In this document: positions 1 through 64,000 of the stretch, piece after piece
Layout of the letters: every line of letters begins with the position of its first letter
Numbering within the stretch: the stretch's first letter is position 1
NCBI RefSeq assembly: GCF_902833045.1
Contig: NZ_CADFDU010000008.1
Coordinates: 1 to 64,000, forward strand
Reading direction: 5' to 3'
Length of the DNA stretch: 64,000 nucleotides
Origin: Burkholderia sp. BCC0322
GTDB lineage: Bacteria > Pseudomonadota > Gammaproteobacteria > Burkholderiales > Burkholderiaceae
Program-made: the position numbers and the translations under genes
The notes under the pieces: generated by a model
The model's database searches: none
Seen by the model: only the letters and a program-made list of their open reading frames with translations
What the model was told of the DNA's origin: nothing

Positions 1-30
1 ATCCGGGTATGACATTTGGTGTAGTAGCTT

Positions 31-71
31 TTTAGAAATGTCGTGTTCTAGCCATTTAGAAATGTCGTGTT
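31..71. repeat. Two 17-bp direct repeats near an IS end
   Basis: The sequence TTTAGAAATGTCGTGTT occurs at 31-47 and again at 55-71, a 24-bp period. It lies about 50 bp before the start of the ISNCY-type transposase fragment, so it may be part of that element's terminal region. The outer end of the element lies outside or at the edge of the window, so terminal inverted repeats cannot be confirmed. Confidence 0.6.
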
Positions 72-119
72 TGAACCTCGGTAAGCTTGCCGGCTCCCCG
101 TCAGATCATGGAGCCGGCG

Positions 120-476
120 ATGCACCGAACAGCACTAGTGACATTGAACATGCGAGAACTCGACCGTCTGAAGGTCATCCAGGCTGTAGTGGATTCGTGG
201 CTGAAGCCTGGCCGCGCGGCCGAACGTCTGGGCCTGACGGTCCGGCAGATCGAACGGCTAGTGATTCGGTACCGGGAATCTGGCGCGGTTGGACTGACGT
301 CGCGCAAACGTGGTCGTCCGGGGAACCGGCGATTGGACGAGGAACTGGCTCGGCGAGCGCTGACGATCATTCGCGAGCGCTACGCGGATTTTGGCCCGAC
401 GCTGGCCTGCGAGAAGTTGTCCGAGTGCCATGGCATCCAGCTGGCCAAGGAGACGGTACGGCGGCTGATGACGGAT
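120..476 (+). pseudogene. ISNCY-family transposase, N-terminal fragment
   Basis: The frame from the ATG at 120 encodes the start of an ISNCY-type transposase: a MRELDRLKVIQAVVD opening, a helix-turn-helix around GRAAERLGLTVRQIERL, a GRPGNRR linker and an ERYADFGPTLACEKL segment. Family members run to several hundred residues with a downstream DDE catalytic domain. Here similarity stops near 476, after KETVRRLMT, and the frame runs into unrelated sequence to 521. The gene is therefore truncated and cannot encode an active transposase. A second, shorter copy of its HTH region lies at 3179-3268. Confidence 0.8.
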
Positions 477-622
477 GGACGACCATCTCATTCCACTTGT
501 CACATCATACGAAATAGTTAGATACTAGTAATGTTTATGAAGTCAATTTGGAAGAATAGCCGAGTGGCAACAATCTCGGTCACGCGTGTCATGCTTTCCG
601 CAACTCCCGAAGGCAAAGCGTG

Positions 623-665
623 TTGACTTTGTCAACTTTAAAATCAGTTTGACTTTTTCGTCAAA
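623..665. promoter_or_regulatory. Two TTGAC/GTCAA inverted repeats upstream of the bacteriocin gene
   Basis: TTGAC-TTT-GTCAA lies at 623-635 and TTTGAC-TTTTTC-GTCAAA at 648-665, both perfect inverted repeats, in the AT-rich 60 bp before the ATG at 692. They share the half-site TTGAC and could be operator sites or RNA hairpins. TTGACT at 623 also resembles a -35 element, but no convincing -10 lies at the right distance. No LexA-type CTGT-N8-ACAG box, the usual control of colicins, is evident here. Confidence 0.45.
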
Positions 666-691
666 AAACCAATCGCTACCGGGACCGTTAG

Positions 692-1771
692 ATGAAAAGA
701 AGACACTTTCTTGGGGCCTCCACTGCTTTATTGGCAAGCAGTCCTATTCGAACATTCGCGCAAGGACACGGTCCAGTCGACGATCTTTTGCCACCAATTA
801 ACGTTTCAGCACCGACCGAACTTGCCCTCCCCATAGCCACGCCTAATGGCCCCGCCGGAGGGTATCATTGGGCAATAAATGGAGATAATATTCGCGGCGG
901 CATATTTCAAATTGGCAAATTCAGATTAGTCAATGGAAAGAAAATTCTCGAAGCTGCTGCTGCCGGACGGTCGCGCGACGTGCTTTATGAATTTGGGTAT
1001 GGGATGGAGCTTGCAAGCAAACAAGTTGTTCAAGCGCAAATTGCAACTTATGCCCTTTTCACTTCCTGGATTGCAGACATGGGCTGGCAAGGCATCACTG
1101 GCGCAAACCAGTATGGCCTCTCCGATACGACGTTTAGTGGCCTCACAACAGCATTTGGGTTGTTCAGTGACTACTATTTCAGTCACCTCCCGACTCCACC
1201 CATTGAGAGTTTTAAATTCTACGCCACTCCATTTTTCACCCTTTCAGCATACTACAATTGGATTCGGGGAAACGGAGATCCAAAATCAGTCGATCTTAAA
1301 TCTTTGAGGCTTGGAATCGGCGTTCAGCAGATATCTCCGATAAGGGACATTATCGTCAACGATGGCATGGGACCTGGAACCTATCGAATAGATGCCCGGT
1401 TCAGCACCAATTTATTGAGCGACCAAGAGTTGATTGTCGGGTCGGCACTTGGGCGAGTGAGCGGCCACATCCAAGGAGAGCTATTTTTAGGAAGTGATGA
1501 TAGTTTCTATTTCAGAGGAGAATACACACTTAATCCAGACAAATTCGATTTTGACGCTTCACGGTCTCGTCCGTCGATACAAGAGGCATTGACTACGTTC
1601 GTCCGAAAAATTGGAGAATTTACTGATCACAAAGATTTCATGATCTATTTTACCGGGTCGCAACCACTCAACGTCAACGGAACGAGAGCCAGCATCAAAG
1701 CAATGAATCCAGATGGCACGCCAGCGGCGGTTCATACGCCACGAATCGGTGGTTTCGGGCGCAGACCATAA
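692..1771 (+). CDS. Colicin M-like lipid II-degrading bacteriocin with Tat-type signal
   Basis: Predicted 359 residues. The C-terminal ~180 residues follow colicin M in order: a YYNWIRGNG segment (about 187-194) like HYLWGNG, then IRDII (217-221), and then the catalytic region DKFDFDASRSR (283-293) in place of colicin M DKYDFNASTHR. Colicin M cleaves the lipid II undecaprenyl-phosphoryl bond in the periplasm and so blocks peptidoglycan synthesis. The two key Asp and the Arg are present; the usual Tyr is Phe285 and the usual His is Ser292. The N-terminus MKRRHFLGAS...FAQ is a twin-arginine-type signal, absent from classical colicins, so the product may be exported rather than released by lysis. 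Base composition is clearly AT-richer than its neighbours, which suggests transfer. The next gene is a candidate immunity gene. Identification is from alignment by eye. Confidence 0.78.
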   Translation: MKRRHFLGASTALLASSPIRTFAQGHGPVDDLLPPINVSAPTELALPIATPNGPAGGYHWAINGDNIRGGIFQIGKFRLVNGKKILEAAAAGRSRDVLYEFGYGMELASKQVVQAQIATYALFTSWIADMGWQGITGANQYGLSDTTFSGLTTAFGLFSDYYFSHLPTPPIESFKFYATPFFTLSAYYNWIRGNGDPKSVDLKSLRLGIGVQQISPIRDIIVNDGMGPGTYRIDARFSTNLLSDQELIVGSALGRVSGHIQGELFLGSDDSFYFRGEYTLNPDKFDFDASRSRPSIQEALTTFVRKIGEFTDHKDFMIYFTGSQPLNVNGTRASIKAMNPDGTPAAVHTPRIGGFGRRP

Positions 1772-1798
1772 ATCGATTTTACTGACCCTCGAACCGAC

Positions 1799-2188
1799 AT
1801 GAGGAAAGCTGAGAAGCTCTCCTCATGCCAAAAAACCCGATTTTTTGATTATGGGGTAATTTTGACAAAAAAAATACTGAAATACTCGATCGGTTCCATT
1901 GGTGCATTATTGATTTGCGCATTGGTCTTATTTGCCGTTTTGATCTATGTCAAAAATTGGGATGGCGGAGATGGTGCGTGCCCTCAAATGAGTCGTCGCG
2001 AAATAACGGGATTCGTTGAAGAGTACGCAAAACAAAATGGCTCATCAAAAGTTATTTTTGATGAAAATTTCGAATACATCACCGACCTCCACCAATGGAA
2101 GGTTCCGTATCGATCTGATGGCCATCGGTATATCGCGAAAATGACGTGCCTTGGAATCATTCTTGATAATGTGGGGCCGTATGATTGA
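1799..2188 (+). CDS. Candidate membrane-anchored immunity protein for the colicin M-like toxin
   Basis: Predicted 129 residues from ATG 1799. An alternative TTG at 1862, preceded by GGGG, would give a 108-residue protein starting just before a membrane segment (IGSIGALLICALVLFAVLIY). After this single helix come about 80 polar residues with two cysteines, one in GACPQ and one near the end in MTCLG. This layout matches the colicin M immunity protein Cmi: N-terminal anchor, small periplasmic domain and two cysteines that form a disulfide. The gene starts 27 bp after the toxin stop on the same strand and shares its low GC. I see no clear sequence identity to Cmi, so the immunity role rests on position, size and topology. 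Confidence 0.6.
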   Translation: MRKAEKLSSCQKTRFFDYGVILTKKILKYSIGSIGALLICALVLFAVLIYVKNWDGGDGACPQMSRREITGFVEEYAKQNGSSKVIFDENFEYITDLHQWKVPYRSDGHRYIAKMTCLGIILDNVGPYD

Positions 2189-2410
2189 CTCCAACTTCCG
2201 CCCGTGATATCGGGTTGGCAGCGGCAAGATGACAGGCCCGCTTCGAAAAGTCATGGTTCGTGGTCTCGAGAAAGCGGACCAACCACTGCCATCTAACGAT
2301 GGCGGCCTACAAGCTGACGCGATTGAGATCGTTTGCCGCATAGCGCCCGCACTTCGCGCTCGATCGACTGCAGCCGGCCGACCAGCTTGCGCACCGGTCA
2401 GCTCGCGCGC

Positions 2411-2503
2411 GGCATCGTGACCGCACGGCCAACGGCGTGCTCTTCATGACGCTTGAGGACGAGACGGGCTAGGTCAACGTGATCCTGTGGCCCTGTCTGT
2501 TGG
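2411..2503 (+). pseudogene. Remnant resembling the 3' part of error-prone polymerase dnaE2
   Basis: One frame reads RTANGVLFMTLEDETG, then a TAG stop, then VNVILWP. This resembles the conserved segment near the end of DnaE2-type polymerases (GTANGV.F.TLEDETG..NVIVW). The preceding GIVT of that segment lies in another frame, so there is at least one frameshift plus the stop. Only about 30 codons are recognisable; the rest of 2189-2570 shows no gene. It is debris within the mobile region. Confidence 0.45.
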
Positions 2504-2569
2504 GGGCAGTTTCGGAAAGAGGCGCTCGGCGCTGCGATGCTGGCCGTGTACGGCGTATGGCAGGCAGAA

Positions 2570-3150
2570 CGTTCCGCTGATTCGCGAGCAAAGTCGATGC
2601 AGCTGTTCGAGGATGGAATCGGCTGACGCGGTCCAGACGAACGGTTTGCAGTTTTCGTTGTAGTGGGAGACAAAGTGATCGATTCGCTTGATCAGTTGTT
2701 TGACCGAGCCGAACGAGCCTCTCCGGATCGCTTTGTCGGTGATCAACGCAAAGAAGCGTTCGACCTGGTTGAGCCACGAACTGTAGGTACGAATGAAATG
2801 CATGTGCCAGCGGGGGCATGCCGCCAGCCACGCCTTGACCTTCGGAGGCTTGTGACTGCCGTAGTTGTCGACGATGCAGTGCACGTCGAGTTCGGCTGGC
2901 ACGGCTTTGTCGATTTCGCGCAGGAACTAAAGGAATTCCTGATGTCGATGACGTGGCTTGCAGGTAGCGAGCAAGGCACGATTGAGCACATTCAGAGCGG
3001 CAAACAACGTCGTGGTGCCATGACGGACGTAATCGTGAGTGACGCCTTCGACGTAGCCGAAACCCATCTGCAGCATAGATTGCGTGCGCTCGAGCGCCTG
3101 ACACTGGCTCTTCTCGTTCACGCACAGCACCAGCGCGTTCTGCAGTGGAC
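2570..3150 (-). pseudogene. IS630-family transposase, truncated and with an in-frame stop
   Basis: On the minus strand the frame reads LCVNEKSQCQALERTQ, GYVEGVTHDYVRHGTTTLFAA and CKPRHRHQEFL, then TAG (near 2927), then continues in the same frame with FLREIDKAVPAELDVHC, DNYGSHK, TYSSWLNQVERFFALITDK and HYNENCKPF. These are the consecutive DDE blocks of IS630 transposases (Asp of the DEKSQ block, here NEKSQ; Asp of DNYGSH; Glu of NQVERFF). The first Asp is replaced by Asn, the N-terminal DNA-binding part is missing, and the TAG interrupts the middle. The copy is inactive. Confidence 0.85.
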
Positions 3151-3178
3151 TCAGGTTTGAAATGTCCGCTTTTGGGGT

Positions 3179-3268
3179 GCGGCCGAACGACTGGGCCTAA
3201 CGGTCCGGCAGATCGAACGGCTAGTGATTCGGTACCAGGAATCTGGCGCGGCTGGACTGACGTCGCGC
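3179..3268 (+). repeat. Second copy of a 90-bp ISNCY transposase segment
   Basis: Bases 3179-3268 match 216-305 in the same orientation with only four substitutions and no gap. They encode the same HTH stretch (AAERLGLTVRQIERLVIRYQESG). The copy begins abruptly after the IS630 remnant and ends 42 bp before the emrB stop codon. The two copies bracket the whole bacteriocin/IS630 block as direct repeats about 2.96 kb apart. Confidence 0.9.
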
Positions 3269-3309
3269 GATGACCAGCATGGGTCGGAACGGGCCGCGCA
3301 GCGCCCTCT

Positions 3310-4848
3310 TCATCGTTTTGCGGCGGCACCGGGGCCGAACGGCGGACGGGCGAGCCAGACCACCGCGATCACCGCGAGATACACGCAGCCGAGCGCGAAC
3401 GAAACGTCGTTGAACGAGATCTGGTACGCCTGTGCGTCGACCAGGTTGCTCAGCAGCGTGGCCGCGCGTTGCGGATCGCCACCGCCGAGCCGGGCGACTT
3501 CCGCTCGCACGGCCGGATCGAACGCACTCACGTGCTCGCTGAGCTGCGCGTGATGCAGGATCGCGCGCCGGTCCCACAGGAACGACGTGATCGACACCGC
3601 GAAGCTCGCGCCGAGCGTGCGCAGGAACGTCGACAGGCCGGAGCCGGCGGTGATCTCGTCCGGCTTCAGGTCGGACAGCAGGATGCTGTTGATCGGCATG
3701 ATGAACAGCGCGAGGCCGAGGCCCTGCAGCAGCTGGATCAGCGCGACGTGCGTGAAGTCGATGTCGGGCACGAAGCCCGCACGCAGGAACGACGACGTAC
3801 CGAGGATCGCGAATGCGCAGCACACGAGCACGCGCATGTTGAAGCGTGGCGCGTACTTGCCCATGAACGGCGTCATCAGCACCGGGATCACGCCCATCGG
3901 CGCGACCGCGAGCCCGGCCCAGAATGCCGTGTAGCCGAGTGTGCGCTGCAGCCACTGCGGCACGATCACGTTGACCGCGAAGAATGCCGAATACGCGAGC
4001 ACGAGCGTCAGCGTGCCGGCCGCGAAGTTGCGGTGCGCGAAGAGCCGCAGGTTCACGATCGGATTCGGTTCGTTGAGTTCCCAGATCAGGAACAGCGCGA
4101 TGCCGAACGCGGCGACCACCGACATCACGACGATGAACGTCGAGTTGAACCAGTCGGCTTCGTTGCCTTTGTCGAGCACGATCTGCAGCGCGCCGACGCC
4201 GACGATCAGCGCGGCGAGGCCGACATAGTCGACGCGCGCGGCAACCGTCGTCTCGACGCGCGCACGCATCTGCGCGAACACGCACATCGCGGCGAACACG
4301 CCGATCGGCAGGTTGATCAGGAACGCCCAGCGCCACGCGTAATGCTCGGTGACCCAGCCGCCGAACACGGGCCCCGCGATCGGCGCGACGACGGTGACCA
4401 TCGCGATCATCGACAGCGCGAAGCCGCGTCGCTGCGGCGGGTAGATCGACAGCATCAGCGCCTGCGTGGTCGGGATCATCGGCCCCGCGACCAGGCCCTG
4501 CAGCGCGCGGAACGCGACGAGCTGCGGCAGGTTCTGCGCGAGGCCGCACAACAGCGACGCGAACGTGAACGCGAGCGTCGCCCACACGAACAACCGCACC
4601 TGCCCGACGCGCTTGACGAGAAACCCGGTCAGCGGCAGCGCGATCGCGTTGCTGACCGAGAACGTCGTGACGACCCACGCGCTCTGCGTCGTGCTCACGC
4701 CGAAGTTGCCGGCGATCGTCGGCAGCGACACGTTCGCGACGGTGCCGTCCAGCACCTGCATGAAGACCGCGAGCGCGAGGCCGAAGGTCGTCAGCCCGAC
4801 GCTCGACGGACGAAAGCCGCTGTCGGCGGCCGCCATCGCGCCGCTCAT
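3310..4848 (-). CDS. emrB: DHA2-family MFS multidrug efflux transporter (EmrB type)
   Basis: Predicted 512 residues. The hydrophobic profile fits the 14-helix drug:H+ antiporter family. The DHA2 signatures are visible: LAVFMQVLDGTVANVSLP in helix 1, the NAIALPLTGFLVKRVGQ region of loop 2-3 and GPVFGGWVTEHYAWRWAF in helix 5. The start at 4848 overlaps the emrA stop by 4 nt (ATGA), which supports it. It works as the inner-membrane pump of a tripartite system with the EmrA adaptor and the outer-membrane factor encoded just upstream. Its 3' end lies next to the transposon debris but the gene is intact. The substrate cannot be read from sequence. Confidence 0.93.
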   Translation of the reverse strand: MSGAMAAADSGFRPSSVGLTTFGLALAVFMQVLDGTVANVSLPTIAGNFGVSTTQSAWVVTTFSVSNAIALPLTGFLVKRVGQVRLFVWATLAFTFASLLCGLAQNLPQLVAFRALQGLVAGPMIPTTQALMLSIYPPQRRGFALSMIAMVTVVAPIAGPVFGGWVTEHYAWRWAFLINLPIGVFAAMCVFAQMRARVETTVAARVDYVGLAALIVGVGALQIVLDKGNEADWFNSTFIVVMSVVAAFGIALFLIWELNEPNPIVNLRLFAHRNFAAGTLTLVLAYSAFFAVNVIVPQWLQRTLGYTAFWAGLAVAPMGVIPVLMTPFMGKYAPRFNMRVLVCCAFAILGTSSFLRAGFVPDIDFTHVALIQLLQGLGLALFIMPINSILLSDLKPDEITAGSGLSTFLRTLGASFAVSITSFLWDRRAILHHAQLSEHVSAFDPAVRAEVARLGGGDPQRAATLLSNLVDAQAYQISFNDVSFALGCVYLAVIAVVWLARPPFGPGAAAKR

Positions 4849-6215
4849 CGCACGGCCTCCGCACGCGCTGCCGCCGGCAGGTTCGCATGGATGACGTCGG
4901 CGATCAGGCTGTCGGCACGCGCGAGCTCGTCGCGGTACACGTCGGTGTGGAATACCGGCGCGCGCTGCTCGCGATGCGACAGCATCGCACCGCCGCGGTC
5001 GTGCTGGTCGACGCGTGCGTGCATCGACAGGCCGATGCGCAGCGGATGCGCGTCGAGCTGCGCCGGGTCGGTCAGTTCGATGCGGACCGGCAGCCGCTGC
5101 ACGATCTTGATCCAGTTGCCGGTCGCGTTCTGCGCGGGCAGCAGCGAGAACGCGCTGCCGGTGCCGATGCCCAGGCTCTGCACGCGGCCGGTGTAGCGCA
5201 CCGCGTCGCCGTACAGGTCGGCGGTCAGTTCGACCGGCTGCCCGATACGCATGTGCTCGAGCTGCTTCTCGGTGAAGTTCGCGTCGACCCACAGCTCGCG
5301 CAGCGGCACGATCGCAAGCAGCGGCACACCGGGCGACACGCGCTGCCCGACCTGCACCGTGCGCTTCGCGACATAGCCGGTGACGGGCGTGACGACGTCG
5401 GTGCGCGCATGCGCAAGGTAGGCGGCCCGCAGCCGTTCGGCCGCGGCCTGCACGTCCGGATGTGACGCGACCGCGGTGTCGTCGATCAGCGCCTTGCTCG
5501 TCTGGTGCTGCTCGCTCAACGTCGCCAGCGCGCTCTGCGCCCCCGCGTATGCACTTTGCGCGGACGTCAGCGTGTCGCGAGCATGCGCGAGTTCCTCGCG
5601 TGAAATCGCGCCGGTGCGGCCGAGATCCTCGCGGCGGCTGTAGTCGGCCTTCGCCTTGTCGAGCGCGGTGCGGCGCGTGTCGAGTTCAGCGCGTGCGCCG
5701 TCGATGCTGTTCGCGAGCCCGCGCTCGTTGCTGTACAGGCCGCGCACCTTGCGCACCGTTGCCGCGAGATCGGCCTGCGCGGTCGCGAGCGCGATCTGCG
5801 CGTCGCTCGGGTCGAGACGGACGAGCGGCGTGCCGGCGCGTACGAGGTTGCCGTCGTCCGCGTCGATCGATACGACGGTGCCCGTCACCTGCGGCGTCAG
5901 CTCGACGACGTTGCCTTGCGCGTACGCGTTGTCGGTGGATTCGTACCAGCGTCCGACGATCGCGTACCAGATGCCCCAGCCAATGATGCCGAGTGCGAAC
6001 ACGGCAACCAGCGCGCGCACCAGATGCTTGCGCCGCGCAGGCGGTGGCGGCGGCGTCGCAGGCGCGCCACCTCCCGGTGCCGGTTGCGTGCGGGCATCGG
6101 GCCCGCCCGGCGCGCGCGGCGTCGTGGTGTGGTCGGCCGCCGGCTGCTGGCGGACGCTGGCGGGATCGGTGGCGTCCGGTCGCGCGGGAGTCTGCAGGGA
6201 GTTGTCGCTGCTCAT
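4845..6215 (-). CDS. emrA: EmrA-type membrane fusion protein (HlyD family)
   Basis: Predicted 456 residues. A proline/alanine-rich cytoplasmic N-terminus of about 60 residues is followed by one membrane helix (VRALVAVFALGIIGWGIWY). Then come a biotinyl-lipoyl half-motif (YAQGNVVELTPQVTGTVVSI), a long alpha-helical hairpin (about residues 130-260), the second lipoyl half (PVTGYVAKRTVQVGQRVSPG) and a beta-barrel domain. It links the EmrB pump to the outer-membrane channel across the periplasm. The N-terminal extension is longer than in E. coli EmrA (390 residues). It sits between the outer-membrane factor gene (9 bp gap) and emrB (4-nt overlap), so the three are one operon. Confidence 0.93.
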   Translation of the reverse strand: MSSDNSLQTPARPDATDPASVRQQPAADHTTTPRAPGGPDARTQPAPGGGAPATPPPPPARRKHLVRALVAVFALGIIGWGIWYAIVGRWYESTDNAYAQGNVVELTPQVTGTVVSIDADDGNLVRAGTPLVRLDPSDAQIALATAQADLAATVRKVRGLYSNERGLANSIDGARAELDTRRTALDKAKADYSRREDLGRTGAISREELAHARDTLTSAQSAYAGAQSALATLSEQHQTSKALIDDTAVASHPDVQAAAERLRAAYLAHARTDVVTPVTGYVAKRTVQVGQRVSPGVPLLAIVPLRELWVDANFTEKQLEHMRIGQPVELTADLYGDAVRYTGRVQSLGIGTGSAFSLLPAQNATGNWIKIVQRLPVRIELTDPAQLDAHPLRIGLSMHARVDQHDRGGAMLSHREQRAPVFHTDVYRDELARADSLIADVIHANLPAAARAEAVR

Positions 6216-6224
6216 GGTTCGATG

Positions 6225-7724
6225 TCAAGGACGTTGGGAAGGAGTGGCGGCAAGCGCGGCGTCGTCCGGCTCGGCGCGGAAGCCGCCGCCGAGCGCGGCG
6301 ACGAGTTGCAGCGACTGGTCCGCGCGCTGTGCGCGCAGCGCGGCGACCTCGCGGCTCACGACCAGCAGTTGCTGGCGCACGACGAGCGCGTCGAGGTAGC
6401 TGCCGACGCCGGCCCGGTATTGCGCGTCCGCGAGCCGCCACGCATCGGTGGCGGAGTCGAACGCACGCTGCTGGGCATCCGTCTGCACGGCCAGCGAATG
6501 CAGCCGGTGCAGATCGTCGGCCACCTCGCCGATCGCACCGATCAGCGTCTTGTTGTAGCCGGCGACCGCGAGGTCGTATTGCGCGTCGCGCCGGCGCAGC
6601 ACGCCGCGTCGTTCACCGCCGTCGAAGATCGGCAGGCTCACGGCCGGGCTGGCGTTGTAGGTGCGCGACGCGGCCTGGAACAGCGAGGCGCCGCCGCGCG
6701 TCGCGAGCCCGATCAGCGCGGCGAGACTGACGTTGGGCAGGAAATCCGCACGAGCGGCTGCGACGTTGCGGCTGGCTGCCTCGACTCGCCAGCGCGCGGC
6801 GACGAGGTCGGCGCGCCGGCCGAGCAGCGCGGCAGGCAGGTCGGCCGGCACCGCGAGCGCAGCGGCCGGCAGCGGCGCGGGCCGCACGAGTGCGAGACCG
6901 CGATCGGGGCCCGCGCCGAGCAGGATCGCGAGCGCGATGCGCGCGCTGTCGATCGCCTGCGCGGTACGGGCCTGCTCGCGCGTCGCGGCCGCGACTTCGC
7001 TTTCCACCTGACGCTGCTGCGCGACGTTGTCGATGCCTTTCGCGACGCGCTGGCGCGTAAGCGTGAGCGCTTCGTCTGCACGTTCGTATTCGGCCCGTGC
7101 GACGTCCTGCTGATCGAATGCGTACGCGAGATTGACGTAGGCGCGCGCAACGTTGACCGACAGCAGCACGCGTGCGGCCTGTGCATCGACCTGCGCGGCG
7201 CGCGCTTCGCCGAGCGCGGCTTCCCACGCGGCACGGCGGCCGCCCCACAGATCAAGATCCCAGCTCAGGCCGAGATTGATCTCGCGCGTGTGGCTGAAGA
7301 AGCCGCCGCCCTCGCCCGATGAAAACTGGGTGCCGGACAGCCGCTCGGCCTTCGCGCTCGCGCGGCCGACGAGGTGCGGCAGCCGCGCGGCCCGTGCCTC
7401 GATCACCAGCGCCTGCGCTTCGCGTGCGCGCGCATCGGCGGTCGCGAGATCGGGGTTGCCGGCGAGCGCCTCGTCGATCAGTGCACTCAGTTGCGCATCG
7501 TTCAGCGCGCGCCACCAGTCAGCGGCCGGCCAGTCGGCGGCCGGTGCGTGCGCGAGGCTGCGCGATGCGGCAAGCGTATCGGCGCCGCGCAGCGTGCCGG
7601 CCGGCGCGAGCCCGTCGCGGCTCGCGCACGCGCCGAGCACGACGAGCGCCGCGGCGACGGCGATTCGCGACATGACGCGCAGTGCGCCGGCATCGCGTGT
7701 CCAGGGAGCAAGTGCTGCACGCAT
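6225..7724 (-). CDS. NodT/OprM-family outer-membrane efflux lipoprotein
   Basis: Predicted 499 residues from the ATG at 7724, which has an AGAGGA ribosome-binding site. A later ATG at 7673 would remove 17 residues. A lipoprotein signal ends in VLGACAS, so Cys is the likely lipidated residue. Two outer-membrane efflux repeats follow, typical of TolC/OprM channels, with helical stretches such as AAWEAALGEARAAQVDAQAARV and the conserved GRRADLVAARWRVEAA. It is the first gene of the efflux operon, with emrA 9 bp downstream, and forms its exit duct. Transcription probably starts in the 103-bp gap shared with the divergent AraC gene. Confidence 0.9.
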   Translation of the reverse strand: MRAALAPWTRDAGALRVMSRIAVAAALVVLGACASRDGLAPAGTLRGADTLAASRSLAHAPAADWPAADWWRALNDAQLSALIDEALAGNPDLATADARAREAQALVIEARAARLPHLVGRASAKAERLSGTQFSSGEGGGFFSHTREINLGLSWDLDLWGGRRAAWEAALGEARAAQVDAQAARVLLSVNVARAYVNLAYAFDQQDVARAEYERADEALTLTRQRVAKGIDNVAQQRQVESEVAAATREQARTAQAIDSARIALAILLGAGPDRGLALVRPAPLPAAALAVPADLPAALLGRRADLVAARWRVEAASRNVAAARADFLPNVSLAALIGLATRGGASLFQAASRTYNASPAVSLPIFDGGERRGVLRRRDAQYDLAVAGYNKTLIGAIGEVADDLHRLHSLAVQTDAQQRAFDSATDAWRLADAQYRAGVGSYLDALVVRQQLLVVSREVAALRAQRADQSLQLVAALGGGFRAEPDDAALAATPSQRP

Positions 7725-7827
7725 CGCATTCCTCTGCTTCGTATCGGTTTGAACACGACACGCATTGTTGGACGCTCCCGGACAAAGCTGATAATGTTGT
7801 TTAGACAAAAAATAATGAATTCCGGCC

Positions 7828-8664
7828 ATGCCCATCCGACACGTTTCCCCGCCGCGTACCGCGAAGCGCGCCGACTCCGATCCGAGCGAGCGTGAGGACG
7901 GCCCGTCGCTGATCGCCGTCTGGGGCGAGGACGACGGCGGCAACACGTACCGGCTCGGTACCCGCGAGGTCGACTGGCACAGCCATCTGCGCGGCCAGGT
8001 GTTCTGCGTGGAAAGCGGTTTCGCGCACGTGCGCACCCCGCATGGTTCGTGGCTGCTGCCGCCGCATCGCGCGGGCTGGATTCCGCCGGGCGAGCAGCAC
8101 AAGGTCAGCATCAGCGGCGCGTTGAGCGGCTGGAGCGTCGTGATCGCGCCTGCCGCGAGCCGGCGGATGCCGGGCCAGCCGTGCGTGATCGCGATCACCG
8201 AACTGATGCGCGCGCTCGTGCGGCGCGCGGTGTCGTGGGCCGATCAGGATCGGCTCGATATGGAGCAGGCGCGCATCAGCATCGTGCTGCTCGACGAGAT
8301 GCGCCGTGCGCCGCACGAGCCGCTGCATCTGCCGATGCCGCGCGACCGGCGGCTGCTGCGCATCGCTAACGCGATCCTCGGGCAGCCGCACGACAGCCGC
8401 ACGCTTGAAGCGTGGGCCGAATGGGCCGGGTTGTCCGCCCGCACGCTGAGCCGGCTGTTCGTCGCGGAAACCGGCACGAGCTTCGCGCAATGGCGTCAGC
8501 AGGCGCGCCTGACGCATGCGCTCGAACGGCTTGCGAACGGCGACAGCGTCGCCAACATCGCCGACGCGTTGGGCTACGCGACGCCGAGCAACTTCATCGC
8601 GATGTTCCGCCGCGCATTCGGCGATTCGCCCGCGCACTACTTCGCGAAGCGCAGGCAGCCATAG
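7828..8664 (+). CDS. AraC-family transcriptional regulator, likely controls the efflux operon
   Basis: Predicted 278 residues. The N-terminal half is a cupin-like sensing domain (DWHSHLRGQVFCVESG, LLPPHRAGWIPPGEQHKV). The C-terminal ~100 residues contain two helix-turn-helix motifs: TLEAWAEWAGLSARTLSRLF and SVANIADALGYATPSNFIAMFRRAFG, the second being the AraC signature. The first block resembles AraC proteins that bind hydrophobic or aromatic effectors. It is divergent from the tripartite efflux operon across a short intergenic region, so local control of that operon is likely but unproven. Confidence 0.92.
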   Translation: MPIRHVSPPRTAKRADSDPSEREDGPSLIAVWGEDDGGNTYRLGTREVDWHSHLRGQVFCVESGFAHVRTPHGSWLLPPHRAGWIPPGEQHKVSISGALSGWSVVIAPAASRRMPGQPCVIAITELMRALVRRAVSWADQDRLDMEQARISIVLLDEMRRAPHEPLHLPMPRDRRLLRIANAILGQPHDSRTLEAWAEWAGLSARTLSRLFVAETGTSFAQWRQQARLTHALERLANGDSVANIADALGYATPSNFIAMFRRAFGDSPAHYFAKRRQP

Positions 8665-9073
8665 CGCAGTGCGGCGCTGCCCCGCCCCGCCCCTATCACC
8701 CCTGCCAATACAGTACCGGCATCGACTCGGCGAGAACCTGACGATCCGGTTGAGGGAGTCGTGCGCGACGAATGTTCGCTTCCCTGCCCTCGGTTCGACG
8801 GCGAGCAGCATGAAGGCGCGCCATACGTCGGTCATCAGACGCGTTTTCGAAACGACGAGTTTGGATTTAAAATCGTGATGTTGTGATAAGAAAAGTTATC
8901 CAGACGTCATCATCTATTTATCCAACTGCGTGCTCCACGGCCGACGAATCGGCTCGTCACACGACGAATCCGCAGGCATCACCAGAACAACGCGCGCCGC
9001 ACCGCTGCCGCGACGCGCGTCGGGAATGCAAGCGTGATAGCCCGCGAAACCGGCCTAGCTTGGGGGCGATGCT
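8665..9073. other. Intergenic region with no recognisable gene
   Basis: About 410 bp between the AraC gene and the convergent end of the 763-residue protein gene. It includes an AT-richer stretch (about 8865-8935). No conserved frame, tRNA or strong terminator hairpin is seen. Confidence 0.6.
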
Positions 9074-11365
9074 TCAGCGCACCCTGATCGTGTAAGCGGC
9101 TCGCGCGTCAGCCAGTCCCCCGTCATTGGTGGCCGTGACGGTGAAGGAATAGCGCCCGGTGTTGCCGGGCGTCCCGACGATCCCGCCGGTGTCGTGATTG
9201 AGTAGAAGACCTGGAGGCAACGCCCCGCCGGTCACCGAAAAATGGACTGTCGCGGGCGTATTCGTCGTGATTCTCGCTTCGTAGAGCGTGCCTCGCGCGG
9301 CATCCGGCAGAACCGTGGGGCTCAGTTTTGGCGTCGGCGCCGATACGGTCTGCGGCTTTCCGATCGGGGTCTTGTCGGGGTTCAACTGCTGTAACGACCA
9401 ACTCTGCCCCGAACCGACGACCGTCAGGGTCCAGTGCGTATTCAGATCGCGGAACGCGAGCTTCTGCTGCTCGGTGAATGCACCCAGATTTCTGGCTGTT
9501 TCCCACTGCTTGATTTTCTCGAGAATCTGAGGCGTCAGTGATTCTTTCGAGGACAGGCTGGCCATCGTGAACCAGAAACCGGTGCCGGCGTTGAGCCCCG
9601 CGCCGCGTGCGAGGCGGGTCTCGACCTGGAACAGGATATCGGCGTCGAGTGTCGGGACGCGGGTGAAAGTGAGCCATCCAAGCATGCCCGGCAGGTAGTT
9701 GGCCTGGTAGAAAGTATTGTTGAGGAACATCTGATCCATCGTGTCGTCCCAACTCGCGCGGGTCAGCACGTCCCAAGCATTCGAGGTCATCCGGCTGGTC
9801 TCGCTGATGTATCCATCGTGCCCGGTCTGGGCTGCGTAGGTACCGTTTATCAAACGGGCAATGCCAAAGCTGCCCCAGCCGGAGAGGCTGGCGGATTCCA
9901 CACCGTCAAACGACTGGGACCGGATGCCGACGTCGTTCCGCAGCGTCCCGAACCGGACAGCAATCTCGTCGATGATGCCGAGGCCGCCCGTGGCCCCGCC
10001 ATACGAATTCACGATCACCCTCGCCACGGGCGTACCTTGCGGGGCGTCGGCCGCGACGGAGCCCCATTGGCCTCGCTGCAGCCCGCTGACTTGCCATACA
10101 TTGCCGACCATTCGGAAACTGTCGAACGAGACGAACTCATTGCCGATACGCAGCATTTTTCCGTTGATCGCGGCCTGCACCGGTCCGGATACGGGCAGGG
10201 AGAGCGCCGTGCTGGACGCGCTCAATGGCCGGTACAAAGCGGCTTGTGCGCCCGTAGCCAAACGAGGGTCCGGGGAGGGCGAAACGTACGGGTCGATGAC
10301 GAGCGGGAGATCCGAGCCGGTGCTGATGAAGTCCGACATGGTATGAACGCCGACGCGGATACCTTGCTCTTTTGCAGCAGCCACCAGCCGTGCAGCGCCG
10401 GTGTCGCTGCTGCCGAAGCTGGCGTCGAACCGATAATGCCCGGTATAGGCCCACGGCCCGCGATAGTTCATCGGAAGCGAGTAGATGTAGTGGATTCCGG
10501 CGCTTTTGGCGAAGCCGGCAGCCTGGTTGACATTGCTGGTCGCGAGATCGGCCAGCACGAGAAACGACTGGCTGCTGGCCTGGGCGACTTTCTGCCATTG
10601 GCCGTTCTGGGTCGGATACGGGAGGTTCTCGCCCGACGCGATGAACGACAACAGAGTCGTCACGAGATCCGGTTCGCAACCGTATAGCGCAATTTTCGAT
10701 CCGATTACCGTGCCGTTGATATCGAGCGGGCCGAGCGGAATCGGAGAGCCGTTGGGGTTGAGCCGCGTACGCTCGCGTGTATAGTCAAAAGTGAAGGCGC
10801 GCAGCACGGCCCCCCACGAAGTCTTGGCGGCCACGCTCCACGGTTCCATGTCCGCCACCGTCAGCCTGTACGGATTCGGGTTGACGTCGCTTTCCCAGCC
10901 GTATTGCGGATATTCTTTGGGCCACGCGCCTTCGGTGCGATCGTTGAGCGGCTTGAGGCCGATCGCAAAATCGTTGTTTCGCACCACGCCCGCCGCTTCG
11001 CCGACGGTGTGGTTGATCACAAGGGGCAATGGCCCCCACAGCAGCGTCTGAACGTCGCCACCGTTGGCGATCAGCACCCGGGTGACTTCAAAGGTGGCGT
11101 AGCCATTCTTCTGCAGGACGCGCACATCGGCCTCGAATCCGAGACGCGCCTCGCTCACGAAGAAAAGCGTGTTGTCAGCGGACGACCATCGGACGCCGGT
11201 GGGCATCACCTGTTGTCCGTTGATCACGAGACTGACGAGCGGGACGGACTTTCCGGGCGATATGAAGTCGTGGCCGCTGCGGGAATCGACGAGTTCGACG
11301 ACAGCGCCGGTGGAGTCCAGACCCAGCGTCAAGTAGCCAGCCGGAATGTGCAGAGTGCTTTTCAT
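9074..11365 (-). CDS. Large protein of unknown function with C-terminal Ig-like (He_PIG) domain
   Basis: Predicted 763 residues, ATG at 11365 with AGGAAAG upstream. I do not recognise the first ~650 residues with certainty. They begin with a beta-rich segment (IPAGYLTLGLDSTGAVVELVD) and contain a central part reminiscent of a glycoside-hydrolase barrel (SAGIHYIYSLPMNYRG, AAKEQGIRVGVHTMSDF, FDGVESASLSGWG). The last ~90 residues are a putative Ig domain with the pattern GGALPPGLLLNHDTGGIVGTP followed by YSFTVTATND. No signal peptide or membrane helix is visible. An H-type lectin gene lies 474 bp upstream on the same strand, so a carbohydrate-directed role is a reasonable guess. Composition looks a little less GC-rich than the surrounding core genes. 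Confidence 0.75.
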   Translation of the reverse strand: MKSTLHIPAGYLTLGLDSTGAVVELVDSRSGHDFISPGKSVPLVSLVINGQQVMPTGVRWSSADNTLFFVSEARLGFEADVRVLQKNGYATFEVTRVLIANGGDVQTLLWGPLPLVINHTVGEAAGVVRNNDFAIGLKPLNDRTEGAWPKEYPQYGWESDVNPNPYRLTVADMEPWSVAAKTSWGAVLRAFTFDYTRERTRLNPNGSPIPLGPLDINGTVIGSKIALYGCEPDLVTTLLSFIASGENLPYPTQNGQWQKVAQASSQSFLVLADLATSNVNQAAGFAKSAGIHYIYSLPMNYRGPWAYTGHYRFDASFGSSDTGAARLVAAAKEQGIRVGVHTMSDFISTGSDLPLVIDPYVSPSPDPRLATGAQAALYRPLSASSTALSLPVSGPVQAAINGKMLRIGNEFVSFDSFRMVGNVWQVSGLQRGQWGSVAADAPQGTPVARVIVNSYGGATGGLGIIDEIAVRFGTLRNDVGIRSQSFDGVESASLSGWGSFGIARLINGTYAAQTGHDGYISETSRMTSNAWDVLTRASWDDTMDQMFLNNTFYQANYLPGMLGWLTFTRVPTLDADILFQVETRLARGAGLNAGTGFWFTMASLSSKESLTPQILEKIKQWETARNLGAFTEQQKLAFRDLNTHWTLTVVGSGQSWSLQQLNPDKTPIGKPQTVSAPTPKLSPTVLPDAARGTLYEARITTNTPATVHFSVTGGALPPGLLLNHDTGGIVGTPGNTGRYSFTVTATNDGGLADARAAYTIRVR

Positions 11366-11839
11366 TTTTCGACTTTCCTGACGATACGAGCGGGCACCGG
11401 CGACGCAGTTTCACCACTGCATCCTTCCCACGCATGCCGTGAGCCCATGTTTGGAATATCTAACCGATCCCCTTGGCATACATGTAACGGTGGCCGGCGG
11501 ATATCCCGGATCATTGGACGCAGCCGATCTGGCGAACGGCTTCGAAGCGCCCGGGCAGGTTGTCGACGCCGGCAATCCTGCATCGACGGGCGAGCACACC
11601 GGCCTTCGAAGCTCGCCCCTTCCGGGATCCGGGCCGCGGGATCAGCGTCGCGATCCTTGTGGACGGCATATGACAAGCGACGCACCGTGACTGCCTCAAT
11701 AGCGTTCGCCGCGGGGCTTGCCGCACGGCAATCCGTTCCGATGGCGGCCAGCCGCCGTACTACCTGACCGAACTACCGGTCGTGGAACCGGCGTAGCTCA
11801 GAGGAGACGGCAACCGCATGACTGCGGCATGTTTCCTGA
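11366..11839. other. Intergenic region between lectin and 763-residue protein genes
   Basis: About 475 bp with no credible gene on either strand; the frames present lack ribosome-binding sites and recognisable motifs. It probably holds the promoter of the downstream minus-strand gene. Confidence 0.5.
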
Positions 11840-12160
11840 TTAGCTCGGAACCTCGGCGATGTACGCAATGTAGAGGTTTTGCCCCCAATCAGTGCCCGAA
11901 TAATCGGGGAACACCGCATCTTCGCGAGTGATATTGACGTTGAAACCGGTCGTCGTGACTTTGGTCACCGTCACCGAGAACGTGTCCGGATAAGAGGATG
12001 CGTCGTTGGGGTCCTGCAGGGCCGTCACGATGACGACGGGAGCAGTCGAAAACGTGCCCGGGAACGTGATCTGCGCATTGAGCGGCGGGTTTTTCCAGGA
12101 AATCCGGTCGCCGCTTTGATAGCTGCCGACTGCCTGCTTCGCTACGATTCTTTCCAGCAT
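11840..12160 (-). CDS. H-type lectin domain protein
   Basis: Predicted 106 residues from the ATG at 12160, which has AAGGAG 6 nt upstream; longer upstream starts lack such a site. The body matches the H-type lectin fold known from Helix pomatia agglutinin: SWKNPPLNAQITFPGTFSTAP, VIVTALQDPND, FSVTVTKVTTTGFNVNITRED, then an aromatic C-terminal strand (WGQNLYIAYIAEV). Such lectins bind N-acetylgalactosamine-type sugars as trimers. No signal peptide is present, so how it would leave the cell is unclear. It is upstream of, and in the same direction as, the 763-residue protein with the Ig-like domain. Confidence 0.8.
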   Translation of the reverse strand: MLERIVAKQAVGSYQSGDRISWKNPPLNAQITFPGTFSTAPVVIVTALQDPNDASSYPDTFSVTVTKVTTTGFNVNITREDAVFPDYSGTDWGQNLYIAYIAEVPS

Positions 12161-12589
12161 TTCGAGCTCCTTATGGACAAGACGATTGGCATCTTGGTGA
12201 GCCGTGCGCGAAAGCACTCCGCTCGAAGCAAAGGTATGTCGAGCACACTGCGAAAGCGATTACACGCGATTACACGACTGAGGTAGCGATCCGGGCTCGT
12301 CGGAATGGAGGTCGAACCACCATGCGAGCGGCTGGCCGGGCGATGTCGACGCCTTGTATGAGCGGCACGCGACACCGTCGCGGCAACGCATGCCCTTGTC
12401 GCGAAAGGACTGCGAGCGGTTGACGTGCAACCTCACTGAACGTCCAGACCGGCTGCTGACCGCAATCCACCGCCCCTCCCCGCACTTGTTGCCCCGACGC
12501 ATGAGCGTTGCTCTACGGTGGGGGTTCGAGATTGCAACCGGCGCGCCTGGCGCGATGCGCCGGCCCGTATGGCGCGTGTCCCGGCCGGT
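12161..12589. other. Intergenic region upstream of the lectin gene
   Basis: About 430 bp between the lectin start and the LysR remnant. No gene is supported; the open frames are low-complexity shadows. The minus-strand end nearest 12161 carries the lectin ribosome-binding site. Confidence 0.5.
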
Positions 12590-12970
12590 TGCGTGGCCGG
12601 TGCGCGCGCCAGATGCTCGACGAGAAAGTCGCCGAATGTACGTACGCGTGACGACAAAACGCGCGCATGCGGATACAGCAGCATGAGTGGCCGCGACCGG
12701 CCACCGAGGCCGGGCAGCACTTCCACGAGCGCGCCGGCGCACAAATCCTGCTCGATGATGAAGCGATACGTCTGGAGCAGGCCCGCACCGCTGCGCGCGA
12801 GCGGCACACCGGCAACGTAGTCACCCGACCTACCGTAGCGGCCGGTTGTCGCGACGTCGAGTTCTTCCAAGCCATCGTTGAACAACCACGGAATCGGCCG
12901 CCCCGTCAGGCGGTCACCCCTTCCCGACAGCGCTTTCACCCACCCTGCCCGGATTCGCCGCTCGTCGAAT
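12590..12970 (-). pseudogene. C-terminal remnant of a LysR-type regulator
   Basis: The minus strand encodes an uninterrupted stretch typical of the end of a LysR effector-binding domain: TGRPIPWLFNDGLEELDV, GVPLARSGAGLLQTYRFI, GALVEVLPGLGGRSRPL and LLYPHARVLSSRVRTFGDFL. Nothing resembling the DNA-binding N-terminus or the first effector subdomain is found upstream, where the ohr promoter region begins. The frame also has no stop at the expected end. The gene is decayed. Confidence 0.75.
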
Positions 12971-13040
12971 ATCGGCGATCGATCGTCTGAAAGCCTTGTC
13001 CGGCAAGGCTGTAAACGTATCCAGATACATTGAAATACAA

Positions 13041-13112
13041 AATATCGCATGCGATTTAATCGAATGCGCTTGACGTAGGCGGTCGCCTCGACGAAACTCC
13101 ATCGCATGCGAT
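13041..13112. promoter_or_regulatory. Two candidate OhrR operators upstream of ohr
   Basis: A near-palindromic 20-mer AATATCGCATGCGATTTAAT lies at 13041-13060, and the perfect palindrome ATCGCATGCGAT recurs at 13101-13112. The second is about 40 bp before the ohr start. Closely related sequences (ATATCGTGTGCGAT) lie before the MarR/OhrR-type gene at 19131-19586. The match suggests one regulator binds both places. Confidence 0.65.
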
Positions 13113-13152
13113 CGAATCGCATCTGACATAAACCAGTCCCCTGAAGGAGCAA

Positions 13153-13575
13153 ATGATGAGCAAGATCGACAACGTGCTGTACACCGGCAAGACGCATACG
13201 ACTTCGGGCGGCCGCGACGGCACGGCCCGCAGTTCCGACGGCCGCCTCGACATCCAGTTGTCGTCGCCGGGCAGCGCCGGCAGCGGCACCAACCCGGAAC
13301 AATTGTTCGCGGCCGGCTGGTCGGCCTGCTTCATCGGCGCGATGCAGCTTGCGGCGCGTGCCGCGAAGGTGACGCTGCCGGCCGATCTGGCGGTCGACGC
13401 CGAAGTGGATCTCGGCACCGCCGGCAACGCGTACTTCCTGCAGGCCCGTCTGAACGTGAGCGTGCCAGGGCTCGATCGCGACATCGCGCAACGCATCGTC
13501 GATGCCGCACACCAGACCTGCCCGTATTCGAAGGCGACGCGCGGTAACATCGACGTCGACATCCGTATCGCTTGA
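13153..13575 (+). CDS. ohr: Organic hydroperoxide resistance protein Ohr
   Basis: Predicted 140 residues; ATGs at 13153 and 13156 both follow AAGGAG. It is a member of the Ohr/OsmC family. The two redox cysteines are visible in GWSACFIGA (about residue 58) and in HQTCPYSKATR near the C-terminus, with the family signature NPEQLFAAGWSACF. Ohr proteins reduce organic and fatty-acid hydroperoxides with a lipoyl-dependent thiol cycle in the cytoplasm. The two palindromes upstream are probable OhrR operators; the likely regulator gene lies 5.6 kb away rather than adjacent, which is common for this pair. Confidence 0.95.
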   Translation: MMSKIDNVLYTGKTHTTSGGRDGTARSSDGRLDIQLSSPGSAGSGTNPEQLFAAGWSACFIGAMQLAARAAKVTLPADLAVDAEVDLGTAGNAYFLQARLNVSVPGLDRDIAQRIVDAAHQTCPYSKATRGNIDVDIRIA

Positions 13576-13585
13576 ACGATGCATC

Positions 13586-13604
13586 AGGCGGCCGAGCGCC
13601 GCCT
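13586..13604 (+). terminator. Hairpin after ohr
   Basis: AGGCGGC-CGAGC-GCCGCCT forms a 7-bp stem with a 5-nt loop 10 bp after the ohr stop. It has no real U tract, so termination strength is uncertain. Confidence 0.35.
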
Positions 13605-13643
13605 TGCCGAATGCCCGATTTCCTTTCTTTCTTTTCGAGGTGA

Positions 13644-13973
13644 ATGATGAATATCCGACTGATCGCCGCCGTTCTCGCCGCTGTTTCGGCTACTGTTGCC
13701 GCACCGGCGTTCTCCAGCGAATCCACCGTGACGCGTGCGCAGGTGCGCGCCGAGCTTGCGCAGTTGCAACAGGCCGGGTACCCGCTGAATCGTGCGACCG
13801 ACGCCACCTATCCGGACGATCTCCAGGCGGCACTCACGCAGATCCATGCCGCCGATGCGGTCGCCGGCAACGAGCGGGCGTCCGGCTACGGCAGCAACGG
13901 CGATGCGGCAACGCAATCGGGCCGTCGGCATGCGGTCAGCGTGGCCGACCGCTCGGTGTATTTCGGTCATTGA
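13644..13973 (+). CDS. DUF4148 exported protein (copy 1)
   Basis: Predicted 109 residues with a cleavable signal peptide (NIRLIAAVLAAVSATVAAPAFSS). The mature part has the DUF4148 signature: VTRAQVRAELAQLQQAGY, then LNRATDATYPDDLQAAL. It ends in RSVYFGH. The family is common in Burkholderiales, is predicted periplasmic and has no assigned function. The next gene is a paralogue with the same start context (GAGGTGAATGATGAA), which shows a local tandem duplication. Confidence 0.88.
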   Translation: MMNIRLIAAVLAAVSATVAAPAFSSESTVTRAQVRAELAQLQQAGYPLNRATDATYPDDLQAALTQIHAADAVAGNERASGYGSNGDAATQSGRRHAVSVADRSVYFGH

Positions 13974-14047
13974 ACGAAACCGCGAACGGCGCCCGTTGCC
14001 GGCGCAGGGTTCGCAACCGCCGCATTCCTATTTTCTTGTCGAGGTGA

Positions 14048-14377
14048 ATGATGAAGACCCAACTGATCGCCGCCCTTCTTGTTGCGGTGTCGGCCGCCGC
14101 CGCTGCGCCGGCGTTTGCCGGCGAAGGCACCGTGACGCGCTCGCAAGTGCGTGCGGAACTGGCCGCGCTGCAGAAGACCGGCTACCTGCCGAACCGGCCC
14201 AACGACCCGAACTATCCGGACAATCTGCAGGCTGCGCTGCGGCGGGTCCACGACAACGATGCGGTCGCGGTCGAGTCGCTGATGTCCGGTTACGGCGGCG
14301 ATTCCGGCGGTGCAACGCAGTCGGGCAGCCGCGGTGCGGTTCGCATGGCCGAGCGGTCGATCTATTTCGGCCATTGA
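14048..14377 (+). CDS. DUF4148 exported protein (copy 2)
   Basis: Predicted 109 residues, exactly the length of copy 1. It has a signal peptide (KTQLIAALLVAVSAAAAAPAFA), then VTRSQVRAELAALQKTGYL and PNDPNYPDNLQAAL, and ends RSIYFGH. The two copies differ at many sites but keep the N-terminal repeat motif and the C-terminal SVYFGH/SIYFGH tail. The ribosome-binding context is nearly identical to that of copy 1. Function unknown. Confidence 0.88.
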   Translation: MMKTQLIAALLVAVSAAAAAPAFAGEGTVTRSQVRAELAALQKTGYLPNRPNDPNYPDNLQAALRRVHDNDAVAVESLMSGYGGDSGGATQSGSRGAVRMAERSIYFGH

Positions 14378-14634
14378 GCATGGCGCGTCGGAAGCGTCGC
14401 GCAAGGCCGGGCAACGTGCAGGAAACGGGGGCGCGCGAGCATTGCGCGTTCCTCGTCAGTCTGCGATGGAGAGCAGTATTTCAAGTTAATAACATGCGCT
14501 GCGTGCTTGCGTCTGTTCGGGACTCGATTGTGCGCAGCGCCAACGCCACTCCCCGGTTATCGCCAGCAGCGAGTATGGAAGAAAGAAGCAACCACCGCGT
14601 GGCAGGTCGAACAGCAACCCATGCCCAAACGTGG

Positions 14635-15366
14635 TCACGATGATGGACGTCCATCCGTCGACGGCCCGGCCCCGCTCGAATTGAGTGATGGCGTATGGGG
14701 AAATCGAGCGGTATCGAAGCCGCCCAAAGCGGTTGCTTCCGCAACCACATCGCGCTGCGGCCGTGCACCGGGCCATTGTTGCCGGACCGCGTCGATCCTG
14801 CGTTCGAAGCGATACACGATGGCAGGCGGAAAGTTCATCCACGCGACGCCAACCCGGACGGCGCGAACACGCATGGCTTCCAGGTAGCGCACCGGAATCG
14901 GGCAACGCGGCACATACGTGAACTGGTAGAACGCGCCATCGGCAGCCAGGTGGCGCGCGAACGCGCAATGAACGATCGCGACGGCCTGTTCGACCGGCAT
15001 CGCGACGAGCGGCAACCCGCTCACGATTGCATCCGCGCGCGCCCCGCCGAAGAAGTCGCCCGTCACGCCGAGCTGCGCTGCATCCATCTGCATGATCCGC
15101 AACGCGGGAAACTGACGCCGCAGCGCGTTCGCAAATGCGGGATCGGCTTCCACCAGCACCAGCCGGTCGCTCGAGACGCCGCGCGCGAGCAGTGCCCGCG
15201 TGAACACGCCGGTGCCGGCACCGAGCTCGATCACGGTGGCGCCGTCGCGCGGGATGTCGGCGGTGATCAGTGCGGCGAGCGCCGGGCCGGACGGCGCGAG
15301 CGCGCCAACCCGACGCGGATTGCGCAACCAGGTACGCAGGAACAGCATCCATTCAGGGATTCGCAT
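14635..15366 (-). CDS. SAM-dependent methyltransferase, PmtA-like
   Basis: Predicted 243 residues. The SAM-binding motif I is VIELGAGTGVFTRALLARG (about residues 45-63), followed by VLVEADPAFANAL and motif IV-like ADAIVSGLPLVAM. The N-terminus FLRTWLRNPRRVGALAPSG is typical of phospholipid N-methyltransferases and related rRNA dimethylase-like proteins. This suggests phosphatidylethanolamine N-methylation, but the substrate is inferred only from that resemblance. It reads in the same direction as the DedA gene, whose 3' end is 41 bp upstream of this start. Confidence 0.8.
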   Translation of the reverse strand: MRIPEWMLFLRTWLRNPRRVGALAPSGPALAALITADIPRDGATVIELGAGTGVFTRALLARGVSSDRLVLVEADPAFANALRRQFPALRIMQMDAAQLGVTGDFFGGARADAIVSGLPLVAMPVEQAVAIVHCAFARHLAADGAFYQFTYVPRCPIPVRYLEAMRVRAVRVGVAWMNFPPAIVYRFERRIDAVRQQWPGARPQRDVVAEATALGGFDTARFPHTPSLNSSGAGPSTDGRPSS

Positions 15367-15407
15367 CGACAGGCTCCAGGCGGGATCGATCGGTCAACGA
15401 CGGGTAG

Positions 15408-15935
15408 CTATGCGGCCGCTTGCGCGGCCAGGTAGCCAGCCGTGATGAACAGCGTGTTCCAGAGCGCGATGCCGACCGCGGCACCCGACGCGAATCGCGC
15501 GAAGCTCGTTTCCAGCAAGCCGGCAAGCGCCGGTGCGACGAGCCGCACGAGCGGCACCAGTTGCGACCAGAGTGCGAGCCGCGTGGGCCGCGCGCGGATT
15601 CCGTCGATCAGTACGTCCATTCGTGCGGGCTGCAACCTGCCCAGCGGCGCGACGCGGCGCAGCAGCGCCAGCACGCTGTCTTCCGGCCACAGGTTGCCGA
15701 GCGCGTAATGCAACAGGCAGCCCGCGAAGCTGCCGAGCGCCGTGACGACGATGGCTTCCGGCAGTGTCCATGCACCTTGCGCGCTGGCGACGCCGATCAT
15801 CGTGAGGAGCACGTGCGACGGCAGTACGGGGATCAGCCGTTCGATCAGTGACAGGCCAACGAGGCAGGCGATGCCGTTGGCGCTGGCCAGACTGAGCGGG
15901 AGGCCGAACGGGACGAGCGTGGCGAGCTGGTTCAT
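15408..15935 (-). CDS. DedA-family membrane protein
   Basis: Predicted 175 residues from the ATG at 15935, preceded by GGGAGCC. It has several hydrophobic segments, the family features ERLIPVLPSHVLLTMIGVAS and GSFAGCLLHYALGN, and a GLLETSFARFASGAAVG amphipathic/re-entrant region. DedA proteins act in membrane homeostasis and lipid-carrier recycling. It is short for the family, and the re-entrant loop glycine pattern is partly degenerate. The next gene downstream is a probable phospholipid methyltransferase, which fits a joint membrane-lipid role. Confidence 0.78.
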   Translation of the reverse strand: MNQLATLVPFGLPLSLASANGIACLVGLSLIERLIPVLPSHVLLTMIGVASAQGAWTLPEAIVVTALGSFAGCLLHYALGNLWPEDSVLALLRRVAPLGRLQPARMDVLIDGIRARPTRLALWSQLVPLVRLVAPALAGLLETSFARFASGAAVGIALWNTLFITAGYLAAQAAA

Positions 15936-16219
15936 CGCACGGCTCCCGCGCGGCAGGCGCACAACGGGCACAACGGGCGCGACCTTCCATGCCAGAATGG
16001 CCCGCACCGGGACGGCGTGAAGGTGGCGCTTCGTGCCGCATTGCATTGCAGCAACGGAATTGCAGGACGTGACACGGTCATCGCGAGCCTCTCGAGAAAA
16101 CGCCAGATGCATTGCACCGGCAATGCGGCGATTGGCACGCATCGTGGCCTCCCGGCTTTAAGAAGTTTTTAATCGCGGTCGGTCAGGCTGGCGACCTCGA
16201 CATTCGAGGAGCGAAACCC

Positions 16220-16885
16220 ATGCATATCCTGTTGGTGGAAGACGATGTCATGCTGGCCGACGCCGTTTGCGCGGGCCTCAGGCAGAACGGCTGGCGCGCG
16301 GACTGGTCGGCCGACGTGCCGGCCTCGCGGCTCGCGCTCGTCGGCCACGACTACGACGCGGTGCTGCTCGACCTGCAACTGCCGGGCGCGTCCGGTTTCA
16401 CGCTGCTCGCCGCGATGCGCGCGAACTACGACCCGACGCCGGTATTGATCGTCACCGCGCGCGATCAGCTGAGCGACCGGATCCGCGGCCTCGACGCAGG
16501 CGCCGACGACTATCTCGTGAAGCCGTTTCAGCTCGACGAGCTCTACGCACGGCTGCGCGCGCTGACGCGCCGCAGCCAGGGCCGCGTGTCGGAGCGCCTG
16601 ATCTACCGCGACGTGCATGTCGATCCGGCGCGCAAGGAAGTCACCCGCGCCGGCGAGCCCGTTGCGCTCAGCATTCACGAGTACCGCACGCTGCTCGCGC
16701 TGATGGAGCGGCAAGGCCGCGTCGTCACGCGGACGCAGCTCGAAGCGCGCGTGTACGGCAACGACAGCGAAGTCGAAAGCAACACGATCGCGGTGTACAT
16801 CCATCAGCTTCGGCGCAAGCTCGGCGACGAACTGATCGTGACGGTGCATGGCTTCGGCTATCGCGTCGGGGAGAGCCCGGCATGA
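16220..16885 (+). CDS. OmpR/QseB-type response regulator
   Basis: Predicted 221 residues. The receiver domain has the acidic pair in LLVEDD, the phospho-acceptor Asp51 in AVLLDLQLPG, Thr79 in LIVTA and Lys101 in YLVKPF. The C-terminal winged helix contains LSIHEYRTLLALMERQGRVVT and SNTIAVYIHQLRRKLG. The start at 16220 has GAGGAGC upstream; an upstream in-frame ATG at 16112 lacks family similarity. Its stop overlaps the start of the sensor kinase gene by 4 nt (ATGA). Confidence 0.94.
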   Translation: MHILLVEDDVMLADAVCAGLRQNGWRADWSADVPASRLALVGHDYDAVLLDLQLPGASGFTLLAAMRANYDPTPVLIVTARDQLSDRIRGLDAGADDYLVKPFQLDELYARLRALTRRSQGRVSERLIYRDVHVDPARKEVTRAGEPVALSIHEYRTLLALMERQGRVVTRTQLEARVYGNDSEVESNTIAVYIHQLRRKLGDELIVTVHGFGYRVGESPA

Positions 16886-18267
16886 AGTCGCTGCGCGTGC
16901 GCCTGCTCGCGACCGTGATGGCGGCGGTGGTCGTGTTCTGGGCGAGCTGGGGGGCGTTTCTCGGCATCGGCCTGTGGCGCGAACAGCGCGGCTGGCGCGA
17001 CGGCATGCTCGAAAGCGCCGCACAACTGCTGCTCCTGTCGTTGCCGGCTGCGATCGATCGCCTGCCTGAAGCGAACGCCCAGGCAGTGGTGCCGAAAGCC
17101 GCGTATGGCAGGTACGACATCGCGTTCCAGGTCTGGGTAGATGGCCGCATCGTGATGCACAGCGCGGATGCGCCGGCACCGGCGCTCAAGGCTGACCTGC
17201 GGGACGGCTACGGCACGAGCGCCGGTCGCGGCGCCGTGCACGACGAGACCTGGCGGGTCTACTCGCTGTCGGATCCGGCGGGCAGGATTCACGTTCAGAC
17301 GGGCGGCCCGGCCACGACCTGGCAGGAGAAGGCGAGCAATGCGTTGCAACTCGGGTTGTTCAATACAGCGGTGATGCTCGGGATGCTGGGCGTCGTGATC
17401 TGGTGGGTGATCCGCTGGTCGTTCGGGCCGGTGCGCGAGGTCCAGCGAGCCATCCAGCACAAGGCCGCGTTCGATTTTTCGCCGTTGCCGCTGGTGACGC
17501 TGCCGCGCGAACTCCGCCCGCTCGTCGAGTCGTTCAATCGCCTGCTCGCGCGGCTGAATCAGGCCGTCGACACCGAACGCCGCTTCATCGGCGATGCGGC
17601 GCACGAGTTGCGCACGCCGCTGGCGGCGTTGTCCGCCCAGGCGGAGGTCGCGTTGCAAGCGGACAGCCTGGCGGACAAGAACGAAGCATTGCGTCGGCTC
17701 GCAACGGGCGTCGAGCGCAGCGCGCGGCTCTCCGGGCAATTGCTCGAACTGGCGCGGCTGGATGCCGGATCGCGCGTCGACCAGCATGGGCCGGTCGACC
17801 TGTCGCGGCTCGTTGCGCTGATCGCGAGCGACTTCGACGCGGCCGCAGATGCGCGCCGACAGACGGTGCGGATCGCGGTCGAACCGGTACGCGTCTGGGG
17901 CGATCTGGACGAGATCGCGATTGCGGTGCGCAACCTGATCGACAACGCGTTGCGATACGGCCGTGACGGCGGGCGGGTCGAGATCACGTGCGACGTCCCC
18001 GCCGACGCGGACGGTGCGCGGGTCAAGCTGCGTATCGCTGACGACGGGCCCGGTGTGCCGGTCGGCGAACGCGAGCGGATCTTCGAACGCTTTTATCGCG
18101 TCCCGGGGACGGTGCAGCCGGGCAGCGGCATCGGCCTGTCGCTCGTCGTGCGAATCGCCGAGTCTCACGGCGGGTCGGTCGAGGTGACGACCGGGATCGG
18201 AGGGAACGGGCTGGCGGTGGTCCTGTCGCTCCCGGTATGGGTGGATCCGGCGCGCTGGCAGCGCTAG
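16882..18267 (+). CDS. Sensor histidine kinase, QseC/TctE type
   Basis: Predicted 461 residues. The first membrane helix is LLATVMAAVVVFWASWGAFL and the second LFNTAVMLGMLGVVIWWVI (about 159-177); they enclose a periplasmic sensor domain of about 125 residues. A HAMP-like linker follows, then the HisKA box FIGDAAHELRTPLAALSAQ with phospho-acceptor His241. The ATPase domain has an N box (NLIDNALRYG) and G boxes (ADDGPGVP, GSGIGLSLV). It pairs with the response regulator through the 4-nt overlap. The stimulus is unknown; QseBC and metal-sensing relatives share this layout. Confidence 0.94.
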   Translation: MKSLRVRLLATVMAAVVVFWASWGAFLGIGLWREQRGWRDGMLESAAQLLLLSLPAAIDRLPEANAQAVVPKAAYGRYDIAFQVWVDGRIVMHSADAPAPALKADLRDGYGTSAGRGAVHDETWRVYSLSDPAGRIHVQTGGPATTWQEKASNALQLGLFNTAVMLGMLGVVIWWVIRWSFGPVREVQRAIQHKAAFDFSPLPLVTLPRELRPLVESFNRLLARLNQAVDTERRFIGDAAHELRTPLAALSAQAEVALQADSLADKNEALRRLATGVERSARLSGQLLELARLDAGSRVDQHGPVDLSRLVALIASDFDAAADARRQTVRIAVEPVRVWGDLDEIAIAVRNLIDNALRYGRDGGRVEITCDVPADADGARVKLRIADDGPGVPVGERERIFERFYRVPGTVQPGSGIGLSLVVRIAESHGGSVEVTTGIGGNGLAVVLSLPVWVDPARWQR

Positions 18268-18365
18268 CGCGAGCGCCGGCAATCCGGCCGGTGCAGGCGC
18301 CGCGCCCTGCCCGGCCGATCCCGGTCTATGCTGTGCCATCGAAACCTTCAATCGAGGAGCAGCCG

Positions 18366-19082
18366 ATGTCCGACGCAACGACCGGAAACGCGCCAGACAG
18401 TGCGCACCCGCTCGACCATGTGGTGTGGAACGCGCTGGCGCGCAGGCAGCGCCGCTTTGCGCTTGGCAATGACCGTGCGTGGCGGTTTCCGGCAGCCATC
18501 GCGCCGTTCGCCGCGATCGAGGACACGAGCGCGGCATCGTTCGACGCATTGCGCACGCTGATCGCCGCACATGGGCCGGCGGCACTGGTCACGCCGGACG
18601 TGCTCGAGCTGCCGGCGGGATTGTCGGCGATCCGGCGCGCGAACCTGTTGCAGATGATCTGGCAACGGACGCTCGACCCTGCGCCTGAATCCGGCTACGT
18701 CACGCTCGCCGAAGCCGATGTGCCGGAAATGCTCGCGCTGACCACGGCCGCGCAGCCCGGCCCGTTCGGCCCGCGCACGTTCGAGCTCGGCCATTACATC
18801 GGCATTCGCAGCGAAGGCAGGCTGGCCGCGATGGCCGGCGAGCGGATGCAGGTCGACGGGTATACGGAGATCAGCGCCGTCTGCGTCGATGCCGCGTTCC
18901 GGCGGCAAGGGCTGGCGGCCCGTCTGATGCGGTCGTTGATTGCGGAGATCGATGCGCGCGCGGAAACGCCTTTCCTGCACGTCCTCACGTCGAACCAGGT
19001 TGCGATCGAGCGCTATCTCGCCCTCGGTTTTGTCGTTCGCCGCGAGATGCACCTGCTGGTGCTGGGCGACGAGCACGCATGA
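18366..19082 (+). CDS. GNAT-family N-acetyltransferase
   Basis: Predicted 238 residues, ATG with GAGGAG upstream. The C-terminal ~110 residues are an FR47/GNAT fold: motif A is AVCVDAAFRRQGLAARLMRSL, which carries the acetyl-CoA pyrophosphate-binding R/QxxGxA pattern. Then comes FLHVLTSNQVAIERYLALGF. The first ~120 residues are less conserved and precede the catalytic fold. Substrate unknown. The gene follows the two-component genes by about 100 bp and ends at a strong bidirectional hairpin. Confidence 0.85.
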   Translation: MSDATTGNAPDSAHPLDHVVWNALARRQRRFALGNDRAWRFPAAIAPFAAIEDTSAASFDALRTLIAAHGPAALVTPDVLELPAGLSAIRRANLLQMIWQRTLDPAPESGYVTLAEADVPEMLALTTAAQPGPFGPRTFELGHYIGIRSEGRLAAMAGERMQVDGYTEISAVCVDAAFRRQGLAARLMRSLIAEIDARAETPFLHVLTSNQVAIERYLALGFVVRREMHLLVLGDEHA

Positions 19083-19086
19083 CGAC

Positions 19087-19115
19087 GCGGCCGGCGCGAT
19101 GCACGTGCCGGCCGC
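19087..19115. terminator. Bidirectional terminator hairpin between GNAT and ohrR genes
   Basis: A perfect 9-bp stem GCGGCCGGC/GCCGGCCGC with an 11-nt loop lies in the 48-bp gap between two convergent genes. On the plus strand it is followed by GGTTTGT. Its placement fits a shared terminator. Confidence 0.6.
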
Positions 19116-19130
19116 GGTTTGTCCGGACGT

Positions 19131-19586
19131 TTATTCGTCGGTCGAGCGGATCAGGTTGCCGCGCAGCGTGACGATCGCCTTCTGCATCTTTGCGAATTCG
19201 TCCGGCTTCAACCCGGTGGCTTCGACCAGATTCATGTCGAGCCCCTTCTCGCGCACGCGGCGGCCGCGCTTCGTGAGGCTGACGAGCACCTGGCGCTCGT
19301 CCGACGGATCGCGGTGCCGCTCCAGATAGCCCATCGCCTCGAGCTTCTTCAGGATCGGCGTCAGCGTATTGGATTCGAGGAACAGCTTCTCGCCGAGCTG
19401 GCCGACCGTCTGGTTGTCCTGCTCCCAGAGCGCAATGATCGTGATGTATTGCGTATACGTGAGGCCGAGTTCTTCGAGGATCGGCTTGTAGGCCTTGCCG
19501 AACGCGAGGTTCGCCGAGTAGATCGCAAAGCACAGGAACTCGGACAGCTTCGGCGCGGCGGCGGATGGGGCTTCGGTCGGTTTCAT
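19131..19586 (-). CDS. ohrR: MarR-family regulator, OhrR type
   Basis: Predicted 151 residues from the ATG at 19586, with GGAGGA upstream. The winged helix is visible as QTVGQLGEKLFLESNTLTPILKKLE and GYLERHRDPSDERQVLVSLT. The reactive Cys typical of OhrR lies in SEFLCFAIYSAN near residue 23, after which the LTYTQYITIIALWE segment matches OhrR proteins. OhrR represses ohr until organic peroxide oxidises this Cys. Two palindromes in its own leader resemble those before ohr at 13153, so it probably represses both genes. Confidence 0.88.
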   Translation of the reverse strand: MKPTEAPSAAAPKLSEFLCFAIYSANLAFGKAYKPILEELGLTYTQYITIIALWEQDNQTVGQLGEKLFLESNTLTPILKKLEAMGYLERHRDPSDERQVLVSLTKRGRRVREKGLDMNLVEATGLKPDEFAKMQKAIVTLRGNLIRSTDE

Positions 19587-19630
19587 GAACGTCCTCCAGC
19601 GACGCGAGCGGCCGCAGACAGACGCATTAT

Positions 19631-19674
19631 ATATCGTGTGCGATCTTATCGGTAGCATGATAATCGTGTTCGAT
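19631..19674. promoter_or_regulatory. Two candidate OhrR operators upstream of ohrR
   Basis: ATATCGTGTGCGAT (19631-19644) and TAATCGTGTTCGAT (19661-19674) are related to each other and to the sites before ohr. They lie 45-88 bp upstream of the ohrR start, where an autoregulatory site is expected. Confidence 0.6.
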
Positions 19675-19688
19675 GAACCGGCGCGCCG

Positions 19689-19817
19689 TCAGCCTGCCCT
19701 ACGGCGCTTGCCAGTCTGCATGCGGCTGACCGACATCAGCGTGCATTGCACCGGATGCGCGATTTCGGTCGCGAGCCCGCCTGCGGCAAACAGCAGGATC
19801 GTCAGCCAGCGTTTCAT
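19689..19817 (-). CDS. Small protein with N-terminal hydrophobic segment, coupled to the GFA gene
   Basis: Predicted 42 residues. The ATG at 19817 overlaps the stop of the upstream GFA gene by 4 nt (ATGA), the arrangement used for translational coupling. The product starts MKRWLTILLFAAGGLATEIA, a signal-peptide or membrane-anchor-like segment, followed by a short basic tail. I recognise no family. It may be a real small membrane protein or a chance frame. Confidence 0.4.
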   Translation of the reverse strand: MKRWLTILLFAAGGLATEIAHPVQCTLMSVSRMQTGKRRRAG

Positions 19818-20185
19818 GCGTCCTCCACGACCGAGAGGCTCGCGCCGTTGGCGACCATTGCGTCGAGTGCATACGGATCGACACCTTCGAGGCAGCCGAG
19901 GTTGACGCGCCAGCAGGCGGGATCCATGCGCGTCTGATGGAACGGATAGATGCCGCAATGGCTGCAGAAATAGTGATGGGCCGTGCGTGTGTTGAATTGG
20001 TAGCACGTCAGCGCGCCCTCGCCTTCGACGATCGTCAGTTCGCTTGCGGCGAACATCGGGCTCATCAGCGCGCCGCGCCGGCGGCACAGGCTGCAGTTGC
20101 AGCGAACCGCCGGCGTCACGGCCGTTCTGACTTCGAATTTGACGGTCCCGCAATGGCAGGACCCTTTGAACCAGGTTGCAGACAT
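19814..20185 (-). CDS. GFA/CENP-V-family zinc protein
   Basis: Predicted 123 residues. The zinc-binding pattern of the glutathione-dependent formaldehyde-activating (GFA) family is complete: GSCHCGTVKFEV at the N-terminus, CNCSLCRRRG near residue 30, and YFCSHCGIYPFHQTR near residue 73. Family members are small single-domain proteins; only some act on S-hydroxymethylglutathione, so the substrate is open. A 42-residue frame follows with an ATGA overlap. Confidence 0.9.
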   Translation of the reverse strand: MSATWFKGSCHCGTVKFEVRTAVTPAVRCNCSLCRRRGALMSPMFAASELTIVEGEGALTCYQFNTRTAHHYFCSHCGIYPFHQTRMDPACWRVNLGCLEGVDPYALDAMVANGASLSVVEDA

Positions 20186-20498
20186 GGTGGATTCCCGAAG
20201 AGGTCATGCCTGCTTTATAGCGGACGCCCGAAGCTGCGTTGTATCGCAATGTATCCGCCGTTCGTGCAGATACAGAACATTGCAAATCGGCGGCGATAGC
20301 GGCCCACAAGAGAGCGAGCAGTCTTGTCGCACAGGGGCGCGATGCTTTGCCAGGGGGATACTGCACTTGCCGTTTTGGCCCTACAATGCGCAGGCGACGA
20401 AACCGCATGATCGGCCGTCAGGATGCCGCGTTCATCGAACGCAGCGTCCGACATTCAAGCGGTTTCGCTGAATAACGAACAACATCCAACCCGCATCC
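20186..20498. other. Divergent intergenic region, no gene seen
   Basis: About 310 bp between the GFA gene (minus) and a lipoprotein gene (plus). It should hold both promoters. No hairpin, operator or small gene stands out. Confidence 0.5.
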
Positions 20499-21137
20499 AT
20501 GAAAAGAAGAACGTTTCTCGCGCTGCCCGCCGTGGCGGCGTCCGGCCTGCTCGCCGGTTGCTCCAACGCCGACTTGGGACCCATCACCAATCGCATGATG
20601 AAGGACCCGGAATACCGGGAAACGCTGTCGGCATTTCTGATCAGCGCGGACGGAAAGAGCCTCGTCGTCATCGGCAAGCAGTATCACTACATTTTCGATG
20701 TGCCGCCGGCCCTCGCCGTCAATCTCACGGCACCCTATCGCCCCAAGCTGTACACCGATTTCGACGATTTCGAGACGCACGGCGACAAGATCACCGGACG
20801 TTATGTATTGCAGCTTTCGCGCGACGACGCACCGTCCGGCTCCGAGTTGCGTGAACGCGCGCTCGCCGATGGTTTCAAGGATCAGGGTTACACGCTGACC
20901 GAGAGCGGCACGATCAGCGGCAAGCGCTACCAGCCGAACGACGTCACGCCTTCGTCGATCCCGCAGGCGTTCAATCACGCGTACGACGTCAAGGTGATCG
21001 AGCGGCCGTCGGTGCTGGGCAAGGGAGCGAAGCTCGCGCTTTCGCCGATCACGATGGCAGCCGATGGCGCGCTCGGGCTGCTGGGTATCGCGCTGGCCCC
21101 GATCGCACTCACCACGATTATCGTCCTGGCCCACTAA
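20499..21137 (+). CDS. Predicted lipoprotein of unknown function
   Basis: Predicted 212 residues. The N-terminus MKRRTFLALPAVAASGLLAGCSNADLG is a lipoprotein signal with lipobox LLAGC; the paired arginines also resemble a Tat motif. The mature part has a compact polar domain (PPALAVNLTAPYRPKLYTDFD, GRYVLQLSRDDAPSG). It ends in a hydrophobic stretch (ADGALGLLGIALAPIALTTIIVLA) that could be a second membrane anchor. No known domain is recognised. The next gene also encodes an exported protein and lies about 60 bp downstream. Confidence 0.8.
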   Translation: MKRRTFLALPAVAASGLLAGCSNADLGPITNRMMKDPEYRETLSAFLISADGKSLVVIGKQYHYIFDVPPALAVNLTAPYRPKLYTDFDDFETHGDKITGRYVLQLSRDDAPSGSELRERALADGFKDQGYTLTESGTISGKRYQPNDVTPSSIPQAFNHAYDVKVIERPSVLGKGAKLALSPITMAADGALGLLGIALAPIALTTIIVLAH

Positions 21138-21199
21138 GGCCATGGCATCGCGGCATTGCCGCAATGCGACGACCACGTCGCGCTTCAGCGGAATCCACC

Positions 21200-21883
21200 A
21201 TGAGAATTCCTGCCCGAACGATGTTCCGTATCGGTTGCCTTGCCACCTGCCTGGTCGTCACGCAACACGCCGTCGCCGAAAGCGGCTGGGACGCCGCGCG
21301 GCATGTCCGCGCCGACTGGGTGTTCGCGTCGATGAAGGAAAGCGACGTGCGGCCCACGCTGGATCGCGCACTGAAGGACCAGGCGCGCTGGGCCGGCCTG
21401 CCCGGCAACGCACCCGATACAGGCGCGTTCCAATGCACGAAGCTCGCCTTGCCGCCGCCGTCGGCCGACGCTCAGGCCGCGTTCGACGCGGCACCGTCGC
21501 CGCACGGTCGCGACGCCGACAAGGCGTACGCGAAGGCCGCGTCGCTCGGTTCGTGGCGTGCGGCCGCGCGGCTGGCGAGCAGTTCGCTCGACGACGAGGA
21601 TTGGGAAGGTGCGCAGCCGGCGATTGCATGGTTGCTCGTTCATCACGTTCCGGCCGGCTACAACAAGCTCGCGGATGTCCTGCAGGCGATGTCGGGCTAC
21701 GACGGCGAAATGCCCGGCGAGGGCATGAGCGGGATGATCGCGTCGCTGCGCTGGCGCGCGGCGCGCGAAGGCGATCCGGTCGCGCAGATGGAGATGGCCG
21801 ATCTGTTCGAGAAGCTCGGCAAGGCCGATCTCGTCACCGCGCTGCGCGCTTGCGCGACGCAGCAGAATCCGGCGCTGAAATGA
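21200..21883 (+). CDS. Exported protein, Sel1/TPR-like
   Basis: Predicted 227 residues from the ATG at 21200. The N-terminus (MFRIGCLATCLVVTQHAVAES) is a signal peptide. The mature part contains helical repeats resembling Sel1-like TPRs: DADKAYAKAASLGSWRAAARL, AGYNKLADVLQAMSGYDG and RAAREGDPVAQMEMADLFEKLG. Repeats of this type mediate protein contacts. It probably forms a unit with the preceding lipoprotein gene. Function unknown. Confidence 0.75.
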   Translation: MRIPARTMFRIGCLATCLVVTQHAVAESGWDAARHVRADWVFASMKESDVRPTLDRALKDQARWAGLPGNAPDTGAFQCTKLALPPPSADAQAAFDAAPSPHGRDADKAYAKAASLGSWRAAARLASSSLDDEDWEGAQPAIAWLLVHHVPAGYNKLADVLQAMSGYDGEMPGEGMSGMIASLRWRAAREGDPVAQMEMADLFEKLGKADLVTALRACATQQNPALK

Positions 21884-21943
21884 AGCGAGCCGGTATGCCG
21901 AGGTGATGTGCGGCGTACCGGCTCATGTTGTGACGTTGTCGCG

Positions 21944-23077
21944 TCAGACTTCGTACCGCACCGCGTGCGCTTCGGTCGGCAGCGGCAGATCCCAGCGCAG
22001 CAGCATCGCTTCGAGCGCGCGGTTCGTCAGCGACGTGTCGCGCCGCGCGTTGCGACGCAACAGCGCCGCGCGCGGCTGTTCGAGGTAGACGAGCGTGATG
22101 TCGGCGCCGTACGCAAACAGCAGGTCGAGCGTCTTCTTGCGCATCAGCGGCGACAGGTTCGTCGCATTCCACACGAACGGTTTCTGCACGCGCAACAGCG
22201 CCTTCGCGGCATCGACCGCATGGTGCGCGACGGCACCCTCGTTCTGCCCGTGACGCAGCCCCAATGCATCGCGCGCATCGTCGAATGACACGACCGGCAG
22301 ATCCGGATGATGCCGCGCAACCCACGTGTTCTTGCCCGACGCAGGCAGACCCGACATCACGACGACCTGCGAGCCCGGCGGACGGAACAGCGGATAGTCG
22401 GGATGCACGTCCGCGCCACGGAAGTAGCTGAGCGCGGTGTGCGCATCGGCGAACGCGCGCGGCTGGCCGTAACAGCCGTCTTCCCTCGCCAGTTCACGCA
22501 ACAGTTCGATGTTGTCGAGCACGCGCTGCGTATCGGCGCAGATGCGCCCGCGAATATCGGCTTCGGCGAGCAGGCACAGCAGCGGCAGGCTGACCTGCCA
22601 CGACAGCTCGCGCGCGATGAATTCGGGCGTGCCGCGGCGCGATCCGCTCATCGCGAAGAACGGCACCTGGTGCACGGCGATCATCCGGCAGATCGCCTCG
22701 CGCACCGTGAACGGCACGCCGGCATCCCACAGGGCGATCCGCGCATCGATCGCGCCCTTGCGCGAGTGGCCGGGATGGCCGATTGCACCGGTGACGGGAT
22801 CGATGACCGTCGTGCCGTGCTTCGCGATGTCGTGCAGCAGCGCGGCCAGGAACACGATCTCCTGGTCCGTGCGCGACGCGGCCTGGTACTCGGGCAGCGC
22901 GAGCAGCGCATCGATCACCATCATCGTATGCGTCCACACGTCGCCTTCGCCGTGGTGCGCGGGCTCCTGCGGTGTCGTTTTCGCCTGTTCGAGCGCGGGA
23001 AATGCCGCGAGACACGCACGATAGTCCGGCTGCCGGCCGGATACAGGCACGAGTGCCTGAAGTTGTTCGTACTTCAT
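21944..23077 (-). CDS. HD-Pnk: HD phosphoesterase fused to 5'-OH polynucleotide kinase
   Basis: Predicted 377 residues from the ATG at 23077 with AAGGAG upstream. The N-terminal half (about 1-200) is an HD-domain phosphohydrolase: His in GDVWTHTMMVIDALL, His82-Asp83 in LLHDIAKHGTT and a further His in GHPGHSRKG. The C-terminal half is a P-loop kinase with Walker A GLPASGKNTW (243-252), then VVSFDDARDALG and VWNATNLSPLMRKK, as in polynucleotide kinases. Runella HD-Pnk with this architecture removes 2',3'-cyclic phosphate and phosphorylates 5'-OH ends, making broken RNA ready for sealing. The RNA ligase gene lies 40 bp upstream on the same strand, so the pair forms a healing-and-sealing unit. 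Confidence 0.88.
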   Translation of the reverse strand: MKYEQLQALVPVSGRQPDYRACLAAFPALEQAKTTPQEPAHHGEGDVWTHTMMVIDALLALPEYQAASRTDQEIVFLAALLHDIAKHGTTVIDPVTGAIGHPGHSRKGAIDARIALWDAGVPFTVREAICRMIAVHQVPFFAMSGSRRGTPEFIARELSWQVSLPLLCLLAEADIRGRICADTQRVLDNIELLRELAREDGCYGQPRAFADAHTALSYFRGADVHPDYPLFRPPGSQVVVMSGLPASGKNTWVARHHPDLPVVSFDDARDALGLRHGQNEGAVAHHAVDAAKALLRVQKPFVWNATNLSPLMRKKTLDLLFAYGADITLVYLEQPRAALLRRNARRDTSLTNRALEAMLLRWDLPLPTEAHAVRYEV

Positions 23078-23117
23078 GCTCAAGACTCCTTCGAAACGGC
23101 GCACGGCCGCTCCGCAT

Positions 23118-23987
23118 TCATTTGCCCGGATGCGCGGCGAGGCGCGATGGCCACGTGACCGTCGGGCGCGGTGCATACAGGTCGACGCCCGGCGCGAGCA
23201 GGTTCGGGATGAACGGCTGCTCCGAATGATGGCGTGCCGACTCGAGAATGGCCTGCACGAAATCGTGGCGCACCCACTTCAGGCGCGCGGTCGTCGTGCC
23301 GTCCGTTTCGACCTTCACATAAAGCCCTTCGGAGCGCTCCGACTTGTCGCACTGCTGCCATGCACGTGCGAGGTCGAGCCCTTGCCGCCGCACCGTTTCC
23401 TCGAACGCGCGACGCCAGTCCGGCGTCTTCGCGAGCGACGGGCCGAGCAGCGCCTTCAGGTCGGCGAGCCGCGCCGGCGCGATGCCCTCGTACAGCACGG
23501 GCACCGACAGCACGGGCCCGTCGGCGAGCAGCGCGCGACGCGCGGGCGTCGACAGGAAACGGCCCGTTGCGCGGTCGAACACGTCGAACTCGAAAAAGTG
23601 ATGCGGCAGCGCGTCGTAGAACACCGCGTGCTTCTTGCTCATCGTCTCGCCGTACATCACGTAGCGATCGCCAAGGCGGTCGAGCAGCCAGCCGGCATGG
23701 GCGGCGGCCCAGGTCTTCACGAACCCGAACTGCCGCTCGCGGCCGCCGCCGGCCAGATAGTGGCCGCGCGACTGCAGCAGCAGTTCGCCCGCCGGGCTGA
23801 AGCTGATGCCCGTGTTTGCGCCGTCGAGCTTTTCCTCGACGACGAGATGCGCGCCCGCGAGGGTGCGATAAGGAATGTGGTCGTGACCTTCGTCGTCGTC
23901 CTGCAGGCGCGAGCCTTCGAGGTGCGGCGTGCGTGGGTAGCGGGCGAGGTCGAACGATTGCGCGTATGCGCGGAAATCCAGCGTCAT
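23118..23987 (-). CDS. ATP-dependent RNA ligase of the covalent nucleotidyltransferase family
   Basis: Predicted 289 residues, ATG with GGAGAAAG upstream. Motif I is EEKLDGANTG with nucleophile Lys53. Further motifs are LQSRGHYL (Ia), YVMYGETM (III-like), FFEFDVFD (IIIa), SEGLYVKV (IV) and ARLKWVR (V), in the right order for Rnl2-like ligases. The C-terminal ~50 residues are short, so there is no large OB or extra domain. The enzyme should join 3'-OH and 5'-phosphate RNA ends made by the HD-Pnk encoded next. It is first in the two-gene operon and is divergent from rtcB-prfH across 733 bp. DNA ligase activity is less likely given the family resemblance. Confidence 0.88.
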   Translation of the reverse strand: MTLDFRAYAQSFDLARYPRTPHLEGSRLQDDDEGHDHIPYRTLAGAHLVVEEKLDGANTGISFSPAGELLLQSRGHYLAGGGRERQFGFVKTWAAAHAGWLLDRLGDRYVMYGETMSKKHAVFYDALPHHFFEFDVFDRATGRFLSTPARRALLADGPVLSVPVLYEGIAPARLADLKALLGPSLAKTPDWRRAFEETVRRQGLDLARAWQQCDKSERSEGLYVKVETDGTTTARLKWVRHDFVQAILESARHHSEQPFIPNLLAPGVDLYAPRPTVTWPSRLAAHPGK

Positions 23988-24474
23988 GGTCTTTCTCCGG
24001 AAACAACGGAAGAAGCCGACGACGTGAACGAACGATGGGATGTGCGTTGCGGTGTCAGTGCGTGTCCGGGCGCGGCCCTGCGATTACTGTTCCGCGCCGC
24101 GAGGCAGACGGAAACGGGCAGGACGACATGCGGCCGGGACGGCAGTCGTCGGCGTATCAGGCGAAGGGACGAATGTTTGCGGGCACTTGGATCACCGATT
24201 CGATGAAGGTTCAGGGATGAAGCAGGCGGATGCTACGAAACGGCTTTTGCGCTGTCAAGCGTGGTCGGGCACCTCCGTGGCGGCTGTCTGCGTAGGTCGA
24301 ATGCCTGCCGTGGCGCGCGTTGCGCGTCATCGACGGTGAAATGATCTGGATTCCTATGTGTGTGTTTTTCGCCACATCGAAGGATGATTCGGTGGGCTAC
24401 GCTGCACCGCCCGCTTGCTGCGCCCGTCGCGTGCATGCTAGAGTCGCCGCCATTCCGATCAACCCCTCACTCGC
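23988..24474. other. Divergent intergenic region of the RNA-repair island
   Basis: About 490 bp that must contain the promoters of both RNA-repair operons. No gene is recognised. TGGC-N5-TTGC near 24308 resembles a sigma-54 promoter, but the spacing is 2 bp too short. A TGCATGCTAGAGT element near 24432-24444 could be an extended -10 for rtcB-prfH. Confidence 0.4.
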
Positions 24475-24674
24475 AAGGAGAAGAAAATCATGACGTCACG
24501 CCAGCACTCCTCCCGTCGCGGGTCGTAGTTCGGGTTTTTCGCGTCCGTTCGTTTCATCGTTCACGCCAAGCAGCACCGCATATCGCCGTCACGGCGATGA
24601 GCCGGGTCGTTCCGATCCGGTCGTGCCGCCCTCTTCCCGACTTCCGATGCCGGGCAGCGCCTGCGTGCGCTGCC
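24475..24674 (+). promoter_or_regulatory. Structured leader of the rtcB-prfH operon
   Basis: A Shine-Dalgarno AAGGAG (24475-24480) precedes a 12-codon frame. Three strong stem-loops follow. 24582-24598 is a 7-bp perfect stem, ATCGCCG/CGGCGAT. 24602-24620 is an 8-bp stem with one G-U pair, CCGGGTCG/CGATCCGG. 24653-24674 is an 8-bp perfect stem, GGCAGCGC/GCGCTGCC. A TTTTT run lies at about 24698-24702, and rtcB starts at 24721. A short translated frame followed by competing hairpins is the layout of translation-coupled attenuators, but no mutually exclusive pairing is proven here. Confidence 0.45.
24490..24528 (+). CDS. Possible 12-residue leader peptide upstream of rtcB
   Basis: The frame MTSRQHSSRRGS ends at TAG (24526-24528). 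It has a consensus AAGGAG with 9-nt spacing, better than that of rtcB itself. The peptide is rich in Ser and Arg. The last codons overlap a small CCCG/CGGG hairpin. Because prfH encodes a release-factor homologue, a short frame whose termination affects downstream structure would be a logical sensor. This is inference; the frame could also be chance. Confidence 0.35.
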   Translation: MTSRQHSSRRGS

Positions 24675-24720
24675 TGCGCCATGGCCCGCCGTTCTACTTT
24701 TTCATCGAACGGAAACCTCC

Positions 24721-25869
24721 ATGGGCACTTCCATGCAATACCTGGGCGAGCGCATCACGTTGTGCGCTTGCGCCACCACCTGGATCGAAGGTGAGGCCAT
24801 CCGGCAGCTTGAACACGCTGCCACCCTCCCCGGCATGCGGCGCGTCGCCGGCATGCCCGATCTTCACCCCGGACGCGGCTACCCGGTCGGCGCCGCGTTC
24901 TTTTCGACGGGCCGGCTCTATCCGGCGCTGATCGGCGGCGATATCGGCTGCGGGATGGCGCTGTGGCAGACCGCGCTCGATGCGCGGCGCGTCAGTGCGT
25001 CGAAGCTCGCGAGCCGGCTCGGCTCGATCGACGCCACACCCGATGCGAGCTGGCAGCCGCTCATTGCGGCCGCCGGGTTCGCGGATCATGCGTACGCGGC
25101 GTCGCTCGGCACGATCGGCAGCGGCAATCATTTCGCGGAGGCGCAGCGAATCGACGCGGTGTACGACACCGATGCCGTCGAGGCGCTCGGTCTCGATCCC
25201 GATCGCCTGCTGCTGCTCGTGCATAGCGGGTCGCGCGGCTTCGGCCAGTCGATTCTCGAGCAACACATGCGCGAGCACGGCTACAACGGCCTCGACGACG
25301 CGGATGCCGCATGCACCGCGTACCTCGCGCGTCACGATGCGGCGTTGCGCTACGCGATCGCGAATCGCGACCTGATCGCGCGGCGCATGCTGGCGCGCTG
25401 GCGCACCGATGGCCGGTGCGTGCTCGACGTGAACCACAACCTGGTGAGCCGTGCGACCGTCGACGGCGAGCCGGGCTGGCTGCATCGCAAGGGTGCGACG
25501 CCGGCCGACGCAGGGCCGGTCGTCATTCCCGGGTCGCGCGGCGACTACAGCTACCTCGTCGTGCCGGTGCGGCCCGACGATGCAGCCAGCCTTGCGTCGC
25601 TGGCGCACGGTGCGGGCCGCAAGTGGGCGCGCGGCGATTGCAAGGGGCGCCTCGAACGGCGCTTCACGCCGTCGCAGCTCACGCGCACGCAGCTCGGCAG
25701 CCACGTGATTTGCGAAGACCGCGAACTGCTGTACGAGGAAGCACCGCAGGCCTACAAGCCGATCGACAGCGTCGTCGACGCGCTCGAGGCGGCCGGCCTG
25801 CTGCGCAAGCTGGCGCGGCTCGCGCCGGTGCTGACCTACAAGACGTCCGGGGAGGCTGGCCGATGCTGA
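24721..25869 (+). CDS. rtcB: RtcB-family RNA ligase (RtcB2 type)
   Basis: Predicted 382 residues. Metal and GTP site residues of RtcB are present: Asp47 and His49 in MPDLHPG, Cys77 in GGDIGCGMALW, Asn136-His137 in GSGNHFAE, His168 in LLVHSGSRG, His239 in DVNHN and the guanylylated His296 in LAHGAGRKWARGDCKG. RtcB joins 2',3'-cyclic phosphate or 3'-phosphate ends to 5'-OH ends with GTP and Mn2+. This short form next to prfH belongs to the RtcB2 group rather than the archease-linked RtcB1. Its stop codon lies within the first codons of prfH (7-nt overlap), so the two are co-translated. No RtcA or RtcR is nearby. Confidence 0.93.
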   Translation: MGTSMQYLGERITLCACATTWIEGEAIRQLEHAATLPGMRRVAGMPDLHPGRGYPVGAAFFSTGRLYPALIGGDIGCGMALWQTALDARRVSASKLASRLGSIDATPDASWQPLIAAAGFADHAYAASLGTIGSGNHFAEAQRIDAVYDTDAVEALGLDPDRLLLLVHSGSRGFGQSILEQHMREHGYNGLDDADAACTAYLARHDAALRYAIANRDLIARRMLARWRTDGRCVLDVNHNLVSRATVDGEPGWLHRKGATPADAGPVVIPGSRGDYSYLVVPVRPDDAASLASLAHGAGRKWARGDCKGRLERRFTPSQLTRTQLGSHVICEDRELLYEEAPQAYKPIDSVVDALEAAGLLRKLARLAPVLTYKTSGEAGRC

Positions 25870-26477
25870 TGCAGATTTCTTCGGCGCACGGCCCGCTCGA
25901 GTGCCAGCTTGCCGCGGCCAATGCGTTGCGGCGCCTGCAGGCGGAGGCCGATGCGCTGCGCGTCGTCGTTACGGTGCTCGATGCGCAGCCGGGCGAACGG
26001 CCCGGCACGCTGCGCTCGGCGCTGCTCGATCTCGACGGCGCCGGCGCGCAGGCGCTTGCGGATCGCTGGACAGGCACGCTGCAATGGATTTGCGCGAGCC
26101 CGTACCGGTTGCGCCATCCGCGCAAGAACTGGTTCATCGGCGTCACGCGCTGTGCCGACGCGCAGCCGCTGCCGGATGGCGACGTGCGGTTCGAAGCGAT
26201 GCGCGCACGCGGGCCGGGCGGCCAGCACGTGAACAAGACGAGCTCCGCGATTCGTGCGACCCATGTCGCGACCGGCCTGTCGGTGCGCGTGGAAAGCGAG
26301 CGCAGCCAGCACGCGAACAAGCGCCTGGCGCTGCAGTTGCTGCAGGTGCGGCTGCAACAGGAAGCCGACCGTCACGCGTCCGATGCGCGCCGGCAGCGGC
26401 GGATGCAGCACTTTGCGCTGGAGCGCGGCAACCCCGTGCGCGTGTTTCACGGGGCGGCGTTCGTGCCGGCCGACTGA
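25863..26477 (+). CDS. prfH: Peptide chain release factor homologue PrfH
   Basis: Predicted 204 residues, start ATG at 25863 inside the end of rtcB. The catalytic release-factor domain is clear: RARGPGGQHVNKTSSAIR with GGQ at 119-121, then THVATGLSVRVESERSQHANK. The N-terminal ~100 residues are unlike RF1/RF2 and there is no PxT or SPF codon-recognition motif. PrfH acts on ribosomes with damaged decoding centres. The rtcB2-prfH pair of an E. coli strain has been reported to protect against colicin E3, which cuts 16S rRNA. Here it most likely releases stalled peptides so that RtcB2 can reseal the rRNA. Confidence 0.92.
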   Translation: MLMQISSAHGPLECQLAAANALRRLQAEADALRVVVTVLDAQPGERPGTLRSALLDLDGAGAQALADRWTGTLQWICASPYRLRHPRKNWFIGVTRCADAQPLPDGDVRFEAMRARGPGGQHVNKTSSAIRATHVATGLSVRVESERSQHANKRLALQLLQVRLQQEADRHASDARRQRRMQHFALERGNPVRVFHGAAFVPAD

Positions 26478-26489
26478 GCCCGAGCGCCT

Positions 26490-26518
26490 GGCCGCCGGTG
26501 GTTGTTGCGCCGGCGGCC
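26490..26518. terminator. Hairpin between prfH and the convergent hydrolase gene
   Basis: A perfect 9-bp stem GGCCGCCGG/CCGGCGGCC with an 11-nt loop begins 12 bp after the prfH stop. There is no U run, so it may act with Rho or serve both convergent genes. Confidence 0.45.
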
Positions 26519-26563
26519 GGACGCCGATCATCCGTCCGTCCGCGTGAGCGCGGTACGGCGCGC

Positions 26564-27391
26564 CTAGCGCGGCGCGATCGACAACAATGCGGCGAGCATC
26601 GCACCGTCCGGCTTCGCGAGATCGTCGAGCACGTCGAAGTGCTGCATGCCGGGGAGCCCTACGTGGACGATCCGCTCGCCGGCTGCTTCGCATGCCGTCG
26701 CGTAGTCGCGTGCTTGCCGCACGAGTTCGGGCAATTCGGCCTCGCCGACCGCGACGACCGTCGGCGCGCCGGGGCCGACATGGCGCAACGGGCTGTACGC
26801 CTCGACCTCGTGCGCGGTGAGTTGCAGCTTGTCGTTCAGGCAGCACAGCGAGATCGGTTCGAGATCGACGAGCGGGCTGATCGCGAGCGCCGAGACGACG
26901 CCCGGATGCGCGCGGTGCACGGCCGTCAGGTGGCCGCCGGCTGAATGGCCGCTCAGGTGGATCGGCCGCTTCGCGGTGCCGAGGCCGTCGGGGTCGTTCG
27001 CGAGGTAGTCGAGCAACGCACCGATCTCGCCGACGATGCCGGTCATCGTCGCGACCGGCGCGAGCGTGTATTCGGCGAGTATCACGTCGAAACCGCACGC
27101 GAGCGGCCCGCTTGCCGCGTAGGCGAAATCCTCTTTCGCGCAGTGCTGCCAGTAGCCGCCGTGAATGAACACGAACAGCGGCGCATCGGGCCGACCGCAC
27201 GACAGCCAGTCGAAACGCTGCGCGGGTTGCGCGCCGTAACGCAGGTCGCGCCGCACGGACGCGGCGTCGTAGAGCGCCGCGCTGCGCGCCTGCATCGACG
27301 CGAGCAACGCGGGGAAATCGGGAACGGCCCGCGTGTTCAGATAAGCGGCGTCGAGCGCCGTGCGGTCCATGCCGCGATAGAGGATCGTCAT
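26564..27391 (-). CDS. Alpha/beta hydrolase, kynurenine formamidase-like
   Basis: Predicted 275 residues. It has the oxyanion-hole motif HGGYW (77-81), the nucleophile Ser150 in LSGHSAGGHL, and an acid/His end in PGMQHFDVLDDLA. The HGGYW plus GHSAGG combination is typical of the arylformamidase/KFA-like branch of esterase-lipase proteins. No kynureninase or tryptophan dioxygenase gene is near, so tryptophan breakdown is not supported by context. It is convergent with prfH. Confidence 0.85.
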   Translation of the reverse strand: MTILYRGMDRTALDAAYLNTRAVPDFPALLASMQARSAALYDAASVRRDLRYGAQPAQRFDWLSCGRPDAPLFVFIHGGYWQHCAKEDFAYAASGPLACGFDVILAEYTLAPVATMTGIVGEIGALLDYLANDPDGLGTAKRPIHLSGHSAGGHLTAVHRAHPGVVSALAISPLVDLEPISLCCLNDKLQLTAHEVEAYSPLRHVGPGAPTVVAVGEAELPELVRQARDYATACEAAGERIVHVGLPGMQHFDVLDDLAKPDGAMLAALLSIAPR

Positions 27392-27619
27392 CGGGAATTA
27401 CCTGGGTCGGGTTGCGGAAGCGCGGACGCTAGGTCCGGTGCGAAGGCGGCTTCTCAGTCGCCGATGCACGCATTATCCGCAGCGCGGCACGGGGCGGCTA
27501 TCCGGAATCGGCGAGCGCGGAAACCGTCTGTCCGTTTTCGGCGGGAGATCGGCGCGGCATGCTGCCGCACCGTGATCAGGTTCGCATGCGCGAGTGTGAA
27601 GGCCCGATACAGCCGGCGG

Positions 27620-27865
27620 TGCGCCGGGCGCTCGGATCAATTCCGAGCTCTCGGTCAGGTTCCGGTCGGGATCGCGCACGTAGAGCGACCGGATCGTCCG
27701 CGTCGCACCCGTGCGTTCGACCGGCCCTGCGACGACCGGTCATTCGACGCGTTTCAGGTGCGCGATCACGTCGTCGAGCGGCACCGACGCGATGAAGCGA
27801 TGCAGGCGCTCGCCGATCAGCTCGCGGACAACGTCGCCGCATGTGTTGTGATGCGCGTGACTCAT
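27620..27865 (-). pseudogene. Decayed VOC-family (glyoxalase-like) gene, C-terminal part
   Basis: One minus-strand frame reads RFIASVPLDDVIAHLKRVE, then TGA (27740-27742), then PVVAGPVERTGATRTIRS and LYVRDPDRNLTE. This is the usual C-terminal half of VOC proteins (DDVIAHL, GPVERTGATGPIRS, RDPDGNLIE), interrupted by one in-frame stop. The N-terminal half is missing or scrambled upstream. The 41-residue frame before the stop could still be translated from 27865, but no ribosome-binding site is seen. Confidence 0.7.
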
Positions 27866-27903
27866 GGCGCGACGGTAGGAGATTTGAACCGCGCAAACAG
27901 AAC

Positions 27904-27932
27904 GGCCCCGCTCGATGGCTCGAAGCGGGGCC
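27904..27932 (-). terminator. Probable intrinsic terminator
   Basis: A perfect 9-bp stem GGCCCCGCT/AGCGGGGCC with an 11-nt loop. On the minus strand it is followed by GTTCTGTTTG. It lies about 215 bp past the end of the small membrane protein gene at 28147 and before the VOC remnant. The stretches on each side of it show no gene. Confidence 0.5.
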
Positions 27933-28146
27933 GGCTGAATTCGGGGGCTGCTTACGCCAGCGACTCGGCACGTAACGGGTTCGTGCATCCGGCCTATCTT
28001 GCGGCCGGTTTCTGAATTCCTGATGGGTGCTACTTTAGGGAATCCGGATCGCCAACGCTGTAGGGCCAGTCTGAAACTGAATGGGACGACTGCTGAAAGC
28101 GTCCGTTTCGACAGCAGCGCACCGCTATCCGCTATCGGCGCGAATC

Positions 28147-28359
28147 TCAGTACGCCGACATCTCGACGCAAGGATCGACCTTGGACGGCGAGCAGATGAC
28201 CGAATACTTGGCACTCTCGCGCATCAGCGCTTCGCCTTCGTGCAGCGCGATCTTGATCTCGGGGTGACGCTCGTACGCGAGGAATGCCGAGCACACCACC
28301 GCGGACATCACGACGAGGGAAAACACAAATTTTTCAAGGGTTTGGAAACGTTCAGGCAT
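28147..28359 (-). CDS. Small single-helix membrane protein
   Basis: Predicted 70 residues, ATG at 28359 after GAAAGG. Residues about 10-29 (KFVFSLVVMSAVVCSAFLAY) form a membrane helix. A polar tail follows with two further cysteines (VICSPSKVDPCVEM). I recognise no family. The codon use in the second half is like that of neighbouring real genes, and start and leader look functional. Confidence 0.6.
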   Translation of the reverse strand: MPERFQTLEKFVFSLVVMSAVVCSAFLAYERHPEIKIALHEGEALMRESAKYSVICSPSKVDPCVEMSAY

Positions 28360-28534
28360 GGTTCGACCTTTCTTCTAGGCCACGATTATAGCCCAGGATA
28401 AGGGTTTTCCCTATATCTCCGGTCGTATGCCGGGGATCGCCGTGATCGCCCCCCTTTTCGTTGTCGTTTCGCCCATCGGTTCGCGCCTGGGGCACCGGGC
28501 GGGGCGCGTGAGCGTCGCCGCGTCGTTCAAGCGG

Positions 28535-29107
28535 AATCGCCGGGAGCGGCCGCTTCGACGGACCGGCCCGCTCGAGGTCGATCGGCATGATCTTCGCGTC
28601 GATGCAGCTCTCGATGTGCGCCACGTCCGCGTGTTCTCCCGGAAAGCGCTGCTCGATGAGCCGGGCCCAGTCGCGGATCACTTCCCGGTCGTACCGGGGA
28701 AGCGGCACGGCCTGCGAGATCGGCGGGCCGTCCCCTTCGTCGCCGACCCGGCGCGGCAGGTCGGCGGTGCCGACGAACGATACCGATGCGAGCCGGGCCT
28801 TCAGGCCTTCGCGACGTGCCGCGCGGATGAACGCGGCAATCGGCGTATAGGAGCCGGCCATGACGACGACGTCCGGCTGGCTGTCCAGCAGCAACGCGAG
28901 GCCCGTGTCGACCGCCGTGGTCCCGCGGCGGAACGTGCGTGCCGTGACGACGTCGAGGCCATGGCGCTGCAGCGCCAGCCGCGTGCCCGCCAGCACCGCG
29001 AGCCCGAAGCCGTCGTCCGGATAGCACACCGCGAAACGTTTCGCGCCGTCGTGCTCGATGAAATGGCCGACCCGCGCGCGGGGCTCGTCTTCATGGCTGC
29101 GGCGAAA
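28535..29107 (-). pseudogene. Fragment of an ABC-transporter substrate-binding protein (branched-chain amino acid type)
   Basis: The frame reads VGHFIEHDGAKRFAVCYPDD, ALQRHGLDVVTARTFRRGTT, PDVVVMAGSYTPIAAFIRAA, LASVSFVGTADLPRR and HADVAHIESCIDAKIMPIDL. This is the middle and later part of a Leu/Ile/Val-binding-type periplasmic protein (Peripla_BP_6). The signal peptide and N-lobe are missing, and similarity ends before the expected C-terminus, where unrelated sequence follows. No permease or ATPase partner is adjacent, in line with decay. Confidence 0.75.
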
Positions 29108-29119
29108 GACGCGGCTGCG

Positions 29120-29557
29120 TCACTGCGGCGCCGACGCGCCGCTCGCCGCATTGCCGGGCCACGCCTTGCCGATCTCGTCGACCAGTGACTTCGCGGTGCC
29201 CGTCACGATCGCCGCGTCGACGCCGGAGGTCTGCCACGAGCCGTCGGCGGCCTTCACGAAGGTCAGGTTCGCGCGCGAGGGCTTGTAGTCGGCGTTGCGC
29301 CACGTGACCACGACATCGCACGAGTACGTGCGCTCGCCGAGCTTCTTGCAGTCGCCGTCGGGCTTCGCCGACACGACATCGGCCGAGACCGGCAGCGGCT
29401 GGCCGAACAGCGCATTCAGGCCGCCGTGGTTTTCCGCTTCGAGCGCGCGGCGCACGGCGGCGTCGACGTCGCTCGACCCGGGGCCGTCGTGGAGCAGGTT
29501 GCAGGCGGCCAGCAGCGTCGATGCTCCGGCGAGTGTCAGCAGCGTGTAGAACTTCAT
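29120..29557 (-). CDS. Predicted lipoprotein
   Basis: Predicted 145 residues. The signal (MKFYTLLTLAGASTLLAAC) ends in lipobox LLAAC. The mature domain has one cysteine pair (GDCKKLGERTYSCDVVVTW), which may form a disulfide, and a beta-rich region (ANLTFVKAADGSWQTSG). It resembles small periplasmic lipoproteins of unknown function in Burkholderia. It stands alone between the ABC importer operon and the substrate-binding-protein fragment. Confidence 0.8.
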   Translation of the reverse strand: MKFYTLLTLAGASTLLAACNLLHDGPGSSDVDAAVRRALEAENHGGLNALFGQPLPVSADVVSAKPDGDCKKLGERTYSCDVVVTWRNADYKPSRANLTFVKAADGSWQTSGVDAAIVTGTAKSLVDEIGKAWPGNAASGASAPQ

Positions 29558-29696
29558 GGATAGCCGTTATAGGGTGAACGCCGCGTAGTCTGCAACGTCC
29601 GCGTGTCGTGCGCGGTATCCATTTGTAACCAATTGCACGGATGCGCAAGCGGCGCCGCGTGCCCGTGTGTCGCCGTGGGGCTGAACGGGCCCTCGC

Positions 29697-30629
29697 CTAT
29701 TGCCGCTCCTGCTTCACGCGGCTCACGAGCTGCGTCGGGCTCACGAACTGCAGTGCGATCACGACCCAGACGAGCGTGATGGCCATGTAGATCATCGCCA
29801 TCGCGTCGATCGACTGCGGCGCACGCACGCCGGTCGAGAACACCGCGTAATACAGCGCGACGACGAGCGTCTGCGTGCTCGGCCCTGCGGTGAAGAAGGT
29901 CAGCTCGAACATGCCGATCGTGCGCACCAGCACGAGCAGCCCCGCCGCGAGCATGCCGGGCACCAGCAGCGGCAGCAGCACGTGGCGGAAATAGCGCCAC
30001 GTGTTCGCACCGAAGATGCGCGCGGCGGCTTCCAGATTCGGATCGATCTGCTCGATGAACGGCGTCATCACGAGGATCACGAACGGCAGCGCCGGCACGA
30101 GGTTCGCGAGGATCACGCCGGGCAGCGTGCCCGCGAGCCCGACCTTGTACATCACGGTGGCCATCGGGATCCCGTACGTGACGGGCGGCACCATCAGCGG
30201 CAGCAGGAACACCAGCAGCGCAAGGCGCTTGCCGCGAAACTGCACGCGCGCGAGCGCGTACGCGGCCGGCACGCCGAGCGCGATCGACAGCAGCACGACC
30301 GCGCCGACGACCTCGACGGTCACCCACAGCACGCTCGCGAGCTGGAAGTCCTCCCAGGCCTTCGCGTACCAGTGCAGCGTGAAGCCCTGCGGCAGCGGCG
30401 TGCCGAACCAGCGCGTCGCGACCGAATTCACCGCGACGGTCGCGATCAGCAGCATCACGTTCAGCAGGAAGAACGCCATCAGCCCCCACACGAGCGCCTT
30501 CCATGCGCGGCCGGCGAGATGGCTTGCCATCTTCTGCGGTTTCCTCGCGTCGACGGGGCGCTCGCCGCGCGCATCGGGCGCGTCGTGCTTCGGCGGCCAC
30601 GTGCGGGCGGCATGTTGGTCGGTCGCCAT
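29697..30629 (-). CDS. ABC transporter permease 2 (spermidine/2-AEP importer type)
   Basis: Predicted 310 residues with six membrane helices predicted by eye and an N-terminal cytoplasmic extension of about 30 residues. The EAA loop that contacts the ATPase is EAAARIFGANTWRYFRHVLLPLL. It is the last gene of the operon: its start touches the stop of the preceding permease gene by 1 nt (TGATG). It forms the membrane channel with the other permease. Relatives import polyamines, iron or 2-aminoethylphosphonate. Confidence 0.9.
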   Translation of the reverse strand: MATDQHAARTWPPKHDAPDARGERPVDARKPQKMASHLAGRAWKALVWGLMAFFLLNVMLLIATVAVNSVATRWFGTPLPQGFTLHWYAKAWEDFQLASVLWVTVEVVGAVVLLSIALGVPAAYALARVQFRGKRLALLVFLLPLMVPPVTYGIPMATVMYKVGLAGTLPGVILANLVPALPFVILVMTPFIEQIDPNLEAAARIFGANTWRYFRHVLLPLLVPGMLAAGLLVLVRTIGMFELTFFTAGPSTQTLVVALYYAVFSTGVRAPQSIDAMAMIYMAITLVWVVIALQFVSPTQLVSRVKQERQ

Positions 30630-31528
30630 CAGCCCTTGCCTCCCGTCACCGCGCCCGTATAGAAGAAGCGGCGCGCGCCGAGCATCGATGCGACCACCAG
30701 CAGTTGCACGAAGCCCATCACGATCGCGATCGCCGACGCGAGCGAGTAGTCATAGCTTTCGAACGCGGCTTCCGCCGCCGCGATCGAGATCACGCGCGTC
30801 GGCCCGGCCGGCGCGCCGAGCAGCACGGCCGACGGAAACACCGAGAACGCCTGCACGAACGACAGGCACGCGGCCATCGTCAACCCCGGCACGAGCAGCG
30901 GCAGGTAGATCCGGCGGAACTGCTGCCACGGGTTTGCGCCGAGCGTCGCGGCCGCGCGCGCGAGTGTCGGGTCGATGCCGCTGATGTACGACAGCATCAG
31001 CAGGAACGCGAACGGGAAGCCCGACACGATCAGCGACAGCAGCACGCCCCAATAGTTGTGCGTGAGCCGTACTTCATCGGTGTACAGGTGCAGCGCCTGC
31101 AACGCCTGCGGGAACCAGCCGTTCGGCCCGAAATACGTGAGCATCCCGTCGGCGACGAGCACCGTGCCGAGCGTGACGGGAATCACGAGCAGCGTCGTGA
31201 CGAACTTCTGGTACGGCGAATGGCGGCGCAGTGCGAACGCGACGGGTACCGCGACGCCGACGTTGATCAGCGTCGCCGGCACCGCGAGCTTCAGCGTGAC
31301 GAGCACGGTCGGCCACATCGCGGTGTCGGTGAAGAACTGCACGTAGTTCGCGAGCGCGCCGCCGCCGTTCATCGGCTGGAACGACAGCACGAGGCCATAC
31401 GCGAACGGATAGATGAACAGCGCGACGATGAACGCGAGCGCGGGCGTGACGAGCCAGGCTTTCGCGTCGCGCGGCGCGCCGGCCGGGAGCGTGCTCATGC
31501 GGCCTCCCGGTGTAACCGCGCCGCTCAT
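30629..31528 (-). CDS. ABC transporter permease 1
   Basis: Predicted 299 residues, about six membrane helices. The EAA loop is ARAAATLGANPWQQFRRIYLPLLVPG. The start at 31528 overlaps the ATPase gene stop by 4 nt (ATGA). The N-terminal segment AWLVTPALAFIVALFIYPFAYGLVLSF fits the first permease of PotB/PhnU-type systems. It works with the downstream permease and the ATPase. Confidence 0.9.
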   Translation of the reverse strand: MSGAVTPGGRMSTLPAGAPRDAKAWLVTPALAFIVALFIYPFAYGLVLSFQPMNGGGALANYVQFFTDTAMWPTVLVTLKLAVPATLINVGVAVPVAFALRRHSPYQKFVTTLLVIPVTLGTVLVADGMLTYFGPNGWFPQALQALHLYTDEVRLTHNYWGVLLSLIVSGFPFAFLLMLSYISGIDPTLARAAATLGANPWQQFRRIYLPLLVPGLTMAACLSFVQAFSVFPSAVLLGAPAGPTRVISIAAAEAAFESYDYSLASAIAIVMGFVQLLVVASMLGARRFFYTGAVTGGKG

Positions 31529-32604
31529 GTCGGCGCTCCCGGGTAGACGAGCGCGCGTGACGGCGCAACGCGCAGCCGCAGCGGCTCGCCTTCCGTGAAT
31601 TCGCCGGCGACGCGCGCCCAGATCGCGCCGAACGGCGTGATTGCGCGGATCAGCGAATCGCGGCCGCCGTACTCGACGGTTTCGACGGTCGCGTCGAACG
31701 TGTTGTCACCGCCTGCGTCCGCGCGCTCGATGTCGTCGGGGCGCAGCGCGACAAGCACATCCTTTGCGTCGAACCCGGCCATCGGCACGCCCGTGAGTCG
31801 CACCCCGCCCGCGGCGACATTCACGTAATCGCCGGCCATCCCTTCGAGCGTGAACGGCAGCACGTTGCGATAGCCCATGAAACGCGCGACATGCAGGTTG
31901 TGCGGGCGTGTGTAGACGTCCTTCGGCGTCGCGACCTGCTGCACGACGCCCTCCTTCATCACGACGATGCGGTCGGCCATCGACAGCGCCTCGTCCTGGT
32001 CGTGCGTCACGTAGATCGTCGCGCGTTCGAGCTGCGTGTGAATGCGGCGGATCTCGGCGCGCATTTCGATACGCAGCTTCGTGTCGAGGTTCGACAGCGG
32101 CTCGTCCATCAGCACGAGCGGCGGCTCGATGACGATCGCGCGTGCGATCGCGACGCGCTGCTGCTGCCCGCCCGACAGTTGCCCCGGCAGCTTGCCCTCG
32201 TGGCCGACGAGCTGCACGAGTTCGAGCGCCTGCTGCGCGCGCCGCCGCGTTTCCTGCTTCGGCACGCCGCGCATCTTGAGGCCGAAGCCGACGTTGTCGA
32301 GCACCGACATGTGCGGAAACAGCGCGTAGTTCTGGAACACCATCCCGAAGCCGCGGCGCTCGGGCGGCAGCACGTCGATGCGCGTGTCGTCGAGCCAGAT
32401 GCCGCCGCGCGTGAGCGGCTGCAGCCCCGCGATGCAGTTGAGCGCGGTCGACTTGCCGCAGCCCGACGGGCCGAGCAGCGCGATGAATTCGCCGCGCCGG
32501 ATCTCGAGATCGAGCCCGTCCAGCGCGGCGACCTGCGCGCCTTGCGTATTGGTGAAGCTGCGGCACACGTCATCGAGCCGCAGCCGTTCGAAACTGTGCT
32601 TCAT
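31525..32604 (-). CDS. ABC transporter ATP-binding protein (PotA/PhnT type)
   Basis: Predicted 359 residues. Walker A is GPSGCGKST, the signature LSGGQQQRVAIARAI, Walker B LVLMDEPLSNLD, and the switch His is in YVTHDQDEALSMAD. After about residue 240 comes a TOBE domain (VAARPDD-like region VLVALRPDDIERAD), typical of importers for polyamines, ferric iron and 2-aminoethylphosphonate. It powers the two permeases encoded next and overlaps the first by 4 nt. Confidence 0.93.
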   Translation of the reverse strand: MKHSFERLRLDDVCRSFTNTQGAQVAALDGLDLEIRRGEFIALLGPSGCGKSTALNCIAGLQPLTRGGIWLDDTRIDVLPPERRGFGMVFQNYALFPHMSVLDNVGFGLKMRGVPKQETRRRAQQALELVQLVGHEGKLPGQLSGGQQQRVAIARAIVIEPPLVLMDEPLSNLDTKLRIEMRAEIRRIHTQLERATIYVTHDQDEALSMADRIVVMKEGVVQQVATPKDVYTRPHNLHVARFMGYRNVLPFTLEGMAGDYVNVAAGGVRLTGVPMAGFDAKDVLVALRPDDIERADAGGDNTFDATVETVEYGGRDSLIRAITPFGAIWARVAGEFTEGEPLRLRVAPSRALVYPGAPT

Positions 32605-32653
32605 TGCGCGAACTCCGTCGACGCGGGCGCCGTGGCGCCCGCCGGTCCATGCG

Positions 32654-33820
32654 TTACTTCGACTTCTGCGAACCGATCTCGCGATCCCACTTCTGGAACG
32701 CGGCGACCATCGCCTGCGCGTTGAGCGGCTGCACGTGCGGGCGATCGGCGAGCAGCTTCGCGTACTCGGGGCGGCCGAACTTGCGGATCACCTCCTGGCT
32801 GTGCGCGGGCGCCATCTCGAGCGTCACGCCCTTCACCGCCGGGCCCGGGTAGAAGTAGCCGTCGTCGTAGGTCATCGCCTGTTGCGCCGGTTCGAGCAGG
32901 AAGTTCATCAGCTTGAACAGCACGTCGAGCTTTTCCTTCGGCACGCCCTTCGGGATCACCATGTAGTGCGCGTCGTTGACCCACGTCATGTTGTCGAATG
33001 CCTGGACCCTGAACTCGGCCGGCACGATGCCGAGTGCGCGCGGGTTGAGGTCCCAGCCGGTGACGGTCACGGTCATGTCGCGGGTGCCCTCGCCGAGCTC
33101 CTTCATCACGGCCGACGTGCCGCCCGGGTAGTACGGCACGCAGTCGTTCAACGTCTTGAGGAACGCCCAGGTCTTGTCCCAGCCGTTGATCGGATCCTGC
33201 GGATTCTTGTCGCCGAGCACGTACGGCAGCCCCATCAGGAACGTGCGGCCGGGGCCCGAGTTTGCCGGGCGCGCGTAGATCAGCTTGTTCGGGTGCGCCT
33301 TGCACCATGCGAGCAGCTGGTCGGGCGTCTTCGGCGGATTGCCGACCTTTGCCGGGTTGTATTCGAGCAGCGGGCCGGCCGGCATGTAGGTGACTTCGAG
33401 GCCGTAGCCCTGCGCGAGATCCTGCATCTTGCGCGGGCCGGGCGCGTATTTGTCGAGCACGCCGGGGAACGCGGCAGCGTCGTCGGGCAGCAGCTTCAGC
33501 CACAGGTTCTGTTCGATGCCGGCGGCCAGCGCGTCGGTGCCCGTCAGGACGAGGTCGATGTCGGAGCGCCCCGCCGCCTGCATCGCCTTGATCTTGCCCG
33601 GCAACTGCGGCGCGGGCGCGTTCGTGAACGTGACGTTCGACACGAGGGTCGGGTTCTTGTCGCGGAAGGCTTCGATGGCCTTCTGCGTGAGTTGCAGGTT
33701 GCCCGCGACATCGACGATGTTCAGCGACACGGGGGCGGCAACGGCTGCCGCGGCCGACAGCGTGAAACCCAGGGCGAGTGCGATCCGGCGGACACGGCGA
33801 GCGATCGGGGTGGCGTTCAT
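32654..33820 (-). CDS. Periplasmic substrate-binding protein (extracellular solute-binding family 1)
   Basis: Predicted 388 residues, first gene of the importer operon, with GAGGAG before the ATG. The signal peptide ends near AAAAVAAPVS. The mature protein shows the two-lobe family pattern: IVDVAGNLQLTQKAIEAFRD, SDIDLVLTGTDALAAGI and TWVNDAHYMVIPKGVPKEKL. It delivers the ligand to the two permeases. No phosphonate or polyamine metabolism gene is linked, so the ligand stays open. Confidence 0.88.
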   Translation of the reverse strand: MNATPIARRVRRIALALGFTLSAAAAVAAPVSLNIVDVAGNLQLTQKAIEAFRDKNPTLVSNVTFTNAPAPQLPGKIKAMQAAGRSDIDLVLTGTDALAAGIEQNLWLKLLPDDAAAFPGVLDKYAPGPRKMQDLAQGYGLEVTYMPAGPLLEYNPAKVGNPPKTPDQLLAWCKAHPNKLIYARPANSGPGRTFLMGLPYVLGDKNPQDPINGWDKTWAFLKTLNDCVPYYPGGTSAVMKELGEGTRDMTVTVTGWDLNPRALGIVPAEFRVQAFDNMTWVNDAHYMVIPKGVPKEKLDVLFKLMNFLLEPAQQAMTYDDGYFYPGPAVKGVTLEMAPAHSQEVIRKFGRPEYAKLLADRPHVQPLNAQAMVAAFQKWDREIGSQKSK

Positions 33821-34136
33821 GTCTCCTCACTTCGGTCGGTGGATGGGACCTTTCTTTTCAGGAAATCATGACGGCGTTATACGATGTCGGTCAACAAAAA
33901 ACCACGACGCGCGGGGCGGGACTTTCCCTGACAAAAACCTTCCGTTGGTTGACGATTTGTGTGCCAACCGCAGCGAGCGGGCCGTCCGGCGCTGATTGCG
34001 ACGCGTGTTAAGACGTCGTATCTCGACGGACCGCGAGGCGGAATGGGTTCAGGGCCGCATCGCGGCCAGACGGCGACGGGACGCGCGCCGGGTATCCGAT
34101 TGGGCCGGCGCGTCGAAGGCAGGAATATCCGGTCGG
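33821..34136. other. Promoter region of the ABC importer; no gene
   Basis: About 315 bp. The part near 33865-33960 is AT-richer and, on the minus strand, includes a TATAAC element near 33880 that could be a -10. No coding frame or clear operator is seen in the rest. Confidence 0.5.
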
Positions 34137-34712
34137 TCAGGCCGCACCGAGTGCGGCCACTTCACGGATCAACCGTTCGGCATCCTGCCACTCGCCATAT
34201 CCCGACGCAGGGTTCAGATGCCCGACCTCGCCAAGATCGACGAGTGTGCTGCCCCACCCTGCCGCCAGCGCCTCGATGCGTTCGAAGCGCGCGAGCGGAT
34301 CGTTGCGGCTCGCCGCGACGATGCTCGGGAACGGCAGCCGCTCGGTCGGTACCGGCGTCCAGCCGTTCGCGTCGATCGCATCGGGCGTGGGATAACCGGG
34401 GGGCATCGGCGTATCGAGATCGGCCGGCGCCGCGAGCAGCGCGCCGTGGATCTTGCGCGTGGCCTGCCGCGCCCAGTGCACCGTAATCATCACGCCGGCG
34501 CTGTGCGCGACGAGGATCACGGGGCCGTCGATCCCGGCCAGCGCCGCATCGAGCGCCGCGACGCGCGCGGCACGGCTCAGCTTGTCGGCTTCGAGCGGTG
34601 CGACCGAGCGCGCGTTCGGCAGGCGCCGTTCGAGATGCGTCTGCCAGTGGTTTTCGACGTGGTCCCGCAAGCCGGGCACGATCAGGATGGTGGGTACGGT
34701 CGTCAGGGTCAT
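34137..34712 (-). CDS. Alpha/beta hydrolase, RBBP9/YdeN type
   Basis: Predicted 191 residues, from the ATG at 34712. The family pattern is complete: ILIVPGLRDHVENHWQTHLE at the N-terminus, nucleophile Ser in VILVAHSAGVMIT, Asp in ASRNDPLARFE and His in LGEVGHLNPASGYGEW. These are small serine hydrolases of broad or unknown specificity. It is the last gene of the catabolic cluster, 16 bp after the MFS gene, so a role in that pathway is possible. Confidence 0.85.
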   Translation of the reverse strand: MTLTTVPTILIVPGLRDHVENHWQTHLERRLPNARSVAPLEADKLSRAARVAALDAALAGIDGPVILVAHSAGVMITVHWARQATRKIHGALLAAPADLDTPMPPGYPTPDAIDANGWTPVPTERLPFPSIVAASRNDPLARFERIEALAAGWGSTLVDLGEVGHLNPASGYGEWQDAERLIREVAALGAA

Positions 34713-34728
34713 GCAGTCTCCGAAGCGT

Positions 34729-36057
34729 TCAGGAAAGGGAGGACGCGCGCCGTTCGCGTTCGACGCGCGCGAGATCGGCCACATAGCTCGCGCGTCCGAT
34801 CGCGAACAGCACGGCGGCCATGAGCGGCACGACGGGAATCCATTGCAGCGCGCCGACGAGCCCCGCGCGATCGGCGGCCCACCCCGTCAGCAGCGGGCCC
34901 GGCGCCATGCCGAGCAGGTTGTTGGCAAGCGTGAGCGTGGCGAATGCCGATGCGTGGATCGCAGCCGGCGTCAGGTTCGCGACCATCGCGCCCGATGCAC
35001 CGGACGCGCCCGCGCCGACCAGCATGCCCACGCAGATCAGCGCGAGTTGCAACGGGCCGGGCGGCAGCCGGAACGCAATCGCGAGGCACGCGCCCGTCAG
35101 CACGCAATACGCGATCGCGGTCAGCCACTTGCGCTTGCCGTCGGTCTTGCCGACGCGGTCGGTGACGATCCCGCAGCCGACCATCCCGACGCCCGCGAGC
35201 AGCACGAAGCCGGCCGCGAGGACGGCCGCACGGTCGGGCGCCATCGCGTAGTAGCGGTTCAGGTAGCTCGGCAGCCACGCGAACAGCGCGCCGGGCACGA
35301 ACAGGTGCAGCCCGCTGCCGAGATACGCGCAGATCACCGAGCGCGATGCGAACAGGCCCGACATCAGCGCGCGCACGCTGCCGCGCAGGTCGCGCGGCGC
35401 GCCGGCGTCGCGCCGGCACGGTGCGATGCGATATGCGGCGAGCCGCCGTTCGGTCACGACGCAGCGATACGCGGCGAGCAGCACGATGCCGAGCGCGGCC
35501 ATCACGCCGAACGACCAGCGCCAGCCGAGATGCGCGCCGACCAGCCCGCCGAGCGCCATCCCGAACACGGAACCGAACGCGCCGCCCGCCATGAACGCGC
35601 CGGTCAGCGTCGCGCGCAGCCGTGCCGGAAAGATGCTGAGGATCAGCGCGACGCCGACGCTGCCGTACGCGGCTTCGCCAAGCCCGACGAGGCCGCGCGC
35701 GACCAGCATTTCCGCATAGTTGGTCGACAGTGCGCAGCCGAGCGTCGCGACGCTCCACAACGCGGCCATCAGCACGATGCTGCGCACGCGCCCGAAGCGG
35801 TCGGCGAGCACCGACAGCGGAAACGTCAGCAGCCCGACCAGCAGCGCAACGACGCCGGACAGCGAACCGAGCTGCGTGTCCGACAGCGCCCACGCGTGCT
35901 TGAGCAGCGGGAACACGGCGTTGAGCACCTGCCGCGACATGTAGTCCGACAGCAGCAGGCCGACGGTCAGCCCGAACACGAGCCATGCATACGCGGGCGC
36001 GCGCCGGCCGGCGGCGGCGACGTCCTGCATCGACGGCTCGACATGATGGATCAGCAT
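34729..36057 (-). CDS. MFS transporter of the catabolic cluster
   Basis: Predicted 442 residues from the ATG at 36057 with GGAGGAG upstream; about 12 membrane helices. Loop 2-3 has the MFS signature LADRFGRVRSIV. Other features are SDYMSRQVLNAVFPLL in helix 1 and GLGEAAYGSVGVALI in helix 4, as in spinster/ACS-like organic anion uptake proteins. It sits between the BKACE and hydrolase genes, so it probably imports the compound degraded by the cluster. Confidence 0.88.
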   Translation of the reverse strand: MLIHHVEPSMQDVAAAGRRAPAYAWLVFGLTVGLLLSDYMSRQVLNAVFPLLKHAWALSDTQLGSLSGVVALLVGLLTFPLSVLADRFGRVRSIVLMAALWSVATLGCALSTNYAEMLVARGLVGLGEAAYGSVGVALILSIFPARLRATLTGAFMAGGAFGSVFGMALGGLVGAHLGWRWSFGVMAALGIVLLAAYRCVVTERRLAAYRIAPCRRDAGAPRDLRGSVRALMSGLFASRSVICAYLGSGLHLFVPGALFAWLPSYLNRYYAMAPDRAAVLAAGFVLLAGVGMVGCGIVTDRVGKTDGKRKWLTAIAYCVLTGACLAIAFRLPPGPLQLALICVGMLVGAGASGASGAMVANLTPAAIHASAFATLTLANNLLGMAPGPLLTGWAADRAGLVGALQWIPVVPLMAAVLFAIGRASYVADLARVERERRASSLS

Positions 36058-36227
36058 GCGTGTCTCCTCCGGCACCGGAGCGGTCGTGCTCCGGCGCGGC
36101 TTGCGCGGCCCCGCTCCGTTGACCGGAGTCGTCCCCACGCCACGCGCGGGGATGGGCGCCACGCCACAACGATCGGCGGGCGGCGGCCAGTACGGCCGCC
36201 TGCCCGGATGCGCGAATGTGCGGTGCC

Positions 36228-37283
36228 TCAGGCGGCCCGCAGCGGCACGTTCACCTGGCCCGGCCGGCGGTTCGGCGCCATCCCGAGGTGCGCGAGCGTC
36301 TCGTCGATGCCGTCGTACTGCACGCCGATCCGGTAGATCGCCTTCGCCTCCTTGCCGGTCGCGATGTCGCGGCCGAGTTCGCGCGCGATCCGTGCGCACT
36401 GCTCGACCTGCTGCACCGACGTCATCCGGTTGCCCTTCTGGTCGATGATCGTGTCCTCGATCCCGCAGCGCGGATGCAGGCCCAGCGCCATCGCGATCGT
36501 GTTGATCGGCAGCACGTTCTTCATCAGCGATTCGAGCGTGATGCACGCGCCGTCCGGGCAGCGCCGCACGAATTCCATGAAGTTGTACGGATTCGGCCCG
36601 TCGAAGCCGCCGCCGATGCCGACCCACGTGACGTTCAGCGGGCCGCGATAGACGCCGCGCCGGACGATCCGTTCGAGCGTTTCCAGCGCGTGCATGCCGG
36701 TGAGCTGGAAATGCGGCTGGATGCCGGCCGCCTGCAGGCGGCGCAGGTGCTCGTCGACCCAGCCGGGGCCGGCCGGCACGGTCATCTCGCGGTACGCGTC
36801 CCACAGCGCGGCTTCGTTCAGCGACGTGCCGGCGATGTCCTTGCGGTTCATCAGCTCGGTGATGTTCATCTGCACGGTGTTGATCGCGACCGTCACCTGG
36901 TCGGGCTTCGGCGTCAGCTCGGCAAGCATGTGGCGCGTGTCGTCGGACAGCCATTTCGCATCGGCGCCCTCGCCTTCCGGCGCGAACGAGATCGAGCCGC
37001 CGACCTGCAGGATCATGTCGGGCACCGCCTCGCGCAGCCGGCCGAGCAACTCGTTGAACTTCGACAGCCGCTTGCTGCCGCGGCCGTCGAGCTCGCGTAC
37101 GTGCAGGTGCAGCACCGTCGCGCCCGCGTTGTAGCAGTCGACGGCCTTCTGCACGTGCTCGTCCATCGTCACCGGAATGTCTTCCGGAAAGTCGGCCGGC
37201 ATCCATTCGGGGCCGTACGGCGCGACCGTGATGACCACCTTGTCCTGGTTTTCCGGGTGCAGCGAATCGTCGAGAAATTGCAT
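36228..37283 (-). CDS. BKACE-family beta-keto acid cleavage enzyme
   Basis: Predicted 351 residues; GGAGGA before the ATG. The fold's zinc site is visible as His59 and His61 in TVLHLHVRELDG. Conserved segments are MILQVGGSISFAPEG, QPHFQLTGMHALETL and NVTWVGIGGG. Family members use acetyl-CoA to split beta-keto acids, for example 3-keto-5-aminohexanoate or dehydrocarnitine, into acetoacetate and an acyl-CoA. The family has a wide substrate range. Next to a TauD-type dioxygenase and an uptake transporter, the substrate is probably a small carboxylic acid whose identity cannot be told from sequence. Confidence 0.9.
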   Translation of the reverse strand: MQFLDDSLHPENQDKVVITVAPYGPEWMPADFPEDIPVTMDEHVQKAVDCYNAGATVLHLHVRELDGRGSKRLSKFNELLGRLREAVPDMILQVGGSISFAPEGEGADAKWLSDDTRHMLAELTPKPDQVTVAINTVQMNITELMNRKDIAGTSLNEAALWDAYREMTVPAGPGWVDEHLRRLQAAGIQPHFQLTGMHALETLERIVRRGVYRGPLNVTWVGIGGGFDGPNPYNFMEFVRRCPDGACITLESLMKNVLPINTIAMALGLHPRCGIEDTIIDQKGNRMTSVQQVEQCARIARELGRDIATGKEAKAIYRIGVQYDGIDETLAHLGMAPNRRPGQVNVPLRAA

Positions 37284-37401
37284 GTCGTCCTCCAGTGGAA
37301 ATCGTTGTATTTCGGGCGCACGGGCGTGCGTATCCCGCCGCGCCGGGCGGCCGGCCCGGCGCGGCGTTCGGGGTTGCGGATCGGTTACGGCGCGAACGCG
37401 C

Positions 37402-38250
37402 TCAGAACGGCACGTCGCCGACGATGCCCGCGCGCTCCATCTTGCGCACGCAAGCCGGGTAGTCCATCACCGCGTAGTGCTGGGTGCTGCGGTTGTCCCA
37501 GATCGCGACGCTGTGCTTCTTCCAGCGCCAGCGCACCTGGTACTCGGGGATAGCGGCCTGGCTGATCAGGTACTGCAGCAACTGGCCGGCGCCGGGATTC
37601 GCGTCCTGCCCGACCCGCACGCGCGCCGGCGTGTGGAAGTTCGTGAAATGCGTGGTGAACGCATTCACGTACAGCACCTTCTCGCCGGTTTCCGGGTGCG
37701 TGCGCACGACCGGATGCTCGGCGTCGGGGTACTGCGCCTTCAGCGCGAGGCGCTTGTCGATCGGCATCGCGGCGCCGAAGCTCGCCTCGATACTGTGCCG
37801 CGCGCGCAAGTCGTCGATCTGCTGCTTCACGTACGCCGGCAGGCGCTCGTACGCGAGCACCATGTTCGCCCACATCGTGTCGCCGCCGACCGGCGGACCG
37901 TCGATGCAGCGCAGCACGCAGCCGAACGGCGGCGCCACGCGCCAGCTCGCATCGCTGTGCCACGCATTCTCGTAGCGGTCGTTCGGCTGGTCGGGCGACT
38001 TGTAGATCCGCACGAGCCCCGGGTGTTCGGGATCGCTGCCGGCAACCGGATGATCCTCGAGCTCGCCGAAGCGCCGCGCGAACGCGACGTGCTCGGCGCG
38101 CGTGATGTCCTGGTCGCGCAGGAACAGCACGCGATGCCGGAGCAGTTGCACGCGGATCTCGGCGAACAGGCCGTCGTCGTGCACGGCGTCGGCGAGGCTT
38201 ACATCCAGCAGTTCCGCGCCGATCGCGCAGGTCAGGGGTTCGACTCGCAT
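37402..38250 (-). CDS. TauD/TfdA-family Fe(II)/2-oxoglutarate dioxygenase
   Basis: Predicted 282 residues. The iron ligands are His98 and Asp100 in NAWHSDASW, with the distal His in NRSTQHYAVMDYP and a 2-oxoglutarate-binding Arg shortly after it. The N-terminus GAELLDVSL fits the family. Such enzymes hydroxylate sulfonates, phenoxyacids, carnitine precursors or related acids. The gene is 10 bp after the oxidoreductase gene and 118 bp before the BKACE gene, so the three probably act in sequence. Confidence 0.92.
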   Translation of the reverse strand: MRVEPLTCAIGAELLDVSLADAVHDDGLFAEIRVQLLRHRVLFLRDQDITRAEHVAFARRFGELEDHPVAGSDPEHPGLVRIYKSPDQPNDRYENAWHSDASWRVAPPFGCVLRCIDGPPVGGDTMWANMVLAYERLPAYVKQQIDDLRARHSIEASFGAAMPIDKRLALKAQYPDAEHPVVRTHPETGEKVLYVNAFTTHFTNFHTPARVRVGQDANPGAGQLLQYLISQAAIPEYQVRWRWKKHSVAIWDNRSTQHYAVMDYPACVRKMERAGIVGDVPF

Positions 38251-38260
38251 GCGCGTCTCC

Positions 38261-39241
38261 TCAGACGATGAACACCGACGAACCGGTCGTCTTGCGCGAT
38301 TCGAGATCGCGGTGCGCCTGCGCGGCGTCCTGCAGCGCGTAGCGCTGGTTGATCTCGATCCGGATCCGGCCGGCCGCGACGTGCGCGAACAATTCGCCGG
38401 CCAGGTCGTGCTTCTCGGCCGGATCGGCGATGTAGTCGGCCAGCGCCGGGCGCGTCAGGTACAGCGAGCCCTTCATCGCGAGGCGCTGCGGATCGAACGG
38501 CGGGATCGGGCCCGACGCGGTGCCGACGCACACCATCAGCCCGCGCCGCTTCAGCGAATCGAGCGAGCCTTCGAAGGTGTCCTTGCCGACGCTGTCGAAC
38601 ACGACGTCGACGCCCGCGCCGTCCGTCAGTTCACGCACGCGCTTCGCGACGTCCTCGCGGCTGTAGTCGATCGTATGGTCGCAACCGTGCGCGCGGGCGA
38701 TTTCGGCCTTGTGTTCGCTCGATACCGTGCCGATCACCATGAGCCCGAGCAGCTTCGCCCATTGCGACACGATCAGCCCGACGCCGCCGGCGGCCGCGTG
38801 CAGCAGGATCGCGTCGCCCGGCGCAAACGCGTGGATGCGGCGCAGCAGGTAGGCGGACGTCAGGCCGCGCATCGTCATCGCGGAAGCCGTTTCGCACGAA
38901 ATGCCCGCGGGCAGCCGCACGAGCGGCGCGGCGGGGATCAGCCGCTCGGTGCTGTATGCGCCGAGCGTGTTCAGGAAGCCCGTGTAGGTCACGCGGTCGC
39001 CGGCGGCGACATTCGTCACGCCGGGGCCAACCGCTTCGACCACGCCCGCCGCCTCGACGCCGAGGCCGGCAGGCAGCGGCACCGGATACAGGCCGCTGCG
39101 GAAATACGTGTCGGCGAAATTCAGTCCGACCGCGTCGTGCCGCAGGCGTACCTGGCCGGGGCCCGGGTCGCCGACCTCGACTGCCTCCCAGCGCAGGACC
39201 TCGGGGCCGCCGGTTTCGTGGAATCGCACTGCATGTGCCAT
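38261..39241 (-). CDS. Quinone oxidoreductase (MDR superfamily, Qor type)
   Basis: Predicted 326 residues. It has the GroES-like N-terminal domain with GLNFADTYFRSGLYP and a Rossmann domain with AAAGGVGLIVSQWAK. The conserved MTMRGLTSAYLLRR and FDSVGKDTFEGSLD segments are those of NADPH:quinone oxidoreductase. It lacks the zinc ligands of alcohol dehydrogenases. In this operon it may reduce an enone or quinone intermediate, or only handle redox stress. The ATG at 39241 has GGAG upstream. Confidence 0.92.
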   Translation of the reverse strand: MAHAVRFHETGGPEVLRWEAVEVGDPGPGQVRLRHDAVGLNFADTYFRSGLYPVPLPAGLGVEAAGVVEAVGPGVTNVAAGDRVTYTGFLNTLGAYSTERLIPAAPLVRLPAGISCETASAMTMRGLTSAYLLRRIHAFAPGDAILLHAAAGGVGLIVSQWAKLLGLMVIGTVSSEHKAEIARAHGCDHTIDYSREDVAKRVRELTDGAGVDVVFDSVGKDTFEGSLDSLKRRGLMVCVGTASGPIPPFDPQRLAMKGSLYLTRPALADYIADPAEKHDLAGELFAHVAAGRIRIEINQRYALQDAAQAHRDLESRKTTGSSVFIV

Positions 39242-39259
39242 GTCGTTCTCCGTAGGGTG

Positions 39260-40192
39260 TCAGTCCGATGCGCGCCGCGCATCGTCGGGTTCGTTCGGTT
39301 CGTTCGCGCGTGGCGGCGTCGCGGCTGCGCCGTCCGCCAGCGATGCATCCAGTCCGGCCCAGTCCGCGTCGCCGAGATAGCGCCGCGCGGCCGGGAAAAT
39401 CACGCCTTCCATCCGCCCCATCTGCTCGAACGCGCCGTGCGCATAGCGGGCGAGCGCCGCGTCGAAGGCGGCCGACGGCAGCCCGTCCGACGCGATCCGC
39501 ATGAGCGCATCAAGCGCCGGTGCGTCGCGCTGGCGCTGGCGGTCGAGTTCATCCAGTTCGGCCGCGACGCACTCCGCGCGCACGCGCAATGCCGCGCAGA
39601 GGCGCGCTTCGGCGGCCGTGCCGGCGCGGGCGCGCTGCAGTGCGGCGAGCGATGTCAGCGCGTCCTGCGTGTCGGCCACTTGCCGCGACGGCGCGCCCAC
39701 GTGTGCCTTTGCGCCGGACGCCGTCAGCGCCCGCAGCAACCCGCCGACCGCGCGATGCGCGTCGAAACAACGCGCCATCACGCGCGCCTCGGCAGGCGAT
39801 CGCCGCGACGTGCACACGAGCACCGGCACGCCGCTCGTCGCGAGCAGGCGCTGCCGTTGCGCGCGGGCCGCCGCGTCGGCATCGTGCGGCAGCGCCGCGA
39901 CGCCGATCAGGTCGCAGCCGAGTTCGGCTGCAAGCGTGCCGGGCGCCGCATCGCCGGCCCCCGGATGGCCGGCCCCCGCGATCGCATGGGACACCCCCTG
40001 CGCCCGCGCGGCGGCTTCCACTTTCGCACCGTGCTCCGGCAGCCGCGCTCCGGATAAACGCGAGTCCGGCGCGGCGCCGGGTAGCAGGAACGTGACCCGG
40101 GCGCCGACCGCGCGCGCCAGTTCGAGCGCATGGCCGATCGCGTCGATGCCGCCGGGCGTGCCGTCGACCGTCACGAGCAGATGGCGATACAT
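39260..40192 (-). CDS. UspA-domain protein with helical C-terminal domain (hemerythrin-like)
   Basis: Predicted 310 residues. Residues 1-130 form a universal stress protein fold (YRHLLVTVDGTPGGIDAIGHALELA, then LATSGVPVLVC). The last ~150 residues are helical and resemble a hemerythrin/HHE bundle that has lost some metal ligands (ALDALMRIASDGLPS, YAHGAFEQMGRMEGVIFP). The ATP-loop glycines of UspA are not complete. It is the first gene of the minus-strand cluster, 18 bp before the oxidoreductase gene, and faces the LuxR gene. Role unknown; the fusion is uncommon. Confidence 0.72.
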   Translation of the reverse strand: MYRHLLVTVDGTPGGIDAIGHALELARAVGARVTFLLPGAAPDSRLSGARLPEHGAKVEAAARAQGVSHAIAGAGHPGAGDAAPGTLAAELGCDLIGVAALPHDADAAARAQRQRLLATSGVPVLVCTSRRSPAEARVMARCFDAHRAVGGLLRALTASGAKAHVGAPSRQVADTQDALTSLAALQRARAGTAAEARLCAALRVRAECVAAELDELDRQRQRDAPALDALMRIASDGLPSAAFDAALARYAHGAFEQMGRMEGVIFPAARRYLGDADWAGLDASLADGAAATPPRANEPNEPDDARRASD

Positions 40193-40433
40193 CGCGCTGC
40201 TCCGCTTATCCGGCGAGCGGCGCGCTGCGCCGCGTGCCGGTCGATACGATGTTCATGGCCCCCTCCTCGTTGCGTTCGTGATGCATCGGAACCCATGTTA
40301 TCGATGCGGCGCCGGGGCGGCCCCACTCGTCGCGGGGGGGATTGACGCGCGAACGCGGTTCGGCCGATCCTTCCCGCACGCCCACCCCGGACGCTGGCCC
40401 GCACGGCACCGCCGGATTCCGACTGCTGCCCCG

Positions 40434-43127
40434 ATGGCCCACCCACCCGATCGCGCCGACGCGCCCCCCACCGAACTGGTCCTGAAGACGACCGCGCCGC
40501 GTGTACCGGCGCAGTTGCTGGCCCGCGCGCGGCTGAGCCTCGCCGCGCCCGCTTTCGACGGCCGGCCGGTCGCGCTCGTGCAGGCGCCGGCCGGCTACGG
40601 CAAGACGTCGCTGCTCGCGCAATGGCGCCGCGAAACCCTTGCGCTCGGCCGCGCGGTCGTGTGGCTGTCGGCCGACGAGCGCGACGATGCGGCGCGGTTG
40701 CTGCAGGGGCTCGTGCAAGCGGTGCGGACCGGCTGCGCGCGGCCCGGCTTCGGGCGCCTGATCCCGGTCGGCGCGGCGCGCGCGCTGGAAGGCGTGACCG
40801 CGTGGCTGGCCGAGGTCGCGCAACTGTCGATCGATGCGCTGCTGATCGTCGACGATGCGGAGCGGCTGCCGCCAGCCGGCCTCGATGCGCTGACGTATGT
40901 GCTGCACAACGCGCCGCAAAACCTGCATGTCGTCGTTGCCGCGCGGCGCGGGCTCGATCACGTGGCCGGCGACCTGCTCGCCGGCGGGCAATGCACGCTC
41001 GCGGGCCCCGACTGGCTGCGTTTCACGCTCGACGAGACGATTGCGCTGGTCGGTGCGCGCTTTGCGCAGCGAGTCGACGCCGATGCGTGCGCCCGGCTGT
41101 TCGAACGCGTCGACGGCTGGCCGCTCGGCCTGCAGCTCGCGATGGCCGCGATGGCGCGCTCGGCCGATCCGCGCCAGGCGGTAGATGCGCTCGCCGCCCG
41201 CGTGGACGGCACGCGCGACCGGCTCGTCGAACTGCTGCTCACGAACCTGTCGGCGGACGATACGGCTTTCCTGACCCGCACGAGCGTCGCCGATCGCCTG
41301 CATCCGTCGCTGTGCGCCGCGCTGCTCGACGATGCGGACGCGCCCGACCGTCTCGCGCGGCTTGCACGCGACACGCCGCTGTTCATTGCGTCGGACGATT
41401 CGGACTGGTGCCGGCTGCATCCGCTCGTGCGCGACACGCTGCGCGACCGCCTGGCCGCGGGCCCGGAACCCGAGCGCAGCACGCTGCATGCGCGCGCGGC
41501 CGCCTGGCTCGACTCACACGGGATGACCGAGGAAGCCGCCCGCCACGCGTATGCGGCCGGCCAGTTCGAGGTGGCGTACGCGCTTGCGCAGCGCTGTCTC
41601 GAGGATGCGATCAAGCAGGGCCGCATCAACGACGTGCTCGACTGGCTCGCGCTGCTGCCTGACGCGGAACTCGACAAGCGCCCGACGCTGCGCGTCGCGG
41701 TGGCGTGGGCGCTGGCGCTTGGCGAGCGCCATGTCGAGGCGCAGCGCCAGATCGCGGGCATCCTCGCGGATCCCGGCACGCCCGCGGCGATGCGCTACGA
41801 ATGCGCGCTGATCCTCAGCGCGGCCGCGTATTACGCCGACGAAATCGACCGCTTCGTCGAGCTGTTCGAACCGTGGGCCGACTTCGCGCCGCCGGCGGCG
41901 ACATGGCTCGCGCAAATGCACGCGAACCGGCTGTCGGCGCGCGCGATCATCGTCGGCGAACCGGCGCAGGCGCGCCGCTTCCAGCACGCGGCACCGCGCG
42001 GCGAGACGGCGGCCGGGTTCGGCTATGTCGCACGCTGGGGCGAGCTGATCACGGGCCTGAGCTACCTGTGCGAGGGTCAGGTCCGGCTGGCCGACGACGC
42101 GCTGTCGCCGGCGCTGGCGCGCGCGGAAGCCGATCTCGGGCGCCGCCATCCGCTGACCTGCATGCTCGCGGCGATGTGCGCGGCGCTCGCGTACGAGGCC
42201 GACCGCGTCGACCAGGCCGCCGCGCTGCTCGCGAACCGGCTCGACGTGCTTGAACATGCGGGCACGCCCGACACCGTGCTGCTCGGCTATCGCACCGCCG
42301 CGCGCATCGCGCTGCTGCACGGGGTCGAGCACCGCGCGATCGACCTGCTCGAAGCGCTCGACGCGATGGGCGTCGCGCGCCGCCTGCCGCGCCTGTCGGT
42401 CGCGAGCCTCGCCGAACAGGTGCGCATTCATGCGGCGCGCTATCGCGAGGCAACCTGCCACGCGCTCGTCGAGCGGATCGACGCGATCGCGGCGGCCGAG
42501 TTTCCGTCGCACGGGCCGCTGTGGCGGCGCCCCGTCGTGCTGCTGCAGGCAATCGCACACGCGGGCGCGGCGCTGGCCGCACGCCGCTGGGACGACGCGC
42601 GCGCGGCGCTCGACGAAGCAGCGGTGCTGGCCCGCGAAATGAGCATGGGCCAGGCGCGCATCGAGATCATGGCGCTCAGCGCGTTCGCGCTCGAACAGTC
42701 GGGCGGCGGCGGCCGCGCGCTGCTCGACGAGGCGATGAACCTCGCGGACCTGTTCGGGCTGACGCGCACGCTCGCCGACGCGCATCCGGCCATCGCCGAC
42801 TGGGCGCGCCGCGCCGGCGACGAAGCGGCTCCCGGCGCCGGCCCCGCGCGGCACGCGCTGCCGCAGCCGCGCATCGTGCCGCCGGCCCCGCGCGCCGCGG
42901 CCAGCCCGCGCGCGGTGCCGAGCGTCGTGCTGACACCGAAGGAGCGCGCGATCCTCGAACTGCTCGCGCGCAACCTGTCGAACAAGGAGATCGCGGTGGC
43001 GCTCGCCGTCGGCGAGGAAACCGTGAAGTGGCACCTGAAGAACCTGTTCGGCAAGCTCGACGCCAGCTCGCGCAAGCATGCGGTACGCCGCGCGCTGGTG
43101 CTCGGCCTGCTCGAAAGCGCGCCGTAA
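40434..43127 (+). CDS. MalT-type LuxR-family ATP-dependent regulator
   Basis: Predicted 897 residues from the ATG at 40434. A STAND NTPase domain comes first, with Walker A APAGYGKTSLLAQW (51-64), DDAERLPPAGLDALTYVLHN and WPLGLQLAMAAMA. A long helical repeat region (about 380-800) follows, as in MalT. The C-terminal LuxR helix-turn-helix is LTPKERAILELLARNLSNKE plus EETVKWHLKNLFGKL. MalT-type proteins bind a ligand and ATP, form oligomers and activate transcription. It is divergent from the catabolic cluster over 240 bp and is followed by a porin gene, so it most likely activates one or both. Confidence 0.92.
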   Translation: MAHPPDRADAPPTELVLKTTAPRVPAQLLARARLSLAAPAFDGRPVALVQAPAGYGKTSLLAQWRRETLALGRAVVWLSADERDDAARLLQGLVQAVRTGCARPGFGRLIPVGAARALEGVTAWLAEVAQLSIDALLIVDDAERLPPAGLDALTYVLHNAPQNLHVVVAARRGLDHVAGDLLAGGQCTLAGPDWLRFTLDETIALVGARFAQRVDADACARLFERVDGWPLGLQLAMAAMARSADPRQAVDALAARVDGTRDRLVELLLTNLSADDTAFLTRTSVADRLHPSLCAALLDDADAPDRLARLARDTPLFIASDDSDWCRLHPLVRDTLRDRLAAGPEPERSTLHARAAAWLDSHGMTEEAARHAYAAGQFEVAYALAQRCLEDAIKQGRINDVLDWLALLPDAELDKRPTLRVAVAWALALGERHVEAQRQIAGILADPGTPAAMRYECALILSAAAYYADEIDRFVELFEPWADFAPPAATWLAQMHANRLSARAIIVGEPAQARRFQHAAPRGETAAGFGYVARWGELITGLSYLCEGQVRLADDALSPALARAEADLGRRHPLTCMLAAMCAALAYEADRVDQAAALLANRLDVLEHAGTPDTVLLGYRTAARIALLHGVEHRAIDLLEALDAMGVARRLPRLSVASLAEQVRIHAARYREATCHALVERIDAIAAAEFPSHGPLWRRPVVLLQAIAHAGAALAARRWDDARAALDEAAVLAREMSMGQARIEIMALSAFALEQSGGGGRALLDEAMNLADLFGLTRTLADAHPAIADWARRAGDEAAPGAGPARHALPQPRIVPPAPRAAASPRAVPSVVLTPKERAILELLARNLSNKEIAVALAVGEETVKWHLKNLFGKLDASSRKHAVRRALVLGLLESAP

Positions 43128-43349
43128 CGCCGCTTCCGCCAACCGGGCGTCTGGCCGCGCCCGCCTTCCTCCGATTCTCCGCAACCCTGCCCCCCGCGCA
43201 TGGGGGGGAGCGGCCGCCCGCCGTTGCGTACTCTTTCCGCACGGCTCGCACGGGCGATGCAGGCCACGCCTTCCCGCCCGCCTCGATGCTTCCCCGCTTC
43301 ACCCGGACGGGCTCGATCCCGTCCGGTCCAATACGATCCTGGAGACTTC

Positions 43350-44474
43350 ATGAAGACGAAACTGGCCGCGCTCGCGGCGCTTGCCGGCTGTTCGGCGCTC
43401 GCGCACGCGCAATCCTCCGTCACGCTCTACGGCGTGATCGACTCGGGCCTGCTGTACCAGAGCACGTCGGCGGCATCGTTCAGCCCGAGCGCGCCGAATA
43501 CCGGCAAGGTGTTCCGCATGAAGGACGGCGGCATCTACTCGAGCTTCTGGGGCATCAAGGGCAGCGAGGACATCGGCGGCGGCTACAAGGTCAACTTCAA
43601 GCTGCAGGGCTCGTTCGACAGCGGCACCGGCAAGCTGCAGCTGAGCGACACGCCGGGCGCCGTCGCGATCTTCAACCAGGTTGCGTCGCTCGGCGTGTCG
43701 GGCCCGTTCGGCACGTTCACGGCCGGCCGCCAGATCGTGCCGATGATTTACGCGATGGCCGACACCGACGTGCGCAACGCGCAATTCTTCGGCAGCGTGC
43801 TGACCGCGTGGCTCGGCCTGAACACGGCGGCCGGCTGGCCGGGAACCAGCACCAACGGCGCGATCGGCGCGCTGTACGACAGCAATGCGTTCGTGTACCA
43901 GTCGCCGACCTTCGCGGGCGCGTCGATCGCGCTCGAATATGCGCCGGGCGGCGTGGCCGGCCAGTTCCAGGGCGGTACGCGCGAATCGGTCGTGCTCAGG
44001 TATGCGAACGACGGGCTGAACGCATCGGCCGTCTACTACAACGGGCACGACACGAACCCGGCGCCGGGCGTCATGCCGACCGGCGTCGACAACAACCGCT
44101 TCATCTACTTTGGTGCGAAATACACGATCCACGATTTCTCGGTGTCGGCGTCGTATGGCAACGGCCGGAATCCGTCGCATGCGGACAAGGTGAACCTCGA
44201 CATGCTGTCGGCCGGCATCGGTTATCGCTTCACGCCTTTCCTGCAGGTGAGCTCGGCCGTGTATTACCTGAAGGATCGCAACGTCCCGGCGAACAAGTCG
44301 ACGGCGGTCGTGCTCGCGGCCGACTACAGCCTGTCGAAGCGGACGACGGTCTATGCGCAGGTCGGCCGCGTGAACAACCGCGGCACGATGGACCAGATGC
44401 TCGTGTACGGGCAGCCGGTCGCGCCGGGCGTCGGCACGACGGCCGCGATGATCGGGCTGCGGCACAACTTCTGA
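43350..44474 (+). CDS. Outer-membrane porin (OmpC/Omp38-like)
   Basis: Predicted 374 residues with signal peptide MKTKLAALAALAGCSALAHAQ and the typical N-terminal SSVTLYGVIDSGLLY of beta-proteobacterial porins. The C-terminus ends GLRHNF with the terminal Phe needed for assembly. The pattern of alternating strands and loops fits a 16-strand trimeric porin. The ATG has GGAG upstream. It follows the MalT-type regulator and faces away from the catabolic genes, so it may serve as the outer-membrane route for their substrate. Confidence 0.93.
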   Translation: MKTKLAALAALAGCSALAHAQSSVTLYGVIDSGLLYQSTSAASFSPSAPNTGKVFRMKDGGIYSSFWGIKGSEDIGGGYKVNFKLQGSFDSGTGKLQLSDTPGAVAIFNQVASLGVSGPFGTFTAGRQIVPMIYAMADTDVRNAQFFGSVLTAWLGLNTAAGWPGTSTNGAIGALYDSNAFVYQSPTFAGASIALEYAPGGVAGQFQGGTRESVVLRYANDGLNASAVYYNGHDTNPAPGVMPTGVDNNRFIYFGAKYTIHDFSVSASYGNGRNPSHADKVNLDMLSAGIGYRFTPFLQVSSAVYYLKDRNVPANKSTAVVLAADYSLSKRTTVYAQVGRVNNRGTMDQMLVYGQPVAPGVGTTAAMIGLRHNF

Positions 44475-44653
44475 CGGTTTCCGGCGGCGCCTGGCGATGC
44501 GGCGGCGCTCGCGTGCGGCACCGCCTGCATCGATCCGCGGGATCGGCTACAGTGGGCGTTTTCGGCGCGTTCCGCCCCGCCGCCGCGCCATCGACCGTGG
44601 CGCGCGGCAGCCGGGACGGAGCGCGGAACCTCCACTTCGACGAGCGAACCCCC

Positions 44654-45358
44654 ATGCCCGATCTGTCCGCCTTCCCGATCACGCAAAAGTGGCCGGCCCA
44701 GCATCCCGACCGTCTCCAGCTCTACTCGCTGCCGACGCCGAACGGCGTCAAGGTGTCGATCATGCTCGAGGAAACGGGCCTGCCGTACGAGCCGCACCTC
44801 GTGCGCTTCGACACGAACGACCAGTTCTCGCCCGCGTTCCTGTCGCTGAACCCGAACAACAAGATCCCGGCGATCATCGACCCGGACGGCCCGGACGGCA
44901 AACCGCTGCCGCTGTTCGAATCGGGCGCGATCCTGATCTATCTCGCGGACAAGACGGGCCGGTTGATCCCGAAGGATCTCGCCGGCCGCTACGAGACGAT
45001 CCAGTGGGTGATGTTCCAGATGGGCGGCATCGGGCCGATGTTCGGCCAGCTCGGCTTCTTCCACAAGTTCGCCGGCCGCGACTACGAGGACAAGCGCCCG
45101 CGCGACCGCTACGTCGACGAATCGAAGCGCCTGCTCGGCGTGCTCGACGCGCATCTCGCGAACCGCCAGTGGGTGATGGGCGATACGTACACCATCGCCG
45201 ATATCGCGATCTTCCCGTGGGTGCGCAACCTCGTCGGCTTCTACGAAGCGGGCGACCTGGTCGGCTTCAGCGAATTCCGGAACGTCGCGCGGGTGCTCGA
45301 CGCGTTCGTGGCGCGTCCGGCTGTCGCGCGCGGGCTCAATATTCCGGCGCGAGGCTGA
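44654..45358 (+). CDS. Glutathione S-transferase, Ure2/YfcG-like
   Basis: Predicted 234 residues. The thioredoxin-like N-terminal domain has LYSLPTPNGVKVSIMLEE and LNPNNKIPAIIDPDG, then LPLFESGAILIYLADKTG, the pattern of Ure2-like/YfcG/YghU proteins. The helical C-terminal domain ends in TIADIAIFPWVRN. Relatives reduce disulfides or organic hydroperoxides with glutathione. No strong ribosome-binding site precedes the ATG at 44654, but the start fits the family. Confidence 0.88.
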   Translation: MPDLSAFPITQKWPAQHPDRLQLYSLPTPNGVKVSIMLEETGLPYEPHLVRFDTNDQFSPAFLSLNPNNKIPAIIDPDGPDGKPLPLFESGAILIYLADKTGRLIPKDLAGRYETIQWVMFQMGGIGPMFGQLGFFHKFAGRDYEDKRPRDRYVDESKRLLGVLDAHLANRQWVMGDTYTIADIAIFPWVRNLVGFYEAGDLVGFSEFRNVARVLDAFVARPAVARGLNIPARG

Positions 45359-45711
45359 TCGGCCAGGAAAGCGCCACGGCCACCGCCCAAGGTCGGCCGT
45401 TCGAGTTCGCCCATGCGGGCGCCGCTCACGACCGGCGCCCGCACGGGCGTTCAAGTGCCCGTGTGGCGCTTGCGGCGATACGCTCGAAACGTGTGGTGCG
45501 CTCGGCCGAGCCCGGTTGTCTTCATCGCCGGGCTTGCAGTGCGGCAAAATACGTGACTTGTCGCGCGGGCGGCCTCGATGCGTGGCGCCCTGAAAGGCGT
45601 GAACTTTCCGGTCAGCGTGCCTTTGCCCGGATCGAACGCCGACGCCAGGCGGCGTGTTGCGCGGCGCGGATTCGAGGCGCCAGCCGGGGGCGGCCCGTGC
45701 GACGAGATGCG
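45359..45711. other. Intergenic region, no gene seen
   Basis: About 350 bp between the GST gene and a small hypothetical gene. Frames here have no family features. No strong hairpin or operator is seen. Confidence 0.5.
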
Positions 45712-46116
45712 ATGACCGACATGAGAAATGGAATGACGACTACATTCGACGCGGCAACGACGGCGGCGATCGCCGCGTTTGCGCAATTGGATTTACACAC
45801 GGCGGTGCAAGCGATGCGCGCCGAGGCCGACTACGACCACGAACGAGACCAGTGGATCTCGCGCTACATCGACGAGCACGGCGGCGGCGCGGACGATGCA
45901 GAATATGACGCGTTGCACGCGCAGGCCCAGGCAACTCCGGAGTACGCGCAGTTCGTCGATGCGGTGCGCCGCGAAATCCTGGAATACTTCGGCGTGACCG
46001 ACGATCAACTGGACTGGGTGGTCGTGCTGCGCGAGGACGACAGCGACGAGCTCTGGGCGGAAGTCAACCGGCAGCGGAGTGCGCTGGGAACCGGCGAAGT
46101 GCGCGGAGATCTCTGA
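45712..46116 (+). CDS. Hypothetical acidic protein
   Basis: Predicted 134 residues from the ATG at 45712 or, less likely, the later ATG seven codons on. The product is acidic, with no signal or membrane segment. It contains HTAVQAMRAEADYDHERDQW and EILEYFGVTDDQLDWVVVLR. No known domain is recognised. The codon use is like that of a real gene. It is flanked by non-coding DNA on both sides. Confidence 0.6.
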   Translation: MTDMRNGMTTTFDAATTAAIAAFAQLDLHTAVQAMRAEADYDHERDQWISRYIDEHGGGADDAEYDALHAQAQATPEYAQFVDAVRREILEYFGVTDDQLDWVVVLREDDSDELWAEVNRQRSALGTGEVRGDL

Positions 46117-46402
46117 TCCTTGCTTGCCGTTGGGGCCTCGAGTCTTGCCGGGTGCGGGGCTGGAGTCGGGGCAGTCACGTGGTGCGCGGGCGCTCGGTTG
46201 CTGCAACCGATCCGCTGAGGCAGGACACGCTTTCGGATCTTCGGAACGCGTCGCCGTCATGCCCTGACATGGGCCATCGAAGGTGCAACGGCTCGACCGG
46301 CAGCAATGGGTCGGACAGGTGCGTCGGCAAGCGGCGCCCCCGATCATTCACGAGGCATGCTTTTTGCCCGCCACGCGCGTTTGCAATACGCGTCCGGCGG
46401 CG

Positions 46403-46918
46403 CTACTCGCCGTCCGCCCCTTTCGGCGCCTCGTCTGCCAGCCCCGCCAGCAACTTTTCCAGCAACCGCGACAACTGCGCCTGTTCCGCCTCCGACAGCA
46501 CGGCCAGCAGCGCGCGCTGATTGTCGATGTGCGCGACGACCGCTTCGTCGATCAGCGTGCGGCCTGTCTCCGTCAGCGCGACGAGCGTGCCGCGCCCGTC
46601 GGCCGGGTTCGGCCGGCGCTCCACCCAGCCGGCTTTCTGCAACCGGTCGATGCGCGCGGTCATCCCGCCCGACGACATCATCAGCGCGTCGTACAGCGCC
46701 GTCGGCGTCAGCGCGAACGGCGCCCCGCCACGCCGCAGCGTGGCGAGCACGTCGAATTCGCCCGGCTGCATCCCGTAGCGCGCGAACAGCGGATTGAGAC
46801 GGTCGCGCGCGATCACGAGCGCCGCTTCCTGCAGCCGCCCCATCACCACCATCGACGACGCGTCGAGATCCGGACGCTCGGCGCGCCATTGTGCGAGCGC
46901 ATGCGCGGCTCGATCCAT
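46403..46918 (-). CDS. MarR-family regulator
   Basis: Predicted 171 residues from the ATG at 46918, with GGAGGG upstream. The winged-helix core is FDVLATLRRGGAPFALTPTA, LMMSSGGMTARIDRLQKAGW and RRPNPADGRGTLVALTETG. It is divergent from an MFS transporter gene. Two near-palindromic sites lie between them, so it most likely represses both itself and the transporter until a phenolic or drug-like ligand binds. Confidence 0.92.
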   Translation of the reverse strand: MDRAAHALAQWRAERPDLDASSMVVMGRLQEAALVIARDRLNPLFARYGMQPGEFDVLATLRRGGAPFALTPTALYDALMMSSGGMTARIDRLQKAGWVERRPNPADGRGTLVALTETGRTLIDEAVVAHIDNQRALLAVLSEAEQAQLSRLLEKLLAGLADEAPKGADGE

Positions 46919-46940
46919 TAACCCTCCTCGGCTCACCAGT

Positions 46941-46986
46941 TATCTTGACGTCGAGATAAATCAGCATTTATCTTGATGTCGAGATA
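46941..46986. promoter_or_regulatory. Two tandem MarR operators
   Basis: TATCTTGACGTCGAGATA (46941-46958) and TATCTTGATGTCGAGATA (46969-46986) differ at one base and are each close to palindromic (TATCT...AGATA). Their centres are 28 bp apart. They lie between the divergent MarR and MFS genes, as expected for operators of the MarR protein. Confidence 0.75.
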
Positions 46987-47048
46987 CTTTACATGAAGAA
47001 CGCGCCGCGCCTCACCGGGGCCCGCGCACCGATTTCGAGGGCCTTGCA

Positions 47049-48227
47049 ATGAATCGCTTCTCTTCCCCCGGATGGCGGCTCGCCGCCATCGTGCTCGTCG
47101 GGCTGAACCTGCGGCCGGCGCTTGCCGCGGTCGGCCCGCTGCTCGACATGATCCAGCGGGCGACCGGCATCAGTGACGGCGCGGCCAGCCTGCTGACGAC
47201 GATCCCGATCCTGTTGATGGGGCTCGGCGCACTGAGTGCGCGGCGCCTGCAGCGCCTGACCGGCATCGCGGGCGGCGTCTGGCTCGGCGTCGCGCTGATC
47301 GGGCTGGCCTGCGTGTCGCGCATCGGCGCGCAGCACGCGTGGCTGCTGCTCGCGAGCGCCTGCTGCGCGGGTGTCGGGATCGCGATGGTGCAGGCGCTGC
47401 TGCCCGGCTTCGTGAAGGCGCATTTCGCGACGCGGATCGGCGGTGCGATGGGCGTCTATTCGACGTCGATCATGGGCGGCGCCGTGCTCGCGAGCGTCGT
47501 CGCGCCGTTCGCTGCGGCGCGCTGGGGCTGGCTCCCCGCGCTCGCGGGCTGGGCGCTGCCGGCCGCGGTGGCCGCGCTGGCGTGGCCGCTGGCCAGTCGC
47601 GGCGGCGACGCGCTCGCCGCCGGGCCGACGTCGGCGTCGAACGCACAGCCGGCGCGCTCGGCGCGCGCGTGGCGCCTCGCGCTGTTCTTCGGCATCGCGA
47701 CGGGGGCGTACACGCTCGTGCTCGCCTGGCTGCCGCCGTACTACATGCGGCTCGGCTGGTCGCCGACGGCGGCCGGCAGCCTGCTCGGCGGCGTGACGCT
47801 CGCGGAAGTCGTCGCGGGGCTGACGATCTCGGCGACGATCGACCGCCTGCCCGATCGCCGGCCCGCGCTGCATGCGGCGATCGCGTCGCTGCTCGTCGGC
47901 TTGCTGGTGATGCTGGCCGCGCCTGAAGCGCTGGCATTGCCGGCCGCGCTGTTGTTGGGCGCGGGGATCGGCGCGCTGTTTCCGCTGTCGCTGATCGTCA
48001 CCGTCGACCATGCCGCGACGCCGGCCGATGCCGCGTCGCTGACGGGCTTCGTGCAGGGCGTCGGCTACCTGATCGCCGGACTGTTTCCGTTCGCGGCAGG
48101 CATCGTGCGCCAGCATCTCGCGGACCTGACGCCCGCCTGGATCGCGATGGCCTGCCTGTGTGTCGCGCTGTTCGCGCTGGCGGCCGGGTTTGCGCCGAAG
48201 CGGATGCTGCACGCGGCGCGCGCGTAG
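47049..48227 (+). CDS. MFS transporter, CynX/NimT type
   Basis: Predicted 392 residues, about 12 membrane helices. Family features are VLVGLNLRPALAAVGPLLD in helix 1 and GVGIAMVQALLPGFVKAHF in helix 4. The CynX/NimT branch includes a cyanate transporter and a 2-nitroimidazole exporter. With a divergent MarR gene and two operators, export of a toxic compound sensed by MarR is the likely role. Confidence 0.9.
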   Translation: MNRFSSPGWRLAAIVLVGLNLRPALAAVGPLLDMIQRATGISDGAASLLTTIPILLMGLGALSARRLQRLTGIAGGVWLGVALIGLACVSRIGAQHAWLLLASACCAGVGIAMVQALLPGFVKAHFATRIGGAMGVYSTSIMGGAVLASVVAPFAAARWGWLPALAGWALPAAVAALAWPLASRGGDALAAGPTSASNAQPARSARAWRLALFFGIATGAYTLVLAWLPPYYMRLGWSPTAAGSLLGGVTLAEVVAGLTISATIDRLPDRRPALHAAIASLLVGLLVMLAAPEALALPAALLLGAGIGALFPLSLIVTVDHAATPADAASLTGFVQGVGYLIAGLFPFAAGIVRQHLADLTPAWIAMACLCVALFALAAGFAPKRMLHAARA

Positions 48228-48240
48228 CGCCGGCGGGCGC

Positions 48241-49110
48241 TCAGTTGACCGGCTCGCAAAACGGGATCTTGTCGCGCAGCGCGTTGCCTGCGGCGACCGG
48301 GTCCCGCCCTGCCGGCAGCGTGACGGAAACCGACGTATGACCGGTCTTGCCCCGGGGTTCCTGGCCCGGCCAATGACTCTCCTTCCAGGTGGCGATCCAG
48401 TCGAGACTGCCGGCGCTCGCACCGGGCACGAAGCGCAGCCGCAGCGAACCGTCGAAGTCTTCGCTGCAATGCGGCGAGTGCCGATAGTCGTGCTCAGTGA
48501 AGCAGGCGCGAATATGCTTGCTGCAGCTGAACGGGAGCTTCGCTGCACGGGGCGTGCGGGCATGCCCGCCGTCCGGCCGTAGTTCGACGAAGTCGGCGTT
48601 TTCCCAGCTTCCGCCACCGCCGGAATAACTTTCGGACCAACCGGCCAGCACCGCGACCGCGAAGCGCTCGCCGCCCAGCGGATACAGCGCGGGGTAGATC
48701 CGCAGCGGCGGCGGCTCGCCATCGCCTTCGACCCGGTCAGTGAGCGGGTAGTCGGAGAAATCCCACTGCCGCACGACCTTCCAGCCCGTGCCGGACGCGA
48801 AACTCACTTGCAGCAGTTGCGGGCCCGGCAGGATCGCATAGTAGAGGCCCGCCGCGTCGTTCCTGGCCCGGTACAGCGACGGCGCGCTGTCCGCATCACC
48901 TGACTGGCCGGCGGCGCCGCACGATGCCGACGCCAACTCGCAGACCTTGCGCGGCCAGTCGCGATCGGGCGCGGCGGTGTTCGCCACCTCGACCAGGGGC
49001 ACGGCGCGGGCTTCATTGGCTTCAGCGGCGGCGTTGGCCGTGGAGGCCGCCAGCAGAGCGGCCGTCAAACCCGCCAGGCCGAACCCGCGTGATCGAGTCA
49101 GGGTACGCAT
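48241..49110 (-). CDS. Exported protein of unknown function
   Basis: Predicted 289 residues. It has an N-terminal signal peptide (FGLAGLTAALLAASTANAAA). The mature part contains several cysteines (CELASASCG, FSCSKHIRACF, HCSEDFDG), which suggests disulfides in the periplasm. Beta-rich segments such as RIYPALYPLGGERFAVAVLA are visible. I recognise no domain. The gene ends 13 bp from the convergent MFS gene and begins 90 bp from the cobM end. Confidence 0.75.
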   Translation of the reverse strand: MRTLTRSRGFGLAGLTAALLAASTANAAAEANEARAVPLVEVANTAAPDRDWPRKVCELASASCGAAGQSGDADSAPSLYRARNDAAGLYYAILPGPQLLQVSFASGTGWKVVRQWDFSDYPLTDRVEGDGEPPPLRIYPALYPLGGERFAVAVLAGWSESYSGGGGSWENADFVELRPDGGHARTPRAAKLPFSCSKHIRACFTEHDYRHSPHCSEDFDGSLRLRFVPGASAGSLDWIATWKESHWPGQEPRGKTGHTSVSVTLPAGRDPVAAGNALRDKIPFCEPVN

Positions 49111-49200
49111 TCGACGTTGTCCTTGTCAGGTTGCTTGCGCGGCGCGCCGTGACCGCGCGTAGTGGCCCAGTCTGCCCGAAAGTGGACGGCCTGCGCGTGC

Positions 49201-49929
49201 TCAGCCCGCGCTCGCGTACAGCGTCGAATCCGCGAACCCCTCGGCGTCGAGCACGCGCCCGATCAGGATCAGCGCGGTGCGCTCGATCTGCGTGCCCTGC
49301 ACCTTGCCGACGATGTCGGCGAGCGTGCCGGTCACGCGTTCTTCATCGGGCCAGCTCGCGCGATAGATCACCGCGACCGGGCAATCGGCGCCGTAATGCG
49401 GCAGCACGTCGTCGACGATGCGGGCGAGATGGCGCACGCCGAGATGGATCGCGAGCGTCGCGCGGTGCGCGGCAAGCGAGCCGAGCGCTTCGCCTTCCGG
49501 CATCGTCGTCTTGCCGGCGAAGCGCGTGAGGATCACCGTCTGCGCGACGCCGGGCAATGTCAGCTCGACGCCGAGCGTCGCCGCGCACGCGGCCGTGGCC
49601 GTTACGCCGGGCACGATTTCGTATGGAATCCCGAGCGCCTTCAATCGGCGAATCTGCTCGCCGATCGCCCCGTACAGCGACGGGTCGCCCGAATGCACGC
49701 GTGCGACGTCCTGCCCTTTCGCGTGCGCCGCGGCGAGCAGCGCGACGATCGCGTCGAGGTCGAGCTCGGCCGTATTGACGACCTGCTCCGCGCGATGGCC
49801 GTCGAGCACGGCCGCCGGCACCAGCGATCCCGCATACAGGATCACCGGGCAGGTGCGCACGAGGCGCTGGCCCTTCACCGTGATCAGCTCCGGGTCGCCG
49901 GGGCCCGCGCCGATGAAATACACCGTCAT
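49201..49929 (-). CDS. cobM: Precorrin-4 C11-methyltransferase
   Basis: Predicted 242 residues. It is a class III SAM methyltransferase with VYFIGAGPGDPELITVKG at the start, VARVHSGDPSLYGAIGEQ and EIVPGVTATAACAATLG, the usual CobM/CbiF order. It methylates C11 of the corrin ring, with SAM as donor. It is the last gene of the minus-strand operon, 43 bp after cobK, with GGAG before its ATG. Confidence 0.95.
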   Translation of the reverse strand: MTVYFIGAGPGDPELITVKGQRLVRTCPVILYAGSLVPAAVLDGHRAEQVVNTAELDLDAIVALLAAAHAKGQDVARVHSGDPSLYGAIGEQIRRLKALGIPYEIVPGVTATAACAATLGVELTLPGVAQTVILTRFAGKTTMPEGEALGSLAAHRATLAIHLGVRHLARIVDDVLPHYGADCPVAVIYRASWPDEERVTGTLADIVGKVQGTQIERTALILIGRVLDAEGFADSTLYASAG

Positions 49930-49972
49930 CGAAAAATCTCCGTCAATTCATGGGATGACCCGCCGTACCGCA

Positions 49973-50704
49973 TCATGCGCGTGCGGCGGGATCGAGCGCG
50001 TCGATGAGCGCCGCGGCCGAGTCGAACGCGCGGTCGGCGTCGGGCAGCGGCGGCCGGCGCAGCATCACGACCGGCAGCCTGCGTTCACGCGCGACGTCGA
50101 GCTTGGCTTCGGTGGCCGCGCCACCGCTGTTCTTGCTGACGACGACGTCGATACCCATCAGCGCGAACAGCGCGCGCTCGCCGTCGAGCGTGAACGGCCC
50201 GCGCGCGGCGACGATCTGCGCGTGCGCGTTGCCGGGATGCGCGTCGAGGCAGCGCACGAGCCAGAACTGGTGTGGCGGAATCGCGTCGAGATGCGCGAGC
50301 GGTTCGCGGCCGAGCGTGAACAGCGGCCGCCTGAACGGCGCAAGCGCGGCCTCGATGCCGGCCCAGTCGTCGACCATGCGCCAGTCGTCGCCGGGTTGCG
50401 GCGCCCACGGCGCGCGGTGCAGCGCCCACAGCGGCACGCCCGCTTCACGCGCCGCGGCGGCGGCATTCGCGCTGATCCGCGCGGCATACGGATGCGTCGC
50501 GTCGATCACGAGGCCGATGCCGGCGCCGCGCAGATAGGCGGCCAGCCCGGCAGCACCACCGAAGCCGCCGACGCGTACGTCGCAGCGCAGGTCGTCGGGT
50601 ACCTTGCCGAGGCCGGCCAGACTGTAGACGTGATGAGGCCCGAGCGCCCGCGCGATTTTCAGCGCATCGCCGGTGCCGCCGAGCAGCAGGATGCGCGCGC
50701 TCAT
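49973..50704 (-). CDS. cobK: Precorrin-6A reductase
   Basis: Predicted 243 residues. It has [17 protein letters not shown] at the N-terminus, [19 protein letters not shown] in the middle and [19 protein letters not shown] near the C-terminus, all typical of CobK/CbiJ. It reduces the macrocycle with NADPH. The ATG at 50704 overlaps the cbiD stop by 4 nt. Confidence 0.94.
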
Positions 50705-51789
50705 CGCGCCTCCCCGACGAAGCGGCCTTGCCGGTCGATCGCGAACATTTCGACGGCGACCGACGGCGGCACGATGTCGCGCGCGACGCGCAACGCGTGT
50801 GCGCAGACGAGATCGCCGAGCGGCACACCGTCGGCATGCGCAATCTTCAGTGCTTCCTGGCTCGTGTTCGCGGCGCGCATCGCGGCCTGCAGCGCATCGC
50901 TTGCGCCGGCCTCGGCCGCCCACTGCGCGAGCAGCGGCAGGTCGATGCTCGAATGGCGGCTGTGCAGGTCGAGATGGCCGGCCGCGAGCTTGCTGAGCTT
51001 GCCGAAGCCGCCGCACATCGACAGCCGCGCGACCGGCGCGCGCCGCAGGTGCTTGAGCACCGCGCCCGCGAAATCGCCCATCTCGATCAGCGCCATGTCG
51101 GGCAGGCGGTAGTGCGCGCGCATCGCGTCCTCGCTCGCGTTGCCGGTGCACGCGGCGATGTGCGCGATCCCGTTCGCCCGCGCGACGTCGATGCCCTGGT
51201 GGATCGACGCGATGTAGGCCGAGCACGAGAACGGCCGCACGATGCCCGTCGTGCCGAGGATCGACAAACCACCGACGATGCCGAGGCGCGGATTCATCGT
51301 CTTCAGCGCGAGCGCCTCGCCGCCTTCGACGCCGATCGTCACGTCGAAGCCGCCCGCGTAGCCATGCTCGATCGCGAGCGCTTCCAGGTGCGTCGTCATC
51401 ATCTGGCGCGGCACCGGGTTGATCGCCGGTTCGCCGACCGGCAGCGTCAGCCCCGCGCGCGTGACCGTGCCGACGCCCGGCCCTGCATGGAACCGCACGC
51501 CGGGCGCCGACGCGAGCGCGACGCGCGCGAAGATCAGCGCGCCGTGCGTCACGTCCGGATCGTCGCCGGCGTCCTTGATCGTGCCGGCTTCCGCACCGTC
51601 GTCCGTGGTGCGACAAAACTCGAGCCGCATCATCACGCGCTGCCCCTTCGGCAGCACGATCTCGACCGCGTCGTCCGCGCGGCCCGCGAGCAGCAGCCGC
51701 GCGGCGGCGAGCGACGTCGCGGTCGCGCAGCTGCCGGTCGTGTAGCCGAAGCGGAGCGGCGCGGGCTGTTCGGGGGTCTCGTCGCGCAT
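50701..51789 (-). CDS. cbiD: Cobalt-precorrin-5B C1-methyltransferase (CbiD type)
   Basis: Predicted 362 residues. Family features are [54 protein letters not shown] and [15 protein letters not shown]. CbiD methylates C1 with loss of the C20 fragment in the anaerobic pathway; aerobic organisms normally use CobF, which is not seen here. Its start and the cobL stop share one base (TGATG), and its end overlaps cobK by 4 nt. Confidence 0.95.
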
Positions 51790-53051
51790 CACGCGTCCGT
51801 TGCGTTCGTCGTGGCCGACGATGCGCTCGTGTCGGCCAGGCCGGCCGCGTCGGGCTTGCGCACGTCGTATAGCGTGACCGGCAACGGCTGCCGCCACGTA
51901 TCGAAGCGGCCGAGCGGCTCGGCGTGCGCGAGCGACACGCGCGTCAGCGTGCCGCCGTGCGCCTCGCGCCAGGCGGCGAGCGCCATCTCGCCCTGCAGCG
52001 TGACCGCGTTCGCGACCAGCCGGCCGCCGGGCTTCAGCGCTGCCCAGCACGCGTCGAGCACGCCGGGCGCGGTCGCCCCGCCGCCGATGAAGATCGCGTC
52101 GGGCGCGGCAAGCCCCGCGAGCGCATCGGGCGCGCGGCCCGCGACGAGTTGCAGGCCCGGCACGCCGAGCGCGTCGCGATTGTGCTCGATGAAGCGCTGC
52201 CGCTCCGCATGCGCTTCGATCGCGATTGCCTGGCAGGACGGATGCGCGCGCATCCATTCGATGCCGATCGAGCCGCTGCCGGCGCCGACGTCCCACAGCA
52301 GCTCGCCGGGCGCGGGCGCGAGGCGACCGAGTGTCATTGCGCGCAGATCGCGCTTGGTGAGCTGGCCGTCATGACGGTACGCATCGTCGGGCAGGCCGGG
52401 CGTGAGCGCGCGGCGCGGCGCGTCGGGGCCGGCCTGGCAGTCGAGCGCCACCAGGTTGAGCGCGGCCGTTTCGTCGACGCGCCAGTCCTGTGCGAGCCCG
52501 TCGAGACGCCGCTCGAGCGGGCCGCCGAGATGTTCGAACACGCTGATGCGCGTCGGCCCGAAGCCGCGTGCGACGAGTTCGGCCGCGACGGCGGCCGGCG
52601 TGCGGCCGTCGGCGCTCAGCACGAACAGGCGGCGGCCGGGCAGCAGGTGGCGCGCGAGCGTCGCAAGCGGACGGCCCACAAGCGAGACCGCGCCGACATC
52701 CTGCAGCGCCCAGCCGAGGCGTGCGGCCGCCAGCGACAGCGACGACGGCGCGGGCATCACGCGCCATTCGTCCGGGGACAGTGTGCGCGCGAGCGTGGCG
52801 CCGACGCCGAACAGCATCGGATCGCCGCTGGCGAGCACGCAGACGGGCGACGCGCGACGCGCGAGCACGCCCGCGAGATCGAACGGCGACGGCCACGTTT
52901 CGCGTGCGGCCGGCAGCCGCGCGGGCAGCATGTCGAGATGCCGCTTCGCGCCGACGACGAGCGTCGCGTCGAGCAGCGCGCGGCGCGCGCTGCGTCCGAG
53001 CCCCGCGTAACCGTCGTCGCCGATGCCCACTACCGTCAGCCACGCCGTCAT
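51789..53051 (-). CDS. cobL: Precorrin-6Y C5,15-methyltransferase (CbiE-CbiT fusion)
   Basis: Predicted 420 residues, with GGAAGGG before the ATG. The N-terminal half is the CbiE methyltransferase ([33 protein letters not shown]). The C-terminal half is the CbiT decarboxylating methyltransferase with SAM motif [20 protein letters not shown] and [18 protein letters not shown]. Together they methylate C5 and C15 and decarboxylate the C12 side chain. It is the first gene of the minus-strand operon. An 8-bp hairpin (53094-53116) lies in its leader. Confidence 0.95.
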
Positions 53052-53321
53052 GCACCCTTCCCCATCGTTCGATTCCCTACCGTGTGTTGCGATGCGCGGC
53101 GGCCAAGTCGCCGCGCGTTGATCCGTTGCTGATTCCGATCCTGATCCGCTTCCGCGCGGTGCGTGCCTCCCGCCGGTGCGATACGGCCCGGATGTCAGCC
53201 GAGCCGCCAATCGTACCATTTGCGAGACAACGCAAAACCGGCTGCGGCCGTGCTGCGACGCGGTTGTGCGACGCATCGCCGATGCCGGATCGTCGCAAAA
53301 ATCGGGTATCCTACGGCCGTT

Positions 53322-53490
53322 CGTTCGCCGGTGCCCCTCGGGGCCGAAGAGGGAACACAGGGCGCGCCGCGCGCCGCTGTGGCTGCCCCCGCAACTGTAG
53401 ACAGCGAGCCGATCTCCCCCTCATGCCACTGGTTCCACCGGGAAGGCCGGGAGCCGGCGCCGACCTGTCAGCCAGGAGACCTGCCGGCCA
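53322..53490 (+). promoter_or_regulatory. Cobalamin riboswitch
   Basis: The conserved segments occur in order: CGCCGGTGCCCC (P2 entry), GAGGGAACACAGG, GTGGCTGCCCCCGCAACTGT (B12 box region), GCCACTGG, CCGGGAAGGCCGGG, and the 3' block GTCAGCCAGGAGACCTGCCG. It lies 80 bp upstream of the cobG start on the same strand. Binding of adenosylcobalamin should block expression of cobG-cobH-cobI-cbiG/cobJ. No second riboswitch is seen for the divergent cobL operon. Confidence 0.95.
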
Positions 53491-53570
53491 GAAAGTGCGT
53501 GCGTGCCAGTCGGCGTCGGGCGGGGTGTACCGATGCGTTGGCCGCGGCGCGACACTGTCCCGCTACCCCG

Positions 53571-54974
53571 TTGAGTTCCGCCCCCGTTTCGATTCCTGCG
53601 TCGCCCGTCGTGCGCCCGTCGGCCTGCCCGGGGCTCGTGCGCGTGGTCGCGGCCGCCGACGGCGGGCTGTGCCGGATCAAGCTGCCGGGCGGCCGGCTCG
53701 ACGCGCACCAGGCGCGTGCGATCGCCGCCGCCGCGCGTGCCTGCGGCTCCGGCGCGATCGACGCGACCAATCGCGCGAATCTCCAGCTGCGCGGCATTCG
53801 CGACAGCGCGGCCGACGCGCTGGCGCGCGCGTTGCTCGACGCGGGCCTCGGCCCGCGCGTCGACACAACCTCGAATGCCGCCGCCGATGCGGCCGCGCTC
53901 GCCGCGAGCGACGACGTCCGCAATGTGATGCTCAGCCCGCTCGCCGGCCACGACCCGGCCGCGCTCGTCGACAGCCGCGCGCTCGTCGCGCCGCTCTTCG
54001 ACCTGCTGGCGCGCGAGCCTCGCCGCGGCGAGCTGTCGCCGAAATTCTCGATCCAGCTAGACGGCGGCGAATCGGTTGCGGCGCTCGATCATCCGCACGA
54101 CATCTGGCTGGCCGCCTGGCGTCGCGGCGACGGCGCGGTACGCGTCGCTGCCGGGCTGGCCGGCTGCCCTCCGGTTGCGCACGACGACCCGCCCGCTGCG
54201 GTCGATGTCGCGCCCGCTCAAGCCGCTGCGCTGGTTCGCGCGCTGCTGCTTGCATTCCTCGATCTCGCGCCGGCGAACGTCTCGCGGATGCGCGCGCTGC
54301 TCGCAACAGGCAGCGAACGCGCGTTGCTCGAACGCGCGCAGCACTATTTGCCCTTCCCGCTCGCGGCCGATCCGGCGCTCGCCGGCTGGCGCCGCACGCA
54401 TGCCGATCCGACGCTGCGTTTCGGCGTGCGTTCGTCTCTCGACGAGGCGCGCTGCAACGTCGGCGCGCAATTCGTGCTCGGCCGGCTCGATGCCGCACAA
54501 CTGGAGCGGCTCGCCGCGCTGGCCGAAGCCGACGGCGACGGCACGCTGTCGATGACGCCGTGGCAAGGCGTGTTTCTCCACGGCGTGCCGAACGAACGCG
54601 CTTCGGCCACGCTCGATGCGCTCGCGTCGCTCGGCCTCGTCTGCGCGTCGTCCGACCCGCTCGCGTCGCTCGTCGCATGCACCGGCAGCGCGGGCTGCGC
54701 GAAGGCGCGCGCCGACACGAAGCAGGACGCACTCGCGCTCGCCACGCGCATCGGCCATGCGGTCGACGTGCACCTGACCGGCTGCGAGCGCCACTGCGCG
54801 TTGCCGCATCCCGCGACGCACACGCTCGTCGCGGTTGCGCCCGCGCACTACGACCTTTACCGGCGCGACGCTGCCGCGGGCCTCGGCGCCCCGCTCGCGC
54901 GCCATCTGACGATTGACCAGGCCGCGGCCCGATTGACGGGCGCGCGGCACAGCCAGGACACCACCGATGCTTGA
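53571..54974 (+). CDS. cobG: Precorrin-3B synthase (CobG)
   Basis: Predicted 467 residues from a TTG at 53571; there is no in-frame ATG near, and the sequence before it belongs to the riboswitch region. A GTG about 75 bp upstream is an alternative. It belongs to the nitrite/sulfite reductase-like family: CPGLVRVVAAADGGLCRIKLPGG at the start in two short blocks, ATNRANLQLRGI, and the [4Fe-4S] cysteines in CTGSAGCAK and GCERHCALP. CobG uses oxygen to make precorrin-3B, so it marks an aerobic pathway. It is the first gene after the cobalamin riboswitch and overlaps cobH by 8 nt. Confidence 0.9.
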   Translation: MSSAPVSIPASPVVRPSACPGLVRVVAAADGGLCRIKLPGGRLDAHQARAIAAAARACGSGAIDATNRANLQLRGIRDSAADALARALLDAGLGPRVDTTSNAAADAAALAASDDVRNVMLSPLAGHDPAALVDSRALVAPLFDLLAREPRRGELSPKFSIQLDGGESVAALDHPHDIWLAAWRRGDGAVRVAAGLAGCPPVAHDDPPAAVDVAPAQAAALVRALLLAFLDLAPANVSRMRALLATGSERALLERAQHYLPFPLAADPALAGWRRTHADPTLRFGVRSSLDEARCNVGAQFVLGRLDAAQLERLAALAEADGDGTLSMTPWQGVFLHGVPNERASATLDALASLGLVCASSDPLASLVACTGSAGCAKARADTKQDALALATRIGHAVDVHLTGCERHCALPHPATHTLVAVAPAHYDLYRRDAAAGLGAPLARHLTIDQAAARLTGARHSQDTTDA

Positions 54975-55593
54975 CTACATTCGCGACGGGCAGGAAATCT
55001 ACCGCCAGTCGTTCGCGACGATCCGCGCCGAGGCCGACCTGTCGCAGGTTCCGCCCGACCTCGAGAAACTCGCGGTGCGCGTGATCCATGCGTGCGGGAT
55101 GGTCGACGTCGTCTACGACCTGCGCTTCTCGGCCGGTGCCGGCACGGCGGGCCGCACGGCGCTGGCAGCCGGCGCGCCGATCCTGTGCGATGCGAGGATG
55201 GTTGCCGAAGGCATCACGCGCGCGCGGCTGCCGGCCGACAATCGCGTGATCTGCACGCTCGGCGAGCCCGAGGTGCCCGATCTCGCGCGACATCTCGGCA
55301 ACACGCGATCGGCCGCCGCGCTCGAACTGTGGCGTCCGCATCTCGCGGGCAGCGTCGTCGTGATCGGCAATGCGCCCACCGCGCTGTTCCACCTGCTCGA
55401 CATGATCGACGCCGGCGCGCCGCGTCCCGCGCTGATCCTCGGTTTCCCGGTCGGCTTCATCGGCGCGGCCGAATCGAAGGCGCTGCTCGATGCCGACAGC
55501 CGCGGCGTGCCGTACGTCACGCTGCTCGGCCGGCGCGGCGGCAGCGCGATGGCGGCTGCGGCGGTCAATGCGCTCGCGACGGAGGTCGAATGA
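54967..55593 (+). CDS. cobH: Precorrin-8X methylmutase
   Basis: Predicted 208 residues. Family features are [45 protein letters not shown], and [20 protein letters not shown]. CobH/CbiC moves the C11 methyl group to C12 to form hydrogenobyrinate. The catalytic His is in VIHACGM. It overlaps cobG by 8 nt and cobI by 4 nt. Confidence 0.96.
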
Positions 55594-56324
55594 CGACCGC
55601 GCGCGGACGCCTGTTCGGGGTCGGCGTCGGCCCCGGCGATCCTGAACTGATGACGATCAAGGCGCTGCGCGTGCTGCAGGCCGCGCCCGTGGTCGCGTAT
55701 TTCGTCGCGAAGGGCAAGAAGGGCAATGCGTACGGCATCGTCGAAGCGCACCTGCGGGACGGGCAAACGCAACTGCCGCTGGTCTATCCGGTGACGACCG
55801 AAGCGCTGCCGCCGCCGCTGTGCTACGAGACGGTGATCGCCGACTTCTACGATACGGCCGCCGAGATCGTTGCCGCGCACCTCGATGCGGGCCGCGACGT
55901 CGCCGTGATTTGCGAGGGCGACCCGTTCTTCTACGGCTCGTACATGTACCTGCACGACCGCCTCGCACCGCGCTACGACACCGAGGTCGTCCCCGGCGTA
56001 TGCGCGATGCTCGGCGGCACGGCCGTGCTCGGCCAGCCGCTCGTCTATCGCAACCAGAGCCTGTCGGTGCTGTCGGGCGTGCTGCCCGAGCACGAGCTGC
56101 GCGAGCGGCTCGCGCGGGCCGACGCGGCCGTCGTGATGAAGCTCGGCCGCAATTTCGACAAGGTGCGGCGCGTGCTCGACGAGTTGGGGCTCGCGAAGCG
56201 CGCGCTGTATGTCGAGCGCGCGACGATGGCAAGCCAGCGCATCGTGCCGCTCGACGAAGTCGATCCGATGGCGTCGCCGTATTTCTCGCTGCTCGTCGTG
56301 CCGGGGGAAAAATGGCAAGGATGA
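55590..56324 (+). CDS. cobI: Precorrin-2 C20-methyltransferase
   Basis: Predicted 244 residues. It has [37 protein letters not shown] and [15 protein letters not shown], the order seen in CobI/CbiL methyltransferases. It adds a methyl to C20 of precorrin-2. The ATG overlaps the cobH stop (ATGA), and its own end overlaps the next gene. Confidence 0.95.
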
Positions 56325-58042
56325 CGACCCCGCCCGCGATCGTGATTCTCGGCACGGGCGCGCTCGATACCGCACGGCGCATCCAGGCGCGCTATCCGGA
56401 TGCCCTCGTGCACGGCCTCGCGTCGCGCGTCGCGGCGGACGTGCCGTTCGACGATCTCGGCGTGCACTTGCGCGAACTCTATGCGCGCGGGCTGCCGATC
56501 GTCGCGCTGTGCGCGGCCGGCATCGTGATCCGCTGCCTCGCCCCCGCACTCGCCGACAAAGGCATCGAGCCGCCCGTGCTCGCGGTGGCGGAAGACGGGT
56601 CGGCGGTCGTGCCGCTGCTCGGCGGGCTGACGGGCGTCAACGTGATCGCGCGAGAAATCGCCGCATGCGTCGGCGTCGCTCCTGCAATCACGACGAGCGG
56701 CGAACTGCGCTTCGGCGCGTGCATGCTCAATCCGCCGGAAGGTTATGCGCTCGCCGATCTCGCCCAGGGCAAGCGTTTCGTGTCCGATCTGCTCGCGGGC
56801 GCGTCGACGCGCATCGACGGTGCGGCGCCGTGGCTCGACGATGTCGCACTGCCGCGCGACGACGCGGCCGCGCACGCGATCCGCGTGACGCCCGACGCAT
56901 GGCGCGGCACGCGCGACGAACTCGTGATTCATCCGCGCAGCGTGGTGGTGGGCGTCGATGCGCAGGCGATCCGCGGCGATGAAGCGCTCGCTGCGCGCAT
57001 CGACGCCGCACTCGATGCGCACGGTCTCGCACGGCTCGCGCTCGCGGCCATCGTGGCGCACGCGTCGGCAATCGGCGACGCGGTGCTGGAGGACGCGGCG
57101 CGAACGCTCGACGTGCCGCTGCGTTTCGTCGATGTCGATTCCGAAGGCAACGACGAGGCAATCGCCGATGCCGCCGCGCTGCTTGGCCGCGCATTGCGCG
57201 TCGCACACACGCTGCGCGCCACGACGAACGGTATCGCGTGCGCGGTCGCGTCGCATCCGGTCGATCCCGCCACGCTCGGCCGTGCGCGCGGCCGCCTGAC
57301 GGTGCTCGGCCTCGGCCCGGGCGGCGCAGCGTGGCTCACGCCGGCCGCACGCGCCGCGCTCGCGGACGCGACCGACATCCTCGGCTACACGACCTACGTG
57401 AACATGGCGGGCCCGTTCCGCGGCGACCAGCGCGTGCATGGCACCGACAATCGCGAAGAGATGCAGCGCGCGCGCCATGCATTCGAGCTCGCGGCCAGCG
57501 GCCGGCGCGTCGCGGTCGTGTCATCGGGCGACCCGGGTGTGTTCGCAATGGCCGCGGCCGTGCTCGAAGCGCTCGACGAAGCGTGCGATCCGCACTGGGC
57601 CGCGGTCGACCTGCGCGTGGAGCCGGGCATCTCGGCGTCGCTCGCGACGGCCGCGCAGGCCGGTGCGCCGCTCGGTCACGACTTCTGTGCGATCTCGCTG
57701 TCGGACAACCTGAAGCCGTGGGACGTGATCGAGACGCGCCTGCGGCATGCGGCGCAGGCCGATCTGGTAATGGCGTTCTACAACCCGATCTCGCGTGCGC
57801 GGCCGTGGCAGCTCGATCGTGCGCTCGATGTCGTGCGCGCGCACCGCACGGCCGAGACGGTGGTCGTGCTCGGCCGCGACATCGGCCGGCCGGGCGCGAC
57901 GCTCACGACGACGACGCTCGGCGCGCTGCGCAGCGACCAGGTCGACATGCGCACGATGGTGATCGTCGGCTCGTCGACGACGCGGCGTTTCGCGATCGGC
58001 AACGCACGAGAGTGGGTCTATACGCCGCGCTGGTATCGCTGA
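56312..58042 (+). CDS. cobJ: CbiG-CobJ fusion: CbiG domain plus precorrin-3B C17-methyltransferase
   Basis: Predicted 576 residues from the ATG at 56312 with GGGGGA upstream; a start at 56321 (ATGA with cobI) is possible. Residues 1 to about 325 are CbiG-like: [32 protein letters not shown] and a C-terminal CobE-like part ([13 protein letters not shown]). The rest is a CobJ/CbiH methyltransferase: [34 protein letters not shown] and [15 protein letters not shown]. CobJ methylates C17 and contracts the ring. CbiG opens the lactone in the anaerobic route, so its fusion in an operon with the aerobic CobG is notable. Confidence 0.93.
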
Positions 58043-58046
58043 ACGC

Positions 58047-58080
58047 GGCTAGCGTGTGAACCCGGCTAACGTGTGAACCC
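58047..58080. repeat. 17-bp tandem duplication between convergent genes
   Basis: GGCTAGCGTGTGAACCC (58047-58063) is followed directly by GGCTAACGTGTGAACCC (58064-58080), with one difference. The second copy contains the last codons and the stop of the minus-strand MFS gene. It looks like a recent slippage duplication at the gene end. Confidence 0.85.
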
Positions 58081-59274
58081 GGCACCGCGCACGTGGGCAT
58101 GCTCGCTGCCGGCCGCGCCGCCGTCTCGCCAGAACCGGTACACGAGCACGCCGACGACGGCCTGCGCCGCGACCACGAACGCGACGCAGCCGGCCCATCC
58201 CCATCGATGCCAGCCGGGCACCGGCAGGATCGAGCCGAGGCTGCCGCCGAAGTAATAGCAGGACAGGTAGAGGCCGATCGCCGTCGAGCGTGCGCTCGAC
58301 GCCGCCTGCGAGATGAACGCATTGGCCGACGCCTGTTCGACGAACACGGCGGTCGAACTGAGCGCGAGGCCGGCCAGGATCACCGGCACGCTGTCGGACA
58401 GCGTGAGCAATGCCCCGCCGATCGCGAGCGCGGCCGCGGCAAGCCCCGGTGCACGCGGGCCGCGATGCCGCGCGAGGCGGCCTGCCAGCGGGGTCACGAC
58501 CACCGCCACCAGAAACACCGCATAGATCGCGCCGATCCCGACCGTGCCGAAGCCGAACGGCGCACGGGCCAGGCGCAGGCCGACGAACGTGAACGTCGCG
58601 ACCTGCGACGCGAGCACGCACGCGCCGATCGCGAACGACGCGAGCAGCGGGCCGCGCGTGACGATGCGCCAGGACGGCCCGGCACCGCTGTCCGCGTCGT
58701 GGTCGGCGCGCCGCGCGCTCGCACCGGATGCCGGCAGGCTCGCATAGATCGCGACACCCGTGACGAGACATAGCGCCGCGACGACGTCGAGCGCATGCCG
58801 CCAGCCCCACATCGACGTCATCAGGTTGGTCGCGAAGCGGCCGGCGAAACCGCCGAGCGTCGTGCCGGCGACGAACAGCGCGCTGATCTCGGCCGACGTG
58901 CCGCGATCGAAGCGTTCGGCGATATAGGCGATCGACAGCGCGAAGACGAACGGCATGACGAGACCGGCGGCAAAACGCGCGCCGAGAAACGACGCGAAAC
59001 TGACCGCATGCGCGGACCACACGACCGGTAGCGCGACGGCCGCCGCCGCGAGCGAAATCGCGACGCGCCGCTCGATGCGTGCAGCCAGCACGCCGACGAA
59101 CGGCGCGATAATGGCGACGGCTGTCGTGGTGGCGCTCACGCCCTGCCCCGCACGCTCCGCGCTGACGCCGAAGGTGGCCGCGAGTTCGTGCAGGATGCCC
59201 TGCGTCGAATACAGATTGAGAAACGCGGCGAAGCCGCAGAGAAAGAACGCGATGCGCGTGGTCCTGTCGTTCAT
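58066..59274 (-). CDS. MFS transporter, YnfM/arabinose-efflux-like
   Basis: Predicted 402 residues from the ATG at 59274. About 12 membrane helices; FFLCGFAAFLNLYSTQGILHEL in helix 1 appears as two adjoining blocks, and LATTFG-like region ELAATFGVSAERAGQGVSA follows. The YnfM branch of the family has this helix 1-2 pattern. It is probably an exporter of small compounds. A LysR gene is divergent 95 bp away and may regulate it. Its final codons overlap a 17-bp tandem repeat. Confidence 0.9.
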   Translation of the reverse strand: MNDRTTRIAFFLCGFAAFLNLYSTQGILHELAATFGVSAERAGQGVSATTTAVAIIAPFVGVLAARIERRVAISLAAAAVALPVVWSAHAVSFASFLGARFAAGLVMPFVFALSIAYIAERFDRGTSAEISALFVAGTTLGGFAGRFATNLMTSMWGWRHALDVVAALCLVTGVAIYASLPASGASARRADHDADSGAGPSWRIVTRGPLLASFAIGACVLASQVATFTFVGLRLARAPFGFGTVGIGAIYAVFLVAVVVTPLAGRLARHRGPRAPGLAAAALAIGGALLTLSDSVPVILAGLALSSTAVFVEQASANAFISQAASSARSTAIGLYLSCYYFGGSLGSILPVPGWHRWGWAGCVAFVVAAQAVVGVLVYRFWRDGGAAGSEHAHVRGAGFTR

Positions 59275-59368
59275 CGGAGCTGCCTGGTCGTCGATGCCGA
59301 CAGTCTGACGAGCGCGCCGCGTGCACGCCAATACCGTTTTCATCGCGATTGATACCGGAACGACAACA

Positions 59369-60271
59369 ATGCTCGACCTGCGCCGCCTCCGCTATTTCGT
59401 GGTCGTCGCCGACGAACTGCACTTCGGCCGCGCGGCGTTGCGCCTGCGGGTCGCGCAGCCGCCGCTGACGCGCCATGTCGCCGCGCTGGAAAGCGAGCTC
59501 GGCGTCCGGCTGTTCGAGCGTTCGACGCGCGCGGTGCGGCTGACGCCGGAAGGCGCCGCGTTCCTCGAACATGCGCGCAACGTCGTCAGCGCGGCCGCCG
59601 AGGCCGAGGCGAGCGCGCGCAAGATCGCGCAAGGCATCGCCGGGCGGATCGTGATCGGCTATGCGAGCTCGATCCCGATGTCCGACACGTTCCCGGACGT
59701 CATCCGCGTCGCGAGCCGGACGATGCCCGACGTCGAGCTCACGTTCCGCGAGGCGGCGACCGCCAGCCAGCGCCAGCAGATCGCGGACGGCACGATGGAC
59801 ATCGGCTTCGGCTGGGCGTGGGACGGTGCGCCCGGCGTGCCGGTGGCATCGCTCGTCGTGTCGCGCGAACCGCTCGTCGCGGCCGTGCCGGCCGGCGATC
59901 CGCTCGCGGGCCGTGCGAGCGTCGACGTCGCGGAACTTGCGAACGCAACCTTCGTCACGTTTCCGCCCGGTTACGGCTCGGCATTGACCGCTGCCCTGGA
60001 CGACTTGTGCGCGCAAGCCGGATTCGCACCGCGGATCGGCGCGACCGCGGCCCAGATCGCGACGCTCGTGTCGCTGGTGGCCGCCGAGCGCGGCATCGCG
60101 ATCGTGCCGGGATTCACGGCGACGCTGCGGCGCCCGGGCGTCGTCTACGTGCCGCTTGCCGGCACGCGCGCGGTCGAACAGATCGTGTCGTGGAACGAGC
60201 CGTTCGCGTCGGCGTGCGTCGAGCGCTTCGTCGCACTGGCACGCTCGCTTGCGCAGCCGGCATCGGCCTGA
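59369..60271 (+). CDS. LysR-type regulator
   Basis: Predicted 300 residues from the ATG at 59369. The N-terminal helix-turn-helix is LRYFVVVADELHFGRAALRL plus VAQPPLTRHVAALESELG. The effector domain has GRIVIGYASSIPMSDTFPDV and LVAAVPAGDPLAGRASV. The opening resembles BenM/CatM-type regulators (LRRLRYFVVVADELHFGRAA). It is divergent from an MFS transporter gene, which is the likely target. Confidence 0.92.
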   Translation: MLDLRRLRYFVVVADELHFGRAALRLRVAQPPLTRHVAALESELGVRLFERSTRAVRLTPEGAAFLEHARNVVSAAAEAEASARKIAQGIAGRIVIGYASSIPMSDTFPDVIRVASRTMPDVELTFREAATASQRQQIADGTMDIGFGWAWDGAPGVPVASLVVSREPLVAAVPAGDPLAGRASVDVAELANATFVTFPPGYGSALTAALDDLCAQAGFAPRIGATAAQIATLVSLVAAERGIAIVPGFTATLRRPGVVYVPLAGTRAVEQIVSWNEPFASACVERFVALARSLAQPASA

Positions 60272-60521
60272 TGCATCGCGAGCGGGGAGCGTCGGGGCGC
60301 GTGCGATCGATCGGGAAAATCGCCCGCATCACGCGTGCCGGAACTGTGCGGAATCGGCAAGATCGTTACGTATCGGGAATCAAATAACAAAAAGAACTCC
60401 TGACTGTTCACTATTCGATGCGAATCCTCCAAGATGGGCACGCCGCCGGCCGGGCATGCCTGGTCGCACGACCGGCGGCGATACGCGGGCCAGCGTATCC
60501 CTCTTCCACTTGGAGAACACA

Positions 60522-61877
60522 ATGAACAACAATGTGTTGCCGCGTTTCATCCCGCGCGCTTTTGCCGCGGGTTGTCTGCTCGCCGTGGCGAGCGTGTCCC
60601 AGGGCGCCGGCGTCTATGCGCCCTATGTCGACGTGACGCTCTACCCGACGCCGCTCGTCGACCAGATCGGCATTCGCCAAGGCATCCAGCAGTTCACGCT
60701 CGCGTTCGTGGTCGCGGGCAACGGTTGTGTGCCGTCGTGGGGCGGCGTGCAGCCGATCGGCAACGGCGCGAGCGGCGGCCTGCTGACCGCGCTGTCGACG
60801 TCGATCGCGAGCTATCGCTCGAAAGGCGGCGAAGTGGCCGTGTCGTTCGGCGGCGCGAACGGCACGCCGCTGATGCAGGCATGCTCGACGGTCCCCGCGC
60901 TGGCGAGCGCATACCAGACCGTGATCGACACGTACGGCCTCACGCACATCGACTTCGACATCGAGGGCGCGTCGCAGACGGACACGACCGCGGTCGCGCG
61001 CAACTTCCAGGCGGTCGCGCAGCTGCAGGCGAGCTATGCGGCGAAAGGCAAGCCGCTGCACGTCACGCTCACGCTGCCGACGATGCCGACCGGGCTCACG
61101 CAGGACGGCCTGAACGTCGTCAACGCGGCGATCTCGAACAAGACCGCGTTCGATGCGGTGAACGTGATGGCGATGGACTACGGCCCCGCGAACATCGACA
61201 TGGGCGCGGCCGCGATCAGTGCCGCGCAGGCGCTCTACTCGCAGCTCGATACGGCCTTCAAGTCGGCCGGCCAGCCGAAGACCGATGCGCAGCTCTGGCA
61301 GATGGTCGGCGTCACGCCGATGATCGGCGTGAACGACGTGCAGGGCGAAACCTTCACGCTCGCGAATGCGCAAAGCGTGCTGAACGCGGCGGTCGCCAAC
61401 GGTTACGGCTTCTTCGGCAACTGGTCGGTCGGCCGCGACCAGGCCTGCCCGTCCGGCGGCACCTATGCGTCGCCGACGTGCTCGGGCGTCGCGCAGCAGC
61501 CGTACGCGTTCGCGACCATCTTCAAGCAGCTCGGCGGCAAGTGGGGCGCGGGCGTCACGCAGGACCCGAACTACGGCGGCGGCTCGGACGGCGGCACGCC
61601 GCAGCCGGGCGCGCCCTGGGTGGCCGGCCAGGTCTATACGGCCGGTGCGACGGTCACCTACCAGGGCACGACGTATCAGGCGCAATGGTGGACGCAGGGC
61701 GACGTGCCCGGCCAGGCCGCGGTGTGGAAGCCGGTCGGCGGCGGCACGCCCACGTGGTCTGCCACCACCGCGTATTCAGGCGGCACCTGCGTGATGTACC
61801 AGGGCGCGAAATACTGCGCGAAATGGTGGACGCAAGGCGACAACCCGAGTGCGGGCGGTGTGTGGGTGAAGTCGTGA
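60522..61877 (+). CDS. Secreted GH18 chitinase-like protein with two chitin-binding modules
   Basis: Predicted 451 residues with a signal peptide ending near ASVSQGAG. The GH18 catalytic signature is THIDFDIEG with Asp144, Asp146 and the catalytic Glu148; VNVMAMDYGP and GFFGNWSVGRD match later strands. Two carbohydrate-binding modules of the CBM5/12 type follow (about 361-402 and 410-451), each with an AKWWTQGD or AQWWTQGD motif. It should bind and degrade chitin outside the cell. The RBS TGGAGA lies upstream. Confidence 0.92.
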   Translation: MNNNVLPRFIPRAFAAGCLLAVASVSQGAGVYAPYVDVTLYPTPLVDQIGIRQGIQQFTLAFVVAGNGCVPSWGGVQPIGNGASGGLLTALSTSIASYRSKGGEVAVSFGGANGTPLMQACSTVPALASAYQTVIDTYGLTHIDFDIEGASQTDTTAVARNFQAVAQLQASYAAKGKPLHVTLTLPTMPTGLTQDGLNVVNAAISNKTAFDAVNVMAMDYGPANIDMGAAAISAAQALYSQLDTAFKSAGQPKTDAQLWQMVGVTPMIGVNDVQGETFTLANAQSVLNAAVANGYGFFGNWSVGRDQACPSGGTYASPTCSGVAQQPYAFATIFKQLGGKWGAGVTQDPNYGGGSDGGTPQPGAPWVAGQVYTAGATVTYQGTTYQAQWWTQGDVPGQAAVWKPVGGGTPTWSATTAYSGGTCVMYQGAKYCAKWWTQGDNPSAGGVWVKS

Positions 61878-61990
61878 TGCGGCGTCGCGGCCGTCGCTAG
61901 GCACCAGGCTTGCGCTTCAGCGGCCGTTCACGGCGATCGATAGCGGATCGCCGGCGGACGGCCCGCTGGCCGGCGGTACCCTGCCCGCGT

Positions 61991-62734
61991 TCAGCCGCGC
62001 GCGTGCTCCGCCAGCAGCCTGGCCTTCGCATCGACGAGCCGCGCCGCATGCGTATCGCGATGCTGGCGCATCCGCTCGGTCGGCCCGACCACCGACAGCC
62101 CGTACCAGTCGCCGTCGAGCGTCAGCGCGACCGCGAGCGCCGACAGTTCGGGCGCGCTCTCGCCGAAGTTCTCGGCCCAGCCGAGTTCGCGGAACCGGGC
62201 GGTTTGCGCGACGAGCGCAGGCAGGTCCGCCACTGTCGTGTCGGTGTAGCGTTCGAACGTCAACTGCGCGCCGAGCGCCTGCTGCGCGTCGCCGTCCAGT
62301 TCCGCGAAAATCGCCTTGCCGATCGAGTTCGCATGCAGCGGGCGCAGCTCGCCCGGCGCGCGCGTGTAGCGGATTGCCTGCTCCGATTCGACGACGTCGA
62401 GATAGGTGACGGACACGCCCTGGATCTTGCCGAGCACGGCCGTTTCGCGGCTCGCGTCGCGCAGCGCGACGAGATGCGGATGAACGATGTCGACGACCGG
62501 ATCGGTCGCGTCGATCGCGGCGGCGATCGTCTGCAGGCGGCGCGTCGGGTAGTAGCCGCCGCGCTTGCGCACTTCGTACAGGTAGCCGCGGCTCACGAGC
62601 GTGCGCGCCATCGCGAGGCAGCTCGACGCCGGCACATTGAGCAGGCGCGCGAGTTCGGTGAGCGGCAGCGGCCGCCGTTCGGCGGCGAACAGCTCGAACA
62701 GGTCGAGCGTGCGGGCAACGAGTTTGACGTCCAT
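61991..62734 (-). CDS. IclR-family regulator
   Basis: Predicted 247 residues. The winged helix is LPLTELARLLNVPASSCLAM and RGYLYEVRKRGGYYPTRRL. The effector domain has RPLHANSIGKAIFAELDG and LSVVGPTERMRQ. It lies 60 bp downstream of an acyl-CoA dehydrogenase gene on the same strand, so it probably controls that catabolic gene and others outside the window. Confidence 0.92.
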   Translation of the reverse strand: MDVKLVARTLDLFELFAAERRPLPLTELARLLNVPASSCLAMARTLVSRGYLYEVRKRGGYYPTRRLQTIAAAIDATDPVVDIVHPHLVALRDASRETAVLGKIQGVSVTYLDVVESEQAIRYTRAPGELRPLHANSIGKAIFAELDGDAQQALGAQLTFERYTDTTVADLPALVAQTARFRELGWAENFGESAPELSALAVALTLDGDWYGLSVVGPTERMRQHRDTHAARLVDAKARLLAEHARG

Positions 62735-62794
62735 GACGAGCGCTTGAATCGGAACGGGAGGTCGCGCACCGGGCCGGCCGCCGGGACGGTACGG

Positions 62795-63961
62795 TCAGTA
62801 CGACTTCGGCAGCCCGAGCACCTTCTCCGCGATGTAGCACAGGATCAGTTGCGGACTCACGGGCGCGAGCCTCGGAATCATACACTCGCGCAGGTAGCGC
62901 TCGACATGGTATTCCTTTGCGTAGCCCATCCCGCCGTGCGTCGCGACCGCCGTCTGGCACGCCTGGAACGCGGCTTCCGCGCCGAGGTATTTCGCGGCGT
63001 TGGCCTCCGCGCCGCACGGCTGCCCCGCGTCGTAGCGCGTCGCGGCCTTCATCACCATCAGCCACGCGGCCTCGAGCTGCATCCACGCCTGCGCGAGCGG
63101 ATGCTGGATCGACTGGTTCTGCCCGATCGGCCGGCCGAACACGACGCGCTCGCACGCATACTGCGTCGCGCGACGCAGCGCGGCCTGCCCGAGCCCGATC
63201 GCCTCGGCGGCGATCAGGATCCGTTCGGGATTCAGCCCGTGCAACAGGTAGCGGAAGCCGTCGCCTTCGTTGCCGATCAGGTCGCCTTCCGGTACGCGCA
63301 GGTTGTCGATGAACAGCAGGTTCGAATCGACCGCCTTGCGGCCCATCTTCTCGATCTCGCGCACCTCGACGCACGAGCGGTCGAGATCGGTATAGAACAG
63401 GCTCAGCCCGTCGGTCGGCTTCGCGACCTGGTCGAGCGGCGTCGTGCGCGCGATGATCAGCATCTTGTTGGCCACCTGCGCGGTCGAGATCCAGATCTTG
63501 CGCCCGCTCAGCACGTAGTGGTCGCCGTCCCGGCTGGCCTGCGTGGTCAGGTGCGTGGTGTCGAGGCCCGCATCGGGTTCGGTCACCGCGAAGCACGCCT
63601 TGTCGCGCCCGGCGATCAGCGGCGGCAGGAAGCGCGCCTTCTGCGCGTCGGTGCCGAACACCTGCACCGGGTTCAGCCCGAAGATGTTCATGTGGACGGC
63701 CGACGCGCCGGACAGGCCGGCACCCGATGCGCTGATCGTGCGCATCATCAGCGCGGCCTCGGTCATCCCGAGCCCGGCGCCGCCATGGGCGGGGTCCATC
63801 GCGATGCCGAGCCAGCCGGCCTCGGCGAGCGCCGCGTGGAAATCGGCGGGGAACCCGCCCGCGCGATCGCGTTCGAGCCAGTAGTCGTCGCCGAAGCGCG
63901 CGCAGATTTTCTCGATCGCGCTTTCGATCGCGCGCTGGTCATCGGTCAGGTCGAACTGCAT
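62795..63961 (-). CDS. Acyl-CoA dehydrogenase
   Basis: Predicted 388 residues from the ATG at 63961, with GGGAGTG upstream; a GTG nine bases earlier is possible. The three domains of the family are present: QFDLTDDQRAIESAIEKICA at the N-terminus, CFAVTEPDAGLDTTHLTTQA and GRKIWISTAQVANKML in the middle strand domain, and ATHGGMGYAKEYHVERYLRE near the end. It oxidises an acyl-CoA with FAD. Which acid it serves cannot be said; the rest of its operon is outside the window. Confidence 0.93.
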   Translation of the reverse strand: MQFDLTDDQRAIESAIEKICARFGDDYWLERDRAGGFPADFHAALAEAGWLGIAMDPAHGGAGLGMTEAALMMRTISASGAGLSGASAVHMNIFGLNPVQVFGTDAQKARFLPPLIAGRDKACFAVTEPDAGLDTTHLTTQASRDGDHYVLSGRKIWISTAQVANKMLIIARTTPLDQVAKPTDGLSLFYTDLDRSCVEVREIEKMGRKAVDSNLLFIDNLRVPEGDLIGNEGDGFRYLLHGLNPERILIAAEAIGLGQAALRRATQYACERVVFGRPIGQNQSIQHPLAQAWMQLEAAWLMVMKAATRYDAGQPCGAEANAAKYLGAEAAFQACQTAVATHGGMGYAKEYHVERYLRECMIPRLAPVSPQLILCYIAEKVLGLPKSY

Positions 63962-64000
63962 GGAATGCACTCCCGGAAAAAGGCGAGCGGTCGCGCCGCT

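Follow-up and report, generated by a model that had tools for sequence, protein, structure and literature searches.

What links two different RNA-repair operons that lie back to back on opposite strands? The locus is in a window of 64,000 nucleotides (the whole stretch of DNA that was analyzed), and the host genome resembles those of the Burkholderia cepacia complex. The original prediction placed it at 21944–26477 and proposed that an RNA ligase with a KLDGAN motif, HD-Pnk, RtcB2, and PrfH form a joint defense locus. The limits were correct and family profiles bore out all four gene identities, but regulation is a better link between the two operons than joint defense. The genes are as follows.

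21944..23077, minus strand: HD-Pnk, 377 aa from MKYEQLQ, an HD phosphoesterase fused to a P-loop polynucleotide kinase
23118..23987, minus strand: ATP-dependent RNA ligase, 289 aa, which opens the minus-strand operon
24721..25869, plus strand: RtcB2, 382 aa, GTP-dependent RNA ligase family
25863..26477, plus strand: PrfH, 204 aa, peptide chain release factor H with GGQ

All four genes were intact, full-length open frames in an ORF check of the window. The RNA ligase matched Pfam RNA_ligase (PF09414; 114 bits, E 1e-32) and carries KLDGAN, a KxDGxN pattern that we take to be nucleotidyltransferase motif I. Its K53, D55, G56, N58, E133-D135, K225, E227, EGLYxK, and K237 were invariant among 13 aligned relatives. 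HD-Pnk, whose frame stays open up to 23176, matched Pfam HD (PF01966) at the N-terminal and AAA_33 (PF13671) at the C-terminal of a single chain; D83, G243, L244, P245, G248, and K249 were invariant in an alignment of 13 relatives, and H82 was nearly so, the exception being Q in L042. Neither the RNA ligase nor HD-Pnk had a solved relative detectable by sequence at E 0.001. RtcB2 exceeded the cut-offs of TIGR03073 (541 bits; cut-off 272) and PRK09588/NF007153 (558 bits; cut-off 407), and its Asp, Cys, and His metal positions and guanylylated His aligned with Pyrococcus horikoshii RtcB (1uc2), these residues presumably serving in metal binding and guanylylation. PrfH, encoded directly downstream with a start at 25863 that overlaps the rtcB2 end at 25869, matched TIGR03072 (280 bits; cut-off 167) and chain 8 of structure 7sa4 (E 2e-67). 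HD-Pnk and its ligase belong to a healing-and-sealing route, and RtcB-type enzymes ligate directly; on this family knowledge, the contrast originally drawn between the two operons is upheld.

The divergent operons are separated by 733 bp, and each begins with a conserved leader ORF and a predicted long-range RNA helix. Neither leader ORF featured in the original prediction. The elements in the gap are listed below.

24015..24023, minus strand: arm 2 (GTCGTCGGC), its predicted alternative partners being arm 1 and the Shine-Dalgarno/start-codon region of the ligase
24145..24153, minus strand: arm 1 (GCCGACGAC), 3 nt past the ligase leader stop codon
24157..24186, minus strand: leader ORF of the ligase, 9 codons from a GTG (VPANIRPFA), the coordinates including the stop
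24230..24258, minus strand: sigma-70-like promoter of the ligase/HD-Pnk operon, TTGACA-17-TAGCAT
24490..24528, plus strand: RtcB2 leader ORF (MTSRQHSSRRGS), 12 codons and a stop, with an AAGGAG Shine-Dalgarno ahead

The sigma-70-like promoter was the sole promoter-like site in 21900–26600, where shuffles gave 0.4 expected, and both hexamers were invariant in a nine-sequence Burkholderia alignment. Leaders of ligase/HD-Pnk operons mostly have 8 to 9 codons and usually open with GTG-CCN; no good Shine-Dalgarno lies ahead of the GTG in Burkholderia. With leader criteria that were defined, for both operons, after the pattern was seen, an ORF of 6 to 12 codons ending just ahead of arm 1 was found in 41 of 45 distinct ligase upstream regions, and leader and arm 1 were absent from four (L041, L010, L011, and L067). 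The ORF and helix together occurred in 12 of 18 representatives (0.1 expected; controls, 3/236), and the Roseateles-type leaders (L045, L058, and L060) failed the strict 8-bp helix test. We found no description of this leader in the literature searched.

Seven core pairs of the ligase helix were retained in all 20 sequences, two of them with compensatory changes, and the outer two pairs were broken in 3/20 and 11/20. RNAalifold applied to the ligase upstream regions yielded the arm 1–arm 2 helix alone. In one control with 500 shuffles, the helix was unexceptional in cells paired (172/500), pairs changed (275/500), and pair types (500/500), because four of its nine pairs never vary; on two better measures, the values were 17/500 and 18/500. 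When the stretch from arm 2 onward was folded, arm 2 formed at least four pairs with the ligase start region in 13 of 16 cases, through letters that differ between genera by compensatory changes; just three pairs were formed in L044 and L068 and none in L007. With a ribosome modelled at the leader start rather than at the leader stop, accessibility of the start region was higher in 16 of 19 sequences and lower in 2. This modelling suggests the direction of the ligase/HD-Pnk switch, namely that an early stall would turn the operon on.

By its ORF, the RtcB2 leader is a member of the PA5471.1 leader family of Pseudomonas aeruginosa. It lies at −231, within the range that defines this type (an ORF of 12 to 19 codons with a Shine-Dalgarno, about 110–270 nt upstream of rtcB2). 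In L203 the leader is MIQFSTLCRLRLA, positioned at −254, with Q3 and F4 matching the description of PA5471.1. Such a leader was found in 19 of 26 representatives, including Escherichia coli, whereas shuffles predict 0.3 and 2 of 224 control upstream regions had one; 9 of 54 RtcB2 upstream regions had no leader, one of the nine being at a contig edge. In the helix, GCAGGYC at the close of the leader ORF pairs with GRCCUGC ahead of the gene. In 18 selected gamma- and betaproteobacterial sequences, a set that left out Burkholderia, Achromobacter, and alphaproteobacterial leaders, 88.9% of its cells were paired, four of seven pairs had changes on both sides, and for four of the five measures 0/500 shuffles reached the observed value. 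A second helix was paired in 54% of cells. Burkholderia leaders keep the ORF and lack the GCAGGYC motif, and other pairings are predicted there. Modelled accessibility after an early stall was higher in 16, lower in 3, and equal in 4 of 23 sequences, mostly with a change below 0.1. This modelling is weak, and the presumed direction of the RtcB2 switch is taken by analogy from published P. aeruginosa mutants.

For P. aeruginosa armZ, control by a transcription terminator has been proposed instead of control by pairing at the start region. The idea that RtcB2 leaders generally include an intrinsic terminator found no support by eye in the sequences inspected, where no T-runs directly follow the first helix; T-runs lie 10–20 nt beyond it in several sequences (E. 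coli, Proteus, and Pseudomonas), and the window leader has a T5 run 6 nt past its stop. A sigma-54 promoter had no exact match in the window with the one −24/−12 pattern tried, and Rfam gave no matches at gathering score in window positions 18000–32000 or in eight related loci.

Our main reading, to which we give a probability of roughly two in three, is that two different RNA-repair systems are both induced by arrested translation. The locus would combine two complete repair routes: RtcB2-PrfH would free and re-seal ribosomes with cut 16S rRNA, and HD-Pnk with the ligase would heal and re-seal RNA with 2′,3′-cyclic-phosphate and 5′-OH ends, perhaps tRNAs; these would be the likely substrates in this organism. 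After translating the whole leader, a ribosome would cover arm 1, and arm 2 would then fold back over the first gene's start region, keeping the operon off. Ribosomes stuck at the first leader codons, because of cut rRNA, cut tRNA, or ribosome-targeting drugs, would leave arm 1 free to pair with arm 2, and the operon would be on. Damage would thus induce its own repair in both operons, through unrelated leaders of similar logic, and leaders that sense ribosome failure would explain how the cell detects cut RNA. The genes, leaders, helices with compensatory changes, and co-occurrence behind this reading were obtained by sequence comparison; RtcB2-PrfH repair and protection from colicin E3 have been demonstrated in E. 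coli (available text of PMC9223846), and leader-dependent induction of the RtcB2-PrfH operon in P. aeruginosa (available text of PMC13041342).

The adjacency could instead be a coincidence, in which accessory operons met once at a variable site in a Burkholderia ancestor and were inherited vertically, functionally unlinked. In a comparison of 10 named Burkholderia loci, seven had all four genes with 89–98% protein identity; L039 and L040 have RtcB2 and the ligase with an insert that breaks HD-Pnk, in stretches that end short of the prfH position. Each pair can be missing singly: L036, the tenth locus (B. cenocepacia NCTC13227, the same genome as L150), has the ligase/HD-Pnk pair alone, and L147, L148, and L151 have RtcB2-PrfH alone, in L151 at the same GFA/MarR site. 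Among the genomes examined, the two pairs are adjacent in Burkholderia only, and other genera with both carry them on separate contigs or at distances above 1 Mb, with the fragmented assemblies G134 and G211 having contig ends that could hide adjacency. These distributions, together with a separate scan in which RtcB2 was missing from 7 of 11 HD-Pnk genera, favor coincidence, and the single locus originally envisaged is not supported as a general rule. Co-occurrence without adjacency speaks against it. Across the order, sampled with 200 genomes, HD-Pnk was strong in six, RtcB2 in six, and five were common to both (1.4e-8; P values here are hypergeometric, without a matched-frequency control family). 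By genus, RtcB2 was present in 4/4 HD-Pnk genera versus 5/109 overall (9e-7), and without Burkholderia in 3/3 versus 4/108 in the order (2e-5) and 2/3 versus 8/211 in the phylum (0.004). Within Burkholderia, 15 of 16 HD-Pnk genomes had RtcB2, compared with 20 of 65 overall. The predicted co-occurrence is therefore above chance in the order sample, by genome and by genus, and we regard coincidence as unlikely. Of the protein clusters common to loci of different genera, the four scanned examples comprise one histidine kinase, a pair of response regulators, and one short-chain dehydrogenase.

Alternatively, the leaders may be real and serve translational coupling, re-initiation, or autoregulation by enzyme binding rather than the sensing of arrest. 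Leader peptide sequences vary much whereas leader length and RNA arms are conserved, and the RtcB2 leaders show little modelled change, as this explanation would have it. By contrast, deletion of the homologous leader PA5471.1, or an amber mutation at its codon 3, gives more ArmZ (available text of PMC13041342), and ribosome-targeting drugs induce armZ (PMC13041342 and PMC3516279, in part). Sensing therefore fits these mutants and the drug induction and coupling does not, which makes coupling or autoregulation quite improbable.

PADLOC had no family that matched the four proteins, and among 10 scanned neighbors, which belong to GNAT, MarR, GFA, hydrolase, and ABC-transport families, its sole match was a transporter ATPase that looks like a generic ATPase match; the claim of a defense system found no support in these profiles. 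That both pairs act jointly as a dedicated anti-phage or anti-toxin island is very doubtful, in spite of colicin E3 protection by E. coli RtcB2-PrfH (PMC9223846, in part) and of rtcB2 on 29 plasmid records, at least five of them chromosome-sized, since the pairs are usually unlinked and the P. aeruginosa version also responds to ribosome-targeting drugs, so that its trigger is not phage-specific.

Induction by arrested translation would carry a wider meaning, which we favor slightly: bacterial RNA repair is tied to translation arrest, and a pair of enzymatically unrelated operons have independently evolved leaders whose completion keeps repair off. The ligase/HD-Pnk switch would then be a new RNA family, and the armZ leader a branch of an older RNA-damage response that extends from E. 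coli to Burkholderia. Sensing of damage during failing translation is known for rtcBA, via the RtcR protein; the literature searched described no damage sensor for the HD-Pnk/ligase route and, for RtcB2-PrfH, one operon with a drug response only. Leaders that read ribosomes stuck at their first codons would be a direct, testable answer. The adjacent operons would become a case of common regulatory logic, and a Pseudomonas leader studied so far for drug efflux would gain an RNA-repair context.

Among known systems, HD-Pnk of Runella slithyformis has the same HD and P-loop kinase architecture as the window protein. E. coli ATCC 25922 rtcB2-prfH has the same two families in the same order (PMC9223846, in part), and the E. 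coli copy that we examined also has a leader ORF, MTNPLSMTLCRPFQD; the words “leader” and “upstream” are absent from the available text of that paper on the operon. Unlike in the window, ligase/HD-Pnk is not beside rtcB2-prfH in the single 4.6-kb E. coli locus examined. Bacterial Pnkp1-Rnl-Hen1 RNA repair (PMC4411300) likewise heals with a kinase/phosphatase and seals with an ATP ligase, but its protein set differs, and no Hen1-type gene is among the four in the window. The rtcBA operon with RtcR also has an RtcB-type ligase and is induced by RNA damage, whereas its sensor is a protein, RtcR, that binds tRNA fragments (available text of PMC7790460), unlike the RNA/translation sensors proposed here. 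In P. aeruginosa armZ-prfH, PA5471 (ArmZ) is in cluster PRK09588, is on one message with the release factor PA5470, and has a leader of 13 aa located some 250 bp ahead of it (PMC3516279, in part). Window RtcB2 matches the same cluster at 558 bits; armZ-prfH is an rtcB2-prfH operon, and both operons have a short upstream leader ORF, the P. aeruginosa one exerting translation-dependent control in the available literature. ArmZ differs in having been studied as an anti-repressor of MexZ, and according to one review, MexXY appears to be the only system in which a leader controls an anti-repressor.

The four gene identities were borne out by open reading frames, Pfam and NCBIfam. The operons diverge from a 733-bp gap that holds two conserved blocks, one of them containing a short leader ORF ahead of rtcB2.

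21944-23077, minus strand: HD-Pnk, Pfam domains HD and AAA_33
23118-23987, minus strand: RNA ligase, PF09414 match, KLDGAN present
24490-24528, plus strand: RtcB2 leader ORF MTSRQHSSRRGS, preceded by a Shine-Dalgarno
24721-25869, plus strand: RtcB2, TIGR03073 (541 bits) and PRK09588 (558 bits)
25863-26477, plus strand: PrfH, TIGR03072 (280 bits), starting inside the rtcB2 end

The motifs of the ligase and of HD-Pnk were each kept in alignments of 13 proteins, and RtcB2 aligned with 1uc2 at the residues for metal binding and guanylylation. A sequence search for solved structures placed PrfH closest to release factor H (7sa4) and RtcB2 closest to RtcB-type proteins, and turned up nothing for HD-Pnk or the ligase. 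HD-Pnk was 89-96% identical in 10 named Burkholderia loci, and the window resembles the Burkholderia cepacia complex. The flanking families among the scanned neighbours were GNAT, MarR, GFA, hydrolase and ABC-transport, with three ORFs unmatched. Of 10 neighbours scanned with PADLOC, only the ABC ATPase matched any model (mad3 and mad8), probably as a generic ATPase; it belongs to an ABC transporter cluster at 28352-32604 with two permeases and a partial periplasmic binding protein.

The scan that found the window's RtcB2 leader ORF detected one of 12-19 codons upstream of rtcB2 in many genera.

Leader ORFs upstream of rtcB2
E. coli: MTNPLSMTLCRPFQD
Proteus: MTTTNMNTLCGQSQK
Pectobacterium: MTTTTLILCRTSRD
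Klebsiella plasmid: MQNTSTSFAGLVR
Achromobacter: MQKQTSRLAGRA
Genus of genome G359: mostly MQALITLCRSRLA
Rhizobium: MTRPVLVVPARETL

Using criteria chosen after the pattern had been seen and applied identically to the controls, we found this leader in 19 of 26 representatives (a few from the same genus), compared with 0.3 expected from shuffles and 2/224 other upstream regions. It was present in 45 of 54 distinct upstreams, and was not found in L030 (a contig edge), L161, L162, L207, L208, L210, L215, L216 or L217. The genus of G359, in which 12/25 genomes have RtcB2, is probably Pseudomonas in the narrow sense, judging from locus L203.

An RNA helix of the RtcB2 leader was examined in 18 aligned gamma- and betaproteobacterial sequences, omitting near-duplicates and the Burkholderia, Achromobacter, alphaproteobacterial, L159 and L203 sequences, which differ in spacing or structure. 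In this alignment the end of the leader ORF (GCAGGYC; GCAGAC in E. coli and GCGGAC in Proteus) pairs with a stretch before rtcB2 that reads GRCCTGC, GTCTGC or GTCCGC; 88.9% of cells were paired and both sides had changed in four of seven pairs; 0/500 shuffles scored as high on four measures and 9/500 on a fifth, and slid versions were 22-52% paired. A second helix, across the ribosome-binding site, was less regular (54% of cells paired). In E. coli (L193, 1085-3477), rtcB2-prfH follows dinB-yafN-yafO-yafP, 189 nt past yafP, and the leader ORF lies inside the yafP-rtcB2 gap. A Klebsiella IncC conjugative plasmid (L205) carries rtcB2-prfH with its leader beside sul1, and RtcB2 matched 29 plasmid records, at least five of them chromosome-sized.

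The ligase/HD-Pnk operon has a leader of its own, a short minus-strand ORF that usually starts with GTG-CCN and stops 1-4 nt short of arm 1 (GCCGACGAC), an RNA strand whose partner, arm 2 (GTCGTCGGC), lies 32-47 nt upstream of the ligase start used in the search.

Leader ORFs upstream of the ligase
Window (minus strand): VPANIRPFA
L007: VPRIVAIPH
L008: VPRTSNIIA
Massilia: VPRFHIITR
Several Janthinobacterium: VPRFFAITC
Pectobacterium: VPCTSAPH
Pseudomonas: VPHANQHA
L063: VPVSFY
Achromobacter: VSAIRQFA
Mitsuaria: MKFRTSITC

Of the 45 distinct ligase upstreams, 41 have both the ORF and arm 1, whereas L041, L010, L011 and L067 have neither. A stricter test, for the ORF plus an 8-bp helix, was passed by 12/18 representatives (all except L045, L058, L060, L010, L011 and L067) versus 0.1 expected and 3/236 controls. 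Twenty sequences in which both arms were locatable were selected and aligned; all of them keep the seven core pairs, and compensatory changes replace C-G by U-A in four Janthinobacterium and G-C by A-U in L063. Support from shuffling was modest: 17 and 18 of 500 shuffles scored as high on two measures, and 172, 275 and 500 of 500 did so on the other three, since four of the nine pairs are invariant. The slid versions had 6-63% of cells paired, and RNAalifold, supplied with no structure, returned the seven core pairs only.

When the region from arm 2 through the first ligase codons was folded with arm 1 absent, arm 2 paired with the Shine-Dalgarno/start region by at least four pairs in 13 of 16 cases, through partner letters that vary by genus (AUGAC, CAAUGA, GACGGA, GGCGAA); only three pairs formed in L044 and L068 and none in L007. 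In modelling, the start region was more accessible with a ribosome at the leader start than at the leader stop in 16/19 cases (mean +0.11; one gain just 0.01) and less accessible in two, L007 and L008, while naked RNA was mostly intermediate or resembled the leader-stop state. On paper, then, the two states exclude each other, and the ligase operon is predicted to be on when the leader is not completed.

The original prediction put the joint locus forward as the strongest candidate for a little-described defence system. The samples used here overlap, relatives within them are not independent, and the statistics are uncorrected for family frequency. Across 200 genomes sampled from the order (HD-Pnk at E below 1e-100, RtcB2 at E ≤ 1e-60), six had HD-Pnk, six had RtcB2 and five had both (hypergeometric 1.4e-8 by genome), and by genus RtcB2 was present in 4/4 HD-Pnk genera versus 5/109 (9e-7; 2e-5 without Burkholderia). 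The ligase adjoined HD-Pnk in the same six genomes; three weak HD-only and five weak ligase matches were excluded. Among 398 genomes of the phylum, 6 had HD-Pnk, 11 RtcB2 and 4 both, or by genus 3/4 versus 9/212 (2e-4) and, without Burkholderia, 2/3 versus 8/211 (0.004). An independent scan gave 80 loci, of which 38 were used (L031-L068, HD-Pnk identity ≥58%) and 42 weak HD-only loci (L069-L110) set aside. RtcB2 proper (identity ≥58%) was present in 14 of these 38 genomes: Burkholderia 9/10, Achromobacter 2/2, Pectobacterium 2/2, Massilia 1/1, Janthinobacterium 0/15 and eight others 0/8. Co-occurrence exceeded chance by genome and by genus, but 7 of 11 HD-Pnk genera in the independent scan were without RtcB2.

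Adjacency was seen in Burkholderia only, among the genomes examined. Of 65 Burkholderia genomes, 16 had HD-Pnk, 20 RtcB2 and 15 both, and in all 15 the two lay no more than about 10 kb apart; in other genera they were on separate contigs or at a distance of over 1 Mb, except that the contigs of G134 and G211 are too short to show or exclude adjacency. B. cenocepacia NCTC13227 (L036, the same genome as L150) has ligase/HD-Pnk with no RtcB2 found in the genome, and three Burkholderia loci (L147, L148, L151) have RtcB2-PrfH with no HD-Pnk found. In 5/15 Janthinobacterium (L044, L047, L048, L055, L062), the place of RtcB2-PrfH, divergent and just upstream of the ligase/HD-Pnk operon, is occupied by a canonical-type RtcB that shares about 36% identity with RtcB2 (L044: 161 bits on TIGR03073, under the cut-off of 272), which again sets the same two chemistries side by side.

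An element interrupts HD-Pnk near codon 41 in B. aenigmatica (L039, 2850-11011) and in a second genome (L040). Both have a second, complete HD-Pnk (68-72% identity) immediately following the ligase, as though the element replaces the gene that it breaks with a full-length copy of its own. The L039 insert proteins match GmtY, GmtZ and GmtX, three gamma-mobile-trio families, under the curated cut-offs. In L146 (G249, about 6090-12440), HD-Pnk contains a Tn3-family transposase (above cut-off) as well as a tyrosine recombinase, and the ligase, RtcB2 and PrfH frames remain.

According to PMC9223846, citing earlier work, fMet-tRNA can stay on colicin E3-cut ribosomes and is released by PrfH; a natural signature of such damage is therefore a ribosome held up at a start codon. 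Both leaders would read such ribosomes, and we put at about two in three the probability that both RNA-repair operons are induced in this way. If so, what links the two pairs is a common trigger and not a common island, which would explain their co-occurrence in genomes without neighbouring positions.

We found no description of the ligase/HD-Pnk leader in the literature searched, which does not establish its absence from print. The word "leader" is absent from the 2006 prfH operon description and from the study of colicin E3 in E. coli (PMC9223846). Published work reports ykfJ, the E. coli homologue, as 4-azaleucine-inducible (PMC3516279), prfH in P. aeruginosa biofilms as tobramycin-inducible (PMC13159725), and leader control of an anti-repressor as apparently unique to MexXY (review, PMC12057347). 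P. aeruginosa PA5471 (armZ) is described as a PRK09588 member on one message with the downstream release factor prfH, PA5470; some 250 bp upstream lies PA5471.1, the 13-amino-acid leader that controls it (PMC3516279). ArmZ is raised when the leader region is deleted or codon 3 is made amber, the leader has Q at codon 3 and F at codon 4, and transcription attenuation is the proposed model (PMC13041342). The L203 leader, MIQFSTLCRLRLA at -254, fits this description, so the RtcB2 leader is already known in one species; what this analysis adds is that the PA5471.1-type leader belongs to the RtcB2 family from E. coli to Burkholderia.
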